Shown here in pieces: positions 1 to 64,000 of a DNA stretch of 64,000 nucleotides. Position numbers and translations under genes: made by a program. Origin of the DNA: Ornithinimicrobium tianjinense (lineage in GTDB: Bacteria > Actinomycetota > Actinomycetes > Actinomycetales > Dermatophilaceae); assembly GCF_014636495.1 (NCBI RefSeq), contig NZ_BMEM01000004.1, positions 159,994 through 223,993 of the forward strand, given 5' to 3'. Every line of letters begins with the position of its first letter. Positions within the stretch are counted from its first letter, which is position 1. Under the pieces are notes generated by a model. The model searched no databases. It saw nothing but the letters and a program-made list of their open reading frames with translations, and had not been told where the DNA came from.

Positions 1-53
1 AGCACGAGCACGGGCACCGCTGGAGCCACGGGCATTCCCCCATCGTGCCCGGG

Positions 54-527
54 TCAGGCACTCAGCGCCACGACGGTCGCCACCGCCGCGGTCGCCGCCT
101 CGTGCCCCTTGTCCTCCGAGGAGCCGGGCAGCCCTGCCCGGTCGAGGGCCTGCTGGTCGTCGTCGCAGGTCAGCACACCGAAGCCGACGGGCACCCCGGT
201 CTCCACCGCCACCTGCGTCAGCCCCGTGGTGGCGGCCTGGCAGACGTAGTCGAAGTGCGGCGTCCCCCCGCGGACGACGACGCCCAGGGCGACGAGCGCG
301 TCATACCGGCCCGAACGGGCGAGCTGCGCGCAGGCGACGGGCAGCTCGAAGCTGCCCGGGACCCTGACCACGCGCACGTCCTCGGGCGCGACCCCGGCGT
401 CGGCGAGACCACGGTGCGCGCCGTCCAGTAGGCCGTCCATGACCGTGGTGTGCCACGACGCGGCGACGACCGCGACGCGCAGCCCGGTGCCGTCGACGTC
501 CAGGGTGGGTGCTCCGGCCTTGCTCAT
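54..527 (-). CDS. ribH: 6,7-dimethyl-8-ribityllumazine synthase (RibH)
   Basis: Lumazine synthase condenses 5-amino-6-ribitylaminouracil with 3,4-dihydroxybutanone 4-phosphate, the penultimate step of riboflavin synthesis, in the cytosol as an oligomeric shell. The 157-residue protein has the family length and motifs: [18 protein letters not shown] near the N-terminus, the substrate-binding [10 protein letters not shown] segment, [16 protein letters not shown], and the C-terminal [21 protein letters not shown] followed by a KG.EAA helix. The ATG overlaps the ribBA stop as ATGA, so it is the last gene of the riboflavin operon and is probably translationally coupled. The gene ends 53 bases from the window edge; nothing is called in that remainder. 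Confidence 0.96.
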
Positions 528-1792
528 GCTGTGCTCCTCGTGCTCGCTGCAGTGGTGGTGGTCGGTGTGCTGGTCGGTGTGCTGGTCGGTGTGCTGGTCG
601 CGACGTGGTGGGGCGCGTGCCCGAGCCGGTCGACCTTGGTCCTCAGGTAGGCGTGCGACTCCGGCGGCGGGCAGGTGCGCGAGGTCTCGGCCGTGACCGT
701 GAGGCCGAGGGCACGCAGCGCCTGGGCCTTGTCGGGGTTGTGCGTGATGAGCCGCAGCGGTCGCGTGTCCAGGCCGAGGTCGTGCAGGATCGCCGCGCCG
801 GCCGCGTAGTCGCGGTCGTCGACCGGCAGCCCGAGGGCGAGCTGCGCCTCGACGGTGTCGGCGCCCTCGTCCTGGAGCGCATAGGCGCGCAGCTTGTCGA
901 GCAGGCCCACGCCGCGCCCCTCGTGCCCGCGCAGGTAGACGACCACGCCGCCCTCGCGCGCGACCCGGCCCAGGGCGTCGTCGAGCTGCGGCCCGCAGTC
1001 GCAGCGCCGCGAGCCCAGCGCCTCGCCGGTCAGGCACTCCGAGTGCAGCCGCACGAGCGGGCGCGGCCCGGGGTCCGGCCGTCCGACCAGGGCCAGGTGC
1101 TCCGCGCCGGTGACGCGGTCGCGGTAGCCGTGGACGACCAGTTCCCCTGCGGCGGTCGGCAGCACGGTGCTCGCCAGGCGCTCCACCCGGTCGTGACGCT
1201 GCCGGTGGGCGACCAGCTCGGCGATCGTGAGCACCGGCAGCCCGTGCTCGGCGGCGAGCGCGCGCACGGCGGGACCGCGCAGCAGCTCGCCGGCGTCGTC
1301 GACCAGCTCGCCGATGACGCCCACGGGTGCCAGCCCGGCGAGCCGGCAGAGGTCGACGGCGGCCTCGGTGTGGCCGCGCCGCACGAGCACGCCACCCTCC
1401 CGCGCCCGCAGCGGCACCAGGTGCCCCGGCCGCCGCAGGTCGCCCGGCCCGCTCGCCGGGTCCGCGAGCGCGCGGGCCGTCGCGCAGCGGTCGGCGGCGC
1501 TGATCCCGGTGGTCACGCCCGTCGCGGCGTCCACCGTGACGGTGTATGCCGTGCGCAGCTCGTCCTCGTTCTGCGTGACCATCAGGGGCAGGCCGAGCCG
1601 GTCGGCCCAGGCGTCCGGCAGCGGCGCGCACAGGTAGCCCGAGCTGTGCCGGACCGCCCATCCCGTCCACTCCGGCGTCAGGGTCTGGGCGGCGAGGACG
1701 ACGTCGCCCTCGTTCTCCCGGTCGACGTCGTCGAGCACCAGGACCGGACGGCCCTGCCGAAGGGCGGTCAGCGCCTCCTCGACCGCGCTCAT
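524..1792 (-). CDS. ribBA: Bifunctional 3,4-DHBP synthase / GTP cyclohydrolase II (RibBA)
   Basis: This 422-residue fusion supplies both riboflavin precursors. The N-terminal RibB half (about residues 1-200, with the acidic [11 protein letters not shown] motif and a later [11 protein letters not shown] segment) converts ribulose 5-phosphate to 3,4-dihydroxybutanone phosphate. The C-terminal RibA half opens GTP; it shows the zinc-binding set in [20 protein letters not shown] and the [11 protein letters not shown] loop. The start ATG overlaps the ribE stop (ATGA), and its stop overlaps ribH. The C-terminal tail is an unusual Ser/Thr/Pro low-complexity stretch encoded by a short tandem repeat, so the last 25 or so residues are probably not part of the fold. 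Confidence 0.96.
560..600. repeat. Tandem 12-bp repeat in the 3' end of ribBA
   Basis: The unit GGTCGGTGTGCT is repeated about three times in succession. On the minus strand it lies in the ribBA frame and encodes repeated Thr-Pro-Thr-Ser residues, so changes in copy number would keep the reading frame and alter only tail length. Confidence 0.8.
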
Positions 1793-2388
1793 CCGGCGAC
1801 CCCCTGCACGACGAGGCGCTCGACGTACTTGGCGAGGACGTCGACCTCCACGTTGACCCGCTCGCCCACGGCGCGCGTCCCGAGGGTAGTGAGCGCCAGG
1901 GTGGTCGGGATGAGGCTGACCTCGAAGGCGTCGTCGTCGACCGCCGAGACGGTGAGCGAGACCCCGTCCAGCGCGACGGAGCCCTTGCGCACGACATACC
2001 GGGACAGCTCCGGGGGCAGGGCGAGCCGGACCACCTCCCACCGGTCCCCGGGCGTGCGGCCCAGGAGCGTGGTGGTGCCGTCCACGTGACCCTGGACGAC
2101 GTGGCCGCCCAGACGGGCGTCGACGCGCACGGCACGCTCCAGGTTGACCCGGGCCCCGGGGACGAGCCCGCCGAGCGTCGTGCAGGCCAGCGTCTCGGCC
2201 ATCACGTCGGCGGTGAAGCCGTCGCGGCGGGGCTCGACGACGGTGAGGCAGCAGCCGTCGACCGCGACCGAGTCGCCGTGGCGCAGGTCGGCGGCGACGG
2301 TGGGGGCGCGCACCTCCAGGACGCACGACTGCGCGCCGTCGGTCCGCGAGACGAGGGTGCCGAGCTCCTCGACGATGCCGGTGAACAT
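1789..2388 (-). CDS. ribE: Riboflavin synthase alpha subunit (RibE)
   Basis: Riboflavin synthase dismutates two molecules of 6,7-dimethyl-8-ribityllumazine to riboflavin and the pyrimidine precursor. The 199-residue protein starts with the diagnostic MFTGIVEE sequence and shows the internal duplication of the family: two lumazine-binding barrels, the first with [13 protein letters not shown] and the second with [13 protein letters not shown]. The ATG at 2388 lies two bases after the ribD stop, and the TGA overlaps the ribBA start. The gene order ribD-ribE-ribBA-ribH is the usual actinobacterial and Bacillus order. The same frame stays open far upstream, but only the MFTGIVEE start fits the family. 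Confidence 0.97.
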
Positions 2389-2390
2389 GG

Positions 2391-3467
2391 TCAGACCTCC
2401 AGGTCGGTGGGGCGGGCGGGCAGGGGGCGCAGGCGCAGCTGCAGGTCGGGTCCGAGGCGGTCCAGGCTCACCAGCTCCAGCCGGGCGGCCCCTTCGATGT
2501 CGGGTATGCCGAGGTCGGGCACCGCGGGCGCCCCGCCGGCCCCGAGCAGGGCGGGCGCGAGGTGGACGAGCAGCTCGTCGACCAGGCCCGCGCGCCAGAA
2601 GGCGCCGGCGAGCGTGGGGCCGCCCTCGAGGAGGACCCGGTGCGCCCCGCGCTCCCGCAGGTCGGCAAGGACGGCGGCCGGGTCGTGCGTGCGCAGGTGG
2701 ACGACCTGGCCGCCGGGGCCGTGGAGGCGAGCGTCCGCGGGGAGGTCGCGCGCGCCCACGACGACGCGAAGCGGCTGGTCGAGGGCGAGCCGTCCTCGCG
2801 GCCCGCGGGCCGTGAGCGCGGGATCGTCGGTCAGCGCGGTGCCGGTGCCGACGACGACGGCGTCCACCCGCGAGCGCAGGGCGTGCGCGGCCGCCCGCGC
2901 CTCGGGCGAGGTGATCCAGCGGCTCGACCCGTCCGCCGCGGCGACCCGGCCGTCGAGGGTCGAGGCGATCTTCCACGTCACGTGCGGCCGACCGCGGCGC
3001 GACGTGGCGCCCCAGTCCGCGACCAGCTCCTCCGCCTCGTCGTCGGGGAGCCGGGCGACGTCGACCCCCGCCGCGGCAAGGGCCGCCGCCCCGCCGCCCG
3101 CGGAGGGGGTGGGGTCGGGCACGGCATACCGGACCGCCGCGACGCCGGCCCGGTGGAGGGCCTCGACGCACGGACCGGTGCGGCCGGTGTGCGCGCACGG
3201 CTCGAGGGTGACGACGGCGGTGCACCCCCGGGCCGCGGTCCCGGCCCCGGCGAGCGCCACGACCTCGGCGTGCGGACTGCCGGCCCCGGCGTGGAAGCCC
3301 TCGCCGACGGTGCGGCCGCGGTCGTCGAGGAGCACGCAGCCCACGCGGGGGTTGGGGTCGCGCGCCGGGCCGCGGCGGGCGAGCGTCACCGCGCGGCGCA
3401 GGGCGTCGGCCAGCGCGGCAGGGGGCGGCCCGGCGCTGCTGGCGCGGCCGCGCAGGAGATCTGTCAC
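2391..3467 (-). CDS. ribD: Bifunctional pyrimidine deaminase/reductase (RibD)
   Basis: RibD deaminates and then reduces the product of GTP cyclohydrolase II. The 358-residue protein has an N-terminal zinc deaminase domain, with HAEVVAL (zinc His and catalytic Glu) and the two-cysteine zinc site in VTLEPCAHTGRTGPCVEA. The C-terminal reductase domain begins near residue 150 (VTWKIASTLDGRVAAADGSS, SRWITSPEARAAAH) and ends with the LLEGGPTLAGAFWRAGLVDE motif. It is the first gene of the riboflavin operon, about 85 bp downstream of an FMN riboswitch, so its expression should fall when FMN is plentiful. The chosen ATG is the first one after the riboswitch that keeps the deaminase domain complete. 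Confidence 0.95.
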   Translation of the reverse strand: MTDLLRGRASSAGPPPAALADALRRAVTLARRGPARDPNPRVGCVLLDDRGRTVGEGFHAGAGSPHAEVVALAGAGTAARGCTAVVTLEPCAHTGRTGPCVEALHRAGVAAVRYAVPDPTPSAGGGAAALAAAGVDVARLPDDEAEELVADWGATSRRGRPHVTWKIASTLDGRVAAADGSSRWITSPEARAAAHALRSRVDAVVVGTGTALTDDPALTARGPRGRLALDQPLRVVVGARDLPADARLHGPGGQVVHLRTHDPAAVLADLRERGAHRVLLEGGPTLAGAFWRAGLVDELLVHLAPALLGAGGAPAVPDLGIPDIEGAARLELVSLDRLGPDLQLRLRPLPARPTDLEV

Positions 3468-3550
3468 CTGGTCCTCCGGTCGTCGGTGGCCCCAGGGGAG
3501 CGACGACGGGAGACAGGAGGGGACGGGCAGGCCCGCCGACCCTCGCGCTG

Positions 3551-3668
3551 CCTCCCATCCGGACTTTCACCGTCGGTCCTGGAGTTTCACCAGGTCAACC
3601 GGCCGCTGGCTGCGGCCGGGTCGCGGACTGTCACCGCCGGCTCGGAGTTTCACCGACCCCGGAGCGCG
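3551..3668 (-). promoter_or_regulatory. FMN riboswitch (RFN element)
   Basis: Read on the minus strand this has the conserved FMN-aptamer parts: GGGTCGGTGAAACTCCG near the 5' side, GCCGGCGGTGACAGTCCGCGA, a variable stem around GGCCGCAGCCAGCGGCC, GGTGAAACTCCAGGACCGACGGT, and the closing GAAAGTCCGGATGGGAGG. It sits between the ribD start and the divergent XPB helicase gene. In GC-rich actinobacteria such elements usually act by masking the ribosome binding site or by Rho-dependent termination; which of these applies cannot be told from the sequence. Confidence 0.95.
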
Positions 3669-3734
3669 TTGTCGTTCGACCCAGGCTACCGGCTCACGGA
3701 ATGCGCACCACCTGACCTACCGTTGAGCACCACG

Positions 3735-5432
3735 ATGAACGGCCCTCTGATCGTCCAGTCCGACAAGACCCTGCTCCTCGAGGTCGACCACCCCGACGCC
3801 GAGGCGGCGCGGCGCGACATCGCGCCCTTCGCCGAGCTCGAGCGCGCCCCGGAGCACATCCACACCTACCGGGTCACCCCGCTCGGGCTGTGGAACGCCC
3901 GCGCCGCCGGGCACGACGCGGAGCGGGTCGTGCACGCCCTCATCACGCACAGCCGCTACCCGGTCCCGCAGGCGCTGCTCGTCGATGTCGCGGAGACGAT
4001 GGACCGCTACGGCCGGCTGACGCTGCTCAAGGAGCCGGTCGACGGGCAGAACGACCCGGAGACCGGGCTGCCCGTCACTCAGCTGGTCCTGCGCACCACC
4101 GACCGCGCCGTGCTGGCGGAGGTGCTGCGGCACAAGAAGATCAAGCCCCTCATCGGGGACCGCGTCGACGACGACACCGTGCTGGTCCACCCCTCCGAGC
4201 GCGGCCACCTGAAGCAGGAGCTGCTCAAGGTCGGCTGGCCCGCCGAGGACCTCGCCGGCTACGTCGACGGCGAGAGGCACCCGATCGAGCTGGACACGAC
4301 CGGCTGGTCGATGCGGCCCTACCAGGAGCAGGCGGTCGACGGGTTCTGGGACGGCGGCTCCGGCGTCGTCGTCCTGCCCTGCGGCGCCGGCAAGACCCTG
4401 GTCGGCGCGGGGGCCATGGCGCGCTCGGGCACCACGACGCTGATCCTGGTGACCAACACCGTCAGCGCGCGCCAGTGGCGCGACGAGCTGCTGCGGCGGA
4501 CGACGCTGACCGAGGACGAGATCGGGGAGTACTCCGGCTCGCGCAAGGAGATCCGCCCGGTGACGATCGCGACATACCAGGTGCTGACGACGCGCCGCAA
4601 GGGCGTCTACCCGCACCTGGACCTGCTCGACGCGCGCGACTGGGGGCTCATCCTCTACGACGAGGTCCACCTCCTCCCGGCCCCCATCTTCCGGATGACG
4701 GCCGACCTGCAGGCCCGCCGCCGGCTCGGCCTCACCGCCACGCTCGTGCGCGAGGACGGCCGCGAGTCCGACGTCTTCTCTCTCATCGGGCCCAAGCGCT
4801 TCGACGCGCCGTGGAAGGACATCGAGGCCCAGGGCTACATCGCCCCGGCCGACTGCGTCGAGGTCCGGGTCAGTCTGTCCGAGTCCATGCGGATGGCGTA
4901 TGCCGTCGCCGAGCCCGAGGAGCGCTACCGGTTCGCCTCCTGCGCGCCGGCCAAGGACGGCGTCGTCAGGGCGCTGGTCGAGCGGCACCGCGGGGAGCCG
5001 ACGCTGGTGATCGGGCAGTACCTCGACCAGCTCGACCAGCTCGCCACCACCCTCGACGCCCCGCTCATCACCGGCGAGACGACGGTCACGCAGCGGCAGG
5101 AGCTGTTCCGGCAGTTTCGCGAGGGCGAGATCAGCCTGCTCGTCGTGAGCAAGGTCGCCAACTTCTCCATCGACCTGCCCGAGGCGTCCGTGGCGATCCA
5201 GGTGTCAGGCACCTTCGGGTCACGCCAGGAGGAGGCCCAGCGGCTCGGCCGGGTGCTGCGCCCCAAGGGCGACGGTCGGACCGCGCACTTCTACACCGTC
5301 GTCGCCCGCGACACCGTGGACGCCGAGTTCGCCGCCCACCGGCAGCGCTTCCTGGCCGAGCAGGGCTACGCCTACCGCATCGTGGACGCCGACGACCTCG
5401 GCAGCCTCGACGCGACGCCGACCGGACGCTGA
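3735..5432 (+). CDS. XPB-type DNA repair helicase (SF2)
   Basis: This 565-residue protein resembles archaeal and actinobacterial XPB (ERCC3/RAD25-like) helicases, ATP-driven 3'-5' DNA translocases linked to repair or transcription. Residues about 1-190 form the N-terminal domain with the damage-recognition-like region. The helicase core follows: Walker A LPCGAGKTLVG, the DEVH box in LILYDEVHLLP, motif III GLTATLVRED, and C-terminal motifs VVSKVANFSIDLPEA and QEEAQRLGRVLRPK. An in-frame TTG lies 12 bases before the chosen ATG. It is transcribed away from the riboflavin operon, so the 67 bases between the riboswitch and this start must hold its promoter. The 3' end faces a convergent gene. Confidence 0.93.
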   Translation: MNGPLIVQSDKTLLLEVDHPDAEAARRDIAPFAELERAPEHIHTYRVTPLGLWNARAAGHDAERVVHALITHSRYPVPQALLVDVAETMDRYGRLTLLKEPVDGQNDPETGLPVTQLVLRTTDRAVLAEVLRHKKIKPLIGDRVDDDTVLVHPSERGHLKQELLKVGWPAEDLAGYVDGERHPIELDTTGWSMRPYQEQAVDGFWDGGSGVVVLPCGAGKTLVGAGAMARSGTTTLILVTNTVSARQWRDELLRRTTLTEDEIGEYSGSRKEIRPVTIATYQVLTTRRKGVYPHLDLLDARDWGLILYDEVHLLPAPIFRMTADLQARRRLGLTATLVREDGRESDVFSLIGPKRFDAPWKDIEAQGYIAPADCVEVRVSLSESMRMAYAVAEPEERYRFASCAPAKDGVVRALVERHRGEPTLVIGQYLDQLDQLATTLDAPLITGETTVTQRQELFRQFREGEISLLVVSKVANFSIDLPEASVAIQVSGTFGSRQEEAQRLGRVLRPKGDGRTAHFYTVVARDTVDAEFAAHRQRFLAEQGYAYRIVDADDLGSLDATPTGR

Positions 5433-5467
5433 CCTCCCTGCCACGCATCACTTCGTGCGGGCTGGGC

Positions 5468-6046
5468 TCAGCCCTCCTGCAGCTCCACGCAGTAGGTCCG
5501 TCCGGGCACGGGGAAGGACAGGGCGATCTGCCCCTCCTCGCAGCGGCCGCCGGCCCGGTCGTCCTGGGAGACCACCCGCAGGTAGCCCACACCCCGCTCG
5601 TCGCAGGTGGGCCGGGCCCAGTAGCTGTCGACCTCGTCCGGCAGCTCCCCCGACGCGCGGTAGCAGCGGTCGACCTCGAGGTTCGGGGCCAGGCAGGCGA
5701 ACCGCGCCCGGGCCTGGGGGTCGGGCGCGCGGCCCGGTCGCGGGTAGTTCTTCTCGAACCAGCCGACGTCGGCACCCGGGCACAGGGAGTGCGCCACCTG
5801 TGCGGACATGTTGGTGTCGGTGACGGTGTAGGTGAGATGGCCGTCCGCGCCCTCGCAGTCCGCCTCGACCAGCCGCGGCGGGACACCTCGGCCGTTCTCG
5901 TCGACTCGCGCGCAGTCGCCCTTGCCGACCCAGCCGATGGCCGTCAGCTGCGGGCCCGCCACGAACCACACGGCGACCGCCAGCACCACGCCTGCGACGC
6001 TCAGCAGCGCCCGTCGGCCCAGGCCCGGCCGGCGGCGCGTGCTCAC
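5468..6046 (-). CDS. Membrane-anchored extracytoplasmic protein, unknown function
   Basis: This is a 192-residue protein I do not recognise at family level. A basic N-terminus (STRRRPGLGRR) precedes one hydrophobic segment (about residues 12-32), so it is probably tethered with its C-terminal part outside. The exported part has about eight cysteines (GKGDCARV, VEADCEGADGH, HSLCPG, FACLAPN, DRCY, PTCDERG, GRCEEG, TYCVELQEG), in keeping with disulfide bonds. The DC..V...CEGAD spacing loosely resembles actinobacterial LppU or septum-formation-type domains; that link is weak. GTG start at 6046, overlapping the stop of the upstream remnant gene by four bases. Confidence 0.7.
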   Translation of the reverse strand: MSTRRRPGLGRRALLSVAGVVLAVAVWFVAGPQLTAIGWVGKGDCARVDENGRGVPPRLVEADCEGADGHLTYTVTDTNMSAQVAHSLCPGADVGWFEKNYPRPGRAPDPQARARFACLAPNLEVDRCYRASGELPDEVDSYWARPTCDERGVGYLRVVSQDDRAGGRCEEGQIALSFPVPGRTYCVELQEG

Positions 6047-6477
6047 GCCGCGGCCTCGCAGCCGCGGCGCAGCGCGTCCGCCCCCGGACCGTGGAGCTGG
6101 TCCAGGAGCGCGGTGCGGCCGGAGAGCAGGAGCAGATGGCCCAGGACCGGGCCGCGGACCTCGCTGCCCCGGCCCACCTGCCAGTCGACGTCGTCGGCCA
6201 CCAGCCGGTGCCCGTCGAGGGCGATCCGCCTGTAGACGGAGGAGAGCCGGGACGGTCGGACCTGCCAGAGCCGGTCGGCCGCGATGGCGGCCTCCTCGGG
6301 GGCGAGCGGAAGCGTCATACCGAGCGGAAGGGCGATGTCCTGACCGTGGAGCACGATGTCGGTGTGCGTGTCGCGCGGGGTCACTCCGGCATTGTGGCGC
6401 CTGGAGCCCACCGTCTGCCGGATCCGCGCGGTGACGGATGCGCGCGCTGCGCGAGGCGCTGACGATGCTGCGCGAGA
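6043..6477 (-). pseudogene. 5'-truncated maleylpyruvate isomerase-family (mycothiol-dependent) gene
   Basis: The frame encodes the C-terminal half of a TIGR03083/MDMPI-type protein: RIRQTVGSRRH, then DTHTDIVLHGQDIALPLGM, and later VADDVDWQVGRGSEVRGP. Full-length relatives have about 90-100 more N-terminal residues forming the DinB-like helical bundle with metal-binding histidines. Here an in-frame TGA lies at 6478-6480, and no matching N-terminal coding sequence is found before the response regulator gene starts at 6589. A GTG at 6411 could start a 122-residue product, but it would lack the usual metal site. The call as a remnant is inference; a short functional protein cannot be excluded. 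Confidence 0.6.
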
Positions 6478-6588
6478 TCACCGACCCATGGGCACCGAGC
6501 GACTGACGGCACGCCGGCTCCCACGGACCGACCCCGGCCCCAGCCCATGTCCAGCCATCTCCCAGGCAACGGTCGGACGATGGTGGGC

Positions 6589-7293
6589 ATGACGACCACG
6601 CACGACGCCCCGGAGGCCACTCTCCTCGTCGTCGAGGACGAGACCAACATCCGCGAGCTGCTGACGACCAGCCTGCGCTTCGCCGGTTTCGAGGTGCATG
6701 CGGCCCCCGACGGCCGTACCGCCCTCCAGCTGGCGGGCGAGCACGAGATCGACCTCGCGGTGCTCGACATCATGCTGCCCGACATGGACGGCTTCACCGT
6801 CACCCGCACCCTGCGCGAGCGCGGCCAGGACGTCCCCATCCTCTTCCTCACCGCCCGCGACTCCCTCGACGACAAGGTCAAGGGGCTCACCGTCGGCGGC
6901 GACGACTACGTCACCAAGCCCTTCAGCCTCGAGGAGGTCGTGGCCCGCATCCGGGCGGTGCTGCGCCGCACCCGCACCATCGAGGAGGACGCGCACGTCC
7001 TCCGGGTGGCCGACCTCGAGCTCGACGAGGACAGCCACGAGGTCCGCCGCAACGGGCAGGTCATCGAGGTCTCCCCCACCGAGTTCAAGCTGCTGCGCTA
7101 CCTCATGCTCAACCCTGGCCGGGTGCTGTCCAAGAGCCAGATCCTCGACCACGTGTGGGACTACGACTTCCGCGGCGAGATGAACATCGTGGAGTCCTAC
7201 ATCTCCTACCTGCGGCGCAAGATCGACGTCGTCGGCGACCCGCTCATCCACACCAAGCGCGGCGTCGGCTACGTCCTGCGCGCTCCCCGGTGA
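6589..7293 (+). CDS. OmpR-family response regulator
   Basis: This 234-residue DNA-binding response regulator partners the adjacent histidine kinase. The receiver domain (about residues 10-125) has the acidic pair in LLVVEDETNIREL, the phospho-acceptor Asp in LAVLDIMLPDMDGF, the switch Thr in LFLTARD, and Lys in YVTKPFSLEE. The C-terminal winged helix (about 140-234) shows EVSPTEFKLLRYLM, a wing region around NIVESYISYLRRKID, and IHTKRGVGYVLRAPR. ATG at 6589 is preferred because it starts just before the receiver fold; in-frame upstream starts at 6547 and 6580 would add up to 14 residues. The kinase gene begins 11 bases after the stop. The regulated genes are unknown. Confidence 0.93.
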   Translation: MTTTHDAPEATLLVVEDETNIRELLTTSLRFAGFEVHAAPDGRTALQLAGEHEIDLAVLDIMLPDMDGFTVTRTLRERGQDVPILFLTARDSLDDKVKGLTVGGDDYVTKPFSLEEVVARIRAVLRRTRTIEEDAHVLRVADLELDEDSHEVRRNGQVIEVSPTEFKLLRYLMLNPGRVLSKSQILDHVWDYDFRGEMNIVESYISYLRRKIDVVGDPLIHTKRGVGYVLRAPR

Positions 7294-7303
7294 CGCGCGC
7301 AAG

Positions 7304-8842
7304 GTGAGGCTGCTCGCCCGGCTGCGCAGCACGTCATACCAGCGCCTGCACAAGCTGTCCCTGACCCGCCGTCTGGTGACGGTGGTGATCCTGCTCGTCC
7401 TCGCGGCCTACCTGCTCACCACCTCGGTGACGATCATGATGCTGCGCGGCTTCCTGCTCGACCGCACCGACGCGGACCTGGAGGCCTACATCGAGCCTCT
7501 CGCGGTGACCGCGCTGAGCCAGATGATCGAGGAGGCGACGGGGCAGCCGGCGCTGGAGCAGCGCACCTTCGTGCCGCCCAACCCCTACTTCGTCATCTAC
7601 ACCCCGCCGGACAAGACCGCGGCGCCGACACCGTTCGTGCTGCCGAGCCGCTCGGAGATCAGCCGCCCGGAGCTCGAGCGCGTGGACGACGACGACCACC
7701 GGCTGGGCTCGCCGTTCACCGTGGAGGCGCGCGGGCACGACGGGACCTGGCGGGTGCTGGCCAAACGCCTCACCGAGGGCGGCACGATCGCCGTCGCGGC
7801 GCCGCTGGACGATGTCGACAGCACCGTCGCCACCCTGCTGCGCCTCACCCTGGTGATCGGCCTGACCACGCTGGCGGTGGTGGGCGTGCTCGGCTGGTAT
7901 GCCGTGCGCCGCGCCTTCCGCCCGCTGACCCGGATCGAGGACACCGCCGCCGCGATCGCCGACGGCGACCTCACCCGCCGCGTCCCTCCCCACGGCGCTG
8001 CGGACGAGGTGGGCTCGCTGTCGGACTCGCTCAACCGGATGCTCGCGCAGATCGAGCACAGCTTCGCGGTCCGGGAGGCCTCCGAGCGCAAGATGCGCAC
8101 CTTCGTCGCCGACGCGTCGCACGAGCTGCGGACGCCGCTGGCCACCGTCAAAGGGTATGCCGAGCTGTACCGCTTCGGCGCCGTGGCCCCGGAGGACGTG
8201 CCGGGGGCCATGCGCCGCATCGAGGACGAGGCCACGCGGATGGCCCGGCTGGTCGAGGACCTGCTCACGCTGACACGCCTGGACTCCGAGCCCGCCATGT
8301 CGCCGACGCGCGTGGACCTGACGGTGCTGACCAACGACGTCGTCCAGGACGCCCAGGTGCGCGCCCCCGACCGGCGGATCGCCCTGGTGACACTCGAGGG
8401 CACGTCCCGCGACGGGCACACCGTCGTCGGTGAGGACGGCGCACTGCGCCAGGTGCTCACCAACCTGGTCGCCAACGCGATCACCCACACGCCGCCCGCG
8501 ACGCCGATCGAGGTGGCCCTGGGGCGGGTGGGCGAGACGGTCGTGGCGGAGGTCCGTGACCACGGTCCCGGTCTGGAGCCGGGCACGGCCGAACGGGTCT
8601 TCGAGCGCTTCTATCGTGCGGACCGCTCACGCAGCCGGGAGTCCGGGGGGACCGGGCTCGGCCTGGCGATCGTCTCCGCCATCGTCGCGCGGCACCGCGG
8701 CACCGTCCGCCACCTTCCCACCCCGGGCGGCGGCGCCACCTTCCGGGTCGAGCTCCCGGCCGCTCCCCCGGTGACCGGGGAGATCAGCGTGCGCCGACCC
8801 TCGCACAAGGAGGAGACCGGCGCCCACCGCCGTCGCTCCTGA
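7304..8842 (+). CDS. Sensor histidine kinase (HAMP, HisKA, HATPase_c)
   Basis: This 512-residue membrane kinase should phosphorylate the response regulator encoded just upstream. It has a first membrane segment at about residues 25-50 (VTVVILLVLAAYLL) and an extracytoplasmic sensor loop of about 120 residues. A second membrane segment (LVIGLTTLAVVGVLGWYAV) leads into a HAMP domain ending in DEVGSLSDSLNRML. The H-box is VADASHELRTPLATVKGY. The ATPase domain has the N-box QVLTNLVANAITHT, G1 RDHGPGLEPG and G2 GGTGLGLAIV. GTG start at 7304. A Pro/Arg-rich tail follows the catalytic domain, and the stop lies 12 bases before the tandem repeat array. Confidence 0.94.
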   Translation: MRLLARLRSTSYQRLHKLSLTRRLVTVVILLVLAAYLLTTSVTIMMLRGFLLDRTDADLEAYIEPLAVTALSQMIEEATGQPALEQRTFVPPNPYFVIYTPPDKTAAPTPFVLPSRSEISRPELERVDDDDHRLGSPFTVEARGHDGTWRVLAKRLTEGGTIAVAAPLDDVDSTVATLLRLTLVIGLTTLAVVGVLGWYAVRRAFRPLTRIEDTAAAIADGDLTRRVPPHGAADEVGSLSDSLNRMLAQIEHSFAVREASERKMRTFVADASHELRTPLATVKGYAELYRFGAVAPEDVPGAMRRIEDEATRMARLVEDLLTLTRLDSEPAMSPTRVDLTVLTNDVVQDAQVRAPDRRIALVTLEGTSRDGHTVVGEDGALRQVLTNLVANAITHTPPATPIEVALGRVGETVVAEVRDHGPGLEPGTAERVFERFYRADRSRSRESGGTGLGLAIVSAIVARHRGTVRHLPTPGGGATFRVELPAAPPVTGEISVRRPSHKEETGAHRRRS

Positions 8843-8854
8843 CGCCCGCGGAGC

Positions 8855-9112
8855 GTGCGCAACCCACTCACTGGAGTGGCACGCGCACGCCATACCGGGC
8901 GAGCCCGTGCACAACCCACTCACCGGAGTGAGACACGCACGCCATACCGGGGGCGCGCGTGCACAACCCACTCACCGGAGTGGCACGCGCACGCCATACC
9001 GGGCGAGGGCGCGCGCAAACCACTCACCGGAGTGGCACGCGCACGCCATACCGGGCGAGCCCGTGCACAACCCACTCACCGGAGCAGGACACGCACGCCA
9101 AACCGGAGCCGC
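8855..9112. repeat. Five tandem 52-bp repeats
   Basis: Units start at 8855, 8907, 8959, 9011 and 9063, exactly 52 bp apart; the fifth is degenerate at its 3' end. Each unit carries a GTGCAC-like palindrome, a CCACTCACCGGAGTGG-type hairpin (6-bp stem, 4-nt loop, partly degenerate in units 2, 4 and 5), and, except in the last unit, GCCATACCGG, the word enriched across the whole window. The period is not a multiple of three and the full unit is conserved, so it is neither a protein repeat nor a CRISPR array. It fills most of the 369-bp gap between the kinase and VOC genes. The rest of that gap holds a likely -10 (TAGCCT) near 9173 and a GAGGAG ribosome site before 9212. Confidence 0.95.
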
Positions 9113-9211
9113 TCCAGTTCTCGACCACTGTCGCGGAGCGTCCGGAACCGCACCTCTGTCGGCGGCCGGCACTAGCCTCGGCAGCATCCATTCCCCGGAC
9201 GAGGAGTCATC

Positions 9212-9646
9212 ATGGCCACGCTGTCGACCTACATGGCCTTCCTCGGCAACGCCGCCGAGGCGTTCACGCACTACCAGGAGGTGTTCGGCGGCGAGCTGCT
9301 GCTGATGCGCTACTCCGACGTCCCGCAGATGACCGGCATGCCCTTCGAGCCCGACCCGCAGGCCGTGGCGCACGCGCAGCTCGACGTGGACGGCGGGCGG
9401 ATCACCGGCGGCGATGCCATGCCCGGCGAGGAGTATGCCGTTCGCGACACGGTGTACTCCCTCCTGTACTCCCGCGACGACGTGGAGCGCGCCCGCGAGC
9501 TGATCGACGCGCTCGTGGCCGGTGGCGGCTCGATGAACATGCCCTTCGCGCTGGCCCCGTGGGGGTCGCACTACGGCCAGGTCTTCGACCGGTTCGGCGT
9601 CATGTGGTCCTTCGACGTCGCCGCGAGCGCGGGCGAGGACGGCTGA
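9212..9646 (+). CDS. VOC-superfamily (PhnB-like) protein
   Basis: This 144-residue protein belongs to the PhnB-like branch of the glyoxalase/bleomycin-resistance fold, whose members are often annotated as 3-demethylubiquinone-like or glyoxalase-like without a proven substrate. Visible features are the opening YMAFLGNAAEAFTHYQEVFGG, the pattern HAQLDVDGGRITGGDAMPG, and the C-terminal FALAPWGSHYGQVFDRFGVMWSFDV, the most conserved part of this family. A GAGGAG site lies seven bases before the ATG, and a TAGCCT -10 box lies further upstream, so it appears to be a single-gene unit. Metal ligands are incomplete in many PhnB-like proteins, so activity cannot be inferred. Confidence 0.88.
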   Translation: MATLSTYMAFLGNAAEAFTHYQEVFGGELLLMRYSDVPQMTGMPFEPDPQAVAHAQLDVDGGRITGGDAMPGEEYAVRDTVYSLLYSRDDVERARELIDALVAGGGSMNMPFALAPWGSHYGQVFDRFGVMWSFDVAASAGEDG

Positions 9647-9727
9647 CCCCGGCCCGGGCGAGGGCGTCCAGGAAAGTCACAGCCGACCCCCAGCCCGCAC
9701 CGACCTCCCTGGTGTCTGATGGGGGCC

Positions 9728-10975
9728 ATGACCACCTCGCCGCAGGGACCCGACAGCTCTTCGTACCCGCACCGCCCCGACGCGGTGGACCCCACCGCAC
9801 CCAACGCGCCCACCGCGCCGTACGCGACGCCGCCGGCGCCGCGGCAGCGGCGGCGCTTCGGCGACGTCGCCGTGGCCAGCGTCCTGGCGGCGGCGCTCGC
9901 CTCGGGCGGGACCTACGCGGCCGTCCGCGCCGCCGACGACGGCAGCACCGTGAGCTCGAGCAGCACCTCGGACGAGGCGTCCGGGACCTCCGCCTCCAAC
10001 CAGGGCACGACCGTGGCCCTCACCGGCGAGAAGGACTGGCGGTCCATCGCCACCGAGGTGACCCCCAGCGTGGTGTCGATCGACACCGCGGGCGCGCAGG
10101 GTGAGGGGGCAGGCTCGGGAGTCGTCTGGGACGACCAGGGGCACGTGGTCACCAACGCCCACGTCGTCGAGGGCGCCCAGCAGCTGCGGGTCGTGCTGTC
10201 CGACGGGCGTGCCTACCCGGCGACCGTCGTCGGCACCGACGTCTCGAGCGACCTCGCCGTGGTCAAGCTGGACACCGTGCCGGACGGGCTGACGCCCATC
10301 AAGGTCGGTGACGACGAGCTGCTGGCGGTGGGTGACCCCGTGATGGCGGTAGGTAACCCGCTCGGCCTGTCGGGCACCGTCACGACCGGCATCGTCAGCG
10401 CCCTCGACCGCCCGGTCACCACGCAGGGCAGCGGCAATGCGTCCGGCATGTCGGGGGCGCCCGTCGTCACCAACGCGATCCAGACGTCGGCGGCGATCAA
10501 CCCGGGAAACTCCGGCGGCGCGCTGCTCAACGGGGCCGGAGAGCTCGTGGGCATCAACTCCTCGATCGCGGCCCTACCGTCCGCCGGCCAGAGCCAGGCG
10601 GGCTCCATCGGCATCGGCTTCGCCATCCCGGCGACGAAGGTGCGGCTGATCGCCGACCAGCTGATCTCCACCGGCACCGCCCAGCACGCCTTCCTCGGGG
10701 TGACGCTGGGGGACGGTGAGGCCGAGACGGACGGGGCGACGCTGAGCGGTGCCGAGGTGGGCCAGGTGGAGCCGAGCTCCCCGGCGGAGCAGGCAGGGCT
10801 GCAGGCCGGAGACCTCATCATCGGGATCGACGGCGAGTCCGTCAGCTCGGCCACCGCGCTCGTCGGCCAGGTGCGCGAGCGCGGCACGGGCGACGAGGTG
10901 ACGATCGACTACGTGCGCCAGGGCCAGCGCGAGGAGGTCACCGTGACCCTGGCGGCCCGCCCCGACGAGGGCTGA
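9728..10975 (+). CDS. HtrA/DegP-like membrane-anchored serine protease
   Basis: This is a trypsin-like S1C protease with one PDZ domain, expected to act outside the membrane in envelope protein quality control. A Pro-rich cytoplasmic N-terminus of about 40 residues is followed by a membrane anchor (VAVASVLAAALASGGTYAAV). The catalytic triad is visible as His in GHVVTNAHVV, Asp in SSDLAVVKL and Ser in INPGNSGGALLN. The PDZ domain is around SSPAEQAGLQAGDLIIGIDG near the C-terminus. ATG at 9728 is chosen; an in-frame ATG nine bases upstream is an alternative and neither has a clear ribosome site. A 14-bp inverted repeat follows the stop. Confidence 0.93.
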   Translation: MTTSPQGPDSSSYPHRPDAVDPTAPNAPTAPYATPPAPRQRRRFGDVAVASVLAAALASGGTYAAVRAADDGSTVSSSSTSDEASGTSASNQGTTVALTGEKDWRSIATEVTPSVVSIDTAGAQGEGAGSGVVWDDQGHVVTNAHVVEGAQQLRVVLSDGRAYPATVVGTDVSSDLAVVKLDTVPDGLTPIKVGDDELLAVGDPVMAVGNPLGLSGTVTTGIVSALDRPVTTQGSGNASGMSGAPVVTNAIQTSAAINPGNSGGALLNGAGELVGINSSIAALPSAGQSQAGSIGIGFAIPATKVRLIADQLISTGTAQHAFLGVTLGDGEAETDGATLSGAEVGQVEPSSPAEQAGLQAGDLIIGIDGESVSSATALVGQVRERGTGDEVTIDYVRQGQREEVTVTLAARPDEG

Positions 10976-10990
10976 CCTCCCCGGATGCCG

Positions 10991-11032
10991 GGTGCCGTCC
11001 GACCTGCAGGGTAAGTTTGGTCGGACGGCACC
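10991..11032. terminator. Perfect 14-bp inverted repeat between htrA-like and sulfoquinovose genes
   Basis: GGTGCCGTCCGACC (10991-11004) and GGTCGGACGGCACC (11019-11032) are exact complements around a 14-nt loop. It lies 15 bases after the protease stop and 41 bases before the next start. There is no T-tract, so it could be a GC-rich terminator or an operator for the downstream gene. Confidence 0.6.
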
Positions 11033-11073
11033 TCCATGTCCCGGTGGTGCCACCCTCGTTCTAGGAGCTCCCC

Positions 11074-12309
11074 GTGAAGATCGTGGTCCTCGGCGGCGAC
11101 GGATTCTGTGGCTGGCCGGCCTCGCTGCACCTCAGCGACCTCGGCCACGACGTGCTCCTCGTCGACAACCTGTCCCGTCGCCGGATCGACGAGGAGCTCG
11201 GAGCCTCCTCGCTGACCCCCATCGCGACCCCCCAGGAGCGGGTCGCGGCCTGGCGCGAGGTCGCCGGCCGGGAGATCCGGTTCGTGGAGCTGGACGTGGC
11301 GCAGGACTACGACGACCTGCGCGACCTGCTCCTCACCGAGCGGCCGGACGCGGTGGTGCACTTCGCCGAGCAGCGGGCCGCGCCATACTCCATGAAGTCC
11401 CCCGCCCACAAACGCTACACGGTCGACAACAACGTCAACGCCACGCACAACCTGCTTGCCGCCGTCGTGGAGACCGGCCTGGACATCCACGTCGTGCACC
11501 TGGGGACGATGGGCGTCTACGGCTACGGCACGGCCGGGATGAAGATCCCGGAGGGCTACCTCGACGTGACCGTGACGCCGGAGGACGAGGGGGCCGCGCC
11601 GGTCGAGCAGCAGATCCTCTACCCGACCAACCCCGGCTCGGTCTACCACCTCACCAAGGTGCTCGACCAGAACCTCTTCGCCTACTACGCCAAGAACGAC
11701 CGGCTGCGGATCACCGACCTGCACCAGGGCATCATCTGGGGCACGCACACCGACCAGACCGCCCGCGACGAGCGGCTCATCAATCGCTTCGACTACGACG
11801 GCGACTACGGCACGGTGCTCAACCGCTTCCTCATGCAGGCCGCGGTCGGCTACCCGCTGACGGTGCACGGCACCGGCGGGCAGACGCGCGCCTTCATCCA
11901 CATCCGCGACATGGTCCGCTGCGTGCAGCTGGCCCTGGAGAACCCTCCGGCCGTCGGCGATCGCGTGATGATCATCAACCAGATGACCCAGACGCACCGC
12001 GTGCGCGACCTGGCCGAGCTGGTCGCCCGGATCAGCGACGCGACCGTCGAGCTGGTCCCCAACCCGCGCCACGAGGCCGCCGAGAACGAGCTGCACGTGC
12101 GCAACGACACCTTCCTCGACCTCGGCCTGGAGCCCACGCTCCTGGAGGAGGGACTGCTGGTCGAGGTCGAGGACGTCGCGCGCCGGTATGCCGACCGCGC
12201 CGACCTGGACAAGATCCCGTGCACCTCGGTCTGGACGCAGGAGCAGCGGCCCGGCGTGCCCCCGTCGCGGAGCGCGGCGACCGCGGCCACCGCGGCGACC
12301 GCGGTCTGA
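11074..12309 (+). CDS. UDP-sulfoquinovose synthase-like NAD-dependent epimerase (SQD1/SqdB)
   Basis: This 411-residue extended SDR matches UDP-sulfoquinovose synthase, which turns UDP-glucose and sulfite into UDP-sulfoquinovose. The NAD-binding motif is VVLGGDGFCGWPASLHLS, with the GDG(Y/F)CGW signature typical of SQD1. The segment HFAEQRAAPYSMKS matches the family substrate region, as does VHLGTMGVYGYG. The active-site YxxxK is in YHLTKVLDQN, preceded by NPGSVYHLTK. The C-terminal 20 or so residues are Ala/Thr-rich and look dispensable. A glycosyltransferase gene follows after 30 bases, which fits the SQD1-SQD2 pair for sulfolipid. Use of the UDP-sugar in a glycan instead is possible. Confidence 0.85.
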   Translation: MKIVVLGGDGFCGWPASLHLSDLGHDVLLVDNLSRRRIDEELGASSLTPIATPQERVAAWREVAGREIRFVELDVAQDYDDLRDLLLTERPDAVVHFAEQRAAPYSMKSPAHKRYTVDNNVNATHNLLAAVVETGLDIHVVHLGTMGVYGYGTAGMKIPEGYLDVTVTPEDEGAAPVEQQILYPTNPGSVYHLTKVLDQNLFAYYAKNDRLRITDLHQGIIWGTHTDQTARDERLINRFDYDGDYGTVLNRFLMQAAVGYPLTVHGTGGQTRAFIHIRDMVRCVQLALENPPAVGDRVMIINQMTQTHRVRDLAELVARISDATVELVPNPRHEAAENELHVRNDTFLDLGLEPTLLEEGLLVEVEDVARRYADRADLDKIPCTSVWTQEQRPGVPPSRSAATAATAATAV

Positions 12310-12339
12310 CCCGGACGTCACGGCATACCAGGCAGGGCC

Positions 12340-13515
12340 ATGCGCATCGCGCTCTTCACCGAGGTCTTCCTCCCCAAGGTCGACGGGGTGGTCACCCGGA
12401 TCACCCGCACGCTGGACCAGCTGACCGAGCTCGGCCACACCGCTCTGGTCTTCGCGCCGGGCGACCCGCCGGGCCACTACGGCCCGCACCGCGTGGTCCG
12501 GGTGCGCTCGGTGTCCTTCCGGCCGTGGTACCCGGAGATCAAGGTCGGCCTGCCGACCCCGCGCATCGCCCGCGAGATGCAGGCCTTCCAGCCGGACGTC
12601 GTGCACGCGGTCAACCCGGTGTGGCTCGCGGCCTACGGCGTGCTCTCCGCCCGGCGCCGCAACCTGCCGCTGCTCGCCAGCTTCCACACCGACGTGCCCT
12701 CCTACACGACGGCCATCGGCAACGGTCTGCAGGTGCTGCGCGCCCCGGTCCAGGGGTGGACGACAGGCATGCACAACCTCGCCGAGGTCAACCTCTGCAC
12801 CTCCCAGCAGATGGTCGACCGCGCCCGCGAGGTCGGGATCCGCGAGGTGGACCTGTGGCCCAAGGCCGTGGACACGGTGACCTACCACCCCGGCGCCCGG
12901 ACGGAGGCGATGCGCCACCGCCTCACCGACGGTCACCCCGACGCCCCGCTGATCCTGTATGTCGGCCGGCTGTCGAAGGAGAAGGACCTCGACCAGCTCC
13001 TCGAGCCGATCCGTCGTCTCTCGGGGTATGGCGCGCGCCTCGCCTTCGTAGGCTCCGGCCCCGGCCGGGAGGAGCTCGAGCGGAGGTTCGCCGGGACCCC
13101 GACGGTGTTCACCGGCTACCTGGCGGGCGCCGATCTGGCGGCCGCCTACGCCTCCGCCGACGTCTTCGCCTTCCCCTCCACGACCGAGACGCTGGGCCTG
13201 GTGGCGCTGGAGTCGATGGCCAGCGGCGTCCCGGTGGTCGGGGCCGACGCGGGCGGCATCCCGTTCGCCGTCGACCACGGGCGCACCGGCTTCCTGGTCA
13301 CACCCGGTGACGCCGAGGGCCTCACGGCGCGGCTGCAGGAGCTGCTGACCGACGCCGAGCTGCGCGCCCGGATGGGCGCCGAAGCCCGCGCCGACGCCGA
13401 GCGGCACTCGTGGCGGGCGGCGACCGAGGCGCTCGTGGGCTACTACGAGCTGGCCCTCGAGCGGCACCAGGGCCGCCCCCCGGTGCACCGCGCCCTGCGC
13501 GCCCGCCACCCCTGA
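12340..13515 (+). CDS. GT4-family glycosyltransferase, probable sulfoquinovosyltransferase (SqdX/SQD2-like)
   Basis: This 391-residue GT-B glycosyltransferase, placed directly after the UDP-sulfoquinovose synthase, is the natural candidate to transfer sulfoquinovose to diacylglycerol. The N-terminal acceptor domain has the loop FLPKVDGVVTRI and PDVVHAVNPVWLAAYGVL. The segment LLASFHTDVPSYTTA resembles the SQD2/PimB group. The donor domain begins near residue 200 (LILYVGRLSKEKDLDQL), and the EX7E-type motif lies in PSTTETLGLVALESMASGVPVVG. Assignment as SqdX rests on the neighbour; by sequence alone it could also be a PimB-like mannosyltransferase, since the families are close. Confidence 0.78.
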   Translation: MRIALFTEVFLPKVDGVVTRITRTLDQLTELGHTALVFAPGDPPGHYGPHRVVRVRSVSFRPWYPEIKVGLPTPRIAREMQAFQPDVVHAVNPVWLAAYGVLSARRRNLPLLASFHTDVPSYTTAIGNGLQVLRAPVQGWTTGMHNLAEVNLCTSQQMVDRAREVGIREVDLWPKAVDTVTYHPGARTEAMRHRLTDGHPDAPLILYVGRLSKEKDLDQLLEPIRRLSGYGARLAFVGSGPGREELERRFAGTPTVFTGYLAGADLAAAYASADVFAFPSTTETLGLVALESMASGVPVVGADAGGIPFAVDHGRTGFLVTPGDAEGLTARLQELLTDAELRARMGAEARADAERHSWRAATEALVGYYELALERHQGRPPVHRALRARHP

Positions 13516-13583
13516 GGGCGGGGACGGCGGGACGAGCAGTCGGGTAGCCTCGCTCTTCCCCCCCTCACCCGCCGAGGTCACCC

Positions 13584-15620
13584 GTGCCCGCCACACGTCA
13601 TACCCAGCCCTCCTCCCCCGAGACCGAGCTCGCCGCCGAACGCGCCCACCTGGACCGCGCCCGCGCCGAGCTCGCGCGCATGCGCGAGCACACCCTGTCC
13701 CTGCAGGCCGACGGGGGCGACGCGATCGCCGGGGAGGCCCTGGCGCACACCCTGTGGCTGCGCGCCCGCGCGCTGCAGGACGACCCGCGCACGACCCTCT
13801 TCTTCGGCCGCATCGACACCGACGCGCCCGAGACCCTCTACATCGGGCGCCGGCACGTCAGCGACGAGGGCGGTGACCCGGTCGTCGTCGACTGGCGCGC
13901 GGGCGTGTCCACCGCGTTCTACCGGGCGAGCCCGACCGAGCCGATGGGGCTGCGCCGACGGCGGCGCTTCGGTGTCGAGGCCGGGCGGATCACGGCGTTC
14001 GAGGACGAGGAGCTGCAGGGGGCACCCGCGGACGACCGCCTTGCCGCCACCGGCTCCAGCGCCCTGCTCGCCCGCGAGATCGAGCGCCCCCGCATCGGGC
14101 CCATGCGCGACATCGTCGCCACCATCCAGCCGGAGCAGGACGAGATCGTCCGCTCCGACGTGGCGACCACCATCTGCGTCCAGGGGGCGCCGGGCACCGG
14201 GAAGACCGCCGTCGGCCTGCACCGCGCGGCCTGGCTGCTCTACGCCTTCCGCGACCGGCTCGCCCGTTCCGGCGTGCTCGTCGTCGGCCCCAACCGCGCC
14301 TTCCTCGAGCACGTCGGGGCGGTGCTCCCCTCGCTGGGCGAGGTGACCGTGCGGCACACCACCGTCGAGGAGCTGGCCGCGCACGGCACGGTGCGCGCGC
14401 ACGACATACCGGAGGTCGCGCGGCTCAAGGGCGAGGCGCGGATGGCCGAAGTGCTGCGCGAGGCGGTGTGGTCGCGGGTCCGGCCCGCGACCGAGGCGCT
14501 CGTGGTGCCGCGCGGGGCGCACCGGTGGCGCGTGCCGGCCTACGAGGTGCAGGACATCCTCGACGAGCTGCGCTCGCGCGGGGTCAGGTATGCCGCGGCC
14601 CGCGCGATGCTCCCCCAGCGGCTGGCGCACGCCGTCCTCGTGGCGATGGAGCGGGCGGGGGACTCACCGGACGACACGGTGCAGGACAGCGTCGCGCGGT
14701 CGGCCGCGGTGAAGGCGTACGTGAAGGCCGTCTGGCCCGAGCTGACGCCACAGGTGGTGCTGCACCACGTGCTGTCGACCGGCGAGGGGCTGGCCGACGA
14801 CCAGCGGGTCATGGTGTGGGACAAGCCTTCCCGGACGCCGGGCAGGGCCCGGTGGAGCGTGGCCGACCTCGCGCTGCTCGACGAGCTCGCGGATGTGGTG
14901 GAACGGACCCCGAGCCTGGGCCACGTCGTCCTGGACGAGGCGCAGGACCTCTCGCCGATGCAGCTGCGGGCCGTCGGGCGCCGGGCCTCGACCGGTTCGC
15001 TCACCGTGCTCGGCGACATCGCGCAGGGGACGACGCCGTGGGCGACCGGCTCGTGGGAGGAGTCGTTGCATCACCTGGGCAAGGACCTCGGCGCGGACGG
15101 CGTGCACCTGGAAGTGCTCGACCGCGGCTTCCGCGTGCCTGCGGCGGTGATCGAGTATGCCGCTCGCCTCCTCCCCCACATGGCGCCCGGCCTCGGTGCG
15201 CCGCGGTCCGTGCGGTCCAACCCGGGTCGGCTCGACGTGGTGGTGGTCGGCGACGCGGTGGCCGGCGCGGTCGAGGCGGCGCGGTCAGCCTCGGAGCACG
15301 AGGGATCGGTCGGCGTGATCGTGCCCGACGCGTGGGTCGGTCGGGTAGGCGATGCGCTGGGCGCCGCGGGGCTGGAGCACGAGGTGCTCGACGGCGAGCA
15401 CGCCGAGGAGCGGATCCTGCCGCTGCACCTCGTGCCGGCGACCGTGGCCAAGGGCCTGGAGTTCGACCAGGTCGTCGTCGTCGAGCCGGCCTCGATCGCC
15501 GCGGCCGAGCCGGACGAGCGCACCGGCCTGCGCCGGCTCTACGTCGTGCTCACCCGCGCCGTCACCGGCCTCACGGTCGTCCACGCCGACCCCCTCCCCG
15601 CACCCCTCGCCGCTCCGTAG
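13584..15620 (+). CDS. HelD/HelR-type RNA polymerase-associated SF1 ATPase
   Basis: This 678-residue protein looks like a UvrD-related HelD/HelR family member; these proteins bind RNA polymerase, remove stalled enzyme from DNA, and in some actinobacteria displace rifamycins. The N-terminal helical part (ERAHLDRARAELARMREH) should form the arm inserted in the secondary channel. The FFGRID....LYIGRRHV and VVDWRAGVSTAFYRA segments are typical of HelD proteins. Helicase motifs include Walker A VQGAPGTGKTAVGLHRAAWLLY, DEAQDLSPMQLRA, and C-terminal TVAKGLEFDQVVVVEP and RLYVVLTRA. A GTG-like or ATG start at 13584 follows a weak GAGGTC site. It converges on a rifampin-phosphotransferase-like gene. 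Confidence 0.88.
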   Translation: MPATRHTQPSSPETELAAERAHLDRARAELARMREHTLSLQADGGDAIAGEALAHTLWLRARALQDDPRTTLFFGRIDTDAPETLYIGRRHVSDEGGDPVVVDWRAGVSTAFYRASPTEPMGLRRRRRFGVEAGRITAFEDEELQGAPADDRLAATGSSALLAREIERPRIGPMRDIVATIQPEQDEIVRSDVATTICVQGAPGTGKTAVGLHRAAWLLYAFRDRLARSGVLVVGPNRAFLEHVGAVLPSLGEVTVRHTTVEELAAHGTVRAHDIPEVARLKGEARMAEVLREAVWSRVRPATEALVVPRGAHRWRVPAYEVQDILDELRSRGVRYAAARAMLPQRLAHAVLVAMERAGDSPDDTVQDSVARSAAVKAYVKAVWPELTPQVVLHHVLSTGEGLADDQRVMVWDKPSRTPGRARWSVADLALLDELADVVERTPSLGHVVLDEAQDLSPMQLRAVGRRASTGSLTVLGDIAQGTTPWATGSWEESLHHLGKDLGADGVHLEVLDRGFRVPAAVIEYAARLLPHMAPGLGAPRSVRSNPGRLDVVVVGDAVAGAVEAARSASEHEGSVGVIVPDAWVGRVGDALGAAGLEHEVLDGEHAEERILPLHLVPATVAKGLEFDQVVVVEPASIAAAEPDERTGLRRLYVVLTRAVTGLTVVHADPLPAPLAAP

Positions 15621-15676
15621 CCCCCCTCCCCCAGCCCCTCGGCGGACAGCAACCGCTCCACCCTCGGTGGGGGGGG

Positions 15677-17980
15677 TCAGGGTGCGGTGACGGTGCCGCG
15701 GTCTCCGTCGACCGTCACGACCTGGCCGGTGCGCAGGGTGGAGGTGGCGGTCCCGGTGCCGAGGACGACGGGCAGGCCGTACTCGCGCGCCACGATCGCC
15801 GCGTGCGACGCGGGTCCACCGTGGTCGACGACGACGGCCGCTGCACGCGAGAACAGCGGCGTCCAGGGCGGGCTCGTCGCCGCGCACACGAGCACCTCCC
15901 CGGGCAGGAAGGAGCCGAACTCCTCCGGCCCGGCCAGCACCCGCACGGTCCCCGTCGCGCTCCCGCCGCCCCCCGCGATGCCACTCACGAGCGCGTCCGT
16001 CCGCGCGCCCTGTCCCGGGTAGAGGCTCGCCCGCGCGATCAGCGGCGACCCCGCGAGCGCCGCATAGCCGTTGCGGCGGCGCTCCACGAGTGCGCGCAGC
16101 TCCGGGTATGCCGTCGCTCCAGCACTCTGTGCCGCGGCCGGGTCGGGCAGCTGGGTGAGCTCGTCCCGCAGGAGGTACCAGACGTCCTCCGGCCGTTCGA
16201 GGTGACCGTGCTCGGCGAGCCGACGCCCCATCTCCACGAACGTCTGGCGCAGCCCCGGCATCGACCGGCTGATCTCCAGGTGCGTGTCCTCGCGCATCGC
16301 CGCGCCCTCCGCCGCGGCCCGGGCGAGCCTGCGCAGCGCCCGGGGGACCGCCGGTGGTCGATGGACCGTGGTCGGCGGTGCGTCGGCGGCGAGCGCCTTG
16401 ACGATGCCCAGCACCGGCGCGGGGTCCTCCCCCCACGAGGGCTCGTGCAGGAGCAGGATCGTCGACCCCTCGCGGTGCCCCCACCGCTGCAGGACCGCGT
16501 CGAGCTGCTCGCGCACAGGCACGGCGGCCGGGCCCTGCCGGACCGCTGAGGCCAGCTCCTCCCCCGAGCGTCCGGCGAACAGGGCCCGCAGACGAGGCTC
16601 CGCGCGGACCCGGTCGGCCAGGTCGGCGAGCGCCGCGTTGAGCCTCGTCGTCTCCGAGCCCACGCCGCCCACGAGGTCGACGACCCTGAGCCCCCGACCG
16701 ACGACCTTCACCGAGAGCGCGAGGAGGACCAGGGCGCGGAACGCCGCCGGAAGGTAGCGCGCCCGCAGGGCTCCCAGCTCGTCGAGCAGGTCGGCGGCCT
16801 CGGCCTGGGCGTCGCGGAGGTCGTCCCACGACCGCTCCTCCAGCCCGGGTCCGCGCAGCGCGTCCGCCCGGCTGCGCAGCGCGTCCAGGCGCGGATCGTC
16901 CCGCCAGCCGCGCGCGGGGTGCCGCACCGACCGCCACGCCGAGCGCACCGCCCGCAGCGGACTGGCCAGGCTCGGCCGCGGCACCGGCGGCACGAACGAC
17001 TGCAGCACCCCGTCCTCGCGCGGCAGCACGTCCGCCCCGTCGAACCGCATCCCGCCCATCTCGCCGAACATCCGCCCCAGGTGCCGCCGCAGCACCTCGT
17101 CGACCCACGCCGTCAGCTCCAGCGGCAGCGGCCGCCGCGGCAGCAGCTCGAGCAGCACCGGACCCGTCGCCCGCTGCAGGCGGTTGAGCCGCACCGGCGG
17201 CGGGGGCAGCGCCGTCATCGGCCGCGCCTGCGTCAGCACCACCCGTCCGTCCTCGACGACGAACTCGACGTCCTGCGGCATACCGAAGTGGGCGGCGACG
17301 CCCCGCCCGACGCGCGCCAGCTCCGCGAGCACCTCGTCGGGCAGCTCCTCGCCCGGTCGCTCGCCCGCCCGGCGCTCCACCATTTCCCCGGCCGCATCGA
17401 TGACAGCGTGGTCCGGCGTCACGTGCCCGCCCACCACGGCCTCGCCCAGGCCGGGGAAGCTGTCGACGACGACCCTGTCGCGCCGCCCCGTCACGGGGTC
17501 GGCCGTGAAGAGCACCCCGGCGTGGTCGGGCCGCGCCATCTCCTGCACCACGACCGCCATCGACACGCTCTCCTCCGGTATGCCGAGCCGGCGCCGGTAG
17601 GCGACCGCCCGCTCGGTGCGCAGCGAGCGCCAGCAGTCGGCCACCGCCGCGACCACCGCCTCGGCGCCGACCACGTCGAGGTAGGTGTCCTGCTGACCCG
17701 CGAACGCCGCGCCCGGAAGGTCCTCGGCCGTCGCGCTCGAGCGCACCGCCACCGGCGGCTCCCCCAGCGCCGCGTAGCCGGCACGGACCTGCTCGGCCAC
17801 GGCGGCGGGGACATGCTCCCACCCGGAGCTCGCCGCCAGGCGGTAGGCCTCGGTCGTGACCACGAAGCCGGGCGGCACGGCATACCCGGCCCGCACCAGC
17901 TCACCGAGGTTGGCGCCCTTGCCCCCGGCCACGGCGAGTTCGGCACGGGTCAGGTCGGCGAGGGGGACGCACAGCTCCAC
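15677..17980 (-). CDS. PEP synthase/rifampin phosphotransferase-like dikinase
   Basis: This 767-residue enzyme has the three-part plan of rifampin phosphotransferase (Rph) and PEP synthase. An N-terminal ATP-grasp region opens with GGKGANLGELVRAGYAVPPGFVVTT and contains AVRSSATAEDLPGAAFAGQQDTYL and GVLFTADPVTGRRD. An unassigned middle domain (about residues 330-650) follows. The C-terminal swivelling phosphohistidine domain has HGGPASHAAIVAREYGLPVV, with His at about 726. Classical PEP synthases have a TIM-barrel PEP/pyruvate domain after the His domain; here the protein ends about 40 residues past the His, as in Rph. Rph proteins are usually nearer 860 residues, so this one is short. Substrate is inferred, not shown. 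Confidence 0.8.
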   Translation of the reverse strand: MELCVPLADLTRAELAVAGGKGANLGELVRAGYAVPPGFVVTTEAYRLAASSGWEHVPAAVAEQVRAGYAALGEPPVAVRSSATAEDLPGAAFAGQQDTYLDVVGAEAVVAAVADCWRSLRTERAVAYRRRLGIPEESVSMAVVVQEMARPDHAGVLFTADPVTGRRDRVVVDSFPGLGEAVVGGHVTPDHAVIDAAGEMVERRAGERPGEELPDEVLAELARVGRGVAAHFGMPQDVEFVVEDGRVVLTQARPMTALPPPPVRLNRLQRATGPVLLELLPRRPLPLELTAWVDEVLRRHLGRMFGEMGGMRFDGADVLPREDGVLQSFVPPVPRPSLASPLRAVRSAWRSVRHPARGWRDDPRLDALRSRADALRGPGLEERSWDDLRDAQAEAADLLDELGALRARYLPAAFRALVLLALSVKVVGRGLRVVDLVGGVGSETTRLNAALADLADRVRAEPRLRALFAGRSGEELASAVRQGPAAVPVREQLDAVLQRWGHREGSTILLLHEPSWGEDPAPVLGIVKALAADAPPTTVHRPPAVPRALRRLARAAAEGAAMREDTHLEISRSMPGLRQTFVEMGRRLAEHGHLERPEDVWYLLRDELTQLPDPAAAQSAGATAYPELRALVERRRNGYAALAGSPLIARASLYPGQGARTDALVSGIAGGGGSATGTVRVLAGPEEFGSFLPGEVLVCAATSPPWTPLFSRAAAVVVDHGGPASHAAIVAREYGLPVVLGTGTATSTLRTGQVVTVDGDRGTVTAP

Positions 17981-18077
17981 ACCCCGACGCTACCCGCGAG
18001 GACGCCCCGGTGGCGGGCCGGTGGGGCGGCGGCATACGGTGTGAGCAGCACCGATGTCTCGCCGAACAGGAGTGACC

Positions 18078-18728
18078 ATGCACCCGACCCACGTCCCGAT
18101 CCGCGTCGCGACCGGCGCCTTCATCCTCAACTCGGGCCTGAGCAAGCTCAAGGCCGACGAGGCCGCGCAGGAGAAGATGCACGGCTGGACGTCAAGCGTC
18201 TACCCGATGTTCAAGGACATGAAGCCCGGCGACTTCGCCAAGCTGCTCGCCTACGGCGAGATCGGTCTCGGGGCGATGCTGCTGCTGCCGACCGTCCCCT
18301 CCGCCGTCGCCGGCGGCGCCCTGGCCGCCTTCGGCGCCGGCCTGACGGGGCTCTACCTCAAGACCCCCGGCATGACCCAGGACGACGGCATCCGGCCGAC
18401 CGAGCAGGGCGTCGGGCTCGCCAAGGACGTCTGGCTCGTCGGCGCCGGCGCCACCCTGGCCATGCAGTCCTTCCTCTCCGGCACCAAGCACGCCGCCCAG
18501 GCCGTGGCCGACGGCGTCACCGGGGCCGCGGGCGCGGTCGCGGGCGGCGTGACCGGCGCGGCCAGCTCGGTCGGGCACGGGATCTCCAGCGCGGTCGGCG
18601 GCGCGGTGCACTCCGGCTCCGGCAGCGCGCACAAGGGCGTCAAGGGCCTCATGGCGAGCGCGCACGACGCCCGCGAGGAGCTCGCCGACGCGCTGGCCGA
18701 CCTCGCGGACGCGATGCTCAAGCGCTGA
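18078..18728 (+). CDS. DoxX-like membrane protein with Gly/Ala-rich C-terminus
   Basis: The 216-residue protein has an N-terminal part like DoxX-family or related small membrane proteins: VPIRVATGAFILNSGLSKL, a tryptophan-containing loop, then hydrophobic segments at about 60-80 (LLAYGEIGLGAMLLLPTV), 82-100 and 125-140. The C-terminal 75 residues are repetitive Gly/Ala/Val/Ser sequence (VTGAAGAVAGGVTGAASSV) followed by a charged helix (AREELADALADLADAMLKR). AGGAGTG precedes ATG 18078 with good spacing, which is why this start is preferred over the in-frame ATG at 18054. Function unknown; the low-complexity tail may interact with membranes or envelope. Confidence 0.75.
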   Translation: MHPTHVPIRVATGAFILNSGLSKLKADEAAQEKMHGWTSSVYPMFKDMKPGDFAKLLAYGEIGLGAMLLLPTVPSAVAGGALAAFGAGLTGLYLKTPGMTQDDGIRPTEQGVGLAKDVWLVGAGATLAMQSFLSGTKHAAQAVADGVTGAAGAVAGGVTGAASSVGHGISSAVGGAVHSGSGSAHKGVKGLMASAHDAREELADALADLADAMLKR

Positions 18729-18734
18729 GGTCCG

Positions 18735-20564
18735 CTAGCTCCACCGCACCGCCACGACCGGCACCGGGTCCTCGAAGCCCTTGAGCGCCAGCGCGCGAGG
18801 CTCGGACAGGGACCCGGTGTCCGTCGTGCCGTCCAGCGTCTCGGCGCTCACCAGGATCTCCCCGGCGCCGGCCGCCGCGCCGATCCGCGCCGCCATGTGC
18901 ACCCCCTGGCCCGCGTAGTCGGACGCGTCACCGTCGGGGTGGAACGCCCCACCGGTGTGCACGCCGATCCGCACGTCGGGCGCCACCACCTCCTCGGCGA
19001 GAGCCCGCTGGATCGCGACCGCAGCCTGGACCGCGGCGCGCGGCCGCTCGAACGCGGCGAAGAACCCGTCGCCCGTCTGCTTGATCACCTCGCCGCCGGC
19101 CTCCGTGATCCGCTCGCGCAGCAGCTGGTCGTGCCGGGCCAGCAGCCGCCGCCACTTCTCGTCGCCCAGCGTGCGGGCGAGCTCGGTCGAGCCGACGATG
19201 TCGGTGAAGACGAAGGTGCGCCGGGTCTCCAGCCGGCCGAGCAGCTCCTTGGCCCGCTCCTCCTCCAGCCGCGCCCCGAGGCGGGCGAAGGTGCTCTGCG
19301 CCGCCTCGAGCTCTCCGGTGGCACCGTCCTCGTCGCCCTCGTGCCGGTAGGCCAGGCCGAGCAGCATCCGCGCCTGCGCGACCTCGTAGGGCGCACCGAT
19401 CTGCTGCCAGGCCGAGCGCGCCAGCCGCAGGCTCCGTGCCGCGGCCGCCCAGTCGCCCTCGGCCAGCTGGATGCGCCCCGTGGCCAGGTGCAGCTGCGCC
19501 TGGAAGGCGGGGGCGGGCACGTCCCCGATCCGGTATGCCGTGATCGTCGCCTCGAGCTCGGCGGCGGCCGCGCGGGCGGTCGCCAGGTCGCCGGCGGCCA
19601 GGGCCACCTCCACCTGCGCCGGCAGCAGCGCCATCCGTCCCAGCGGCGCCCCGCCCTCGGCGAGGCTGCGGCGCAGCGCCGCGGCGGCCGTGTCGACCTT
19701 GCCCTCCGCCAGCCGGAGCAGGGCCAGCCCCGGCTGGGGGTCCATGCCGACGGCGGCGACGTCGCGGTAGCCCTCCAGGGCGGCCCCGAACTCCCCCCGC
19801 CGGCGCCGGATCTCGGCGATCTCGTAGCGACCCTCGGCGGTGATCCAGGCGTTGTAGTCGGCGAGCTCCTCGCAGGCGGCCTGGCACTGACGCTCCGCGT
19901 CGGTCCACAGGCCTCGCAGCCGCAGCAGCTGGGCCCGGTGGATCCGGCAGGCCCCGGGGAAGCCGGTCAGGTCGTGCTGGTCGCACCAGGCGCTGGCGGC
20001 CTCGGTCCACTCCGCGGCCCGACGCACGTCGCCGACGTCGTGGCAGGTGGAGATCGTCACGCAGTAGATCAGGCCCGACTCGAAGGCCGGCAGCTCGCCG
20101 CTCACCGCCGAGGCGGTCACCTCGTCCAGCATCGCCAGCCCTTCGTCGACCTGGCCGGACCGGACCTTCATCGTCCCCTGGGCGATCCGGGCCAGCGCGA
20201 CGACGTCCTTGAGCCGGAGCTCGCCACCCAGCCCCTCGGCGCGCTGGAGGTCGACGAGGCCCTCCGCGACGTTGCCGGACTCCATGAGGTTGAACCCGCG
20301 GACGACGAGCAGGTAGGCGTAGCTCGGGGACTCCTCCCGGCCCTCCAGCACCCGCTCGGCCTTGGCCATCCAGCCCTGGTAGGGAGCCATCTGACCCCGC
20401 GCGGAGAAGTCCCAGGCGTGGGAGACCGCGACCTTCCCGGCGGCCTCCGGCAGCCCTTCCTCGACGAGCCGGGCGAAGGCGGTCTCCCGCAGCTGGAAGG
20501 AGCGCTCCGGGCGGCTCGTCCACCAGGCGGACTGCCCGAAGGCCACGAGGTCGGCCCCCGTCAT
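18735..20564 (-). CDS. TPR-containing class III adenylate/guanylate cyclase
   Basis: This protein of about 609 residues couples a long helical-repeat region (about residues 1-420, TPR-like, with many AEW/ARA helices) to a C-terminal class III nucleotide cyclase domain. The cyclase shows RTFVFTDIVGSTELARTLGD (first metal Asp), GGEVIKQTGDGFFAAF (purine-selecting Lys and second metal Asp) and GVHMAARIGAAAGAGEILVS. In canonical enzymes the latter reads VNxAAR; here the transition-state Asn position is His while the Arg is kept, so activity may be altered. ATG at 20564 is the first clear start. The frame is open further upstream, where a receiver-like domain lies in a different frame. Confidence 0.85.
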   Translation of the reverse strand: MTGADLVAFGQSAWWTSRPERSFQLRETAFARLVEEGLPEAAGKVAVSHAWDFSARGQMAPYQGWMAKAERVLEGREESPSYAYLLVVRGFNLMESGNVAEGLVDLQRAEGLGGELRLKDVVALARIAQGTMKVRSGQVDEGLAMLDEVTASAVSGELPAFESGLIYCVTISTCHDVGDVRRAAEWTEAASAWCDQHDLTGFPGACRIHRAQLLRLRGLWTDAERQCQAACEELADYNAWITAEGRYEIAEIRRRRGEFGAALEGYRDVAAVGMDPQPGLALLRLAEGKVDTAAAALRRSLAEGGAPLGRMALLPAQVEVALAAGDLATARAAAAELEATITAYRIGDVPAPAFQAQLHLATGRIQLAEGDWAAAARSLRLARSAWQQIGAPYEVAQARMLLGLAYRHEGDEDGATGELEAAQSTFARLGARLEEERAKELLGRLETRRTFVFTDIVGSTELARTLGDEKWRRLLARHDQLLRERITEAGGEVIKQTGDGFFAAFERPRAAVQAAVAIQRALAEEVVAPDVRIGVHTGGAFHPDGDASDYAGQGVHMAARIGAAAGAGEILVSAETLDGTTDTGSLSEPRALALKGFEDPVPVVAVRWS

Positions 20565-20582
20565 GGCCGAGGGGTCGGCGCG

Positions 20583-20984
20583 TCCGGTGGAAGAGCTCGT
20601 CGTCCTCGGTCCAGGGCCGCAGCACGTAGCAGTGGAGGTCGCCGACGGCGGTGCCCCGCAGGATGGACCCGGCCACCCCTTCGTCGGCCCAGGCACCCCA
20701 GTCGATGAGCAGCGCGCGCCGGGCCTCGGGGTGCCGGCTCCGCGCCGAGGCGAGCACCTCCGCCCGCGCGGCGGGCGGCATACCGTCCCCGACCAGGACC
20801 AGGGCGACCCGCTCCCCGCGCTCGTGCGCCCCCTCAAGCACGCGCAGCGCGTCGGGGGCGCCGACCTCGCCGCGCACGCGGTAGGACGAGGCGAAGCTGC
20901 GCGACAGCTCCGACTCGGTGCTCCCCAGCCGGGCGGCGTCGTGCTCTACGACCAGGAGCAGGGGTCTGGCTCCCCACTCGTCAC
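20583..20984 (-). pseudogene. Receiver-like domain without a start, out of frame with the cyclase
   Basis: The frame reads ARPLLLVVEHDAARLG, then GVERVALVLVGDGMP-like sequence (HERGERVALVLVGDGMP), SRHPEARRALLIDWGAW and CYVLRPWTEDDELFHR. This order and length (about 130 residues) match the response-regulator-like domain found at the N-terminus of some thioredoxin-reductase-like and signalling proteins, although the phospho-Asp position is not clearly kept. The frame has no ATG, GTG or TTG near its beginning; a GTG at 20984 with TSGEPD lies in another frame that stops soon after. Its 3' end runs into the cyclase region in yet another frame. Either two indels broke a receiver-TPR-cyclase gene or the assembly has errors here. 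Confidence 0.55.
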
Positions 20985-21071
20985 GGGCAATGATCCAGCG
21001 TAGATCCGCGTGGCGCCCACCACCAGACCCCGCGGACGCGCAGCCTGGCGCCCGGATGCCACAGTGGGTCC

Positions 21072-21767
21072 GTGGAACCCGTCGTGAACGCGCTGGCCGA
21101 GCCGCTCCTCGACCGCTGGCTGGCCGATGCCGAGCTGCTCGCCCCGCGTGCCGGCCGCGACCTGTGGCTGCGGGAGGGCTCGCTGCTGCTGCGGGGCTGG
21201 GGCGAGCCGCACCGGCGCTACCACACGGCGGAGCACCTCGCCGAGGTGCTCGCGGCGCTCGACGAGCTGGCCGGCGCCGGGCACCTGGACGTGCGGGAGG
21301 CGCTGCTGGCTCGGGCCGTCGGGTGGTACCACGACCTGCACTACGACCCCAGTGCCGCACCGGGCAGCAACGAGCACCGCAGCGCGACCATGGCGCGTGA
21401 CCACCTCCACGCGCTCGGGGTCGACGACACGCTCGTCGGCACGGTCGAGGACGGGGTGCTGATGACGGCGACGCACGAGGTCCGGCCGGGCGGGGTCGAG
21501 GGCGGGGTCGGGGCGCGGGTCCTGGACGCCGTGCACGACGCCGACCTGTGGATCCTCTCCGCACCGTCCCCGAGGTATGCCGCGTACCGCGCCCAGGTGC
21601 GCGAGGAGTACGCCCACGTGCCGGACCACCTCTTCCGCGCCGGCCGGGCCGCCGTGATGGGGGGCTTCGCCGGGCGGGAGCGGATCTACCGGACCGACCA
21701 CGCGCACGCTGCCTGGACCGCGCAGGCCCGCGTCAACCTCGCCGACGAGCTCGCCGACCTCGCCTGA
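21072..21767 (+). CDS. HD-superfamily metal-dependent phosphohydrolase-like protein
   Basis: This 231-residue protein matches the family often labelled predicted metal-dependent HD superfamily phosphohydrolase. It has the first histidine site in RRYHTAEHLAEVLAALDEL, the HD signature in VGWYHDLHYDP, EHRSATMARDHL, a further ligand in LMTATHEV, and VHDADLWILSAPSPRYAAY, where the HDADL aspartate completes the metal site. The C-terminal segment VPDHLFRAGRAAVMGGF.....IYRT is also typical. GTG start at 21072. Substrate is not known for this group. It is a single gene between two oppositely oriented genes. Confidence 0.85.
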   Translation: MEPVVNALAEPLLDRWLADAELLAPRAGRDLWLREGSLLLRGWGEPHRRYHTAEHLAEVLAALDELAGAGHLDVREALLARAVGWYHDLHYDPSAAPGSNEHRSATMARDHLHALGVDDTLVGTVEDGVLMTATHEVRPGGVEGGVGARVLDAVHDADLWILSAPSPRYAAYRAQVREEYAHVPDHLFRAGRAAVMGGFAGRERIYRTDHAHAAWTAQARVNLADELADLA

Positions 21768-21814
21768 CCCCGCTCACCCCCCACCGAACGCGCCATCTCG
21801 TTGCGTCGGCCCGC

Positions 21815-22582
21815 TCAGAGGCGCTCCCACCACCAGTCGACGATCGGCCACCACGGCTGCGCTCCGGAGAGTCGCTCGGCGTCGCCGCGCGCGAACCAGG
21901 CGGCCTCGAGCACGTCGTCCAGCGCGGGCCGCAGCGGGACCGCCACCTCGACGGCGGCGGCGAAGACCTGCAGGTGGTTCGCCCCCGGTCCGAACGGCCA
22001 CGCGTCCACGCCCTCATCGACGGTCACGCGCTCGTAGCCGACCGGCCGGAGGTCGTCGGGCCGCAGCCGCAGCCCGGTCTCCTCCGAGAGCTCGCGGACC
22101 GCACCCTCCCGCGCGCTCTCCCCCGGGTCTCGCTTGCCACCGGGCGGCGCCCATCCGGGTCGCGAGGCGTTGCGGACCATCGCCATCAGGTCACCCGCCC
22201 GCACGAGCACGACCGTGGCACCGGCGTCGACGCGCTCGTGGGGTGAAGCCACGACGTCGAGCACGTGGGGCGCGGCGGTCGCCGCGCTGAGCCCGTTCTC
22301 GACCCGGGCGAGCGGTCGCTCGCCCTTGCGCTTGCGGAAGCGCAGGCCGCTGTCGCGCAGGATCCGGGCCAGCTGCGTCGCCCCGACTGGGGTCGCGCCC
22401 AGGGCGACCAGATCGGCATACCGCTCCTCGGGCACGTCGTAGTGGTCCCCCTCGAAGCCGCGCTCGGGAAGGCCCGCGCGGCGCGCGAAGAGGTGCAGCT
22501 CGGCGAGGGAGGTGTCGGAGACGAGATGCGACCACAGGCGCCCGTGCGCCGGCCACAGGGGCGGGTCGATGAGGACGCTCAC
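21815..22582 (-). CDS. DUF4031-Nudix hydrolase fusion
   Basis: The 255-residue protein joins two domains. Residues about 1-90 match DUF4031: [68 protein letters not shown]. From about residue 115 a Nudix hydrolase follows, with the complete Nudix box [26 protein letters not shown], whose G, E, RE and EExG residues are all present. Nudix enzymes cleave nucleoside diphosphates linked to another group; the substrate here is unknown. GTG start at 22582 overlaps the stop of the YnfA-like gene, suggesting coupled expression. DUF4031 occurs alone in many actinobacteria, so the fusion may hint at a shared nucleotide substrate. Confidence 0.87.
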
Positions 22583-22914
22583 GCGGCGGCCCGGGGGGCG
22601 TACATGATCAGGGCGACGCCGGCCAGGCACACCAGGGCGCCGATCACGTCATACCGGTCGGGGCGGAAGCCGTCCACGACCACGCCCCAGAGCAGGGACC
22701 CGACGATGAACACCCCGCCGTAGGCCGCCAGCACCCGCCCGAAGTGCGCGTCCGGCTGGAACGCGGCCACGACGCCGTAGAGCCCGAGGCTGAGCACGCC
22801 GAGCCCGACGAACAGCCAGCCCCGCGACTCCCTGATGCCCTGCCAGACCAGCCACGCGCCACCGATCTCGAGGAGCGCGGCAAGGGCGAAGAGGAGGGTC
22901 GAGCGGCCGGTCAT
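22579..22914 (-). CDS. YnfA/UPF0060-family small membrane protein
   Basis: This 111-residue protein with four membrane helices belongs to the YnfA (UPF0060) family, distant relatives of small multidrug resistance transporters; transport of quaternary compounds has been reported for the E. coli member. Characteristic features are the glutamate in the first helix ([19 protein letters not shown]), [40 protein letters not shown] and [26 protein letters not shown] at 22914 gives the family length; an upstream in-frame start at 22941 would add nine residues. Overlaps the DUF4031-Nudix gene by four bases. Confidence 0.9.
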
Positions 22915-22956
22915 GAGGTCAGACCCTAGCCCTGTGGACAACTTCTGCGGGGTATG

Positions 22957-22977
22957 GCGACGCTCGCCTAGCGTCGC
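22957..22977. promoter_or_regulatory. 8-bp inverted repeat upstream of the WXG100 gene
   Basis: GCGACGCT (22957-22964) and AGCGTCGC (22970-22977) are exact complements with a 5-nt loop. The repeat lies in the 110-bp divergent region between the YnfA-like and WXG100 genes, about 50 bases before the WXG100 start, where an operator or promoter element would be expected. Confidence 0.45.
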
Positions 22978-23024
22978 AGACAGCGGTGGCGGGAGGCGCC
23001 GCCGATCACCAGGGAGGGACAGGC

Positions 23025-23321
23025 ATGAGCAACACCTTCGCCGTCGACACCGCGCGGATCGCCGCCGCGTCGGCCGACATCGAGCGGATCGCCAGCACGA
23101 TCGAGTCAGAGGTCCGGGCGATGATGGCCAAGCTCACCGCGCTGGGCGACTGCTGGCAAGGAGCGGCCGCCGGCGGCTTCCAGGCGGTGACCCAGGAGTG
23201 GAGCGTCACGCAGGAGCAGGTCCGGTCCTCGCTGCAGCACATCTCCACGACGCTGCGGGTCACGGGCCACGACTACGAGCAGGTCGAGCTCACCAACCGG
23301 ATGCGCTTCGTGCCCCAGTGA
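23025..23321 (+). CDS. WXG100-family (ESAT-6-like) protein
   Basis: This is a 98-residue helical-hairpin protein of the ESAT-6/WXG100 type, usually secreted as a dimer by type VII secretion. Helix 1 covers about residues 5-38. The turn has the WxG motif in [12 protein letters not shown], and helix 2 continues through [40 protein letters not shown] resembles the YxxxD/E export signal. AGGGAGGG lies seven bases before the ATG at 23025, which sets the start. No partner WXG gene or EccC-like ATPase is nearby, so it is an orphan member here. Confidence 0.92.
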
Positions 23322-23367
23322 CCGGTGCCGCGTCGGCCCCGACCCCTGCACCGCCGGCGCGGCACCG

Positions 23368-23389
23368 CCTGTCCTCCCCCAGGGACAGG
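23368..23389. terminator. Hairpin between convergent WXG100 and groEL
   Basis: CCTGTCC (23368-23374) pairs with GGACAGG (23383-23389) across an 8-nt loop. It is the first of two hairpins in the 162-bp gap between two convergent genes; probably a terminator for the WXG100 transcript. Confidence 0.6.
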
Positions 23390-23392
23390 CCG

Positions 23393-23428
23393 ACGGGGCG
23401 GCCCCTCCGTGAGGAGGGACCGCCCCGT
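23393..23428. terminator. Strong bidirectional hairpin downstream of groEL
   Basis: ACGGGGCGG plus CCCTCC pair with GGAGGG plus CCGCCCCGT around a GTGA loop, with one C/A mismatch, giving a 15-bp stem. It lies about 55 bases beyond the groEL stop and can fold on either strand, so it likely ends both converging transcripts. Confidence 0.75.
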
Positions 23429-23483
23429 CCGTGGTTGACCGCCCGCGAGGAACGCGGGCGCGTCTGTCTCCGATCCGGGTGGA

Positions 23484-25257
<1,774 letters not shown>

Positions 25258-25265
25258 CGCCCATG

Positions 25266-25292
25266 TTGGCACTCGACCCCTTCGAGTGCAAA
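25266..25292. promoter_or_regulatory. CIRCE operator, distal copy
   Basis: TTGGCACTC, the spacer GACCCCTTC and GAGTGCAAA form a second CIRCE-type inverted repeat nine bases beyond the first. The paired sites should give tight HrcA repression of groEL that is lifted by heat stress. Confidence 0.88.
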
Positions 25293-25399
25293 TGCCACCC
25301 TCCGCACGCCACCGAGCGCGCGGAACGATAACGGCATACCCACCGACCGCGCCGGCAGCAACCACGTGACGCGCTCGGTCGCAGGGAGGTGTGGTCAGG

Positions 25400-26239
25400 T
25401 CAGGGGGTGCGGAGCTCGAGGGCGCGGACGGCGGCGTCGCGGAGGGTCTGGTCCTCCAGACCCAGGCCGCGGCAGCCGCTGACGAGGCCGTCCACCCCCA
25501 GCGCTCCGGCGTCGAGCAGCTCACGGAGCCGAGCGGCCAGGCGCTCGAGGAGGGACGCCTGGTCCTCGACGAACGCGCGGTCCACCACCAGCCCGTGGCC
25601 CGGCACCCATGTCCCGCTGTCTGCTCCGAGGTCGGAGTCGAGGAAGGCCCGCACGGTCGCGCCCCACTCGAGCGGGTAGGCGTCCTCCATGTGAGGGTCG
25701 GCGCCCTCCTCGACCAGGTCTCCCATGAAGACCACGCCGGCGTCGGGCACGCCGACCACGAGGTCGTGGTCGGTGTGCCCGCGCCCGCGGTGCATCAGCG
25801 TCGCCACCCGGCCGCCCAGGTCGAGCTCGGTGTCCTCCTCGACGAGGTAGAACGGCATGACGATCTCGGTCATCTCGATGGCGCGCGCGATGTGCTCGCG
25901 GTCGGTCCGGCGCATGTGGGCGACGATCGCCTCCCGCTGGATCTCCGCCGTGCGCACCAGGTCGTCGACGGCACCAGAGTGGGCGTAGATCTGCGAGTCG
26001 CGGAACGCGCTGTTGCCGAAGCAGTGGTCGTAGTGGGCGTGGGTGTTGACCACGACGACCTCGAGGTCGGTGACCTCGCGGACCGCGGCGAGCAGCTCCA
26101 TACCGTGCTCGTGGTAGCTGCGGGTGTCGATGACGAGGGCCCGCTCGGAGCCCACGACCAGGCCGCAGTTGAGGTTGAGCTCCTCGTGGCGACGCACGTG
26201 GACGCCGGGCGCGACCTGCTCCCACGTCACCTCAGCCAT
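25400..26239 (-). CDS. Metallo-beta-lactamase fold hydrolase
   Basis: This 279-residue MBL-fold protein has the zinc motif in VVNTHAHYDHCFGN (HxHxDH), a third-ligand histidine in MHRGRGHTDHDLVV, and the bridging aspartate in GVVFMGDLVEEGADP. A last histidine is in TWVPGHGLVVDRAF. The general plan (N-terminal CGLVVGSERALVIDT, later alpha-helical C-terminus) is that of SoxH/quinoprotein-relay or glyoxalase-II-like members; no specific substrate can be assigned. It is separated by 10 bases from the formate-tetrahydrofolate ligase gene upstream on the same strand, so the two may be co-transcribed. Confidence 0.88.
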   Translation of the reverse strand: MAEVTWEQVAPGVHVRRHEELNLNCGLVVGSERALVIDTRSYHEHGMELLAAVREVTDLEVVVVNTHAHYDHCFGNSAFRDSQIYAHSGAVDDLVRTAEIQREAIVAHMRRTDREHIARAIEMTEIVMPFYLVEEDTELDLGGRVATLMHRGRGHTDHDLVVGVPDAGVVFMGDLVEEGADPHMEDAYPLEWGATVRAFLDSDLGADSGTWVPGHGLVVDRAFVEDQASLLERLAARLRELLDAGALGVDGLVSGCRGLGLEDQTLRDAAVRALELRTP

Positions 26240-26249
26240 GGGCCGCAGT

Positions 26250-27917
26250 CTACGAGAGGCCGGTGATCGTCCCGTCGTCCGCGATGTCCATGCCGTTGGC
26301 CGCCGGGACCTTCGGCAGGCCGGGCATCCGCATGATGTCCCCGGTCAGCGCGACGACGAACCCGGCCCCCGCGTTGACGACGAGGTCGCGGACCGTGATC
26401 CGGAAGCCGCGCGGGGCGCCGAGCCGGGTCGGGTCGTCGCTGAAGGAGTACTGCGTCTTGGCCATGCAGACGGGGAGCTCGCCGTAGCCGTCGGCCTTGA
26501 TCTGGCCCATCTGGGTGGCCGCGGAGGGTGCCAGGTCGACACCGTCGGCGCGGTAGATCTCGCGCGCGATGGTCTCGATCTTGCTGTGCAGCTCGTCGCT
26601 CGGGTCGTAGAGGGGACGGTAGCTGCTCTCCTGCTCGCACAGCTCGACGACGGCGCGCGCCATCTCCTCACCGCCCTCGCCACCCTTGGCGAAGACCTCG
26701 GAGAGCACGACCCTGACCCCGAGCGCCTCGCAGCGCTGGCGCACGAGGTCGAGCTCGGCGTCGGTGTCGCTCGGGAAGCGGTTGATGGCCACCAGGGCCG
26801 GCACGCCGAACTTCGCGAGGTTCTCGAGGTGCTGCTCGAGGTTGACGATGCCGTTGCCCAGGGCGAACAGGTCCTCGTTGGTGAGCTCCTTCTTGTCCTT
26901 GCCGCCGTTGAGCTTGAGGGCACGGACGGTGGCGACGACCACGGCCGCGCTCGGCTTGAGGTCGCCGGCCGGGCAGACGATGTCGAAGAACTTCTCCGCG
27001 CCCAGGTCCGCGCCGAAGCCCGCCTCGGTGACGACGTAGTCGGCCAGCTTGAGCGCGGTCTTCGTGGCGACGATGGAGTTGTTGCCGTGGGCGATGTTGG
27101 CGAAAGGCCCGCCGTGGATGATCGCCGGGGTGTTCTCCAGGGTCTGGACCAGGTTGGGCTTGATGGCGTCCTTCATCAGCAGCGCCATGGCCCCCGGAGC
27201 CTCCAGGTCGGCGGCCGTCACGGGCTTCTTGTCGTAGGTGTAGGCCACGACCATCCGACCGAAGCGCTCCTTGAGGTCCTCGAGGCTGGTGGCCAGGCAC
27301 AGTGCCGCCATGATCTCGGAGGCGACGGTGATCTCGAAGCCGGACTCGCGGACGACGCCGTCGCCGACCTTGCCCATGCCGATGACGACGTTGCGCAGCG
27401 CGCGGTCGTTCATGTCCAGGACGCGCGGCCAGACGACGCGCTTGGGGTTGATGTTGAGCGGGTTGCCCTGGTGCAGGGAGTTGTCCAGCAGCGCCGCCAG
27501 CAGGTTGTGGGCGGAGGTGATCGCGTGGAAGTCACCCGTGAAGTGCAGGTTGATGTCCTCCATCGGCACCACCTGGGCGTAGCCGCCGCCGGCCGCGCCG
27601 CCCTTCATCCCGAAGACCGGGCCCAGGGAGGGCTCACGCAGGGTGGTGATGGTCTTGGCGCCGATGCGGTTGAGGGCCATCGACAGACCGACGTTGGTCG
27701 TCGTCTTGCCCTCGCCGGCCGCGGTGGGGTTGATCGCCGTGCAGAGGATCAGCTTGCCGTCCGGACGGTCCGCGAGCCGGTCCAGGACCGACAGGGAGAT
27801 CTTGGCCTTGTCGTGACCGTAGGGGGCGTACTCGTCGACGGACAGGCCCAGCTGCTCGGCGATCTCACCGATGGGCTTGAGCTCGGCCGCCTGGGCGATC
27901 TCGACGTCGGACTTCAC
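26250..27917 (-). CDS. fhs: Formate-tetrahydrofolate ligase
   Basis: This enzyme makes 10-formyltetrahydrofolate from formate, THF and ATP for one-carbon metabolism. The 555-residue length fits the family. Visible motifs are the P-loop-like ATP site [19 protein letters not shown], the folate region [36 protein letters not shown] (only partly quoted elsewhere), [10 protein letters not shown], and [19 protein letters not shown] at 27917 is preferred because AGGAGGT sits at ideal spacing before it; an in-frame ATG at 27947 would add ten residues without a good site. The gene is followed after ten bases by the MBL-fold gene. Confidence 0.96.
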
Positions 27918-28012
27918 TGGGGGACCTCCTGCGGACAGGGCGGTCATCTCGTCGACCCGCCACCGCAGAAAACGGTAGCGCGACGGCGAGAACGCCGTTT
28001 CGGAGGGGTCCC

Positions 28013-28300
28013 TCAGAGCTCGATGCCGAGGCGCCGGGCGGAGCGCGTCCGCTGCCGGCGGGCGCGCTGGCGACGCAGGCGCTTGATGAGCATCGGGTCG
28101 TGCGCCAGCGCGTCGTCGTTGTCGATCAGCTGGTTGAGGATCTGGTAGTAGCGCGTGGGGCTCAGGTCGAACAGGTCCTTGACCGCCTGCTCCTTCGACC
28201 CGGCGTACTTCCACCACTGGTGCTCGAAGTCGAGGATCTCGCGGTCACGGTCGGTCAGCGAGGTCGGTTGCCCGGGCTGGATCCGCGTGGCTGCACCCAA
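28013..28300 (-). CDS. DUF3263-family protein
   Basis: This 95-residue actinobacterial protein matches DUF3263: [46 protein letters not shown] is the conserved helical core, which looks like a sigma-factor-region-4 or HTH-type fold, followed by a very basic tail ([18 protein letters not shown]). DNA or RNA binding is therefore plausible but unproven. The start is TTG at 28300, supported by a GAGGGAG ribosome site; no ATG or GTG lies at a better position. It is divergent from uracil-DNA glycosylase. Confidence 0.85.
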
Positions 28301-28413
28301 TGTCCCGTCTCCCTCTCGACTGCTCGCTCACGTGTGTGGGCCCAAGACTACGCCATCAGACTTACACAGGTGTCATTCCTGGCCCGGTGTGGCGGACGGC
28401 ATACTCTCGTGCC

Positions 28414-29094
28414 GTGCCGTCCCCCACCCCGCTGAGCGAGCTCGTGCACCCGTCCTGGGCGCGGGCGCTCGAGCCGGCGCAGGGCACAGTGGCGCAGCTC
28501 GGCGCCTTCCTGCGCGAGGAGGTCGCCGCAGGTCGCGGTTACCTGCCGGCCGGCGAGCACGTGCTGCGCGTCTTCGAGCGGCCGCTGGAGGAGGTGCGGG
28601 TGCTCATCGTCGGCCAGGACCCCTACCCCACCGTCGGGCACGCCGTCGGCCTGAGCTTCTCGGTGGCCCCGGACGTCCGCCCCGTCCCCCGCAGCCTCCA
28701 GAACATCTACACCGAGCTGTCCACCGACCTCGGCCTGCCCACCCCGTCGTCCGGCGACCTCACCCCGTGGGCCGAGCGGGGCGTGATGCTCCTCAACCGG
28801 GTCCTCACCGTCCGCCCGGGCACCCCGGCGAGCCACCGGGGCAAGGGCTGGGAGGAGGTCACCGAGCTGGCCATCGACACCCTCGTGCGGCGCGGCGGCC
28901 CCCTCGTGGCGATCCTGTGGGGCCGCGACGCGCGCGGGCTCGCAGCACGGCTCGGCGACGTGCCGCGCATCGAGAGCGCGCACCCCTCGCCGCTTTCGGC
29001 CCGCAGCGGCTTCTTCGGCAGCCGGCCGTTCAGCCGCACCAACGAGCTGCTGGTCCGCCAGGGCGCGGACCCCGTCGACTGGAGGCTCCCGTGA
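28414..29094 (+). CDS. ung: Uracil-DNA glycosylase (family 1)
   Basis: Ung removes uracil from DNA at the start of base excision repair. The 226-residue protein has the catalytic loop [21 protein letters not shown] with its Asp, the [16 protein letters not shown] segment that contacts the base, and the minor-groove loop [24 protein letters not shown] with the catalytic His. The GTG at 28414 is chosen because a TACTCT -10 box ends six bases upstream, which suggests a leaderless mRNA; the longer open frame upstream overlaps the divergent gene. The stop overlaps the next GTG as GTGA. Confidence 0.95.
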
Positions 29095-29954
29095 CGCTCC
29101 CCCCGACCGGCTCCGGCGCCGGCGCGATCAGGCCGCTCCCGCGGCCCTGGACGAGGTATGTCGCGATCGGCGACTCATTCTCCGAAGGGATGAGCGACCC
29201 CGACCCGCGCACGCCGGACGCCTACGTCGGGTGGGCCGACCGGCTCGCCACCCTGCTCGCCCCGCACGTCGAGGAGTTCGGCTACGCCAACCTGGCCGTG
29301 CGCGGCCGCAAGCTCGACGACATCGCCGGGCCGCAGCTCGACGCCGCTCTCGCGCTCGGGCCCGACCTGGTCAGCATCGTGGGCGGGGGCAACGACATCC
29401 TGCGCCCGCGCGCCGACATCGACGCCCTGGCCGCCCAGCTCGAGGCCGCGGTCGTCCGGATCCGCGCGACCGGGGCCGACGTGCTCATGGCGACCCCCAC
29501 CGACCCGGCCGGGGCGCCCGTCGTGGGGCTGACCCGCGGCCGTGCGGCCACCTACATCGCCCACATCTGGACGATCGCGGGCCGTCACGGCTGCTACGTC
29601 CTCAACCAGTGGGCCCTGGACGTCCTCAAGGACTGGCGGATGTGGGCCGAGGACCGCATCCACATGACGCCCGAGGGGCACCGGCGCGTGGCGCTGGCGG
29701 CCTACGCCGCGCTCGGCCACGACCCGCAGGACGCCGACTGGCACGTGCCGCTGCCCCCGCAGGCGCCGGCGGGGACCCTCGAGACGGTCCGCGGCAACGC
29801 CCAGTGGGCCCGCGAGTACCTCTCCCCCTGGGTCCAGCGCCGCCTCACCGGGCGCTCCTCCGGCGACCACGTCACCCCCAAGCGGCCCGACCTGGCACCC
29901 GCGGACGAGCCGAGCCTGCACGCCATACCCGAGAAGGAGCCCGACGATGGCTGA
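29091..29954 (+). CDS. SGNH/GDSL-family hydrolase
   Basis: This 287-residue hydrolase has the SGNH block residues: the nucleophile in [16 protein letters not shown], block II Gly in LAVRGRKLD, block III Asn in [12 protein letters not shown], and the catalytic Asp-His pair in [17 protein letters not shown]. Members act as esterases, lipases or carbohydrate deacetylases. There is no signal peptide, so it should act in the cytosol. The C-terminal 70 residues beyond the His are hydrophilic and poorly conserved. GTG start overlaps the ung stop by four bases, and the stop overlaps the next gene by eight. Confidence 0.9.
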
Positions 29955-30633
29955 CCTTGACCTCACGACGCACCGCGGCCTGTGGCTGTGCGTGCTCGGC
30001 GCGGACGCGCTGGAGCTGCTGCCGACGGACGGCATCGGCTGGCTGGGCGTGGACCTCCAGCACGGGGTGTATGACGTGGCGCACCTCCCCGGTCTCCTGC
30101 GGGTCGCGCAGGTTCCGGTGCTGGCCCGGGCCGCCTCCCAGGACCCCGGCCACCTGGCGCGCGTGCTCGACACCGGCGTGGCCGGCGTCATCGTGCCCGG
30201 CGTGGAGTCGCCGGCCGACGTGGAGTCGCTGGTCGCCGCGGTGCGCTTCCCGCCCGAGGGCCGGCGCAGCACCGGCCTGACGCGCGCCGTCCTCGTGGGC
30301 GGACCCGAGCGCCCCCTCCTGCTGCCGATGGTGGAGACGCGCGGGGCGCTGGAGACGGTCGAGGAGATCGCGGCGGTGCCCGGCGTGGACGGTCTGTTCG
30401 TCGGGCCGTACGACCTCTCGCTCTCGCTGGGCCGCCCGGGAGTCACCGACGCCGACGTCGTCGCCGGGATCGCGCGGGTCCGGGAGGTGACCCGCGAGCG
30501 CGGTCTGCTCGCGGGTGCCTTCAGCGCCCACCGCGAGCTCGATCCCCAGCTCCCGGCCGACCTCGACCTCGTCGCCGTCGACACCGACATCACCGCGTTG
30601 CGGCAGGGCGTCGCCGGCCTGCTCGGCGGCTGA
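29947..30633 (+). CDS. HpcH/HpaI-family aldolase/citrate-lyase-like protein
   Basis: The 228-residue protein has the TIM-barrel features of HpcH/HpaI class II aldolases: GWLGVDLQHGVYDV in the position of the usual D.EHG motif, the arginine in VPVLARAASQDPG, the glycine loop in TGVAGVIVPGVESPADVE, and the metal-binding Glu in LLLPMVETRGALETVEEIA, with the second ligand in DGLFVGPYDLSLSLG. Members cleave 4-hydroxy-2-oxo acids. It is shorter than typical HpaI (about 260). It overlaps the SGNH gene, so ung, the hydrolase and this gene look like one transcript; a functional link between them is not evident. Confidence 0.85.
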   Translation: MADLDLTTHRGLWLCVLGADALELLPTDGIGWLGVDLQHGVYDVAHLPGLLRVAQVPVLARAASQDPGHLARVLDTGVAGVIVPGVESPADVESLVAAVRFPPEGRRSTGLTRAVLVGGPERPLLLPMVETRGALETVEEIAAVPGVDGLFVGPYDLSLSLGRPGVTDADVVAGIARVREVTRERGLLAGAFSAHRELDPQLPADLDLVAVDTDITALRQGVAGLLGG

Positions 30634-30670
30634 CGCGCCCGACCTCGTCGACCTCGCCACTGAGGCGACA

Positions 30671-30688
30671 GGTGTTCCGCGGAACACC
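30671..30688. promoter_or_regulatory. Perfect 18-bp palindrome upstream of the molybdate operon
   Basis: GGTGTTCCGCGGAACACC reads identically on both strands. It lies 38 bases after the aldolase stop and 45 bases before the start of the HTH-TOBE gene. Its perfect symmetry suggests a dimeric repressor or activator site, or a short hairpin in the RNA. Confidence 0.7.
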
Positions 30689-30704
30689 CACAACCCCCGA
30701 AAGT

Positions 30705-30718
30705 GCCGCACGTGCGGC
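30705..30718. promoter_or_regulatory. Second palindrome and -10 box at the molybdate operon promoter
   Basis: GCCGCACGTGCGGC is a perfect 14-bp palindrome directly followed by TGTTACGCT, in which TACGCT is a good -10 box. The ATG of the HTH-TOBE gene starts six bases after that box, so transcription probably starts at the ATG. The palindrome would occupy the -35/-10 spacer, where bound protein would block or aid RNA polymerase. Confidence 0.7.
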
Positions 30719-30733
30719 TGTTACGCTCTGCTC

Positions 30734-31123
30734 ATGGCGCAGATGCGAGTCAGTGAGGCTGCCAGCCTGCTGGGCGTCTCCCCCGACACGATCCGACGGG
30801 CCGTGGACACCGGCCGGCTGACCGGGGGCAAGGACGATGCCGGCCGCACGGTCGTCGAGTCCGTCGACGTGGCCCGGATGGCCCAGGAGCACGGGCAGCC
30901 GTCGGAGTCCACTGCCACCCACTCCTCGCCGCGCAACCAGATGCGGGGCATCGTCACCCGCGTCCTCAGCGACACGGTGATGTCGCAGGTGGAGGTGCAG
31001 GCCGGGCCCTTCCGGCTGGTGTCGCTCATCTCCACCGAGGCCGTCGAGGAGCTCGGCCTCGAGCCGGGCTCGGTCGTCGTCGCCTCCGTCAAGTCCACCA
31101 ACGTCACCGTCGGCCTCGGGTGA
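30734..31123 (+). CDS. HTH-TOBE molybdate-responsive (molbindin-like) protein
   Basis: This 129-residue protein joins an N-terminal MerR/excisionase-like helix-turn-helix (VSEAASLLGVSPDTIRRAVDTGRL, residues about 4-45) to a single TOBE/Mop domain (about 66-129: NQMRGIVTRVLSDTVMSQVEVQAGPFRLVSLISTEAVEELGLEPGSVVVASVKSTNVTV). Mop domains bind molybdate or tungstate at subunit interfaces. It starts the modABC operon, so the natural reading is a molybdate-sensing regulator or storage protein. ATG at 30734 follows a -10 box at leaderless spacing. Its TGA overlaps the modA start. It is not a classical ModE, which has two Mop domains. Confidence 0.88.
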   Translation: MAQMRVSEAASLLGVSPDTIRRAVDTGRLTGGKDDAGRTVVESVDVARMAQEHGQPSESTATHSSPRNQMRGIVTRVLSDTVMSQVEVQAGPFRLVSLISTEAVEELGLEPGSVVVASVKSTNVTVGLG

Positions 31124-31902
31124 TGGCGCCCGCCACCGCCCTCACCGGTCGCGGCCTGACGTTCCTGCTCGCCGCCACCACGAGCCTGGCGCTGACCTCG
31201 TGCGAGGCGACCGCCGAGAGCTCCGGGGCACTCTCAGGCGACCGCACCGTGACCGTGCTCGCCGCCGCCTCGCTCACCGACGTCCTGGCGGAGATCGCCG
31301 CCGACTTCGAGGCGGACCACCCCGGCGTCACGGTCGAGACCTCCTTCGCCGCGAGCTCCACGATCGTCCAGCAGGTCAACGAGGGCGCGCCCGCCGACGT
31401 GGTGGCCCTCGCCGGTCAGCAGGCCCTGGAGCCGCTCGAGCAGGCCCGGCGGGTCTCCGAGCCGGTCGTCCTGACCACCAACACCCTCGAGCTGGCGGTG
31501 CCCCCGGACAACCCGGCGGCCGTCGACGGGGTCGAGGACCTGACGGCCGCGGGCCTGCGCCTCGTGGTGTGCCAGCCCGAGGTCCCCTGCGGCACGGCGG
31601 CCGCGACGCTCTTCGACCGGCTCGGCATCGACCCGCAGGTCGCCTCCTACGAGCCGGACGTGCGCGCGACCCTGAGCAAGGTGGCGCTGGGCGAGGCCGA
31701 CGTCGGCGTCGTCTACCGCACGGACGTCGCCGCGGCCGACGGGGCCGTCCTCGGCGTCGAGATCCCCGCGCAGGACAACGTGGTCAGCTCCTACCCCGTG
31801 CTCGCCGTGTCCGGCTCGCCGCTTGCCCTGGAGCTCATCGAGGAGATGCTGTCGGCCCGCGGCCAGCAGCACCTCGCGGACGCGGGCTTCGGCGCGCCAT
31901 GA
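31120..31902 (+). CDS. modA: Molybdate ABC transporter substrate-binding lipoprotein (ModA)
   Basis: ModA captures molybdate outside the membrane. The 260-residue precursor has a lipoprotein signal ending in LALTSC (acylated Cys about residue 28), then the family start VTVLAAASLTDVLAEIAADFE and ETSFAASSTIVQQVNEGAPADV, where the serines line the oxyanion site. Later it has GLRLVVCQPEVPCGTAA and GEADVGVVYRTD. The two cysteines in CQPEVPCG are common in actinobacterial ModA. GTG at 31120 overlaps the upstream stop; an ATG three bases on is equally possible. The stop overlaps modB as ATGA. Confidence 0.94.
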   Translation: MMAPATALTGRGLTFLLAATTSLALTSCEATAESSGALSGDRTVTVLAAASLTDVLAEIAADFEADHPGVTVETSFAASSTIVQQVNEGAPADVVALAGQQALEPLEQARRVSEPVVLTTNTLELAVPPDNPAAVDGVEDLTAAGLRLVVCQPEVPCGTAAATLFDRLGIDPQVASYEPDVRATLSKVALGEADVGVVYRTDVAAADGAVLGVEIPAQDNVVSSYPVLAVSGSPLALELIEEMLSARGQQHLADAGFGAP

Positions 31903-32684
31903 CAGCGCGCGGGGCCGGCGCCCGGCTGCCGCTCGTCGCCCCCGCCGCGGTGGGCGTGGCGTTCATCGTCCTCCCGCTGCTCTCGCTCCTCGTGCGTGCG
32001 GACTGGGCGGACCTCGCCACCCACCTGGCCGCACCCGTGGTCGGGCAGTCGCTGCGCCTCTCCGCGCTCACGACGAGCATCACGATGGTCGCGGTCTGGA
32101 TCCTGGGCACCCCGCTCGCCTGGTTGCTCGCCCGTTCCGAGCACCCGCTCACCGCCTGGGGCCGCGCCCTCGTCACGGTCCCGCTCGTCCTGCCGCCCGT
32201 GGTCGGGGGCGTCGCCCTCCTCATGACGTGGGGGCGACGCGGCGTGCTCGGCGGATGGCTGGAGTCGACCCTCGGCGTCACGCTGCCCTTCACGACCGCC
32301 GCCGTCGTGATGGCGGAGATCTTCGTGGCGCTGCCGTTCTACGTGATCTCTGTCGAGGGCTCGATGCGCGGCCTCGACCGCCGCTTCGACGAGATCGCCG
32401 CCACGCTCGGCGCCGGCCCTGTCCGCACCTTCCGCGCCGTCGTCGTCCCGATGGTGCTGCCCGGCATCGCCGCCGGCTCGGCGCTGGCGTGGGCGCGGGC
32501 GCTCGGCGAGTTCGGCGCGACGATCACCTTCGCGGGCAGTTTCCCGGGGCGCACCCAGACCGCACCGCTCGGCGTCTACGCCGCGCTCGAGCGCGACCCC
32601 CAGGCCGCCATCGCGCTCTCGCTCGTCATGCTCCTCGTCAGCGTCGTGGTCCTCGGCGCGCTCCGCTCCCGGTGGCTGCGGTGA
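31899..32684 (+). CDS. modB: Molybdate ABC transporter permease (ModB)
   Basis: This 261-residue integral membrane protein forms the molybdate channel as a dimer. It has about six hydrophobic helices, the first at residues 10-32 (LPLVAPAAVGVAFIVLPLLSLL). The EAA loop that contacts ModC is seen in DEIAATLGAGPVRTFRAVVVPMVLPGI. WARALGEFGATITFAGSFPGRTQT is the conserved ModB/CysT signature near the C-terminus. Start ATG overlaps the modA stop, and the TGA overlaps modC, so the transporter genes are translationally coupled. Confidence 0.95.
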   Translation: MTARGAGARLPLVAPAAVGVAFIVLPLLSLLVRADWADLATHLAAPVVGQSLRLSALTTSITMVAVWILGTPLAWLLARSEHPLTAWGRALVTVPLVLPPVVGGVALLMTWGRRGVLGGWLESTLGVTLPFTTAAVVMAEIFVALPFYVISVEGSMRGLDRRFDEIAATLGAGPVRTFRAVVVPMVLPGIAAGSALAWARALGEFGATITFAGSFPGRTQTAPLGVYAALERDPQAAIALSLVMLLVSVVVLGALRSRWLR

Positions 32685-33766
32685 CCCGCCTCGACGCGCG
32701 CCTGGGCGTCGCGGTCGGCGGCTTCGACGTCGAGGCCGACCTCTCGTGCGACGGAGGCGTGACCGCGCTGCTCGGCCCCAACGGCTCGGGCAAGACGACC
32801 CTGCTCAAGGCCCTCGCCGGGCTCCTGCCCCTCAGCGGCGGGCAGGTCCGCGTGGGCGGGCGCACCTGGGCCGACGCGGCACGGCATACCCACGTCGCGC
32901 CGGAGGCGCGCAGCGTCGGGATGGTCCTCGCGGACCCGCTCCTCTTCCCGCACCTCACCCTGCTCGACAACGTCGCCTTCGGGCCCCGTTCCCGAGGTAT
33001 GCCGCGCGCCGGCGCCCGCGCCCGCGCCGCCGAGGAGCTGGGCCGGGTGGGTCTGGCCGACCTCGGCAGCCGCAGGCCGGGGCAGGTGTCGCAGGGCCAG
33101 GCGCAGCGCGCCGCGCTCGCGCGGGCCCTGGCCACCGACCCGGTCGTGCTGCTCCTCGACGAGCCGCTCTCGGCGCTCGACCCGCAGACGCGGTCCGCGA
33201 CGCGCGCCGACCTGTCGCACCGACTGCGCGACTTCCCCGGGACGACGATCCTCGTCACCCACGACCCGCTCGACGCGCTGACGCTGGGCGACCGGCTGGT
33301 CTTCCTCGAGGACGGGAGGGTCGTCCAGGCCGGCACGCCGACCGAGGTCATCGCGCGGCCGCGCTCCCCCTACGTCGCCTCCGTCGTCGGGCTCAACCTC
33401 CTGCGCGGGCGGCTCGCCGCCGACAGCTCACCGACCCTCGAGCTGGCGGACGGGGCGCGCCTCGTCGTGGCCGGCGTGCCGGAGGACGCCCGACCTGGCG
33501 ACCGGCTGCTCGCCACCGTCAACCCGGCCGCCGTCACCCTCTACTCCGAGCGGCCGGCGGCGTCGGCGCGCAACCTGTGGGAGCTGGAGGTCGCCGCGGT
33601 CACGGTGACCGGGCAGCGCGCCCGGGTGCGCCTGCGCGGCATACCCGGGACCGACCTGGTCGCCGAGGTGACGCTGCCGGCCGTGGCGCAGCTGGGGGTC
33701 GTGGCCGGCCGCCGCCTGTGGGCGGGCGTCAAGGCGACGGAGGTGGAGGTCTACCCCGAGGCGTGA
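32681..33766 (+). CDS. modC: Molybdate ABC transporter ATP-binding protein (ModC)
   Basis: ModC drives molybdate import. The 361-residue protein has Walker A LLGPNGSGKTTLLKALAG, Q-loop region GMVLADPLLFPHL, Walker B VVLLLDEPLSALD, and the H-loop ILVTHD. The signature reads VSQGQAQRAALARAL where LSGGQ is usual; this Ser-Gln-Gly-Gln form still has the key Ser and Gly. A C-terminal regulatory TOBE domain (about residues 290-360, SARNLWELEVAAVTVTGQRARV and GRRLWAGVKATEVEV) could sense molybdate. GTG start overlaps the modB stop by four bases. Confidence 0.95.
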   Translation: MTRLDARLGVAVGGFDVEADLSCDGGVTALLGPNGSGKTTLLKALAGLLPLSGGQVRVGGRTWADAARHTHVAPEARSVGMVLADPLLFPHLTLLDNVAFGPRSRGMPRAGARARAAEELGRVGLADLGSRRPGQVSQGQAQRAALARALATDPVVLLLDEPLSALDPQTRSATRADLSHRLRDFPGTTILVTHDPLDALTLGDRLVFLEDGRVVQAGTPTEVIARPRSPYVASVVGLNLLRGRLAADSSPTLELADGARLVVAGVPEDARPGDRLLATVNPAAVTLYSERPAASARNLWELEVAAVTVTGQRARVRLRGIPGTDLVAEVTLPAVAQLGVVAGRRLWAGVKATEVEVYPEA

Positions 33767-33834
33767 CCAGGTGCCCGGCCGGTCCCGCGCCCCGATTCAC
33801 GGCTGACGCCACGTCCGGCGCTAGGGTGCGCGCC

Positions 33835-34989
33835 ATGGTGCAACGCGTGCTCCCCAGCGACGAGGCGCAGGACCTGCTCGCACTCGTCCGCGAGATCGCC
33901 GACGAGCAGCTCCTCCCCCAGGTCGACGAGGCCGAGGCTGCGAAGCGGTTCCCGCGAGAGGTCTTCACCATGCTCGGGCGGACCGGGCTGCTGTCGCTGG
34001 CCTACCCCGAGGAGCACGGCGGCGGCGGGCAGCCCTACGAGGTCTACCTGCAGGTCGTCGAGGAGATCGCCCGCGCCTGGATGTCGGTCGCGGTCGGCGT
34101 CTCCGTGCACTCCCTCACCGCCTTCCCGCTCGCGACCTTCGGGAGCGCCGAGCAGCAGGAGCGCTGGCTGCCGGGGATGCTGGGCGGCGAGCAGCTGGGC
34201 GCCTACTGCCTCTCCGAGCCCCAGGCCGGCTCGGACGTCGCCGCGATCCGCACCCGCGCCGTCAGGGACGGCGACGACTACGTCATCACCGGCGGCAAGG
34301 CGTGGATCAGCCACGCGGGACACGCCGACTACTACACGACCTTCGTGCGCACCTCCGACGACGGCGGGCGTGGGCTGTCGTGCTTCCACATCCCGGCCGG
34401 CACCGAGGGCCTGACCTTCGCCGAGCCCGAGCGCAAGATGGGCCTGCACTGCGACACGGTCGGCGAGGTGCTCCTCGACGGCGTTCGCCTCCCCGCCGAG
34501 CACCGGATCGGCGAGGAGGGCAGGGGTATGCAGATCGCGCTCGCCGCACTCGACTCCGGTCGCCTCGGGATCGCGGCTGCCGCGACCGGCCTGGCGCAGC
34601 GAGCCCTGGAGGTGGCCAGCGCCTACGCGACCGAGCGCGAGCAGTTCGGCCGCCCGATCGCCGACAACCAGGGTCTGGCCTTCCTCATCGCCGAGATGGC
34701 CGCCGCCGTCGGGTCGGCCCGCGCGACCTACCTGCACGCCGCCCGCCTCAAGGACGCCGGCCAGCCGCACACCCTCGAGGCCTCGATCGCCAAGCTCGTC
34801 GCGACCGACGCCGCGATGAAGGTGACCACCGACGCCGTGCAGGTGCTGGGCGGCTACGGCTACACCACCGACTTCCCGGCCGAGCGCTTCATGCGCGAGG
34901 CCAAGGTGACCCAGATCTTCGAGGGCACCAACCAGATCCAGCGCCTCGTCATCTCGCGCCAGGTGCTGGCCGAGCACGCCCGGCGCTGA
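33835..34989 (+). CDS. Acyl-CoA dehydrogenase
   Basis: This 384-residue flavoenzyme introduces the alpha-beta double bond into acyl-CoA in fatty or branched-chain acid breakdown. FAD-site motifs are [17 protein letters not shown] and [16 protein letters not shown]. The second domain has [29 protein letters not shown](Q/F) features such as [16 protein letters not shown], and [34 protein letters not shown] carries the likely catalytic Glu just before GTN. A TAGGGT -10 box ends seven bases before the ATG, so the message may be leaderless. A short-chain dehydrogenase gene follows after 25 bases, forming a two-gene acyl-CoA oxidation unit. Confidence 0.95.
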
Positions 34990-35014
34990 CCCTCGACCGC
35001 ATACCGGAGGAAGC

Positions 35015-35794
35015 ATGAAGATCACCGAGTCCACCGTCGCCCTCGTCACCGGCGGCGCCTCCGGCCTGGGCGAGCAGACCGCCCGACACCTGCTGGCCGA
35101 CGGCGCCCAGGTCGTGCTCGTGGACCTGCCTGGCGGGCGCGGCGAGCAGCTGGCCGCCGAGCTCGGCGAGCGCGCCCACTTCGCCGGCGCCGACGTGCGC
35201 GACGAGGGCGAGGTCGCCGCGGCCGTCGCGACCGCCGCCGGTCTGGGCGAGCTGCGCGTCGTCGTCGCCTGCGCCGGGGTCGCCACGCCTGGTCGCGTCC
35301 TCTCCAAGCGGGGCGTGCTGCCGCTGGAGACCTACCGCACGGTCGTCGAGATCAACCTGATCGGGACGTTCAACGTGCTCCGCCTGGCGGCCGAGCAGAT
35401 GGCCGGCAACGAGCCGGTCCCCGACGAGCGCGGCCTGGGTGACCGCGGCGTCATCGTCACCACGGCCTCGGTGGCGGCGTTCGACGGTCAGATCGGCCAG
35501 GCGGCGTACGCCTCGTCCAAGGCCGGCGTCGCCGGGCTCACCCTGACCTGCGCGCGCGACCTCGCCGACAAGGCCATCCGCGTCATGTGCATCGCGCCCG
35601 GCGTCTTCGAGACCCCGATGATGGCCGGCATGCCCGAGGGCGTGAAGGAGTCGCTCGAGGCCCTCGTGCCGCACCCCGCGCGTCTGGGCAAGCCCGAGGA
35701 GTATGCCGCGCTCGTCGCCCACATCGTCGAGAACCCGCTCCTCAACGGCGAGGTCATCCGCCTCGACGGCGCCCTGCGCATGCCCCCGCGCTGA
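35015..35794 (+). CDS. SDR-family 3-hydroxyacyl-CoA dehydrogenase type 2-like protein
   Basis: This 259-residue short-chain dehydrogenase resembles HSD17B10-type 3-hydroxyacyl-CoA dehydrogenases. It has the NAD motif [17 protein letters not shown], acidic residue in VVLVDLPGG that prefers NAD, NAG-like VVACAGVA, the catalytic Ser in [13 protein letters not shown] and the YxxxK in [14 protein letters not shown]. The sequence [15 protein letters not shown] and [20 protein letters not shown] near the C-terminus are also typical. GGAGGA precedes the ATG. Its position right after an acyl-CoA dehydrogenase supports a beta-oxidation or isoleucine-degradation role. Confidence 0.93.
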
Positions 35795-35809
35795 GCCCGG
35801 CGCCCGGGC

Positions 35810-36232
35810 TCAGGTGCCCGTGTGCCAGCGGCGCAGCCGGTCCAGCTCGGCGGGCGGGACCCCGAGCAGGGTGACCTCCTCGCCGTCGCGCAGTACGGCC
35901 ACGACCCTCCAGGGTATGCCGCCAGCCGGCTCCCCTCGCACGTCGAGGACGTCCGCCCGGCTGAGCCGGCGTGGCCTACGCCCCTCGATGACGGTGAGCG
36001 CGTCAGGGTCGAGACGCGTGCCGCTGCGCTCGAAGCGGCCCGCCCACATCAGGAAGACGCCGAGTCCGAGCGCGGCGAGCGTCAGCACCACCGCCGCGGG
36101 GTGCGTCGGGCGCGCCAGCACGAGCGCGGCCAGGGCGCTCACGCCGATGAGGCACCCCAGGGCGGCACGCAGCAGCGGCACCCACCGTGGCTGCATGAGC
36201 CACTCCCCCCGGTCCTCCTCGGCGGTCGTCAC
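35810..36232 (-). CDS. PH-domain-like small membrane protein
   Basis: This 140-residue protein has two hydrophobic helices (about residues 20-40 and 46-66) followed by a C-terminal soluble part (GTRLDPDALTVIEGRRPRRLSRADVLDVRGE....WRVVAVLRDGEEVTLLGVPPAELDRL) that looks like the bacterial PH-domain proteins common in actinobacteria. Function is unknown. The GTG start overlaps the stop of the MFS gene by four bases, so the two are co-expressed. Confidence 0.75.
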   Translation of the reverse strand: MTTAEEDRGEWLMQPRWVPLLRAALGCLIGVSALAALVLARPTHPAAVVLTLAALGLGVFLMWAGRFERSGTRLDPDALTVIEGRRPRRLSRADVLDVRGEPAGGIPWRVVAVLRDGEEVTLLGVPPAELDRLRRWHTGT

Positions 36233-37407
36233 GGCGTCAGGCTAGCGCCGGGCCTCAGCCAGCGCACCGAGATGAGCACCGCGGCGACCCCGGCGAGCAG
36301 TGGCAGCACCATGCCGGCGCGCAGTCCCGCGGAGTCCGCGACCACGCCATACACGGGGGACGTCAGCAGGAAGCCGGCGCGCATCAGCCAGGTGACCAGC
36401 CCGACGCCCGCGCCGTAGGGCAGCCCGCGCAGGTCGTGGGCGGCGGCGAAGGCGGCCGGCACGAGCGTGGAGCAGCCCAGCCCGAGCAGGACGAAGCCGA
36501 CCATGCCGGCCGGGACGCCCGGCGCGAGCATGGTCACCAGGGCGCCTGCCGTGATGAGGACGCCCCCGGCGGCGGCGGTCCGGCCGCGGCCCAGACGGTC
36601 GGTGACCGCGTCCCCCAGCAGGCGCCCGACGAACTGTGCGGCGTAGGCCGCGACGTAGGCGAGGCCCGCCACGCCGGCGGCCGCGCCGAGGGCGTCCCGG
36701 GTGTAGAGGGCCGCCCAGGAGTTGCCGATCTCCTCCACGAGGGTGCCGCTGACGGCCAGCGCCGCGAACGGCGCGACCAGCAGCAGAGCCCCGCGGCGAC
36801 CGGTGGTGCGCTCCTGCCCCGCGCTGTGGTGGTCGTCCTCCCCCGGCAGCCGGGCGAGCCACCCGGCCAGCACGGCGACGCAGGACCAGACCACGGCGCT
36901 GGCGACGAGGACCGGCCCGACCGGGAGGCCGAGTCCTGCGGTCCAGGCCCCCACGAGACCGCCGACCACGGCCCCCAGGCTCCAGACCGCGTGGAGGGAG
37001 TTGATGATCGAGCGGCCCAGGGCGCGCTCGATCCGCAGGCCGTGGACGTTCTGGCCGGCGTCGAGGACGGGGTCGATGGTCCCGGCGAGGAACAACGCCG
37101 CGAACAGCAGCCAGAACCAGGGGCTCGAGGCCGCGGCCGCGACGAGCACCGAGACCACGACGGTGCCGACGGTGGCCACCCGCATCGCGCCGAACCGGCG
37201 CAGCACCCACCCGGAACACGCCGCCGTGAGGACGGAGCCGACCGCGAACGCGACGACCATGAGGCCGAAGCCGGAGTTCGACAGGTCGAAGCGGTCCTTG
37301 AGCTGGGGGTAGTGGGGCAGCAGCGTGGCGACCACGGCGGCGTTGGTGAAGAACTGCAGCGAGACGCCGACGCGGGCGCGGGCTGGACGGGATCGGGTGG
37401 TGGACAC
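36229..37407 (-). CDS. Major facilitator superfamily transporter
   Basis: This 392-residue protein with about twelve hydrophobic helices is an MFS permease. The loop 2-3 region is seen as GWVLRRFGAMRVATVGTVV, and DAVTDRLGRGRTAAAGGVLI after helix 8 is the repeated motif of the second half. The acidic-histidine loop EDDHHSAGQERTTGRRG separates the halves. The pattern of paired GVGLVTW and VVADSAGLRAG helices resembles FucP/NarK-distant sugar or drug efflux types, but no substrate can be assigned. It is followed by the PH-like gene with overlap. Confidence 0.85.
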   Translation of the reverse strand: MSTTRSRPARARVGVSLQFFTNAAVVATLLPHYPQLKDRFDLSNSGFGLMVVAFAVGSVLTAACSGWVLRRFGAMRVATVGTVVVSVLVAAAASSPWFWLLFAALFLAGTIDPVLDAGQNVHGLRIERALGRSIINSLHAVWSLGAVVGGLVGAWTAGLGLPVGPVLVASAVVWSCVAVLAGWLARLPGEDDHHSAGQERTTGRRGALLLVAPFAALAVSGTLVEEIGNSWAALYTRDALGAAAGVAGLAYVAAYAAQFVGRLLGDAVTDRLGRGRTAAAGGVLITAGALVTMLAPGVPAGMVGFVLLGLGCSTLVPAAFAAAHDLRGLPYGAGVGLVTWLMRAGFLLTSPVYGVVADSAGLRAGMVLPLLAGVAAVLISVRWLRPGASLTP

Positions 37408-37441
37408 CCGACCCAGGGTAGGTGGGCGGCGCGCCCTGGCC

Positions 37442-38227
37442 TCAGTCGCCGCGCAGGCCGAGGCCGCGGCCGTGGGCCTGGAGCGTCAGGGTCCTGGCGG
37501 TGATGTCGACCTCCAGCTCGTTGGAGCTGAGCACCTCCATCACCATCCGCTCGACGAGCCCACGCTCGTCGTCGCAGGCCTTCAGCGTCATGACCGCGTC
37601 ACCCACGCTCACGCTGGTGCCGTCCTCGCCCAGGGTGTAGGGCGCGCTGCCGGTGTTGCAGCCGGCCTGCACCTCCAGGGTGCCGTCCGGGCCGAAGGTG
37701 AGAGAGGCCTCCACGCCCGCGGGCACGCTCGAGACCGCGTCACCGGAGATGAAGCTGTCCAGCCGCCACACCGTGCCCTGCAGCGGCAGGTCCGGGTCGG
37801 CCACCTCCCGGTCCTGCAGGGTGAGGACCGTCGAGCCGGTCGTGAGGGTGAGCGTGTCCTCCTCCAGCGAGAGGGCCGGCTCGGCACCCAGCAGCCCGGC
37901 GAGCCAGGTGTCCTGCTCCGCGAGCCCGTCCGGGCAGCCCATCTCGGTCATCGCGAGGTCGCCCACGAGGAGTGTCCCGTCGATGATCCGGAAGGTCCCG
38001 CCCATGGTGTTGCACCCGGCGCTCGCCGAGATCTCCTCGTCGGTGAACGAGAGCCGCACCCGGGTGCCCTCCACCAGGTCGCGAGGGGCGCCGTCCTCCG
38101 TCACGCCGCTGCTCAGGAAGGTGCGCCCGGCCACATCCGGCCTTCCGGCCGGACCGACGAGCTCCCCGCACGCCGTGAGCAGGAGCAGGGGGACGGCGAG
38201 CGCGACGGCATACCGGAGAGACCTCAT
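37442..38227 (-). CDS. Lipoprotein with two META domains
   Basis: This 261-residue exported lipoprotein has a signal sequence ending in LLLLTAC (acylated Cys about residue 20). Two META (HslJ-like) domains follow: the first around GRTFLSSGVTEDG...ISASAGCNTMGGTFRI...MTEMGCPDGLAEQD, the second around GTVWRLDSFISGDA...LEVQAGCNTGSAPYTL...MTLKACDDERGLVE. Each has the GCNT motif and a second Cys that could form a disulfide. META proteins such as HslJ are linked to stress or antibiotic tolerance in other bacteria; function here is not known. It stands alone between MFS and tRNA-Thr genes. Confidence 0.88.
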   Translation of the reverse strand: MRSLRYAVALAVPLLLLTACGELVGPAGRPDVAGRTFLSSGVTEDGAPRDLVEGTRVRLSFTDEEISASAGCNTMGGTFRIIDGTLLVGDLAMTEMGCPDGLAEQDTWLAGLLGAEPALSLEEDTLTLTTGSTVLTLQDREVADPDLPLQGTVWRLDSFISGDAVSSVPAGVEASLTFGPDGTLEVQAGCNTGSAPYTLGEDGTSVSVGDAVMTLKACDDERGLVERMVMEVLSSNELEVDITARTLTLQAHGRGLGLRGD

Positions 38228-38329
38228 GCCGCTCGGACGAGCAGGCAGCGCGTGGAGTTCCCGGCCCCGGGTCGGCGTCCTCGCAGGAGTCGAGCCTCCG
38301 GGCGCTGGCCACCGACCGGTCAGGATGGG

Positions 38330-38402
38330 AGCTGGCGAAGGGACTCGAACCCTCAACCACCTGTTTACAAGACAGGTGCGCTACCAGTTGCGCCACGCCA
38401 GC
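38330..38402 (-). tRNA. tRNA-Thr (anticodon UGU)
   Basis: The minus strand folds as a cloverleaf. The acceptor stem GCTGGCG pairs with CGCCAGC, the D-arm contains GCGCAACTGGTAGCGC, the anticodon arm is CCTGT-CTTGTAA-ACAGG with UGU at the anticodon, and the T-arm is GAGGG-TTCGAGT-CCCTT. The discriminator base is U. CCA is not encoded. No integrase gene or duplicated tRNA end is seen nearby. Confidence 0.95.
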
Positions 38403-38475
38403 GGACCGTCCGGCGCGCCGGACGCCCGACGAGTGTATGCCGTGCCGGCCCGCCGCCCGAAGCGCCGACCCCGGC

Positions 38476-39591
38476 TCAGCCGATGACGTTGGCGTTGAGC
38501 CACGTCTGCAGGGCGACCACGGTCCGGTAGTTCATGTAGGTCGAGCCGTCGCGCGTCATACCGATGCGGGTCTGCAGGGCGGCCTGCGAGCGCGGGCCCC
38601 ACAGCCCGTCCGGCGTGGTGCCCACCTCGGACTGCAGCGCCTTGATGGTCGCGGTGTCCCACCGACCGGTCTCGGCGATGCCGACCCATCGCTGGATCGC
38701 CTTGACGGTCAGGGGGCCGCGCTGCCCGTCGACCACCAGCGGCGCCATGTCGGAGGCGCCACCCCCGCCCGCCGGCGCCAGGATGGTCCCGCTGATGTAG
38801 CCGCCCCCGTCCGCCAGCCTGACCCAGCCGTCGCTGAGCGTGCCCGTCACCGTGGTGCCGTGCGCGGCTCCGCCGACGATCCGGTATGACGTGCCCGGCC
38901 CGGAGCGGATGTTGGCGCCCGCCGTGGCGGTCACCACCCAGGAGGTGCTGCTGCTCGGAGGCGCGGGGGCCGGGGCTGGCGCGGTCGTGGTGAGCGTCGT
39001 CGCGCTCACCCAGCCGCGGCCGTCGGCGAGCCTGACCCAGCCGTCGCTCATCGTGCCGGTGACCTGGGTGCCGTTGGCGGCGCTGCCGACGATGGAGTAG
39101 GTCAGGCCCGGGCCGCTGCGGATGTTGGCACCGGGCGTGGCTTTGACCCACCACGTGCCCGGGGCTGGCGCGGGGTCGTCCTGGCCGGGGTAGGGCGCGA
39201 GGCCATTCTCCATGGTCAGTCCCGCGCGCACCGAGCACACCGGCCAGGCGCCGGGACCCTGCACCTTGAGCACCTTCTGGCCGATGGTGATCTGCTGCAG
39301 CTTCGTGGCCTGGTGGGCGTAGGGGGCGAAGTCCTCGCCGCCGAAGCTCTGCCAGGTCGGGTGCCAGAACTGCAGCCCGCCGTAGAACCCGTTGCCGGTG
39401 TTGATCGACCAGTCGCCACCGGACTCGCACTCGGCGACGCGGTCCCAGACGTTGTCGGTCTCGGCCGCGGCCGCGGTGGGGGCGGTGACGCCGACCGCCG
39501 TCACGGAGGCGGCCCCGGCGAGGGCGAGGTGGCCGGCGCGACGCAGGCCGGAGGGTCGGGCGGTGGAGCGGTGCCGCGGGTTCGTGGCCAT
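38476..39591 (-). CDS. Resuscitation-promoting-factor-like transglycosylase with SH3 and peptidoglycan-binding domains
   Basis: This 371-residue secreted protein starts with a basic, hydrophobic signal (about residues 1-43, ending TAAAAE). An Rpf/transglycosylase domain follows (DNVWDRVAECESGGDWSINTGNGFYGGLQFWHPTW), in which the Glu of AECESGG is the catalytic residue. Two SH3b-type repeats come next (ATPGANIRSGPGLTYSIVG and ATAGANIRSGPGTSYRIVG), separated by Pro/Ala linkers. A C-terminal peptidoglycan-binding-like repeat region (GQRGPLTVKAIQRWVG, GLWGPRSQAALQTRIG) ends the protein. Rpf proteins cleave peptidoglycan and wake dormant cells. I looked for a c-di-AMP riboswitch in the 279-bp upstream gap and did not find its core. 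Confidence 0.92.
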   Translation of the reverse strand: MATNPRHRSTARPSGLRRAGHLALAGAASVTAVGVTAPTAAAAETDNVWDRVAECESGGDWSINTGNGFYGGLQFWHPTWQSFGGEDFAPYAHQATKLQQITIGQKVLKVQGPGAWPVCSVRAGLTMENGLAPYPGQDDPAPAPGTWWVKATPGANIRSGPGLTYSIVGSAANGTQVTGTMSDGWVRLADGRGWVSATTLTTTAPAPAPAPPSSSTSWVVTATAGANIRSGPGTSYRIVGGAAHGTTVTGTLSDGWVRLADGGGYISGTILAPAGGGGASDMAPLVVDGQRGPLTVKAIQRWVGIAETGRWDTATIKALQSEVGTTPDGLWGPRSQAALQTRIGMTRDGSTYMNYRTVVALQTWLNANVIG

Positions 39592-39817
39592 GTCGACGAG
39601 GTCCTTCCGGGGACGACAAGGGTGGCGCACCCGTCGCCTCCTGTGACCGGCGGGACGCATGTGGTCAGAGTGACGAGCCTGACCACGGTAGCGACACAGT
39701 GGCGTGCAGCACAACCGGCACTTCTGTGCCAGAGGGCGAGCCGGCCCAGCAACCACGCGGCCGGGAAGGGGAGCTCAGGGAAAGTGCCGGTCTGAATGTC
39801 CGGGCCGTCAGCCCCTC

Positions 39818-39870
39818 GGACGCCCTACGGACGCCCCTCAGACGCCCCTCAGACGCGCCTCATACGCGCC

Positions 39871-39872
<2 letters not shown>
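39818..39872. repeat. Five tandem 11-bp repeats at the end of the kinase gene
   Basis: Units of the form (A/G)GACGCCCCTC are repeated five times at an exact 11-bp period, the last one running into the kinase stop codon. The array lies just 3' of the Ser/Thr kinase gene and may form part of its untranslated end. Confidence 0.85.
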
Positions 39873-41595
<1,723 letters not shown>

Positions 41596-41705
41596 GGTAT
41601 GCCGTCTCCTCGGCTCGGGCGTCCAGGTCGCCCGGGCAGGTGGGCGTAGGGGGCGGGCCCTAGGGTGGTGGCAGAGCCCGTGAGACCAACGACCGAGAGG
41701 CCACC

Positions 41706-43181
41706 ATGGTTTCATCCACCAGCAGCACCTTCGACTTCGTCGTCGCGGCCAACCGGCTCCCGGTGGACCGCTCCGTCAGCCTCGACGGGACCGTCACCTG
41801 GACCACCAGCCCCGGGGGCCTCGTGACGGCGATGGAGTCCGTCATGCGGGACCGCGAGGCCGCCTGGGTCGGTTGGGCGGGCTTCCCCGGCGACGCGCCC
41901 GCGCCCTTCGACGACGGCCGGCTGCGGCTGCACCCCGTGGGCCTGAGCGCCGAGGACCTCACCGACTACTACGAGGGCTTCAGCAACGACACCCTGTGGC
42001 CGCTCTACCACGACGTCATCGTCCCGCCGACCTACCACCGCTCCTGGTGGAACGCCTACCGCCGGGTCAACGAGCGGTTCGCCGAGGCCGTCTGCGAGGT
42101 CGCCGCGGAGGGCGCGACGGTCTGGATCCACGACTACCAGCTGCAGCTGGTGCCAGCGATGGTCCGCGACCGCCGGCCGGACGTGCGGATCGGGTGGTTC
42201 AACCACATCCCGTTCCCGCCGGTCGAGCTCTTCGCCCAGCTGCCGTGGCGGGCCCAGGTGCTGCGCGGTCTGCTCGGCGCCGACTTCCTCGGCTTCCAGC
42301 GTCCCGACGACGCCCGCAACTTCCTGCGCTCCTGCCGTGCCGTCCTCGACGCCACCGTCAAGGGCGACACGGTGCGGTGGCAGGGCTCCGACGACGGTCG
42401 GCTCGGCGGGTCGCCCCGGGTCGCCCGCGCCGCCGCCGTGCCGATCTCCATCGACGCCCAGGGCCTGCGCGAGCTCGCCGACTCCCCCGCAGTGCGTGCC
42501 CGGGCCGCCGAGATCCGGGAGTCGCTGGGCAACCCGCAGGTCGTCCTCCTGGGCGTCGACCGGCTCGACTACACCAAGGGCCTGCGCCACCGGCTCCGCG
42601 CGATCGGAGAGCTGCTCGCCGACGGCGAGATCGCCCCTCCGGAGGTGACCTTCGTCCAGGTGGCGACCCCGAGCCGGGAGCGCGTGGAGGCCTACCGCAC
42701 GCTGCGCCAGCAGATCGAGGGCACCGTCGGCCGGATCAACGGCGACTTCTCCCACCTCGGCGACACCGCCGTCCACTACCTGCACCAGTCCTACGGGCGG
42801 GAGGAGATGGCCGCGCTCTTCCAGGTGGCGGACGTCATGCTCGTCACGCCGCTGCGCGACGGGATGAACCTCGTCGCCAAGGAGTACGTCACCGCCCGCC
42901 ACGACGGCGGTGGCGCCCTCGTCCTCTCGGAGTTCACCGGCGCCGCCGAGGAGCTGCACTCGGCCTACCTGTGCAACCCGCACGACATCGCCGGTCTCAA
43001 GGAGACGATCCTGCGCGCCATCCGCGACGACCACGAGGAGAAGCGCCGGCGGATGCGGATGATGCGCCGCCAGGTGCGCACCCGCGACGTCCAGGCCTGG
43101 GCCGACGACTTCCTGCGTGCCCTGGAGATGGCGCCGGCACGGCCGCCGCGGGCACGCCGGAGCATCTCGCGACTGATCTGA
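41706..43181 (+). CDS. otsA: Trehalose-6-phosphate synthase (OtsA)
   Basis: OtsA transfers glucose from a nucleotide sugar to glucose 6-phosphate. The 491-residue GT20 enzyme has the N-terminal VVAANRLPVDRS, WVGWAGFPGD, and the substrate segment WIHDYQLQLVPAMVR. The segment IGWFNHIPFPPVELFAQLPWR is diagnostic, as are VDRLDYTKGLRHRLRA, FVQVATPSRERVEAY and VTPLRDGMNLVAKEY. GAGAGG precedes the ATG. otsB follows after 33 bases, so the two make the trehalose synthesis operon, a typical compatible-solute pathway in actinobacteria. Confidence 0.97.
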   Translation: MVSSTSSTFDFVVAANRLPVDRSVSLDGTVTWTTSPGGLVTAMESVMRDREAAWVGWAGFPGDAPAPFDDGRLRLHPVGLSAEDLTDYYEGFSNDTLWPLYHDVIVPPTYHRSWWNAYRRVNERFAEAVCEVAAEGATVWIHDYQLQLVPAMVRDRRPDVRIGWFNHIPFPPVELFAQLPWRAQVLRGLLGADFLGFQRPDDARNFLRSCRAVLDATVKGDTVRWQGSDDGRLGGSPRVARAAAVPISIDAQGLRELADSPAVRARAAEIRESLGNPQVVLLGVDRLDYTKGLRHRLRAIGELLADGEIAPPEVTFVQVATPSRERVEAYRTLRQQIEGTVGRINGDFSHLGDTAVHYLHQSYGREEMAALFQVADVMLVTPLRDGMNLVAKEYVTARHDGGGALVLSEFTGAAEELHSAYLCNPHDIAGLKETILRAIRDDHEEKRRRMRMMRRQVRTRDVQAWADDFLRALEMAPARPPRARRSISRLI

Positions 43182-43214
43182 CCCTTCCCCGACGACCTCT
43201 GCCAAGGAGAGCCC

Positions 43215-44018
43215 GTGACCCTGGACCCCGCCCTCGTCGACGCGCTCGGTGCCTTTGCCGCGCACCCCCGGGTGCTGGTGGCCACCGACTTCGACGGCGC
43301 CCTCGCCCCGCTCGTCCTCGACCCGATGGACTCCCGTCCCGTCGAGGGAGGTATGGAGTCGCTCGCCGCGCTCGCCGACCTCCCGGGCACGACGGTCGCC
43401 CTGGTCAGCGGGCGCGCGCTCGGCCCGCTGCGCCAGCTCTCCGGCGCGCAGGACCCGCTGCTGCTGATCGGCAGCCACGGCGCCGAGGACTCGCGCCGCC
43501 CGGACGGGCTGGCCCTCAGCGAGGAGCAGCGCACCCTGCTCACGCAGCTCGAGGACGCCCTCCGGGCGGTCGTCGAGCAGCACCCCGGCGCCCGGATCGA
43601 GGACAAGCCCGCCGGGCGGGTGCTGCACACGCGCGGCCTGCCGCCCGAGGTGAGCGGCGCCGCCCTGGCCGCGGCCACCGCCGTGGGCGAGCGGCATACC
43701 TCCCTGGTGGTGACCCCGGGCAAGGAGGTCGTCGAGCTCGCGGTCGCGCACGTCGGCAAGGGGGTGGCGCTGGTCGCGCTCGCCGAGGAGCTGGGCGTCG
43801 ACGCCGTCCTCTACGCCGGCGACGACGTGACGGACGAGCACGCCTTCGTCGCGCTGGCGCAGGACACCGACCTCGCGCGGGCGGAGCGCCGGCTGACGAT
43901 CCGGGTGGGCGACGGCGAGAGCGCGGCCCAGCACCGGGTGAACGACGAACGGGCGCTCGTGCGGGCCTTCGAGGTGCTGCTCAGCGCGCGAGCGGGGCGG
44001 TCGAACGACGGAGGATGA
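43215..44018 (+). CDS. otsB: Trehalose-6-phosphate phosphatase (OtsB)
   Basis: OtsB removes phosphate from the OtsA product. The 267-residue HAD phosphatase has motif I VLVATDFDGALAPLVLDP (nucleophile Asp; the usual Thr after DG is Ala), motif II VALVSGR, GSHGAE, and the metal site in AVLYAGDDVTDEHAFVALA. AAGGAG precedes the GTG. The 3' end overlaps the convergent LacI-family gene by 38 bases, so the two transcripts would be antisense to each other over the overlap. Confidence 0.95.
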   Translation: MTLDPALVDALGAFAAHPRVLVATDFDGALAPLVLDPMDSRPVEGGMESLAALADLPGTTVALVSGRALGPLRQLSGAQDPLLLIGSHGAEDSRRPDGLALSEEQRTLLTQLEDALRAVVEQHPGARIEDKPAGRVLHTRGLPPEVSGAALAAATAVGERHTSLVVTPGKEVVELAVAHVGKGVALVALAEELGVDAVLYAGDDVTDEHAFVALAQDTDLARAERRLTIRVGDGESAAQHRVNDERALVRAFEVLLSARAGRSNDGG

Positions 44019-45063
44019 GCTCGGGCTCGAAAAGATACTCGCGGTGCTCGACCTTCTCCCCCGCGATCTCCTCGAGCACGGCGGTCACGGCCGCCTCGGC
44101 CATCGCGTTGACGTCCATGCGGACCGTCGTCAGCGGCGGGTCGATGAACGACATGAAGGGCACGTCGTCGCCGCCGATCACCGACAGGTCGCCCGGCACC
44201 GTCAGGCCCAGCTGCGTGGCGGCACGCAGGACACCGAGCGCCATGACGTCGGAGCCGGCGATGACCGCCGTGGCGCCCGCCTCGACGAGCGTGCGGGCGG
44301 CGGCGGCGCCGCCCTCGATCGTGAAGAGCGTGGTGCTGACGAGCTCATCGAGGTCGACACCGGGGACGTCCGCCATCGCCGCGCGGTAGCCGGCCACGCG
44401 CCGCTGCACAGGGACGTAGCGCGACGGCCCGGTGGCGAAGCCGATCCGCGTGTGGCCGAGGTCCCGCAGGTGCCGGACCGCCAGGTGCATCGCGGCGACG
44501 TCGTCGTGCGAGATGAAGGTGGCGTCGATGCCGTCGCGGTAGCCGTTGACCAGCGCGATCGGCAGACCACGGTCGCGCAGCTGGGTGTAGCGGTCCACGC
44601 TCGCGCGGGTGTCTGCGTGGAAGCCGCTGACGAAGACGATGCCGGAGACGCCGCGGGCGAGCAGCATCTGGACGTACTCGTCCTCATGGACCCCCCCTGG
44701 CGTCTGCGTGCACAGCACCGGGGTGAACCCGCCGGCTGCCAGCTGGGTCTCGATGACCTGCGCGAACATCGGGAAGACGGGGTTGGTGAGCTCCGGCACG
44801 ACCAGCCCGATCAGGCCCGCGCTGTTGCGCTTGAGCTTGCTGGGCCGCTCGTAGCCGAGCACGTCGAGGGCCGTGAGCACGGCCTGCCGCGTGCTCGCCG
44901 CCACCCCGGGCTTGTCGTTGAGGACACGGCTGACCGTCGCCTCGCTGACGCCGGCGTGGGCCGCCAGGTCGGCCAGCCGGCCGCGAGGACCGGCCTCACC
45001 ATTTCCGTCACCTCGCGCGAAGCTCGCCTCCGCGCTACCAATAAGTTTAGCCACCACGAACAC
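43981..45063 (-). CDS. LacI-family transcriptional regulator
   Basis: This 360-residue repressor-type regulator has a helix-turn-helix at about residues 30-55 (LADLAAHAGVSEATVSRVLNDKPGVA), hinge region, and a periplasmic-binding-like effector domain (GLIGLVVPELTNPVFPMFAQ, GVSGIVFVSGFHAD, IGGDDVPFMSFIDPPLTTVRMD). It follows the maltodextrin/cyclodextrin genes on the same strand and overlaps the preceding gene by 17 bases, so it likely controls them in response to a glucan-derived sugar. The first 25 residues before the HTH are unusual, and the composition changes from low to high GC within this 5' end, right at the island border. The true start may lie further in. Confidence 0.93.
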   Translation of the reverse strand: MFVVAKLIGSAEASFARGDGNGEAGPRGRLADLAAHAGVSEATVSRVLNDKPGVAASTRQAVLTALDVLGYERPSKLKRNSAGLIGLVVPELTNPVFPMFAQVIETQLAAGGFTPVLCTQTPGGVHEDEYVQMLLARGVSGIVFVSGFHADTRASVDRYTQLRDRGLPIALVNGYRDGIDATFISHDDVAAMHLAVRHLRDLGHTRIGFATGPSRYVPVQRRVAGYRAAMADVPGVDLDELVSTTLFTIEGGAAAARTLVEAGATAVIAGSDVMALGVLRAATQLGLTVPGDLSVIGGDDVPFMSFIDPPLTTVRMDVNAMAEAAVTAVLEEIAGEKVEHREYLFEPELILRRSTAPLAR

Positions 45064-46942
45064 TCACTTCCCGCATGAGCGCAGCCGGCAATTCGGGAAC
45101 CCAAGACCAGAGGTTGACACTTGCCGCCTCGGCAATCAGCGTGATGCATTCATCCTCGAGAGCAGGCGCCCTGCCAAACAACAACCGACCTCCTTGGATG
45201 CCCGGAAGCAGCCCAGCATCCACGCTGAGCGGCTCATGCCCACGTCGGGATAAGTGAACCAGCACACACTCATCCTGATGCTCACGGACAAAAACTACAA
45301 AATCATCATCGGCGGCGACCCATCTAAGACCTCCTCTCGTCAAGGCGGTACTGGACCGACGTACGTTGATCAGTGCCGCGTAGACCCTCCACAACTCACT
45401 GGACTTGTCGACCCCTGACCATGGCATCGGCTTTCGCCCGTCCTCCCCCCACTCGCCTTCCATTCCAACCTCGTCGCCATAGGTCATCATTGGCACACCG
45501 GGCATCGCGAAAAGAAACCCCGCAGCCACTTCGACCAACCGAACGTTCCCCACCAAGGTCGCAATCCGGGTGGTGTCGTGCGATCCTAAGAGGTTCCAAC
45601 TCGATCGTGTTACCTCCCAAGGCACTTGTGAAATGAACTCCTCCATCGTATCCACCACCGCCCTCCCACCCCTCTTCGGGACCAAAAGAGGCGACCCAAG
45701 GAAATTGGGAGCCTTGCGCGTGTCACGCAGCCAGGTCCATACCGGACGCGTGAACGCCGAGTAGTTCATGGCACCGTGCCAACCCGTCCCATCGACATCC
45801 CTTGCCAAGTCATGGCAGTGTTCAGCAATGACAACAGCATCGGGATTGGCTCGGACTGCAGCCTGCCGAGTTAGAAGCTGGACCTCCTCATAGTGGTCAT
45901 CTGCACCGTGCCTGCCGGACATATTCGCCACATCAATCCGCCATCCGTCCAACGAGAACGGGGGCCTCAGCCAACGCTCAACAACGCTCTCAGGACCATC
46001 GAACAACTTTGCGCGAAGCGAATCACTTGCGTAGTTCAATTTTGGTAGACTCGGAACACCTAGCCAGCTCGCGTATCCAGACGCACCGTGATTAGAACCG
46101 AAATAGTAGTGGTCACGCGCTTCTGCATCATCACCCGAAGAAGCAGATACAAACCACTCATGCGTGACACCGGTGTGGTTCGTGGTGAAGTCACCAATCA
46201 CCCGGAAGCCCCGTGCGTGTGCCTTTTCGGAAAGCCTCTGCAGCGCCGAACTGCCTCCCAGCAGCTCGTCGACCTCCGCGAATGTCCTCGCATCGTACCT
46301 GTGATTTGACTCACCCGGGAAAAATGGCGTGAGATACACAACGTTGACACCGAGCTCTTCAAGGTAATCCAATCTCTCTGCCACACCGTCAAGGTCTCCG
46401 CCGAATACTTGTGCACCGACCCCGGGCATCTCACCTTCCACGGGTTCGTTCCATTGCGCAGGCATGGCCCACCTGGGCCACGATCTATGGTCGGCAGCAG
46501 ACGACCGAGCGAAACGATCAGGAAAGATCTGGTATACAACAGCGTCCCCGAGCCACTTGGGCGCCGCACACGCAACCAGCCTGAAGTCGTCCGCGTCAGG
46601 AACGTCCCGCCAGTGCACACCAGTCCCGTTGTACCAAACGTACTCACCGTCCTTGATCTCCACAATAAATCGGTAATTAACTACAACATTTCGTTGCTCG
46701 ATCTGCACGCTCCACCAACTCTCGTGCCCGTTGCGAACCAACTCTCGAGCCCTTTCAAAGCGAGGCTCGTGATCCTTAAGGTAGCGCACATAGACACTGT
46801 GGACCTCACCGAGCCCAGCAGAGTGCGGTAAGCGCAGACGAAGAGTCACCGAGTCCCCGGGCGAAGGCCTCGACGGCGTGACGTACAGTTCCGAGCCGTC
46901 ATGATGCGGACGACAAATCCTGGTCAGAGAAGAACTAGTCAC
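45047..46942 (-). CDS. GH13 cyclomaltodextrinase/neopullulanase-like enzyme
   Basis: This 631-residue cytoplasmic alpha-glucanase has an N-terminal CBM34-like beta domain (about residues 10-125) then the GH13 barrel. Catalytic residues are the nucleophile Asp337 in DGWRIDVAN, acid/base Glu374 in VVIAEHCHD, and Asp456 in NLLGSHDTTR. The region GDFTTNHTG is conserved region I. The N-domain plus the lack of a signal peptide fit the neopullulanase/cyclomaltodextrinase group that opens imported cyclodextrins or hydrolyses maltodextrins. GTG at 46942 overlaps the malG-like stop (GTGA), which sets the start; the open frame upstream is not coding. Low-GC composition. Its 3' end overlaps the LacI-family gene. 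Confidence 0.9.
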   Translation of the reverse strand: MTSSSLTRICRPHHDGSELYVTPSRPSPGDSVTLRLRLPHSAGLGEVHSVYVRYLKDHEPRFERARELVRNGHESWWSVQIEQRNVVVNYRFIVEIKDGEYVWYNGTGVHWRDVPDADDFRLVACAAPKWLGDAVVYQIFPDRFARSSAADHRSWPRWAMPAQWNEPVEGEMPGVGAQVFGGDLDGVAERLDYLEELGVNVVYLTPFFPGESNHRYDARTFAEVDELLGGSSALQRLSEKAHARGFRVIGDFTTNHTGVTHEWFVSASSGDDAEARDHYYFGSNHGASGYASWLGVPSLPKLNYASDSLRAKLFDGPESVVERWLRPPFSLDGWRIDVANMSGRHGADDHYEEVQLLTRQAAVRANPDAVVIAEHCHDLARDVDGTGWHGAMNYSAFTRPVWTWLRDTRKAPNFLGSPLLVPKRGGRAVVDTMEEFISQVPWEVTRSSWNLLGSHDTTRIATLVGNVRLVEVAAGFLFAMPGVPMMTYGDEVGMEGEWGEDGRKPMPWSGVDKSSELWRVYAALINVRRSSTALTRGGLRWVAADDDFVVFVREHQDECVLVHLSRRGHEPLSVDAGLLPGIQGGRLLFGRAPALEDECITLIAEAASVNLWSWVPELPAALMREVSVRGG

Positions 46943-47868
46943 TTGACCGACCCCTGTGTTAGACCACCGATCAGTTGTCGCTGGAGGGCAAGGTAAAGCA
47001 GAACCACTGGCACAGACGCGATAAGCGCACCCGCAACAAACTGCCCAAATAGTCGGTCTTGATCCGCATTCCGCGTCTGCCACAGGCCGACAGCAAGCGT
47101 CTGGCTATCGACATTGGTGAGAAAAATGCTGGCAAGCAAGAACTCGCCCCAAAGTCCAACAAAGGCCAGCATGCCGACCGTCGCCAAGATGGGAGCGACG
47201 AGTCGAAGGGTCAGAGTGAAGAAGATCCGGGCATGCGAGGCACCGTCGACCTTTGCTGCCTCGTCGAGTTCCTTAGGAACAGTATCAAAGTAGCCCTTCA
47301 GGAGCCAAATGTTTGCACCCATGGCCCCCCCGAGGTAGACGAGAATTAGGCCTCCCAGCGTATTCAGGCCTACCCCAGGAAACAGCTCGCCCACCTTCGC
47401 AAATGTAAGATAGATTGCCGCGAAGCCAAGGATGGCGGGGAACATTTGTATGAGGAGTATTGCAAGGAGACCCACCCGGCGACCTTGCCACCGCAGTCGA
47501 GAAAATGCATAAGCCGCCGCAGCACCTAGGAGAACAGTGAAGATGGAGCCCAATCCGCAAATCAGAATCGAGTTTCGCATCCAAGTCCAAAACGGCCGGA
47601 TAGGGTCGTTGAAAAGCTTCTCAAAGTTCCTCACCCCTGGTGCCGATGGCAGCAGACCCGACGTGGAAAGGGTCCCAGCGTTATTGAATGCCGACGAAAC
47701 AATAAAGACTATTGGAAACAGTGCGAAGGCTAGAGCTAGCAAGGCCAATAGATGACGCCACCAGACACCGGTGTTGTACTGTGACCGCAGAAGCCCTCCT
47801 TTGGACTGATGGCCTGACCCAATCTTGGTCTCCGCTTGGAGCATGGCGCTGGGCTGAAAGTCAGTCAT
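46939..47868 (-). CDS. Maltose/cyclodextrin ABC transporter permease (MalG-like)
   Basis: This 309-residue inner-membrane permease has a hydrophilic N-terminus of about 35 residues and about six helices, beginning LLALLALAFALFPIVFIVSSAF. The EAA loop is seen in ELDEAAKVDGASHARIFFTLTLRLVAPILATVG. The C-terminal QRQLIGGLTQGSVK matches MalG family ends. It forms the heterodimeric channel with the MalF-like protein encoded immediately upstream (gap of one base). The next gene downstream overlaps by four bases. Strongly AT-richer than the flanking chromosome. Confidence 0.94.
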   Translation of the reverse strand: MTDFQPSAMLQAETKIGSGHQSKGGLLRSQYNTGVWWRHLLALLALAFALFPIVFIVSSAFNNAGTLSTSGLLPSAPGVRNFEKLFNDPIRPFWTWMRNSILICGLGSIFTVLLGAAAAYAFSRLRWQGRRVGLLAILLIQMFPAILGFAAIYLTFAKVGELFPGVGLNTLGGLILVYLGGAMGANIWLLKGYFDTVPKELDEAAKVDGASHARIFFTLTLRLVAPILATVGMLAFVGLWGEFLLASIFLTNVDSQTLAVGLWQTRNADQDRLFGQFVAGALIASVPVVLLYLALQRQLIGGLTQGSVK

Positions 47869-47869
47869 A

Positions 47870-49453
47870 TCAGTTCACATCCTCAAGGGCACTCGTCTGC
47901 CTAAAGCCCAAATAGCTAATCACTGCAACGATGATGAAGATAAACACCGAGATGGCGCCCGCGAATCCAAAGTTTGGCGTCGTACCCCCAATGGCGAGCC
48001 GGTAGGCCATCGTGATGAGGAGGTCCGTTGATCCGATCATACTCTGCCCTCCTTCGAAGGGCCCACCACCAGTAAGCAAGAAGATCAGCCCAAAGTTGTT
48101 GAAATTGAACGCAAAACTCGCAATGAGAAGCGGTCCGACGGCAACGAGAAGCAACGGCATGATGATGGAGCGGACCGTCCTGAACGCACTCGCGCCGTCG
48201 ATCGCGGCCGCCTCCCTCACGTCACTTGGTATCGCCTGGAGCGCCCCGGTGCACACGATGAACATGTATGGGAATCCGAGCCACAAGTTTGTGATCAGGA
48301 TTGCAATTTTGGCGAGTGTGCCATCCCCAAGCCAGTTGATGTTGAGGTGGAACAGCTCATTGATTAACCCAAAGTCACGGTTGTACATCGAGCCCCAAAC
48401 TAGAGCCGTGATGTATCCAGGCAACGCGTACGGCAGAATGAGCAGTGAACGGTAGACCGCCTTCCCCTTCAACCTGGGGTCATTCAACAGTAGCGCTAGG
48501 AACATTCCCAGCAGGAAGGTGGTAATCACAGACAGGAACGCGAAGACAAAGTTCCAGACGATGACGTTCACAAAGCCCGTTCGCAGCTGGGGATCAGTTA
48601 GCGCGCGGGTGTAGTTATCGAACCCAACGTTCTCCACCCAACCCTGCGGCAATCCGGACCCGACGCCGTCCCGTGGCACGAATCGAGCATCTTTGACGAC
48701 GAAGACTTGCCCTGTAACCTTGTCCTGGATGGTATCTGACGACGCGTCGTAGACGCGGGTTGCCTCGCCAATGAAGGCTTCCGAGAGTCCGATCATCTTG
48801 ATGCCTCCAGACTCGGTAGGCACGGCGAACTCCGACAGCTCAACGCTACGGGCGTTCACCTGGCTACCGGTCAGGACAGTATACCCGTCCGCCTCCGTAA
48901 TGCGCCCACGCTCACTGGTCTGCACGGATTCCGGATCCACGGGTTCTAATCCGTCAAGCGAGCCAGCATTGATGCTCCCGTCAGGGCTTGTCAACAAAAA
49001 GACAATTTCTCCAGTTGCCGGATCCTGCCCCTCGGGGATGGCGACGGCCAGTCCATACCTCTGAGAACCCTCCACCTGACGCACGGAGCTGGCCTCGATG
49101 GCCTGTATGGCTTCTTCCTTGCTCACCAGATGCCCGTACCCGTAGTTGGTAAAGGACATGCCGACCGTGTAGACGATAGGCCAGATCTGAAGAGCGAGAG
49201 TCAGGAGTATCCCGGGATAGAGGTACTTGAAGGGCACGCATCTACGCGTCGCGTAGACGATCAAGACGCCCATGGCAACGAACGCAGTGATGACAACGAA
49301 GAGCCAGTGGCCCGCTTCGGCCAGCACTGTGGCGGCGTAGAAGAGAATCGTGATAGATAGGAGAATCAGACCCCATTTGAGACTCTTCGCCCACCAGGGC
49401 TCTCCTCTCTCAAATTTGAGTTGCTGCTCAGTCTCCGGCGATTCCGTCACCAT
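47870..49453 (-). CDS. Maltose/cyclodextrin ABC transporter permease (MalF-like)
   Basis: This 527-residue permease is larger than typical sugar permeases because it carries the MalF-type extracytoplasmic loop (about residues 120-290), rich in hydrophilic residues, between the early helices and the core permease domain (FAFLSVITTFLLGMFLALLL onward). The EAA loop is DVREAAAIDGASAFRTVRSIIMPLLLVAVGPL. TNYGYGHLVSKEEAI is typical of actinobacterial MalF. ATG at 49453 is preferred; an upstream start at 49477 would add eight residues. It is 110 bases downstream of the binding-protein gene. Confidence 0.94.
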   Translation of the reverse strand: MVTESPETEQQLKFERGEPWWAKSLKWGLILLSITILFYAATVLAEAGHWLFVVITAFVAMGVLIVYATRRCVPFKYLYPGILLTLALQIWPIVYTVGMSFTNYGYGHLVSKEEAIQAIEASSVRQVEGSQRYGLAVAIPEGQDPATGEIVFLLTSPDGSINAGSLDGLEPVDPESVQTSERGRITEADGYTVLTGSQVNARSVELSEFAVPTESGGIKMIGLSEAFIGEATRVYDASSDTIQDKVTGQVFVVKDARFVPRDGVGSGLPQGWVENVGFDNYTRALTDPQLRTGFVNVIVWNFVFAFLSVITTFLLGMFLALLLNDPRLKGKAVYRSLLILPYALPGYITALVWGSMYNRDFGLINELFHLNINWLGDGTLAKIAILITNLWLGFPYMFIVCTGALQAIPSDVREAAAIDGASAFRTVRSIIMPLLLVAVGPLLIASFAFNFNNFGLIFLLTGGGPFEGGQSMIGSTDLLITMAYRLAIGGTTPNFGFAGAISVFIFIIVAVISYLGFRQTSALEDVN

Positions 49454-49563
49454 ATGTTTCACCTCAGGACAACACAACGTTTACGCCCGCATCCTCGCGA
49501 GCCGGGATGAGTGGGGTGGCCCGTCGGCCGCCAAGCCTGGGGTGGCGGCCGACGGTGGCTTTG

Positions 49564-50919
49564 TCAGCCGATATTCGCCACAATCTCCTTCTGGGCGTCC
49601 TTCAGTCGGGACTCTACATCGTCCCCGCCGATGATGTCCGCCGTGGCCTGGCCAAGAGGCTGCCAGACGGACGCCATCTGAGGAATGTTGGGCATCGGCG
49701 GAGCACCCTTGCCCGCTTCCGAGAATCCTGCAAGGTCCTCATCCTTCGCGGAGACCTCTTCCAAGGCTTCGAGCAGAGCTGGCGCCCGCTCGCCTGCGTT
49801 CTCATACATCGCCATTTGAAGATCAGCGGAGGGCACATACTGATTGACGAATTCCTGCGCCATCGCCGGGTTCTTGGCATCAGACGAGACGTAGAACATC
49901 TGGACGCCAAGGAACGGGAGCGGCTTGCCGCCATCTTGGAATTCCGGGATCGGCGAGATTGCGTAGTTGATACCGGCCTCGGCGGCACCCGTGGTGCTCC
50001 ACGGTCCAGTGATCATGTACGGCAGACGCCCCTCGGCGAACATTGCGGCCATCGCGGTCCCGTCCATGTTCACATTGAGGGCCTTCTCTTCGGCCAGCCA
50101 GGCCATCTTCTCCGCGCCCTTGATGGTTTCGGGGCTATCAATGATTACCTTGCTGGCGTCCCAGCCCCCGTCGGCATTCTGACCGAAGATTCCGCCCCCG
50201 TAAGCGTCCAGCCACGGGAAAGCGTGGTAGGCGTCACCCACGAGGCCCACCGGTGCACCCATGGGTGCATCGGCGTCGCCCGCTTCCACAAGCTCTGCTC
50301 CGTGCGCCACAAGTTCCTCCATGGTCGCAGGAACATTGGGGGCAAGGTCCGTGTTGCGCATGAGCGCCAGGTTCTCTGTCGCATACGGCACTCCGTAGAT
50401 CTGGCCGTCAAACTTTGTTGCCTCGATGGATTCGGGAACGAACTGTGCCTGAACATCATCGGCCAACGGCACTGGCGCAACGCTTCCGTTCTGCACGAAC
50501 TCGCCTAGCCAGTCATGCGCACCAACGATGATGTCTGGCCCCTGGCCGACCGTGTGAGCCTGACTGAACTGGGCGCGGACGTCCGTGGACACCTGTACCT
50601 GTGTCGTGATGCCGTACTCGTCCCCGAACTGCTTCGCGAACTCCTTGAGGGCCTCTGCCCGATCATTGTCCGCCCAGATCACAAGCTCGGCGTTAGCGTC
50701 ACGGACGGGCGCTTCAGTGGACTCAGCGTCGTCCGCGGGAGCAGCCTCTACGTCGGTCTCTGCCGCACTGTCTTCGGCGGTATTTTCAGCAGCGTCACCG
50801 GCTGATGCAGTGTCGCCCGTGGATGAGGGTGTCTCGGTCGTGTTGCTGCCTCCGCCGCAGGCAGACAACAGCAAAGCCGCAGCCGCAGAAACGGCAACGG
50901 CACGAGTGGTGCGCTTCAT
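49564..50919 (-). CDS. Maltose/maltodextrin/cyclodextrin-binding lipoprotein (MalE-like)
   Basis: This 451-residue solute-binding lipoprotein has a signal with lipobox LLLSAC (acylated Cys about residue 21) and a long Ser/Thr/Glu/Ala linker (about 25-75). The MalE fold begins at ELVIWADNDRAEALKEFAKQF. The WLGEFVQNGSVAPV segment, IYGVPYATENLALMRNTDL and MITGPWSTTGAAEAGINYAISPIPEF match MalE-type binding proteins with aromatic sugar contacts. GGAGAA precedes the ATG. A candidate LacI-type operator lies about 115 bases upstream, in the 167-bp gap after the amylase gene, suggesting its own promoter. Confidence 0.94.
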   Translation of the reverse strand: MKRTTRAVAVSAAAALLLSACGGGSNTTETPSSTGDTASAGDAAENTAEDSAAETDVEAAPADDAESTEAPVRDANAELVIWADNDRAEALKEFAKQFGDEYGITTQVQVSTDVRAQFSQAHTVGQGPDIIVGAHDWLGEFVQNGSVAPVPLADDVQAQFVPESIEATKFDGQIYGVPYATENLALMRNTDLAPNVPATMEELVAHGAELVEAGDADAPMGAPVGLVGDAYHAFPWLDAYGGGIFGQNADGGWDASKVIIDSPETIKGAEKMAWLAEEKALNVNMDGTAMAAMFAEGRLPYMITGPWSTTGAAEAGINYAISPIPEFQDGGKPLPFLGVQMFYVSSDAKNPAMAQEFVNQYVPSADLQMAMYENAGERAPALLEALEEVSAKDEDLAGFSEAGKGAPPMPNIPQMASVWQPLGQATADIIGGDDVESRLKDAQKEIVANIG

Positions 50920-51032
50920 GGTTCTCCTTCGAACTGTGTGGCCGTGCCCTCGCCGTCGTCTGTCGGGAGGGCACTTATGGACGTCTTGTCCCATGCACGA
51001 CGTAGCCCAAGCATGGGGCCGTGAAGAATCGC

Positions 51033-51044
51033 GCAAAATCTTGC
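51033..51044. promoter_or_regulatory. Candidate LacI/MalR-type operator upstream of the malE-like gene
   Basis: GCAAAATCTTGC (GCAAGATTTTGC on the minus strand) is an inverted repeat with GCAA/TTGC arms. It differs at two positions from the 12-mer found in the divergent promoter region at 53302. LacI-family regulators of maltose genes in actinomycetes bind CTTGCA-containing repeats, so the adjacent LacI-type protein is the likely ligand. Confidence 0.55.
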
Positions 51045-51086
51045 AGAGTGTGCCAGTTGCCCGTCTGCGACAACCAAGCCCGCACA

Positions 51087-53228
51087 CTACGGCTGCCAGG
51101 TATACACCGGCGAGTCGGTTGCGCCAGTGTTTGGAACCAGATATGTTCGGTTGTTACCCCCCTCCCATGTCACGGTCCCGTCAGAGGACTTCTTGATCAG
51201 CTTAAACTCGACTTGCTCGCCCCCAGGCATACTAACTGGGAGGAACCACTCTGGGTATTCTGGGTTGAAGAATGGGCCGACTGCTTCAGCAGGATCCCAA
51301 GCACCCAGTTCTGCGACGTTACCAACAAGGTATATTTGCTCGCCTGGAACCGTCGTGACATTCGCATGAACGATAACCTGTGTCTGCGATCCTGTTTTTA
51401 CCTTGTACGCAAAAGAGTTGGACTGGCCCATGTCATTTTGGACAACAACGGGCTGTTCGCCGGAACCCACTGCAGGCACTGTGAAGATTATCTGATCGTC
51501 GCTCCAACACTCGATGGCAGCCGCAACACCACCTACGGTAACAGTACCTGGCATTCCGAATGCGCTTCCGTCTATGGAAACGCTATACCCAGGCGCACCC
51601 TGCGTAGGCCCCACCGCGCCGACCTTGGGGTTTCCGCCAACAGGCTCCACATAGGACCAAACACCAATCTCACTCGGTCCGAGCTCGTACGTCGCGACCG
51701 AACCATCAGCATTGGCCACCAGGGGCCCACCGCTGTGCGTTCCCGTTAGGACGTCTTGATGGGTACCGGCTGGGAGATCTGTGGTCAAGCCAGTCAGATT
51801 ATAGGTCGCCCCACTCCGGTTAAGCGCAACTACGACAACACTTCCATAGAACTTTCGCTGCACCACGAGGACGTCCTGGTTCACCCACCGAGTTGTGGTT
51901 CCGCCATAACGGAGGGCCGGATTCTCGGCCCGAAGATCCGCCAGTTTCCGGATCATTTGATAGGCAGGAGTTGTTGTGTCGAAGCTGCCCATCCACTTAC
52001 GACCAGCGTCGCCATTTGACCCAGTCATGTACTGCTCGGTGCCGTAATAGATCACTGGCGTCCCTCGACTTGTCAACAGAAACGCTAACGCACTGTGGAG
52101 AACTCCTTGGTTGCCCTGAATGCTAGCGAGACGCGACTTATCGTGACTGTCCAACCATGTGACCGCATCATTTTCGTACTTGTAGTCGGCCGCAGTGTAT
52201 TCGAGCATGTGGGACAGGTCGTTCATATCCTTCGAGAATGATCCAAAGACATCCCGAGAGATGTTTGCAAACTCGAAGTCCAGGATGTTGATCCCCGTTG
52301 CTTCAGGCGAGGTTCGGTAGTCATCGTACTTCGGATCTGGCGAGCCGATGAAATACTCCCCGAAATGAAAAGCGCCGCCTTGTCGGTTGATTTCGTCTGC
52401 AAAGACAGTCCTGAAAGCTTCGGTCTGATGTAGAGTCGCATCGTTGCGGATTCCGTCCACGCCGTGAGCAAGCCAAGTACTCATGGCGTCTGTCAAGTAG
52501 CGCTGGACCGCGTCATTCTCGGTCGACAGGTCCGCCAATTTTGTTAGGTCTCGATATTGGAAGTCGTAGTCGCTAGTTTGATCGTTCCCACGCTCGCCTA
52601 GATGGTGGAAATAGCCCTGCGTATCCGAGGAATAGCGCCCGACGAGTAGCCCGTCGCGGTAGAATCCGGCGTTTTCCACGCTATCGACATGATTCGTGTG
52701 ATTCGGGGCGAAATCGATGATAACTTTGATGCCGTGCGCATGGGCCGCCTCGACTAATGCATCAAAGTCCGCCCAAGACCCCCAATGCTCGTCCGGGACG
52801 AAGTAGTCCTTGGCCCAGAATCCGTGGTAACCGTTGTAGTAATTCCCGTTCTCAAGGTAGGCATCATCGAGGTTGTTGTACGGAGGGGAAATCCATACTG
52901 CCCCGATGCCCATGCCTGCGAGGTACGGCATTTTTTGCGCGAGCCCCTGCCAATCTCCGCCGAAGTATCTATTGATGTCTGTTCGTGCTGGGTCGTATGC
53001 GTTTGGCTTGCCATATGGGTTATTATTGGCGGGGTTACCATCGGCGAAGCGATCGGTGAGAACTTGGTAGATGACATCGCCCTCATAGTTGTTCCTGTTC
53101 CCCACACTGAGCGCGGAGCAATCTCCCGCAGCATCTGCTGTCATGCTCGGTCGAACCATTCCTGCCGCCACCGTCAGTGGGCCAGCACTGATCATGGCGA
53201 GGACTAGCGTCTTGGCGATTCGCTTCAT
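51087..53228 (-). CDS. Secreted cyclodextrin glucanotransferase-like GH13 enzyme
   Basis: This 713-residue exported enzyme has the five-domain CGTase plan. A signal peptide (about residues 1-34) is followed by barrel domains A/B with NYEGDVIYQVLTDRFADGNP and GGDWQGLAQKMPYLAGMGIGAVWIS, domain C, an IPT/TIG domain D (PKVGAVGPTQGAPGYSV), and a starch-binding CBM20 domain E (IYLVGNVAELGAWDP, EFKLIKKSSDGTVTWEGGNNR). Catalytic residues are Asp263 (GIRNDA), Glu291 (HFGEYF) and Asp363 (SHDKS). Tyr225 aligns with the central aromatic residue that marks CGTases over amylases. Maltogenic amylase activity is the main alternative. First gene of the low-GC cluster. Confidence 0.85.
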   Translation of the reverse strand: MKRIAKTLVLAMISAGPLTVAAGMVRPSMTADAAGDCSALSVGNRNNYEGDVIYQVLTDRFADGNPANNNPYGKPNAYDPARTDINRYFGGDWQGLAQKMPYLAGMGIGAVWISPPYNNLDDAYLENGNYYNGYHGFWAKDYFVPDEHWGSWADFDALVEAAHAHGIKVIIDFAPNHTNHVDSVENAGFYRDGLLVGRYSSDTQGYFHHLGERGNDQTSDYDFQYRDLTKLADLSTENDAVQRYLTDAMSTWLAHGVDGIRNDATLHQTEAFRTVFADEINRQGGAFHFGEYFIGSPDPKYDDYRTSPEATGINILDFEFANISRDVFGSFSKDMNDLSHMLEYTAADYKYENDAVTWLDSHDKSRLASIQGNQGVLHSALAFLLTSRGTPVIYYGTEQYMTGSNGDAGRKWMGSFDTTTPAYQMIRKLADLRAENPALRYGGTTTRWVNQDVLVVQRKFYGSVVVVALNRSGATYNLTGLTTDLPAGTHQDVLTGTHSGGPLVANADGSVATYELGPSEIGVWSYVEPVGGNPKVGAVGPTQGAPGYSVSIDGSAFGMPGTVTVGGVAAAIECWSDDQIIFTVPAVGSGEQPVVVQNDMGQSNSFAYKVKTGSQTQVIVHANVTTVPGEQIYLVGNVAELGAWDPAEAVGPFFNPEYPEWFLPVSMPGGEQVEFKLIKKSSDGTVTWEGGNNRTYLVPNTGATDSPVYTWQP

Positions 53229-53301
53229 TGGGACTCTCCTTCGCTCCTCAGGCCACTGGGCGGCCCCGCCAAGCCACTATGGCAGAACTTGCAACCGGCG
53301 C

Positions 53302-53313
53302 GCAAGAGCTTGC
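53302..53313. promoter_or_regulatory. Candidate LacI/MalR-type operator in the divergent promoter region
   Basis: GCAAGAGCTTGC is an inverted repeat (GCAAG, 2-bp centre, CTTGC) located 74 bases upstream of the CGTase-like start and 175 bases upstream of the ABC ATPase start. A second, looser CTTGC..GCAAG pair overlaps it. The resemblance to the site at 51033 suggests one regulator for both transcripts. Confidence 0.6.
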
Positions 53314-53487
53314 TGCAGACGACTGTCGCGGCCTACCTGCTACGGTGATCCACGTCACCGGCAGCGTTGCCCTGGCCCGCTCAGATGCGGTCCATTGCCG
53401 CCGACGGCGACTGGCTCCGCGGCGCCGTCGCGGGGTTCCTTTACGACGGATCGTCCGGCACGTACCTGCCGGTGAAGGAGAACCACC

Positions 53488-54573
53488 ATGGCAACCGTGA
53501 CCTATGACAAGGCCACCCGCATCTACCCCGGCGCCGACACACCCTCGGTCGACCAGCTCGACATCGAGGTCGCCGACGGCGAGTTCCTCGTGCTCGTCGG
53601 GCCGTCGGGCTCCGGCAAGTCGACCGCGCTGCGCATGCTGGCCGGCCTGGAGGAGGTGAACGGCGGGCGCATCCTCATCGGCGACCGCGACGTCACCCAC
53701 ATGCCGCCCAAGGACCGCGACGTGGCGATGGTCTTCCAGAACTACGCGCTCTACCCGCACATGTCGGTGGCCGACAACATGGGCTTCGCGCTCAAGATCG
53801 CCGGCAAGCCCAAGGCCGAGATCCGCCAGCGCGTCGAGGAGGCCGCCAAGATCCTCGACCTGGAGCCCTACCTGGAGCGCAAGCCCAAGGCGCTCTCCGG
53901 TGGTCAGCGTCAGCGCGTCGCCATGGGTCGCGCGATCGTGCGTCAGCCGCAGGTCTTCCTGATGGACGAGCCGCTGTCCAACCTCGACGCCAAGCTGCGC
54001 GTGCAGACCCGCACCCAGATCGCCTCGTTGCAGCGCCGTCTCGGCGTCACCACCGTCTACGTCACCCACGACCAGGTCGAGGCGATGACGATGGGCGACC
54101 GCGTCGCGGTGCTCAACTTCGGCGTGCTGCAGCAGGTCGACACCCCGCGGCGGATGTACGACCACCCCGACAACGTCTTCGTCGCCGGCTTCATCGGCTC
54201 CCCCGCCATGAACCTCATGTCGGTGCCGGTCGCCGACGGCGGCCTCAAGCTCGGCGACTACGTGCAGCCCGTCGAGCGCGACGTGCTGGGCAAGGCCACG
54301 GGCAGCGAGGTCGTCCTGGGCGTGCGCCCCGAGGACCTGGAGATCTCCGACTCCGGCCGCGGCCTGGCGATCGAGGTCGACGTGGTCGAGGAGCTCGGCG
54401 CGGACGCCTACATCTACGGCTCCATGCCCGGCCAGGACGCCGGCGACAAGCCGTTCATCGCCCGCGTGGACGGCCGGACCCCGCCGGCCAAGGGCGAGGT
54501 CGTGCACTTCCAGCCCAAGGGCGAGCACCTGCACATCTTCAACGCCGAGAGCGGCGAGCGCATCAGCGACTGA
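53488..54573 (+). CDS. Multiple-sugar ABC transporter ATPase (MsmK/UgpC type)
   Basis: This 361-residue ATPase powers sugar importers that lack their own ATPase. It has Walker A LVGPSGSGKSTALRMLAGLE, signature ALSGGQRQRVAMGRAIVR, Walker B VFLMDEPLSNLDAKLR, H-loop VYVTHDQ, and C-terminal TOBE/OB regulatory domains (about 240-361). No ATPase gene exists in the low-GC cluster, so this divergently transcribed gene is the natural partner of the MalEFG-like system and may serve others. Its base composition is native high GC, unlike the cluster. AAGGAG precedes the ATG. Confidence 0.95.
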   Translation: MATVTYDKATRIYPGADTPSVDQLDIEVADGEFLVLVGPSGSGKSTALRMLAGLEEVNGGRILIGDRDVTHMPPKDRDVAMVFQNYALYPHMSVADNMGFALKIAGKPKAEIRQRVEEAAKILDLEPYLERKPKALSGGQRQRVAMGRAIVRQPQVFLMDEPLSNLDAKLRVQTRTQIASLQRRLGVTTVYVTHDQVEAMTMGDRVAVLNFGVLQQVDTPRRMYDHPDNVFVAGFIGSPAMNLMSVPVADGGLKLGDYVQPVERDVLGKATGSEVVLGVRPEDLEISDSGRGLAIEVDVVEELGADAYIYGSMPGQDAGDKPFIARVDGRTPPAKGEVVHFQPKGEHLHIFNAESGERISD

Positions 54574-54609
54574 CGCGCTCGACGACGCCGCAGCGCGGCG
54601 CTGACGGAG

Positions 54610-54635
54610 GGGCCGGTGGCGACACCGGCCCTTCT
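54610..54635 (+). terminator. Rho-independent-type terminator after the sugar ATPase gene
   Basis: GGGCCGGTG, a GCGA loop and CACCGGCCC form a perfect 9-bp GC stem followed by TTCT. It starts 37 bases after the ATPase stop and about 40 bases before the next gene. Confidence 0.85.
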
Positions 54636-54675
54636 GGCTGCCCGGTTCGGGAGCGGGTGGCCCTAGGCTGTTCGG

Positions 54676-55923
54676 ATGGCGATCGACATCACGGCGATCT
54701 CGCCGAACCCGGCGCTGCTCGACCTCCCGTGGAGCGTCCCGCTCGAGGACTGGCCCGAGGAACACCTCGCCGCGCTCCCCCGCGGCATCTCGCGGCACGT
54801 GGTCCGATTCGTGCGGCTGGGCCAGGAGGTCATCGCGGTCAAGGAGATCAGCGAGCCACTGGCGCGCCGGGAGTTCCAGACGCTGCGCAACCTGCGCCGG
54901 CTCGGACAGCCTGCTGTCGAGCCTCTGGCCGTGGTCTCGGGGCGGGTGGCCGGGGACGGCACCGCCCTCGATGCCTGCCTCATCACCCGGCACCTTCGCT
55001 TCTCCCTCCCGTACCGCGCCGTCTTCTCCCAGCGTCTGCGCGACGACACCGCCCGCCGCACCCTTGACGCGCTCGCGGTCCTGCTCGTCCGGCTCCACCT
55101 GGCCGGGGTCTTCTGGGGTGACGTGTCGCTGTCCAACACGCTGTTCCGCCGGGACGCCGGCGACTTCGCCGCCTATCTCGTCGACGCCGAGACCGCCGAG
55201 ATCCATCCGGAGCTCTCCCGTGGCCAGCGCGAGCACGACCTCTTCGTCGCCCACGGCAACATCGCAGGCGAGCTGATGGACCTCGAGGCCGGCGGGCACC
55301 TCGACGAGGGCGAGGACCCGATCGAGATCGCCAACCGGATCATGCACCGCTACGACCTCCTCTGGAACGAGCTGACGAGCGAGGAACGCTTCGAACGCGG
55401 TGACCGGTGGAAGGTCGACGAGCGGATCCGGCGGCTCAACAACCTCGGGTTCGACGTCGACGAGCTGGAGATGAGCACCGACCTCGACGGGACCACGATC
55501 CGCATCCAGCCCAAGGTGGTCGACGCCGGCCACCACTCCCGTCGGCTCATGCGCCTCACCGGTCTGGACGTGGAGGAGAACCAGGCTCGGCGGCTGCTCA
55601 ACGACCTCGACTCCTACCGCGCGGCCACCCACCGACAGGGCGACGACGAGGAGCTCGTGGCGCACGCCTGGCTCAACCAGATCTACGAGCCGATCACCCG
55701 CACCGTCCCACCGCAGCTGCGCGACAAGCTCGAACCCGCCGAGATCTTCCACGAGCTGCTCGAGCACCGGTGGTACCTGTCCGAGCGGGCCGGGCACGAC
55801 ATACCGATCGAGGACACCGTGAGGGACTACGTCGCGACGGTCCTACCCGGCCGGCCGGACGAGGTGACCGTGCTCGGCGTCGACACCGAGGAGATCCCCA
55901 TCACCGCGATCCTGGACTCGTAG
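54676..55923 (+). CDS. DUF4032 / lipopolysaccharide-kinase-like protein
   Basis: This 415-residue protein has an N-terminal kinase-like fold. The sequence RFVRLGQEVIAVKEISEPLARREFQTLRNLRRLG holds a Lys/Glu pair, and VLLVRLHLAGVFWGDVSLSNTLFRRD replaces the HRDxxxxN loop with WGDxxxxN. AAYLVDAETAEIHPEL has an Asp in the DFG position. The C-terminal half (ERFERGDRWKVDERIRRLNNLGFDVDELEM onward) matches DUF4032. Such proteins are common in actinobacteria and have no proven substrate. A TAGGCT -10 box ends six bases before the ATG, which suggests a leaderless mRNA. It is 160 bp upstream of the protease-nuclease fusion. Confidence 0.82.
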   Translation: MAIDITAISPNPALLDLPWSVPLEDWPEEHLAALPRGISRHVVRFVRLGQEVIAVKEISEPLARREFQTLRNLRRLGQPAVEPLAVVSGRVAGDGTALDACLITRHLRFSLPYRAVFSQRLRDDTARRTLDALAVLLVRLHLAGVFWGDVSLSNTLFRRDAGDFAAYLVDAETAEIHPELSRGQREHDLFVAHGNIAGELMDLEAGGHLDEGEDPIEIANRIMHRYDLLWNELTSEERFERGDRWKVDERIRRLNNLGFDVDELEMSTDLDGTTIRIQPKVVDAGHHSRRLMRLTGLDVEENQARRLLNDLDSYRAATHRQGDDEELVAHAWLNQIYEPITRTVPPQLRDKLEPAEIFHELLEHRWYLSERAGHDIPIEDTVRDYVATVLPGRPDEVTVLGVDTEEIPITAILDS

Positions 55924-56082
55924 CGCCCAAGGGTTGCGAGCCCGGCTCGTGCGCGGGCCCAGTGCCCGCCGGCAGCCATGGGAGCAGGGCGCGCAGGCTC
56001 GGCGGCCCCTTGTGGGAAGTCAGCCAAGGGCGGGAGCATGAGGTGACGCGAGGCCCGCGCCGTCCACCCGACGAGGAGCGCC

Positions 56083-58392
56083 ATGAAGACCCCCTACCCC
56101 GGTGACCAGGTGCTCGACATCGACCAGGCGCTGGCCGCGGCTACCCGCTACGAGAAGAAGCTGCCCGAGGCGAGCGCCGATCCTGCACCGCCCGCGGACC
56201 CCCAGTCCCGGAGGCGCAAGAAGTACGTCCTGGAGTCCCTGAGCGCCGAACGGGCACGCGCGATCGTGGCTGAGGCGGAGGCCCACCCCTCGGGGCCCGA
56301 GCCGGTCGCGGCCGCGCCGGCCCCTGGACCCGCACCGACCGCCGAGCCGACGACCGTCCCACCGTCCGAGGGCCCCTCGCCCGTCATCGTCGTGCCACCG
56401 GCGACGGTCCTCGCCGAGACCCCGACGACGGCCCAGGACACGCTGTCGACCTTGGCGCAGGAGCGCATCATCGGCTCCTCCGACCTGCAGGACATCAACT
56501 ACCTCGAGCTGGCCGTCGCGGTCGCGCGCGCCGTCTGCCGGATCCGCATCGGGGCGGGCGCCGGCACCGGCTTCCTGGTCGGTCCGGGGCTGGTGATGAC
56601 CAACAACCACGTGATCCGCTCCGCGGACGCCGCCCTCACCGCCGAGGCGCAGTTCGACTACCAGGAGAACGCCTCCGGCGAGCTGCTCCCGGTCCAGTCC
56701 TTCCGCTTCGACCCGGCCCGGTTCTTCGTCACGGACCCGGTCCTCGACTTCACCGTCGTGGCCGTCCAGCCCACCTCCGGCAGGGGCGTGCCGGTCTCGG
56801 GCTACCCCTGGGTGCAGCTCATCGCGACGCTCGGCAAGGCCGAGGCGGGCGAGCCGGTCAACATCGTCCAGCACCCCCGGGGCGGCCTGAAGCAGGTGGC
56901 GCTGCGCAGCAACGACGTCATCCTCATCCCCAGCGGGAAGTCCGACTTCCTCTACTACACGACGGACACCGAGCCCGGCTCCTCGGGCTCCCCCTGCTTC
57001 AACGACCAGTGGGAGCTCATCGCGCTGCACCACTCCGGCGTGCCCCGCACCGACGGCGACCGGATCCTGCGTCGCGACGGCACGCCCTGGGACCAGGCGG
57101 TCGACGACCCCGGCCTCATCGACTGGATCGCCAACGAGGGCGCGCGCGTCTCGGCGATAGTCGCCTCGCTGAGGGCGATGGACCTCGCCCAGCTGCCCGC
57201 GGACCTGCGCGAGGAGATGCTCACCGCGACCCCGCCCAACCCGGTCGAGCTCGCCCGCCGCGGCGCGCCGGGGCCGGAGCGTATGCCGTCGCCCTCGACC
57301 GTGGTCGCGGCCGGGGCTGGCGCCGGGGCGGGGGTGGCCGTGCCCGGGCCGGGCGGGTCGGTCTCGTTCACCGTCCCCCTGACCGTCACCGTGTCCCTGG
57401 GGACGGCCGCGGCACCGGGCGGCGCGCTCCCGCTCGGTGCCGCGGGAGCGTCGACGGACCTCCCGCCGGACTCCACCCTGCAGGAGGTCGCTGTGGACGC
57501 CGACTGGGGCGGCCGCCGCGGCTACGACCCGGGCTTCCTCGGCATACGGGTCCCCCTCCCCCGGCTCTCGCGGGCGATGAAGGCCCGCAGCGTGGTGGTG
57601 CCGGAGCGGTTCCGGGTCGGCCGCGACCGCCACGTGCTCGCCTACCACCACTTCTCGCTCGCCATGAACTCCGAGCGCCGGTTCGCGTGGTACAGCGCCG
57701 CCAACGTCGACGGCCAGGCCCGCCCGGACCTGCCCAGGCGCCGCGACCGCTGGTTCGTGGACCCGCGCATCGACGACCCCCGCGCTCCCGTCCACCAGCT
57801 GGGCGAGGACCTGTACGCGGCGAAGAACACCGACCGCGGGCACCTGACACGCTACGCCGACGTCGCCTGGGGCACGGTGGAGGAGGCGATGGCCGCGGCC
57901 GCCGACTCCTTCCACTTCACCAACGCCTGCCTGCAGCTGGACGGCTTCAACCAGCGCACCGCCCGTTGGCAGGGCATCGAGCAGTTCCTGCTGGAGCGCA
58001 AGGCCACCGCGGAGCAGCGGCGCATCAGCGTCGCCACCGGCCCGGTGTTCCGCGCGAGCGACCCGGCATACCGCAACGACCACATGGACGCGCCGGCGCG
58101 GATCCCCCTCGCCTTCTGGAAGGTGTGCGCCCTGGTGCGCCCGGACGGGACGCTGTCGGCCACGGCGTTCGTGCTGGACCAGCAGGACATCACCGGCCTG
58201 CCCGGCTTCGAGGCCACCCTCGACGTCGCGACGGTCCAGACCACCGTGGCCGCGGTCGAGGAACTCACGGGGCTCACCTTCCCGGTCCTGCGCGACCACG
58301 ACCACCTGGCCGCCGGCGGGGACCCGGGCACCCTCGAGGTCTCGGGACGCAGGGTGATCCCGATCCGGGCCTACGACGACATCATGATCTGA
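56083..58392 (+). CDS. Trypsin-like protease fused to DNA/RNA non-specific endonuclease
   Basis: This 769-residue cytoplasmic protein has no signal peptide or membrane helix. Residues 1-120 hold helices and a Pro/Ala linker. Residues about 125-365 are a trypsin-like peptidase with His176 (VMTNNHVIR), Asp222 (VLDFTVVAV) and Ser301 (EPGSSGSPCF); the lead-in ERIIGSSDLQDINYLELA is conserved in related bacterial peptidases. After a Gly/Ala-rich linker (400-450), residues about 475-769 form a NUC1/NucA-type endonuclease with the DRGH motif at 584-587 (NTDRGHLTRYAD), and FTNACLQLDGFN supplies the metal-binding Asn region. The pairing suggests a protease-gated nuclease of a conflict or cell-death system; this is inference. 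Confidence 0.88.
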   Translation: MKTPYPGDQVLDIDQALAAATRYEKKLPEASADPAPPADPQSRRRKKYVLESLSAERARAIVAEAEAHPSGPEPVAAAPAPGPAPTAEPTTVPPSEGPSPVIVVPPATVLAETPTTAQDTLSTLAQERIIGSSDLQDINYLELAVAVARAVCRIRIGAGAGTGFLVGPGLVMTNNHVIRSADAALTAEAQFDYQENASGELLPVQSFRFDPARFFVTDPVLDFTVVAVQPTSGRGVPVSGYPWVQLIATLGKAEAGEPVNIVQHPRGGLKQVALRSNDVILIPSGKSDFLYYTTDTEPGSSGSPCFNDQWELIALHHSGVPRTDGDRILRRDGTPWDQAVDDPGLIDWIANEGARVSAIVASLRAMDLAQLPADLREEMLTATPPNPVELARRGAPGPERMPSPSTVVAAGAGAGAGVAVPGPGGSVSFTVPLTVTVSLGTAAAPGGALPLGAAGASTDLPPDSTLQEVAVDADWGGRRGYDPGFLGIRVPLPRLSRAMKARSVVVPERFRVGRDRHVLAYHHFSLAMNSERRFAWYSAANVDGQARPDLPRRRDRWFVDPRIDDPRAPVHQLGEDLYAAKNTDRGHLTRYADVAWGTVEEAMAAAADSFHFTNACLQLDGFNQRTARWQGIEQFLLERKATAEQRRISVATGPVFRASDPAYRNDHMDAPARIPLAFWKVCALVRPDGTLSATAFVLDQQDITGLPGFEATLDVATVQTTVAAVEELTGLTFPVLRDHDHLAAGGDPGTLEVSGRRVIPIRAYDDIMI

Positions 58393-58504
58393 CACCAGCG
58401 ACGTGGGGCCGGACACTCACTCGACGTTCGGGACCCCTTCCGCGGGGCCAGCGGCGGCCGCGGCGCGGCGCGTCCTCGAGCGCTCTTGCCCGGGGAGGGC
58501 CCCG

Positions 58505-59467
58505 TCAGTCGCGCTTGCGGCCGACGGAGATCTCGTAGAGAGCGACCGCGGTCGCGATGCCGGCGTTGAGGGACTCGGTCACCCCGGAGATCGGGATCGA
58601 GACGATCTGGTCGCAGGTCTCGCGGACGAGCCGGGACAGGCCCTTGCCCTCGGACCCGACGACGACCACGAGCGGTCGGTCGGAGAGTGCGAGGCCGGGC
58701 AGCTCGACGTCGCCGTCACCGTCGAGGCCGATGACGAAGAAGCCGGCCTTGCGGTAGGCCTCGAGCGCCCGGGTCAGATTGGTCGCTTGCGCCACGGGGA
58801 TGCGGGCGGCCGCGCCGGCGGCCGTCTTCCACGCCGACGCGGTCATCCCGACCGAGCGCCGCGACGGCACGACCACGCCGTGGCCGCCGAAGGCGCCGAC
58901 CGAGCGGATGATCGCGCCGAGGTTGCGCGGGTCGGTCACCCCGTCGAGGGCGACGATGAGCGGGAGCCCGGGCAGCTCGACGTCGAGCAGGTCGTCGGGG
59001 TGGGCGTACTCGTAGGCGGGCACCTGCAGCGCCAGCCCCTGGTGCACGGCGCCGTCGGTGATCCGGTCCAGCTCGGTGCGCGGGGTCTCCAGCACGGCGA
59101 CGCCCTGCTCGGTCGCCAGCGTGATCGACTCCTTGACCCGGTCGTCGGACTCCATCCGCGAGGCCACGTAGAGCGTGCTCGCCGGGATGTGGGTGCGCAG
59201 CGCCTCGAGGACGCTGTTGCGCCCCGCCACGACCTCCGAGGAGCCCTTCGTGCTGCCGCGGCGGGCCGGTGCCCGGCGCGCCGCCGCCCCGGCGGCCTTG
59301 GCGTCGCGCGCCGCCCGACGCGCGGCCGGGTGACCGACCCGGTCCTCGGCTCGCGGGGTCGGTCCCTTGCCCTTCAGCTGCTTGCGGCGCTGGCCGCCCG
59401 AGCCGACGACCGCGCCCTTCTTGTTGCTCGTCCGTGCGCCGCGTCGACGCTGGTTGCCGGTAGCCAT
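58505..59467 (-). CDS. rlmB: 23S rRNA 2'-O-ribose methyltransferase (RlmB/TrmH, SPOUT)
   Basis: This 320-residue protein methylates a 23S rRNA guanosine ribose (G2251 in E. coli). The N-terminal 70 residues are a very basic extension (KQLKGKGPTPRAED, AARRAARDAKAAGAAARR) seen in actinobacterial members. The substrate-binding domain starts at VVAGRNSVLEALRT. The SPOUT knot motifs are VALDGVTDPRNLGAIIRSVGAFG, VVVGSEGKGLSRLVRETCD, and IPISGVTESLNAGIATAVALYE. The gene follows cysS by 17 bases on the same strand, a gene order seen often in actinobacteria. Confidence 0.95.
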   Translation of the reverse strand: MATGNQRRRGARTSNKKGAVVGSGGQRRKQLKGKGPTPRAEDRVGHPAARRAARDAKAAGAAARRAPARRGSTKGSSEVVAGRNSVLEALRTHIPASTLYVASRMESDDRVKESITLATEQGVAVLETPRTELDRITDGAVHQGLALQVPAYEYAHPDDLLDVELPGLPLIVALDGVTDPRNLGAIIRSVGAFGGHGVVVPSRRSVGMTASAWKTAAGAAARIPVAQATNLTRALEAYRKAGFFVIGLDGDGDVELPGLALSDRPLVVVVGSEGKGLSRLVRETCDQIVSIPISGVTESLNAGIATAVALYEISVGRKRD

Positions 59468-59484
59468 GTCTGTCTCCTCTGCCC

Positions 59485-60942
59485 TCAGCGCAGCGACCAG
59501 CGCGCGCCGGAAGGGGTGTCCTCGATCACGACGCCGAGCGCCGTGAGCCGGTCGCGGATGGCGTCGGCCTCCGCGAAGTTCTTCTCCGCGCGGGCGGTCC
59601 CCCGTGCCTGCAGCCGCTCCTCGACGAGCGCCGCGAGCACCTGCGTGGCTGCGTCCGAGCCAGCGGGCTCGGCCCCCCAGACCTCGTCCAGGGGGTTGAC
59701 CCCGAGGACGTCGAGCATGGCGAGCAGCTGCAGCAGCGAGCGCCGGGTGGCCTCCTGGTCCACGGAGTCGGGGTGCGCGTCGATCGCGCGGTTGCCCTCG
59801 CGGACCGCGCCGAAGACGACCGCGAGCGCGCCCGGCACGTTGACGTCGTCGTCGAGCGCCTCGCGGAAGGCGGGCGGGAAGGCCTCCACCGCCGGGAGCG
59901 CGCGCGCCTGCGCGACCAGCTGGTCAGAGGGCTCGCCGACGACCTCGCGAGCGCGCGCGACATACCCCTCGATCCGTTCGACCGCGGCGAGCGCCTCCTC
60001 GAACGACCCCTCTGCGTACTCGATGGTGGAGCGGTAGTGGGCGGCGCCGAGGTAGTAGCGCAGCACCAGCGGGCGGACGGTGCGAGCCAGCTCGAGCACC
60101 GCCAGCGCGTTGCCGAGCGACTTGCCCATCTTGGCGCCCTTGACCGTCACCCAGGCGTTGTGCAGCCAGAAGTTGGCAAAACCGAGCCCAGCCGCGCGCG
60201 ACTGCGCCTGCTCGTTCTCGTGGTGCGGGAAGCGCAGGTCGACGCCGCCGCCGTGGATGTCGAAGGCGTCACCGAGGTACTTGCGCGCCATCGCCGAGCA
60301 CTCCAGGTGCCAGCCCGGACGGCCGCGACCGTAGGGCGTCGGCCAGGACGCCGTCTCCGGCTCAGCCGACTTGGACCCCTTCCACAGCGCGAAGTCGCGG
60401 GGGTCGCGCTTGCCGCGGGGGTCGGCGTCGGTCGCCGGCTCCATGTCCTCGATCGACTGCCGGGTCAGCTCGCCATAGGCGGGCCAGGAGCGCACGTCGA
60501 AGTAGACGTCGCCCGAGCCGTCCTCGGCGGCGTAGGCGTGGCCGCGCTCGATGAGCAGCTGGATCAGCTCCAGCTGCTCGGTGATGTGCCCGGTCGCGCG
60601 GGGCTCGTAGGTCGGCGGCAGCACGCCGAGCAGCTCCAGCGCCTCGGTCGTCTCCCGCTCGTGCAGGTAGGACCACGCCCACCACGGCTGCCCCGCCTCG
60701 GCCGACTTGGCCAGGATCTTGTCGTCGATGTCGGTGACGTTGCGGACGAGCGTGACGTCATACCCGTGCCCGCGCTCGAGCCAGCGCCGCAGGATGTCGA
60801 AGGCGACCGCGAAGCGGACGTGCCCGATGTGCGGGCTGCCCTGCGTGGTGAGACCGCAGATGTAGATGCCGACCTTGCCGGGCTCGAGCGGCGCGAAGAG
60901 GCGCAGCTCGCGGGAGGCGGTGTCGTACAGGTGCAGGGTCAC
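59485..60942 (-). CDS. cysS: Cysteine-tRNA ligase (CysS)
   Basis: CysS charges tRNA-Cys. The protein of about 485 residues has the class I motifs [19 protein letters not shown] (HIGH, with zinc-binding Cys before it), [21 protein letters not shown] with further zinc ligands, [10 protein letters not shown], and the KMSKS-equivalent [11 protein letters not shown]. Position 60942 ([15 protein letters not shown]) is preferred over the GTG two codons upstream because relatives start here. The C-terminal DALR-like domain ends in [25 protein letters not shown]. It is longer than the related mycothiol enzyme MshC, which lacks this C-terminal domain. rlmB follows after 17 bases. Confidence 0.96.
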
Positions 60943-61003
60943 CCGCACAGGTTACCGGGGGTATGCCGCGCCGCCCGCCTCGTGCGTCGCTAGCGTGACG
61001 ACC

Positions 61004-63292
61004 ATGCCTGTCGTCCACGAGAGCGACCACGCCCGCCTCACCGTCCTCACGCCATACCTCGTCCGGGTCGAGTGGTCACCCTCCGGCCGCTTCGAGGACC
61101 GCCCGACCCAGGTGGTGCTCGAGCGCGACCTCGGTCCGGTGGACGCGCGGGTGACCCCCGTCGAGGACGGCGTGGAGATCGTGACGGAGGGATTCGAGCT
61201 GGCCTACACCGGTGGGCCCTTCACCGAGTCCAGCCTGTCCCTGCAGGTCAGGGGCGGTGTCACGGCCTACCACTCGGTGTGGAGGTATGGCGTGCCGCAG
61301 CGCCCCGCGTGGGCGCTGGACGGCACCGCGCGCACCCTCGACGAGGTCGACGGCCGCACCGAGCTGGAGCCCGGGATCGTCTCGCGGGACGGCTACGCCG
61401 TCCTCGACGACTCGACCGGCCTGGTCCGCACCGGCCCGCTGGTGACCGACGTGGCGGCGCGCGAGCCGGGGACCGTCGACCTCTACGTCTTCGCCCACGG
61501 GCTGGACTTCCGCGGGGCGCTGCGCGACTACTACGCGCTGACAGGGCCGACGCCGCTGCTGCCGCGCTACGTCCTGGGCAACTGGTGGAGCCGCTATCAC
61601 CCCTACTCCGCGGACGAGTACCTCGCCCTCCTCGACCGCTTCGCCGCCGAGCGCATGCCCTTCTCCGTGGCGGTGCTCGACATGGACTGGCACGTCACCG
61701 ACCCCGATCCCCGCTTCGGCAGCGGGTGGACGGGCTACACCTGGGACCGCGGGCTCTTCCCCGACCCGGCCGGCTTCCTGCGCGAGCTGCACGAGCGCGG
61801 GTTGCGGGTCACGCTCAACGACCACCCGGCCGACGGCGTGCGGGCCCACGAGGAGGCCTACCCCGCGATGGCGCGCGCGCTCGGCGTCGACCCGCAGAGC
61901 GAGGTGCCGCTGAGCTTCGACGTGACCGACGCCGCCTGGCTGCGCGCGTTCTTCGACCACGTCGCGCACCCGATGGAGCGGGACGGGGTCGACTTCTGGT
62001 GGATCGACTGGCAGTCCGGGCCGTGGTCGCGGCTGCCCGGCCTGGACCCGCTGCGGGCGCTCAACGAGGTGCACTTCGACGAGCTGGCCTCGACCGGGCG
62101 GCGGCCGGTGGTCTTCAGCCGCTACGCCGGGCCGGGCTCGCACCGCACGCCGATCGGCTTCTCCGGCGACACCGTGATCTCCTGGGCCTCCCTGCGCTTC
62201 CAGCCCGAGTTCACCGCCAGCGCCAGCAACATCGGCTACGGCTGGTGGAGCCACGACATCGGCGGTCACTGGGGCGGGGTCAAGGACGTCGAGCTGGCGG
62301 TCCGCTGGGTCCAGCTCGGGGTGTGGTCGCCGGTCAACCGGCTGCACGCGACCTCCAGCCCCTTCCAGGGCAAGGAGCCGTGGCGCTTCGGCCCGGAGGC
62401 GGCTGCCCTGATGGGCGAGGCGCTCCGCCTGCGGCACCGGCTGCTGCCCTACCTGGCGACGATGGCGGAGCGCGCCAGCGCCGAGGGCGTCCCGCTGGTC
62501 GAGCCGGTCTACCACCGGCACCCCGAGCGCGACGAGGCCTACGCCCACCGCGCGAGCTACTTCTTCGGCGCGGACCTGCTCTGCGCGCCGGTCGTCGAGC
62601 CGCGCGACGCCCGCACCGGCCTGGCCCGGGTCGACCTCTGGCTGCCGCCGGGCACCTGGTGGGACCTGGAGACCGGGCGGCGCTACAGCGGCGGCGAGCA
62701 CGGGCGCACGCTGGCCGCCTACCGCGACCTGACCCACACCGTCGCGCTGGCCGGGGCCGGCACCGTGCTGCCCCTGGTGGCCGAGGACGAGGTCGGCAAC
62801 GGTGTCGCCCTCCCCCACCACCTGGACGTGCAGGTCTTCCCCGGCGCCGACGGGCAGCACGTCCTGGTCGAGGACGACGACGGGCCGTCGGCCACGCGGC
62901 GTCTCGCGCGCACGCCCCTGCGCTGGGACGACGCCGCGCGCACGCTGACGATCGGCCCGGCGCAGGGCGACCTGGACGTCGTCCCGGCCCGCCGGACCTG
63001 GACCGTGCGCGGCGTCGGCCTCGTGGGCGACCCGGTCGTCCGCACCGACGTGCCGACCGACCGGGCGCTCACCGTGCACCTGGGCGGGGACCTGCTCCTG
63101 CTTCGCCCGCTGGACGAGTGCTTCGCCATCCTCGACGCCGCCCAGGTCGAGCACCTCACCAAGGACCGGGTATGGCGTCTGCTCACCGCCCCGGACAGCT
63201 CACCGACCGCGGTGCTCGGGCAGCTGGCGGCGCTCGACCTCGACCCGTCCCTGCACGGCGCGCTGGTGGAGGTGCTCACCGCGGGCGGGTGA
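61004..63292 (+). CDS. GH31 alpha-glucosidase/alpha-xylosidase-like enzyme
   Basis: This 762-residue glycosidase has the GH31 plan: an N-terminal beta-sandwich (about residues 1-190), the barrel from PRYVLGNWWSRYHPYSADEYLALL, and C-terminal beta domains. The nucleophile is the Asp in VDFWWIDWQSG, and the acid/base is the Asp in IGFSGDTVISW. WWSHDIGGHWGGVKDVEL is the late conserved motif. No signal peptide is present, so it acts on imported oligosaccharides. A TAGCGT -10 box ends seven bases before the ATG, another leaderless candidate. It could act downstream of the glucan cluster, but it lies 8 kb away and is not co-transcribed. Confidence 0.92.
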   Translation: MPVVHESDHARLTVLTPYLVRVEWSPSGRFEDRPTQVVLERDLGPVDARVTPVEDGVEIVTEGFELAYTGGPFTESSLSLQVRGGVTAYHSVWRYGVPQRPAWALDGTARTLDEVDGRTELEPGIVSRDGYAVLDDSTGLVRTGPLVTDVAAREPGTVDLYVFAHGLDFRGALRDYYALTGPTPLLPRYVLGNWWSRYHPYSADEYLALLDRFAAERMPFSVAVLDMDWHVTDPDPRFGSGWTGYTWDRGLFPDPAGFLRELHERGLRVTLNDHPADGVRAHEEAYPAMARALGVDPQSEVPLSFDVTDAAWLRAFFDHVAHPMERDGVDFWWIDWQSGPWSRLPGLDPLRALNEVHFDELASTGRRPVVFSRYAGPGSHRTPIGFSGDTVISWASLRFQPEFTASASNIGYGWWSHDIGGHWGGVKDVELAVRWVQLGVWSPVNRLHATSSPFQGKEPWRFGPEAAALMGEALRLRHRLLPYLATMAERASAEGVPLVEPVYHRHPERDEAYAHRASYFFGADLLCAPVVEPRDARTGLARVDLWLPPGTWWDLETGRRYSGGEHGRTLAAYRDLTHTVALAGAGTVLPLVAEDEVGNGVALPHHLDVQVFPGADGQHVLVEDDDGPSATRRLARTPLRWDDAARTLTIGPAQGDLDVVPARRTWTVRGVGLVGDPVVRTDVPTDRALTVHLGGDLLLLRPLDECFAILDAAQVEHLTKDRVWRLLTAPDSSPTAVLGQLAALDLDPSLHGALVEVLTAGG

Positions 63293-63359
63293 GCCGCCCA
63301 CGCCTGTCGCCTCAGGCCGCCGAGAGGCCGACCGAGGTCGCCGCCCCCACGTGACCATG

Positions 63360-63427
63360 GATGTGCACGGCTGTTGTGTCACAGGCAATGCCAGGGCATT
63401 CGTTGTGTCACGACAGCCGTGCACATC
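63360..63427. repeat. Inverted-repeat element with 15-bp arms and internal repeats
   Basis: GATGTGCACGGCTGT (63360-63374) and ACAGCCGTGCACATC (63413-63427) are perfect complements. Between them TTGTGTCAC occurs twice as a direct repeat (63374-63382 and 63403-63411), and AATGCC/GGCATT form a small inner inverted repeat. It lies in the 393-bp gap after the GH31 gene. Confidence 0.85.
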
Positions 63428-63507
63428 GATCATCTGGTGCACCCCGATCAACTGGGCGCCCGCTGCTCACCACGTGTGGTCCTCATGGCGTTCCCCTGAC
63501 TGTCCGG

Positions 63508-63553
63508 GGCGTCCCTGCGGGATCCCTTCACCCGGGATGTCGTCAGGGACGCC
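63508..63553. repeat. Second inverted repeat in the same gap
   Basis: GGCGTCCCTG (63508-63517) pairs with CAGGGACGCC (63544-63553); inside, ATCCC and GGGAT also pair, giving a nested stem. It could be a structured RNA end or a DNA element. Confidence 0.75.
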
Positions 63554-63594
63554 GAGAAGGTTCAGCCGGTGCCTGGTGCGGCCCGCCACCGAAC

Positions 63595-63696
63595 TCCTCG
63601 CGCTGTCGTCAGCGACCCCCCCTCGTAGTCCCTTCCTCGGCGCTCCGGGCCTCGCTCGTCCCTCGCTCGGGTCCTCGCGCTGTCGTCAGCGACCCC
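63595..63696. repeat. Direct repeat of a small hairpin sequence, 77 bp apart
   Basis: A 25-bp sequence containing CGCTGTCGTCAGCG (a 5-bp stem with a TCGT loop) occurs at 63595-63619 and again at 63672-63696. The second copy overlaps the stop codon of the metallo-beta-lactamase fold gene on the minus strand, so it could act as that gene's terminator. Confidence 0.85.
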
Positions 63697-64000
63697 TGTC
63701 CACCCACTCCTGCCGCTGCGGCTTCTCCGCCCCGATCGTCGTGTCGCCGCCGTGGCCGGTGTGGACGACGGTCTCGTCCGGCAGGGTCAGCAGCTTGTCG
63801 GTGATGGAGGCGATGATCGTCGGGAAGTCGCTGAACGAGCGGCCCGTCGCGCCCGGCCCGCCCTCGAACAGCGTGTCCCCGGTGAGGACGACACCGAGGT
63901 CGGGCACCCAGAAGCAGCAGGCGCCCGGTGCGTGGCCGGGGGTGTGCAGCACGTGGATCGTCACGCCCGCCACCTCGAACGTCTGGCCGTCCCGGAGGTC
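63686..64000 (-). CDS. Metallo-beta-lactamase fold hydrolase, C-terminal part (runs off the window)
   Basis: Only the last 104 or so residues are visible; the frame continues past the window edge without a start. The segment VAGVTIHVLHTPGHAPGACCFWVPDLGVVLTGDTLFEGGPG holds the third zinc-binding His (TPGHAPG) and the bridging Asp (TGDTLF). DETVVHTGHGGDTTIGAEK supplies the last His. These match glyoxalase-II-like MBL hydrolases (YcbL/GloB group); the N-terminal HxHxDH motif must lie beyond the edge. An internal in-frame start at 63973 would cut the fold and is not used. Confidence 0.88.
   Translation of the reverse strand, partial: DLRDGQTFEVAGVTIHVLHTPGHAPGACCFWVPDLGVVLTGDTLFEGGPGATGRSFSDFPTIIASITDKLLTLPDETVVHTGHGGDTTIGAEKPQRQEWVDRGR

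Follow-up and report, generated by a model that had tools for sequence, protein, structure and literature searches.

Results

A lone gene for a trypsin-NucA fusion

The window, i.e. the whole 64,000-nucleotide stretch of DNA that was analysed, lies on contig C4 of a 3.3 Mb host genome in 12 contigs and has a GC content of about 0.74 over most of its length; from this GC content and the nearest relatives the host is taken to be an actinobacterium. At 56083..58392 on the forward strand (+) the ORF list, its translation and Pfam identified a gene for a trypsin-NucA fusion of 769 aa. The gene starts with ATG, 4 nt downstream of a gaggag sequence (56073-56078), its frame is intact and its GC3 of 0.96 is of the coding type; an antisense ORF (56020-58416) overlaps it. 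The encoded protein carries a Trypsin_2 protease domain (aa 161-315, 56563..57027, +; Pfam, E 9.4e-23, 82 bits versus a curated cut-off of 27.6) and an Endonuclease_NS (NucA/EndoG-like) domain (aa 509-733, 57607..58281, +; Pfam, E 6.5e-36, 124.5 bits versus a curated cut-off of 23). The two-domain ORF of the original prediction was thus recovered at its exact coordinates, with both domains far above their cut-offs. The catalytic residues of the protease, located in alignment A1 (see below), are His176 (56608), Asp222 (56746) and Ser301 (56983), and the DRGH motif of the nuclease occupies aa 584-587 (57832..57843; translation and residue check), all on the + strand.

The remaining parts of the protein, likewise on the + strand, are less uniform. 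The N-terminal region (aa 1-126, 56083..56460) is Pro-rich in its second half and poorly conserved (47% identity to L002 and 31% to L003, the nearest relatives), and it is followed by a conserved segment ahead of the protease, E-R-I-I-G-x-x-D-L...N-Y-L (aa 127-150, 56461..56532; A1). The protease region closes with an NEGxRxS motif (aa 351-357, 57133..57153; A1), and the linker to the nuclease (aa 366-472, 57178..57498) is rich in Gly, Ala and Pro and contains a hydrophobic strand motif, VPLTVTVSL (aa 431-439, 57373..57399). The Gly/Ala-rich linker that had been predicted is therefore present, and so is the predicted helical and Pro-rich N-terminal region, its helix according to a low-quality model only. 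The AlphaFold model, made with three sequences, had a mean pLDDT of 29 and a pTM of 0.22 and was not used as evidence. By sequence, the closest solved structures were the Spl-type serine protease SplE for the protease part (5mm8, E 4.5e-8) and mitochondrial EndoG for the nuclease part (6m3f, E 3.5e-5). For the protease part, PHROGs returned one family, of unknown function, and PADLOC returned weak matches to RT-Protease_XI and PDC-M35A (best E 1e-4).

Upstream, the fusion gene is preceded by a gene for a DUF4032 protein (54676-55923, +) and, before that, one for a MalK/UgpC-type ATPase (53488-54573, +). Downstream it is met by two convergent genes, one for a SpoU-type RNA methylase (58505-59467, -; rlmB in what follows) and one for cysteinyl-tRNA synthetase (cysS, 59485-60948, -). 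None of these neighbours, nor a GH31 gene that is also among them, is an operon partner of the LypA/LypB type, and Pfam found no further peptidase copies in the flanking ORFs. We recognised no sensor, defence, immunity or partner gene next to the fusion. Among ten flanking ORFs searched with PADLOC, an alpha-amylase matched a GlgB-type model and the MalK-type ATPase matched mad3 and mad8, and the other eight had no match at 1e-5; the matched models are generic enzymes. The fusion gene thus occupies a solitary locus: the expectation that no immunity gene adjoins it was borne out, and the proposed membership in a defence island was not, as the window locus shows no recognisable island. A forward-strand (+) ORF at 58403-60037 was rejected as an operon partner, having no Pfam match and being antisense to two real genes, rlmB and cysS. 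Elsewhere in the window, the stretch at 46000-54000 has a GC content of 0.56-0.60 and looks as if it had been acquired from elsewhere; it encodes a MalE-like binding protein with two adjacent ORFs, and a CBM20-bearing alpha-amylase.

The fusion gene is an accessory insertion

All 9 genomes of the family that were compared contain the DUF4032 gene, and 8 of the 9 keep the malK-DUF4032 and rlmB-cysS order without the fusion in between; the stretch extracted from the ninth gave no match to rlmB or cysS. The DUF4032-rlmB interval, at 55923-58505 in the window, measures 74 to about 2640 bp in these eight genomes (L056-L060, L062-L064), with variable content and conserved flanks, and its larger versions contain short ORFs, several of them Gly/Pro/Gln-rich. 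The absence of the fusion from all eight genomes that keep both flanks marks it as an accessory gene, inserted where the interval is variable.

The host genome held a single match to the fusion protein and three Trypsin_2 places. Another Trypsin_2 protein is encoded within the window at 9719-10972 (+), with the match at about 10112-10555.

A gene found alone could be an orphan that is silent here, parted from a sensor that was a second protease or LypA/LypB-like, or it could work with partners elsewhere in the genome. The neighbourhood, with no recognisable partner, agrees with this explanation. A search of the host genome for the second protease that accompanies L002 gave no match, although this search had no positive control and so shows little, and an EAD1 search of the genome gave no match but is uninformative, as it also missed all 14 controls. 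However, the frame is intact, the GC3 is of the coding type and the catalytic residues are conserved; moreover, some relatives (for example L003 and L054) also have no evident partner among the listed adjacent genes, not every neighbour there being assigned. We therefore consider an orphan improbable.

Catalytic residues and protease-side motifs are conserved

Of the 20 proteins in alignment A1, 18 carry the nuclease, and the other 2 (L042, L043) end in an alpha/beta-hydrolase-like part instead. The set was drawn from 15 plasmid matches (of 114 matching records), 2 MAG loci, 2 genome loci and the window protein; single-domain relatives and L044/L065, in which the nuclease is joined to another protease, were left out. 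Besides A1 we examined 7 further window-type fusions (six more plasmid matches and L004). His176, Asp222 and Ser301 were invariant in 20/20 rows of A1, and the RGH of DRGH was kept in all 18 nuclease rows, in 3 of which the first Asp was replaced. In the further fusions both the triad and GH were kept in 7/7, the Arg of DRGH was Lys or Tyr in 3/7, and one protein (L074) carried FH where other fusions carry FN or YN. Hence the catalytic His of the nuclease was retained in 25/25 window-type fusions examined, and the catalytic residues are conserved across relatives from five phyla. The intact His-Asp-Ser triad and DRGH nuclease of the original prediction are in place, and the loss of catalytic residues from most relatives, which would have told against it, was not clearly seen, the residues being kept in nearly all.

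Glu127 and four residues of NEGxRxS (N351, E352, R355 and S357) were also invariant in 20/20 rows, and together they mark a specific protease subfamily. We do not claim a trypsinogen-like activation through the 'R-IIG' of the conserved segment, because the catalytic Ser is preceded by Ser, with Asp at that position in 0/20 rows, and the Arg is also not conserved. Between the window protein and L002, identity was 77% in the protease region, 73% in the nuclease, 47% in the N-terminus and 44% in the linker.

These figures bear on the question of which domain does the work. The protease could itself be the active output and cleave another host protein, with the nuclease kept for folding, stability or a secondary role. 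This is suggested by Caulobacter LypC, in which, according to the parts of the report available to us (PMC13236601), the S296A mutation abolishes lysis whereas the nuclease mutations H471A and N505A do not, deletion of the nuclease destabilised the protein, and a C. endophyticus homologue has no nuclease. The invariance of the protease-side motifs in 20/20 rows, two of them with another C-terminal part, points in the same direction. Yet between the window protein and L002 the nuclease is nearly as well kept as the protease, and the nuclease His persists in every window-type fusion examined, so that we regard a protease-only output as possible but unlikely.

A strand motif recurs in the linkers

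A strict strand pattern, [VIL]-P-[LI]-x-[VI]-[ST]-..., was present in 9/18 A1 nuclease fusions, at a distance of 31-51 residues ahead of the nuclease region; outside the pattern the linkers align poorly. In 5000 shuffles the mean was 0.01 and the maximum 1, against the 9/18 observed, a comparison that is not a p-value as the pattern was chosen post hoc. Outside A1 the strict pattern occurred in 3/7 proteins (L071, L073, L075), with a near match in L004 (LPLELTLRL), these seven being partly kin of A1 (L071 and L073 by the tree; L075 resembles L018). On the protease tree the pattern falls in the window clade, in the L018/L071 clade and in most of the L019/L022/L050/L052/L055/L073 clade, and the strict form was not found in an 8-row clade (L016, L017, L020, L021, L051, L053, L054, L070). 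The strand motif is a candidate latch, docking or cleavage element and offers a concrete residue-level target.

In its most far-reaching form, this observation would make the protein a self-contained, one-gene, protease-gated nuclease. Sensing, proteolytic switch and nuclease would share a single chain that has spread between phyla with no partners, and the linker strand would be the latch, or the cleavage or recognition element, by which the nuclease is held silent before the protease acts. We put this forward as a rather doubtful extension.

Partners and neighbours of the relatives

L042 and L043 combine the same protease module with a different C-terminus in place of the nuclease; the two align together, and weak, sub-threshold lipase/hydrolase matches were obtained for L042 and none for L043. 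In L045 the protease gene overlaps a gene with a similar start ('LLIHGRSQQ') and weak alpha/beta-hydrolase matches. Other kin of the protease carry TPR-S (L046, L047) or EAD1 (L066 and a second, more distant one, L049). As judged from these proteins, the protease module is common to relatives with different partners. In L067, a 586-codon frame (-) contains an alpha/beta-hydrolase-like sequence (by eye) followed by the nuclease; this may be a fusion, or the frame may be open by coincidence at high GC.

The neighbours of the relatives also varied. In L002 a second Trypsin_2 gene begins 42 bp after the fusion stop. An S1/P1 nuclease gene adjoins the fusion, or lies one small gene away, in three rhizobial relatives (L016, L022, L051); a PLD gene lies near L016 and L070, a patatin gene near L070, SLOG near L022, SIR2-HerA 1.3 kb on from L052 and a NACHT gene about 6.5 kb from L021. 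The annotation around the plasmid relatives shows no CARD/NLR pair, which does not prove absence, the L015, L050, L051 and L073 loci being unannotated and the scan of neighbours not exhaustive.

The fusion is patchily distributed

Counts from the genome samples are lower bounds, as only some candidates per genome were scored. In the phylum sample at least 11 of 296 genomes matched: the window-type two-domain protein was present in the host genome and in G200, another trypsin with nuclease in G086, a trypsin without nuclease in G013 and G161, and a weak protease match that proved to be an EAD1-trypsin in G182, and the other five genomes had a nuclease without a trypsin motif. In the order sample at least 32 of 149 genomes matched, at 34 places, 20 of them with loci; these were the fusion of the host, a single trypsin (G396) and 18 nucleases with no trypsin motif in frame, several of which sit in long frames. 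In the family sample, in which at least 6 of 59 genomes matched, the window-type fusion occurred only in the host. The others had an EAD1-trypsin (G473), nuclease matches (G485, G442), a weak protease match (G484), or the nuclease fused to a different protease-like N-terminus, SNWHV...GGDSGS, without a Pfam protease match (G474). This type of N-terminus, fused to the same type of nuclease, was seen in the same family at L065:1258-3123 (-). The one congener sampled had no match. Among plasmids, 114 of 72,556 records gave a match; five rhizobial genera account for 55 of the 114, and one place covered at least 80% of the query. Phage carriage was dropped as a candidate: a scan of viral_contigs gave 44 pattern matches, none of them a relative, which says little either way.

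The nearest relatives were L002 (a Propionibacterium MAG, 67% in A2) and L003 (a Solibacteraceae MAG, 53%). In the protease tree, from which two rows (L049 and the second L053 protease) are absent because their His was not found by the motif search, they form with the window protein a starred clade of 3 (100/99), a clade that would cross phyla if the MAG contigs are rightly binned.

Export signals and secretion genes

By simple hydropathy, a crude measure, the window protein has no signal-like or membrane stretch: the best 15-aa mean in its first 50 residues was 0.33 and its best 19-aa window 1.34. This agrees with the prediction that it lacks an export signal, in that no hydrophobic N-terminus is seen. 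The highest 15-aa means within the first 50 residues in A1 were moderately hydrophobic (1.29 in L051 and 1.19 in L016), and in L015 a mean of 1.64 was reached over 19 residues at aa 67. Among the nuclease rows of A1, 2/18 are flanked by type II secretion genes, both from Cupriavidus plasmids (L019, L055), where the fusion gene sits within the gsp operon, between gspF and gspG. In L071 a gene for an HlyD-type type I secretion adaptor lies about 2.8 kb away and a calcium-binding protein is encoded within 3 kb. A constant association of homologues with secretion genes, which would also have spoken against the original prediction, is thus not clearly found, with these two A1 rows and L071 as the instances and several loci unannotated.

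Endonuclease_NS enzymes are often secreted, and the protein might be a degradative or nutritional enzyme, possibly exported non-classically or by a dedicated secretion system. The gsp operons around both Cupriavidus relatives, the adaptor and calcium-binding protein of L071 and the N-terminal stretches of L016 and L051 would fit such a role. However, the window protein has no evident signal, secretion genes stand beside few relatives, and in other members of its family the protease is accompanied by EAD1 or TPR-S; we consider this role highly improbable.

Discussion

We propose that the gene probably encodes a lone, accessory and most likely cytosolic trypsin-NucA fusion, a single-gene member of the NucA-trypsin conflict systems that serves as a protease-gated death or defence effector. 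For this reading speak the presence of both domains with conserved catalytic residues, matching published systems; the clade of the window protein with L002 and L003, the second Trypsin_2 of L002 fitting the description of one such system (System 3, below); a protease module with varied partners, some relatives lying near S1/P1, PLD, patatin or SIR2-HerA genes; and the absence of the fusion from the same place in 8/8 flank-keeping genomes of the family. Against it speak the lack of a recognisable adjoining sensor or defence gene, the dispensability of the LypC nuclease residues for lysis, the type II secretion operon around 2/18 nuclease rows and the type I gene by L071, and the replaced Arg of DRGH in 3/7 further fusions.

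As an effector, the protein would be soluble and latent, silent until a signal of stress or infection. A trigger, perhaps clustering through the N-terminal region, would turn on the protease, whose target, in cis or in trans, would be the linker, other proteins or both; the nuclease would then be deployed and damage nucleic acid, and the cell would die or arrest. Release of the nuclease by self-cleavage of the linker is plausible by analogy, as a step in which the protease frees the nuclease is analogous to HamM activation. The protease may nevertheless matter more than the nuclease, as LypC suggests.

The architecture itself is not new. Tryp-Endonuclease_NS was listed in 2008 for Fusobacterium nucleatum NP_604177.1 under nucleic acid metabolism (PMC2605481, in the part available), i.e. 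the same two kinds of Pfam domain in one protein as in the window, a likeness of the listed architecture. The available part of Kaur et al. 2020 (PMC7159879) describes a 'System 3', with 45 organisms in its Table 1, in which NucA and trypsin are fused or in an operon and a proteolytic cascade is predicted to deploy the nuclease; the system is mentioned again in PMC8195603. System 3 and the window protein share a NucA/Endonuclease_NS domain and a trypsin-like peptidase in one protein. System 3 has been reported mostly from alphaproteobacteria, with several peptidases and, in some cases, EAD1 or STAND genes; the window, by contrast, has a single gene by itself, and the nearest relatives of its genome are Actinomycetota. 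Further peptidase copies, which System 3 allows and does not require, are absent beside the window gene and present in L002; a subset of System 3 has EAD1 or STAND/Death-like partners, and for EAD1 the search described above, which missed its controls as well, gave no match. The protease-effector fusion of bacterial conflict systems that had been predicted thus matches System 3 and the layout of LypC, itself a third earlier description of a trypsin-NucA fusion (PMC13236601). In the part of the literature covered, we found no account of a solitary version, and the window gene is a sound case of a known kind of protein, of interest chiefly because it stands alone.

Activation of nucleases by proteases is emerging as a theme in bacterial immunity. 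In Hachiman and AVAST, trypsin-like proteases activated by oligomerisation unlock MBL-type pro-nucleases (Tuck 2025, PMC12799240, as far as available); activation of a latent nuclease by a trypsin-like protease is the likeness to our reading. There, the nuclease, a metallo-beta-lactamase-type enzyme, is always encoded by its own gene and the protease is fused to other defence proteins, whereas the window nuclease is of the Endonuclease_NS type and is fused. A single-gene version, if true, would add a very simple case and make a convenient model for studying the gating of a latent nuclease.

LypC (ACL94044.1) is the one studied protein with the layout of the window protein. It belongs to the CARD-NLR-like lysis system LypABC, reported in 2026, and consists of a peptidase (1-335) and an endonuclease (354-662) (PMC13236601, available parts). 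Both LypC and the window protein, which is longer (769 versus 662 aa), have an N-terminal trypsin-like peptidase, a flexible linker and a C-terminal endonuclease, and neither is in a defence island, the LypABC operon lying outside such islands. LypC, which showed no interaction with LypA or LypB in two-hybrid assays, is encoded in an operon with the CARD-peptidase LypA and the NLR-like LypB, whereas the window gene has no recognisable counterpart of either. A single-gene fusion also bears on the question left by LypC, namely the purpose of the fused nuclease.
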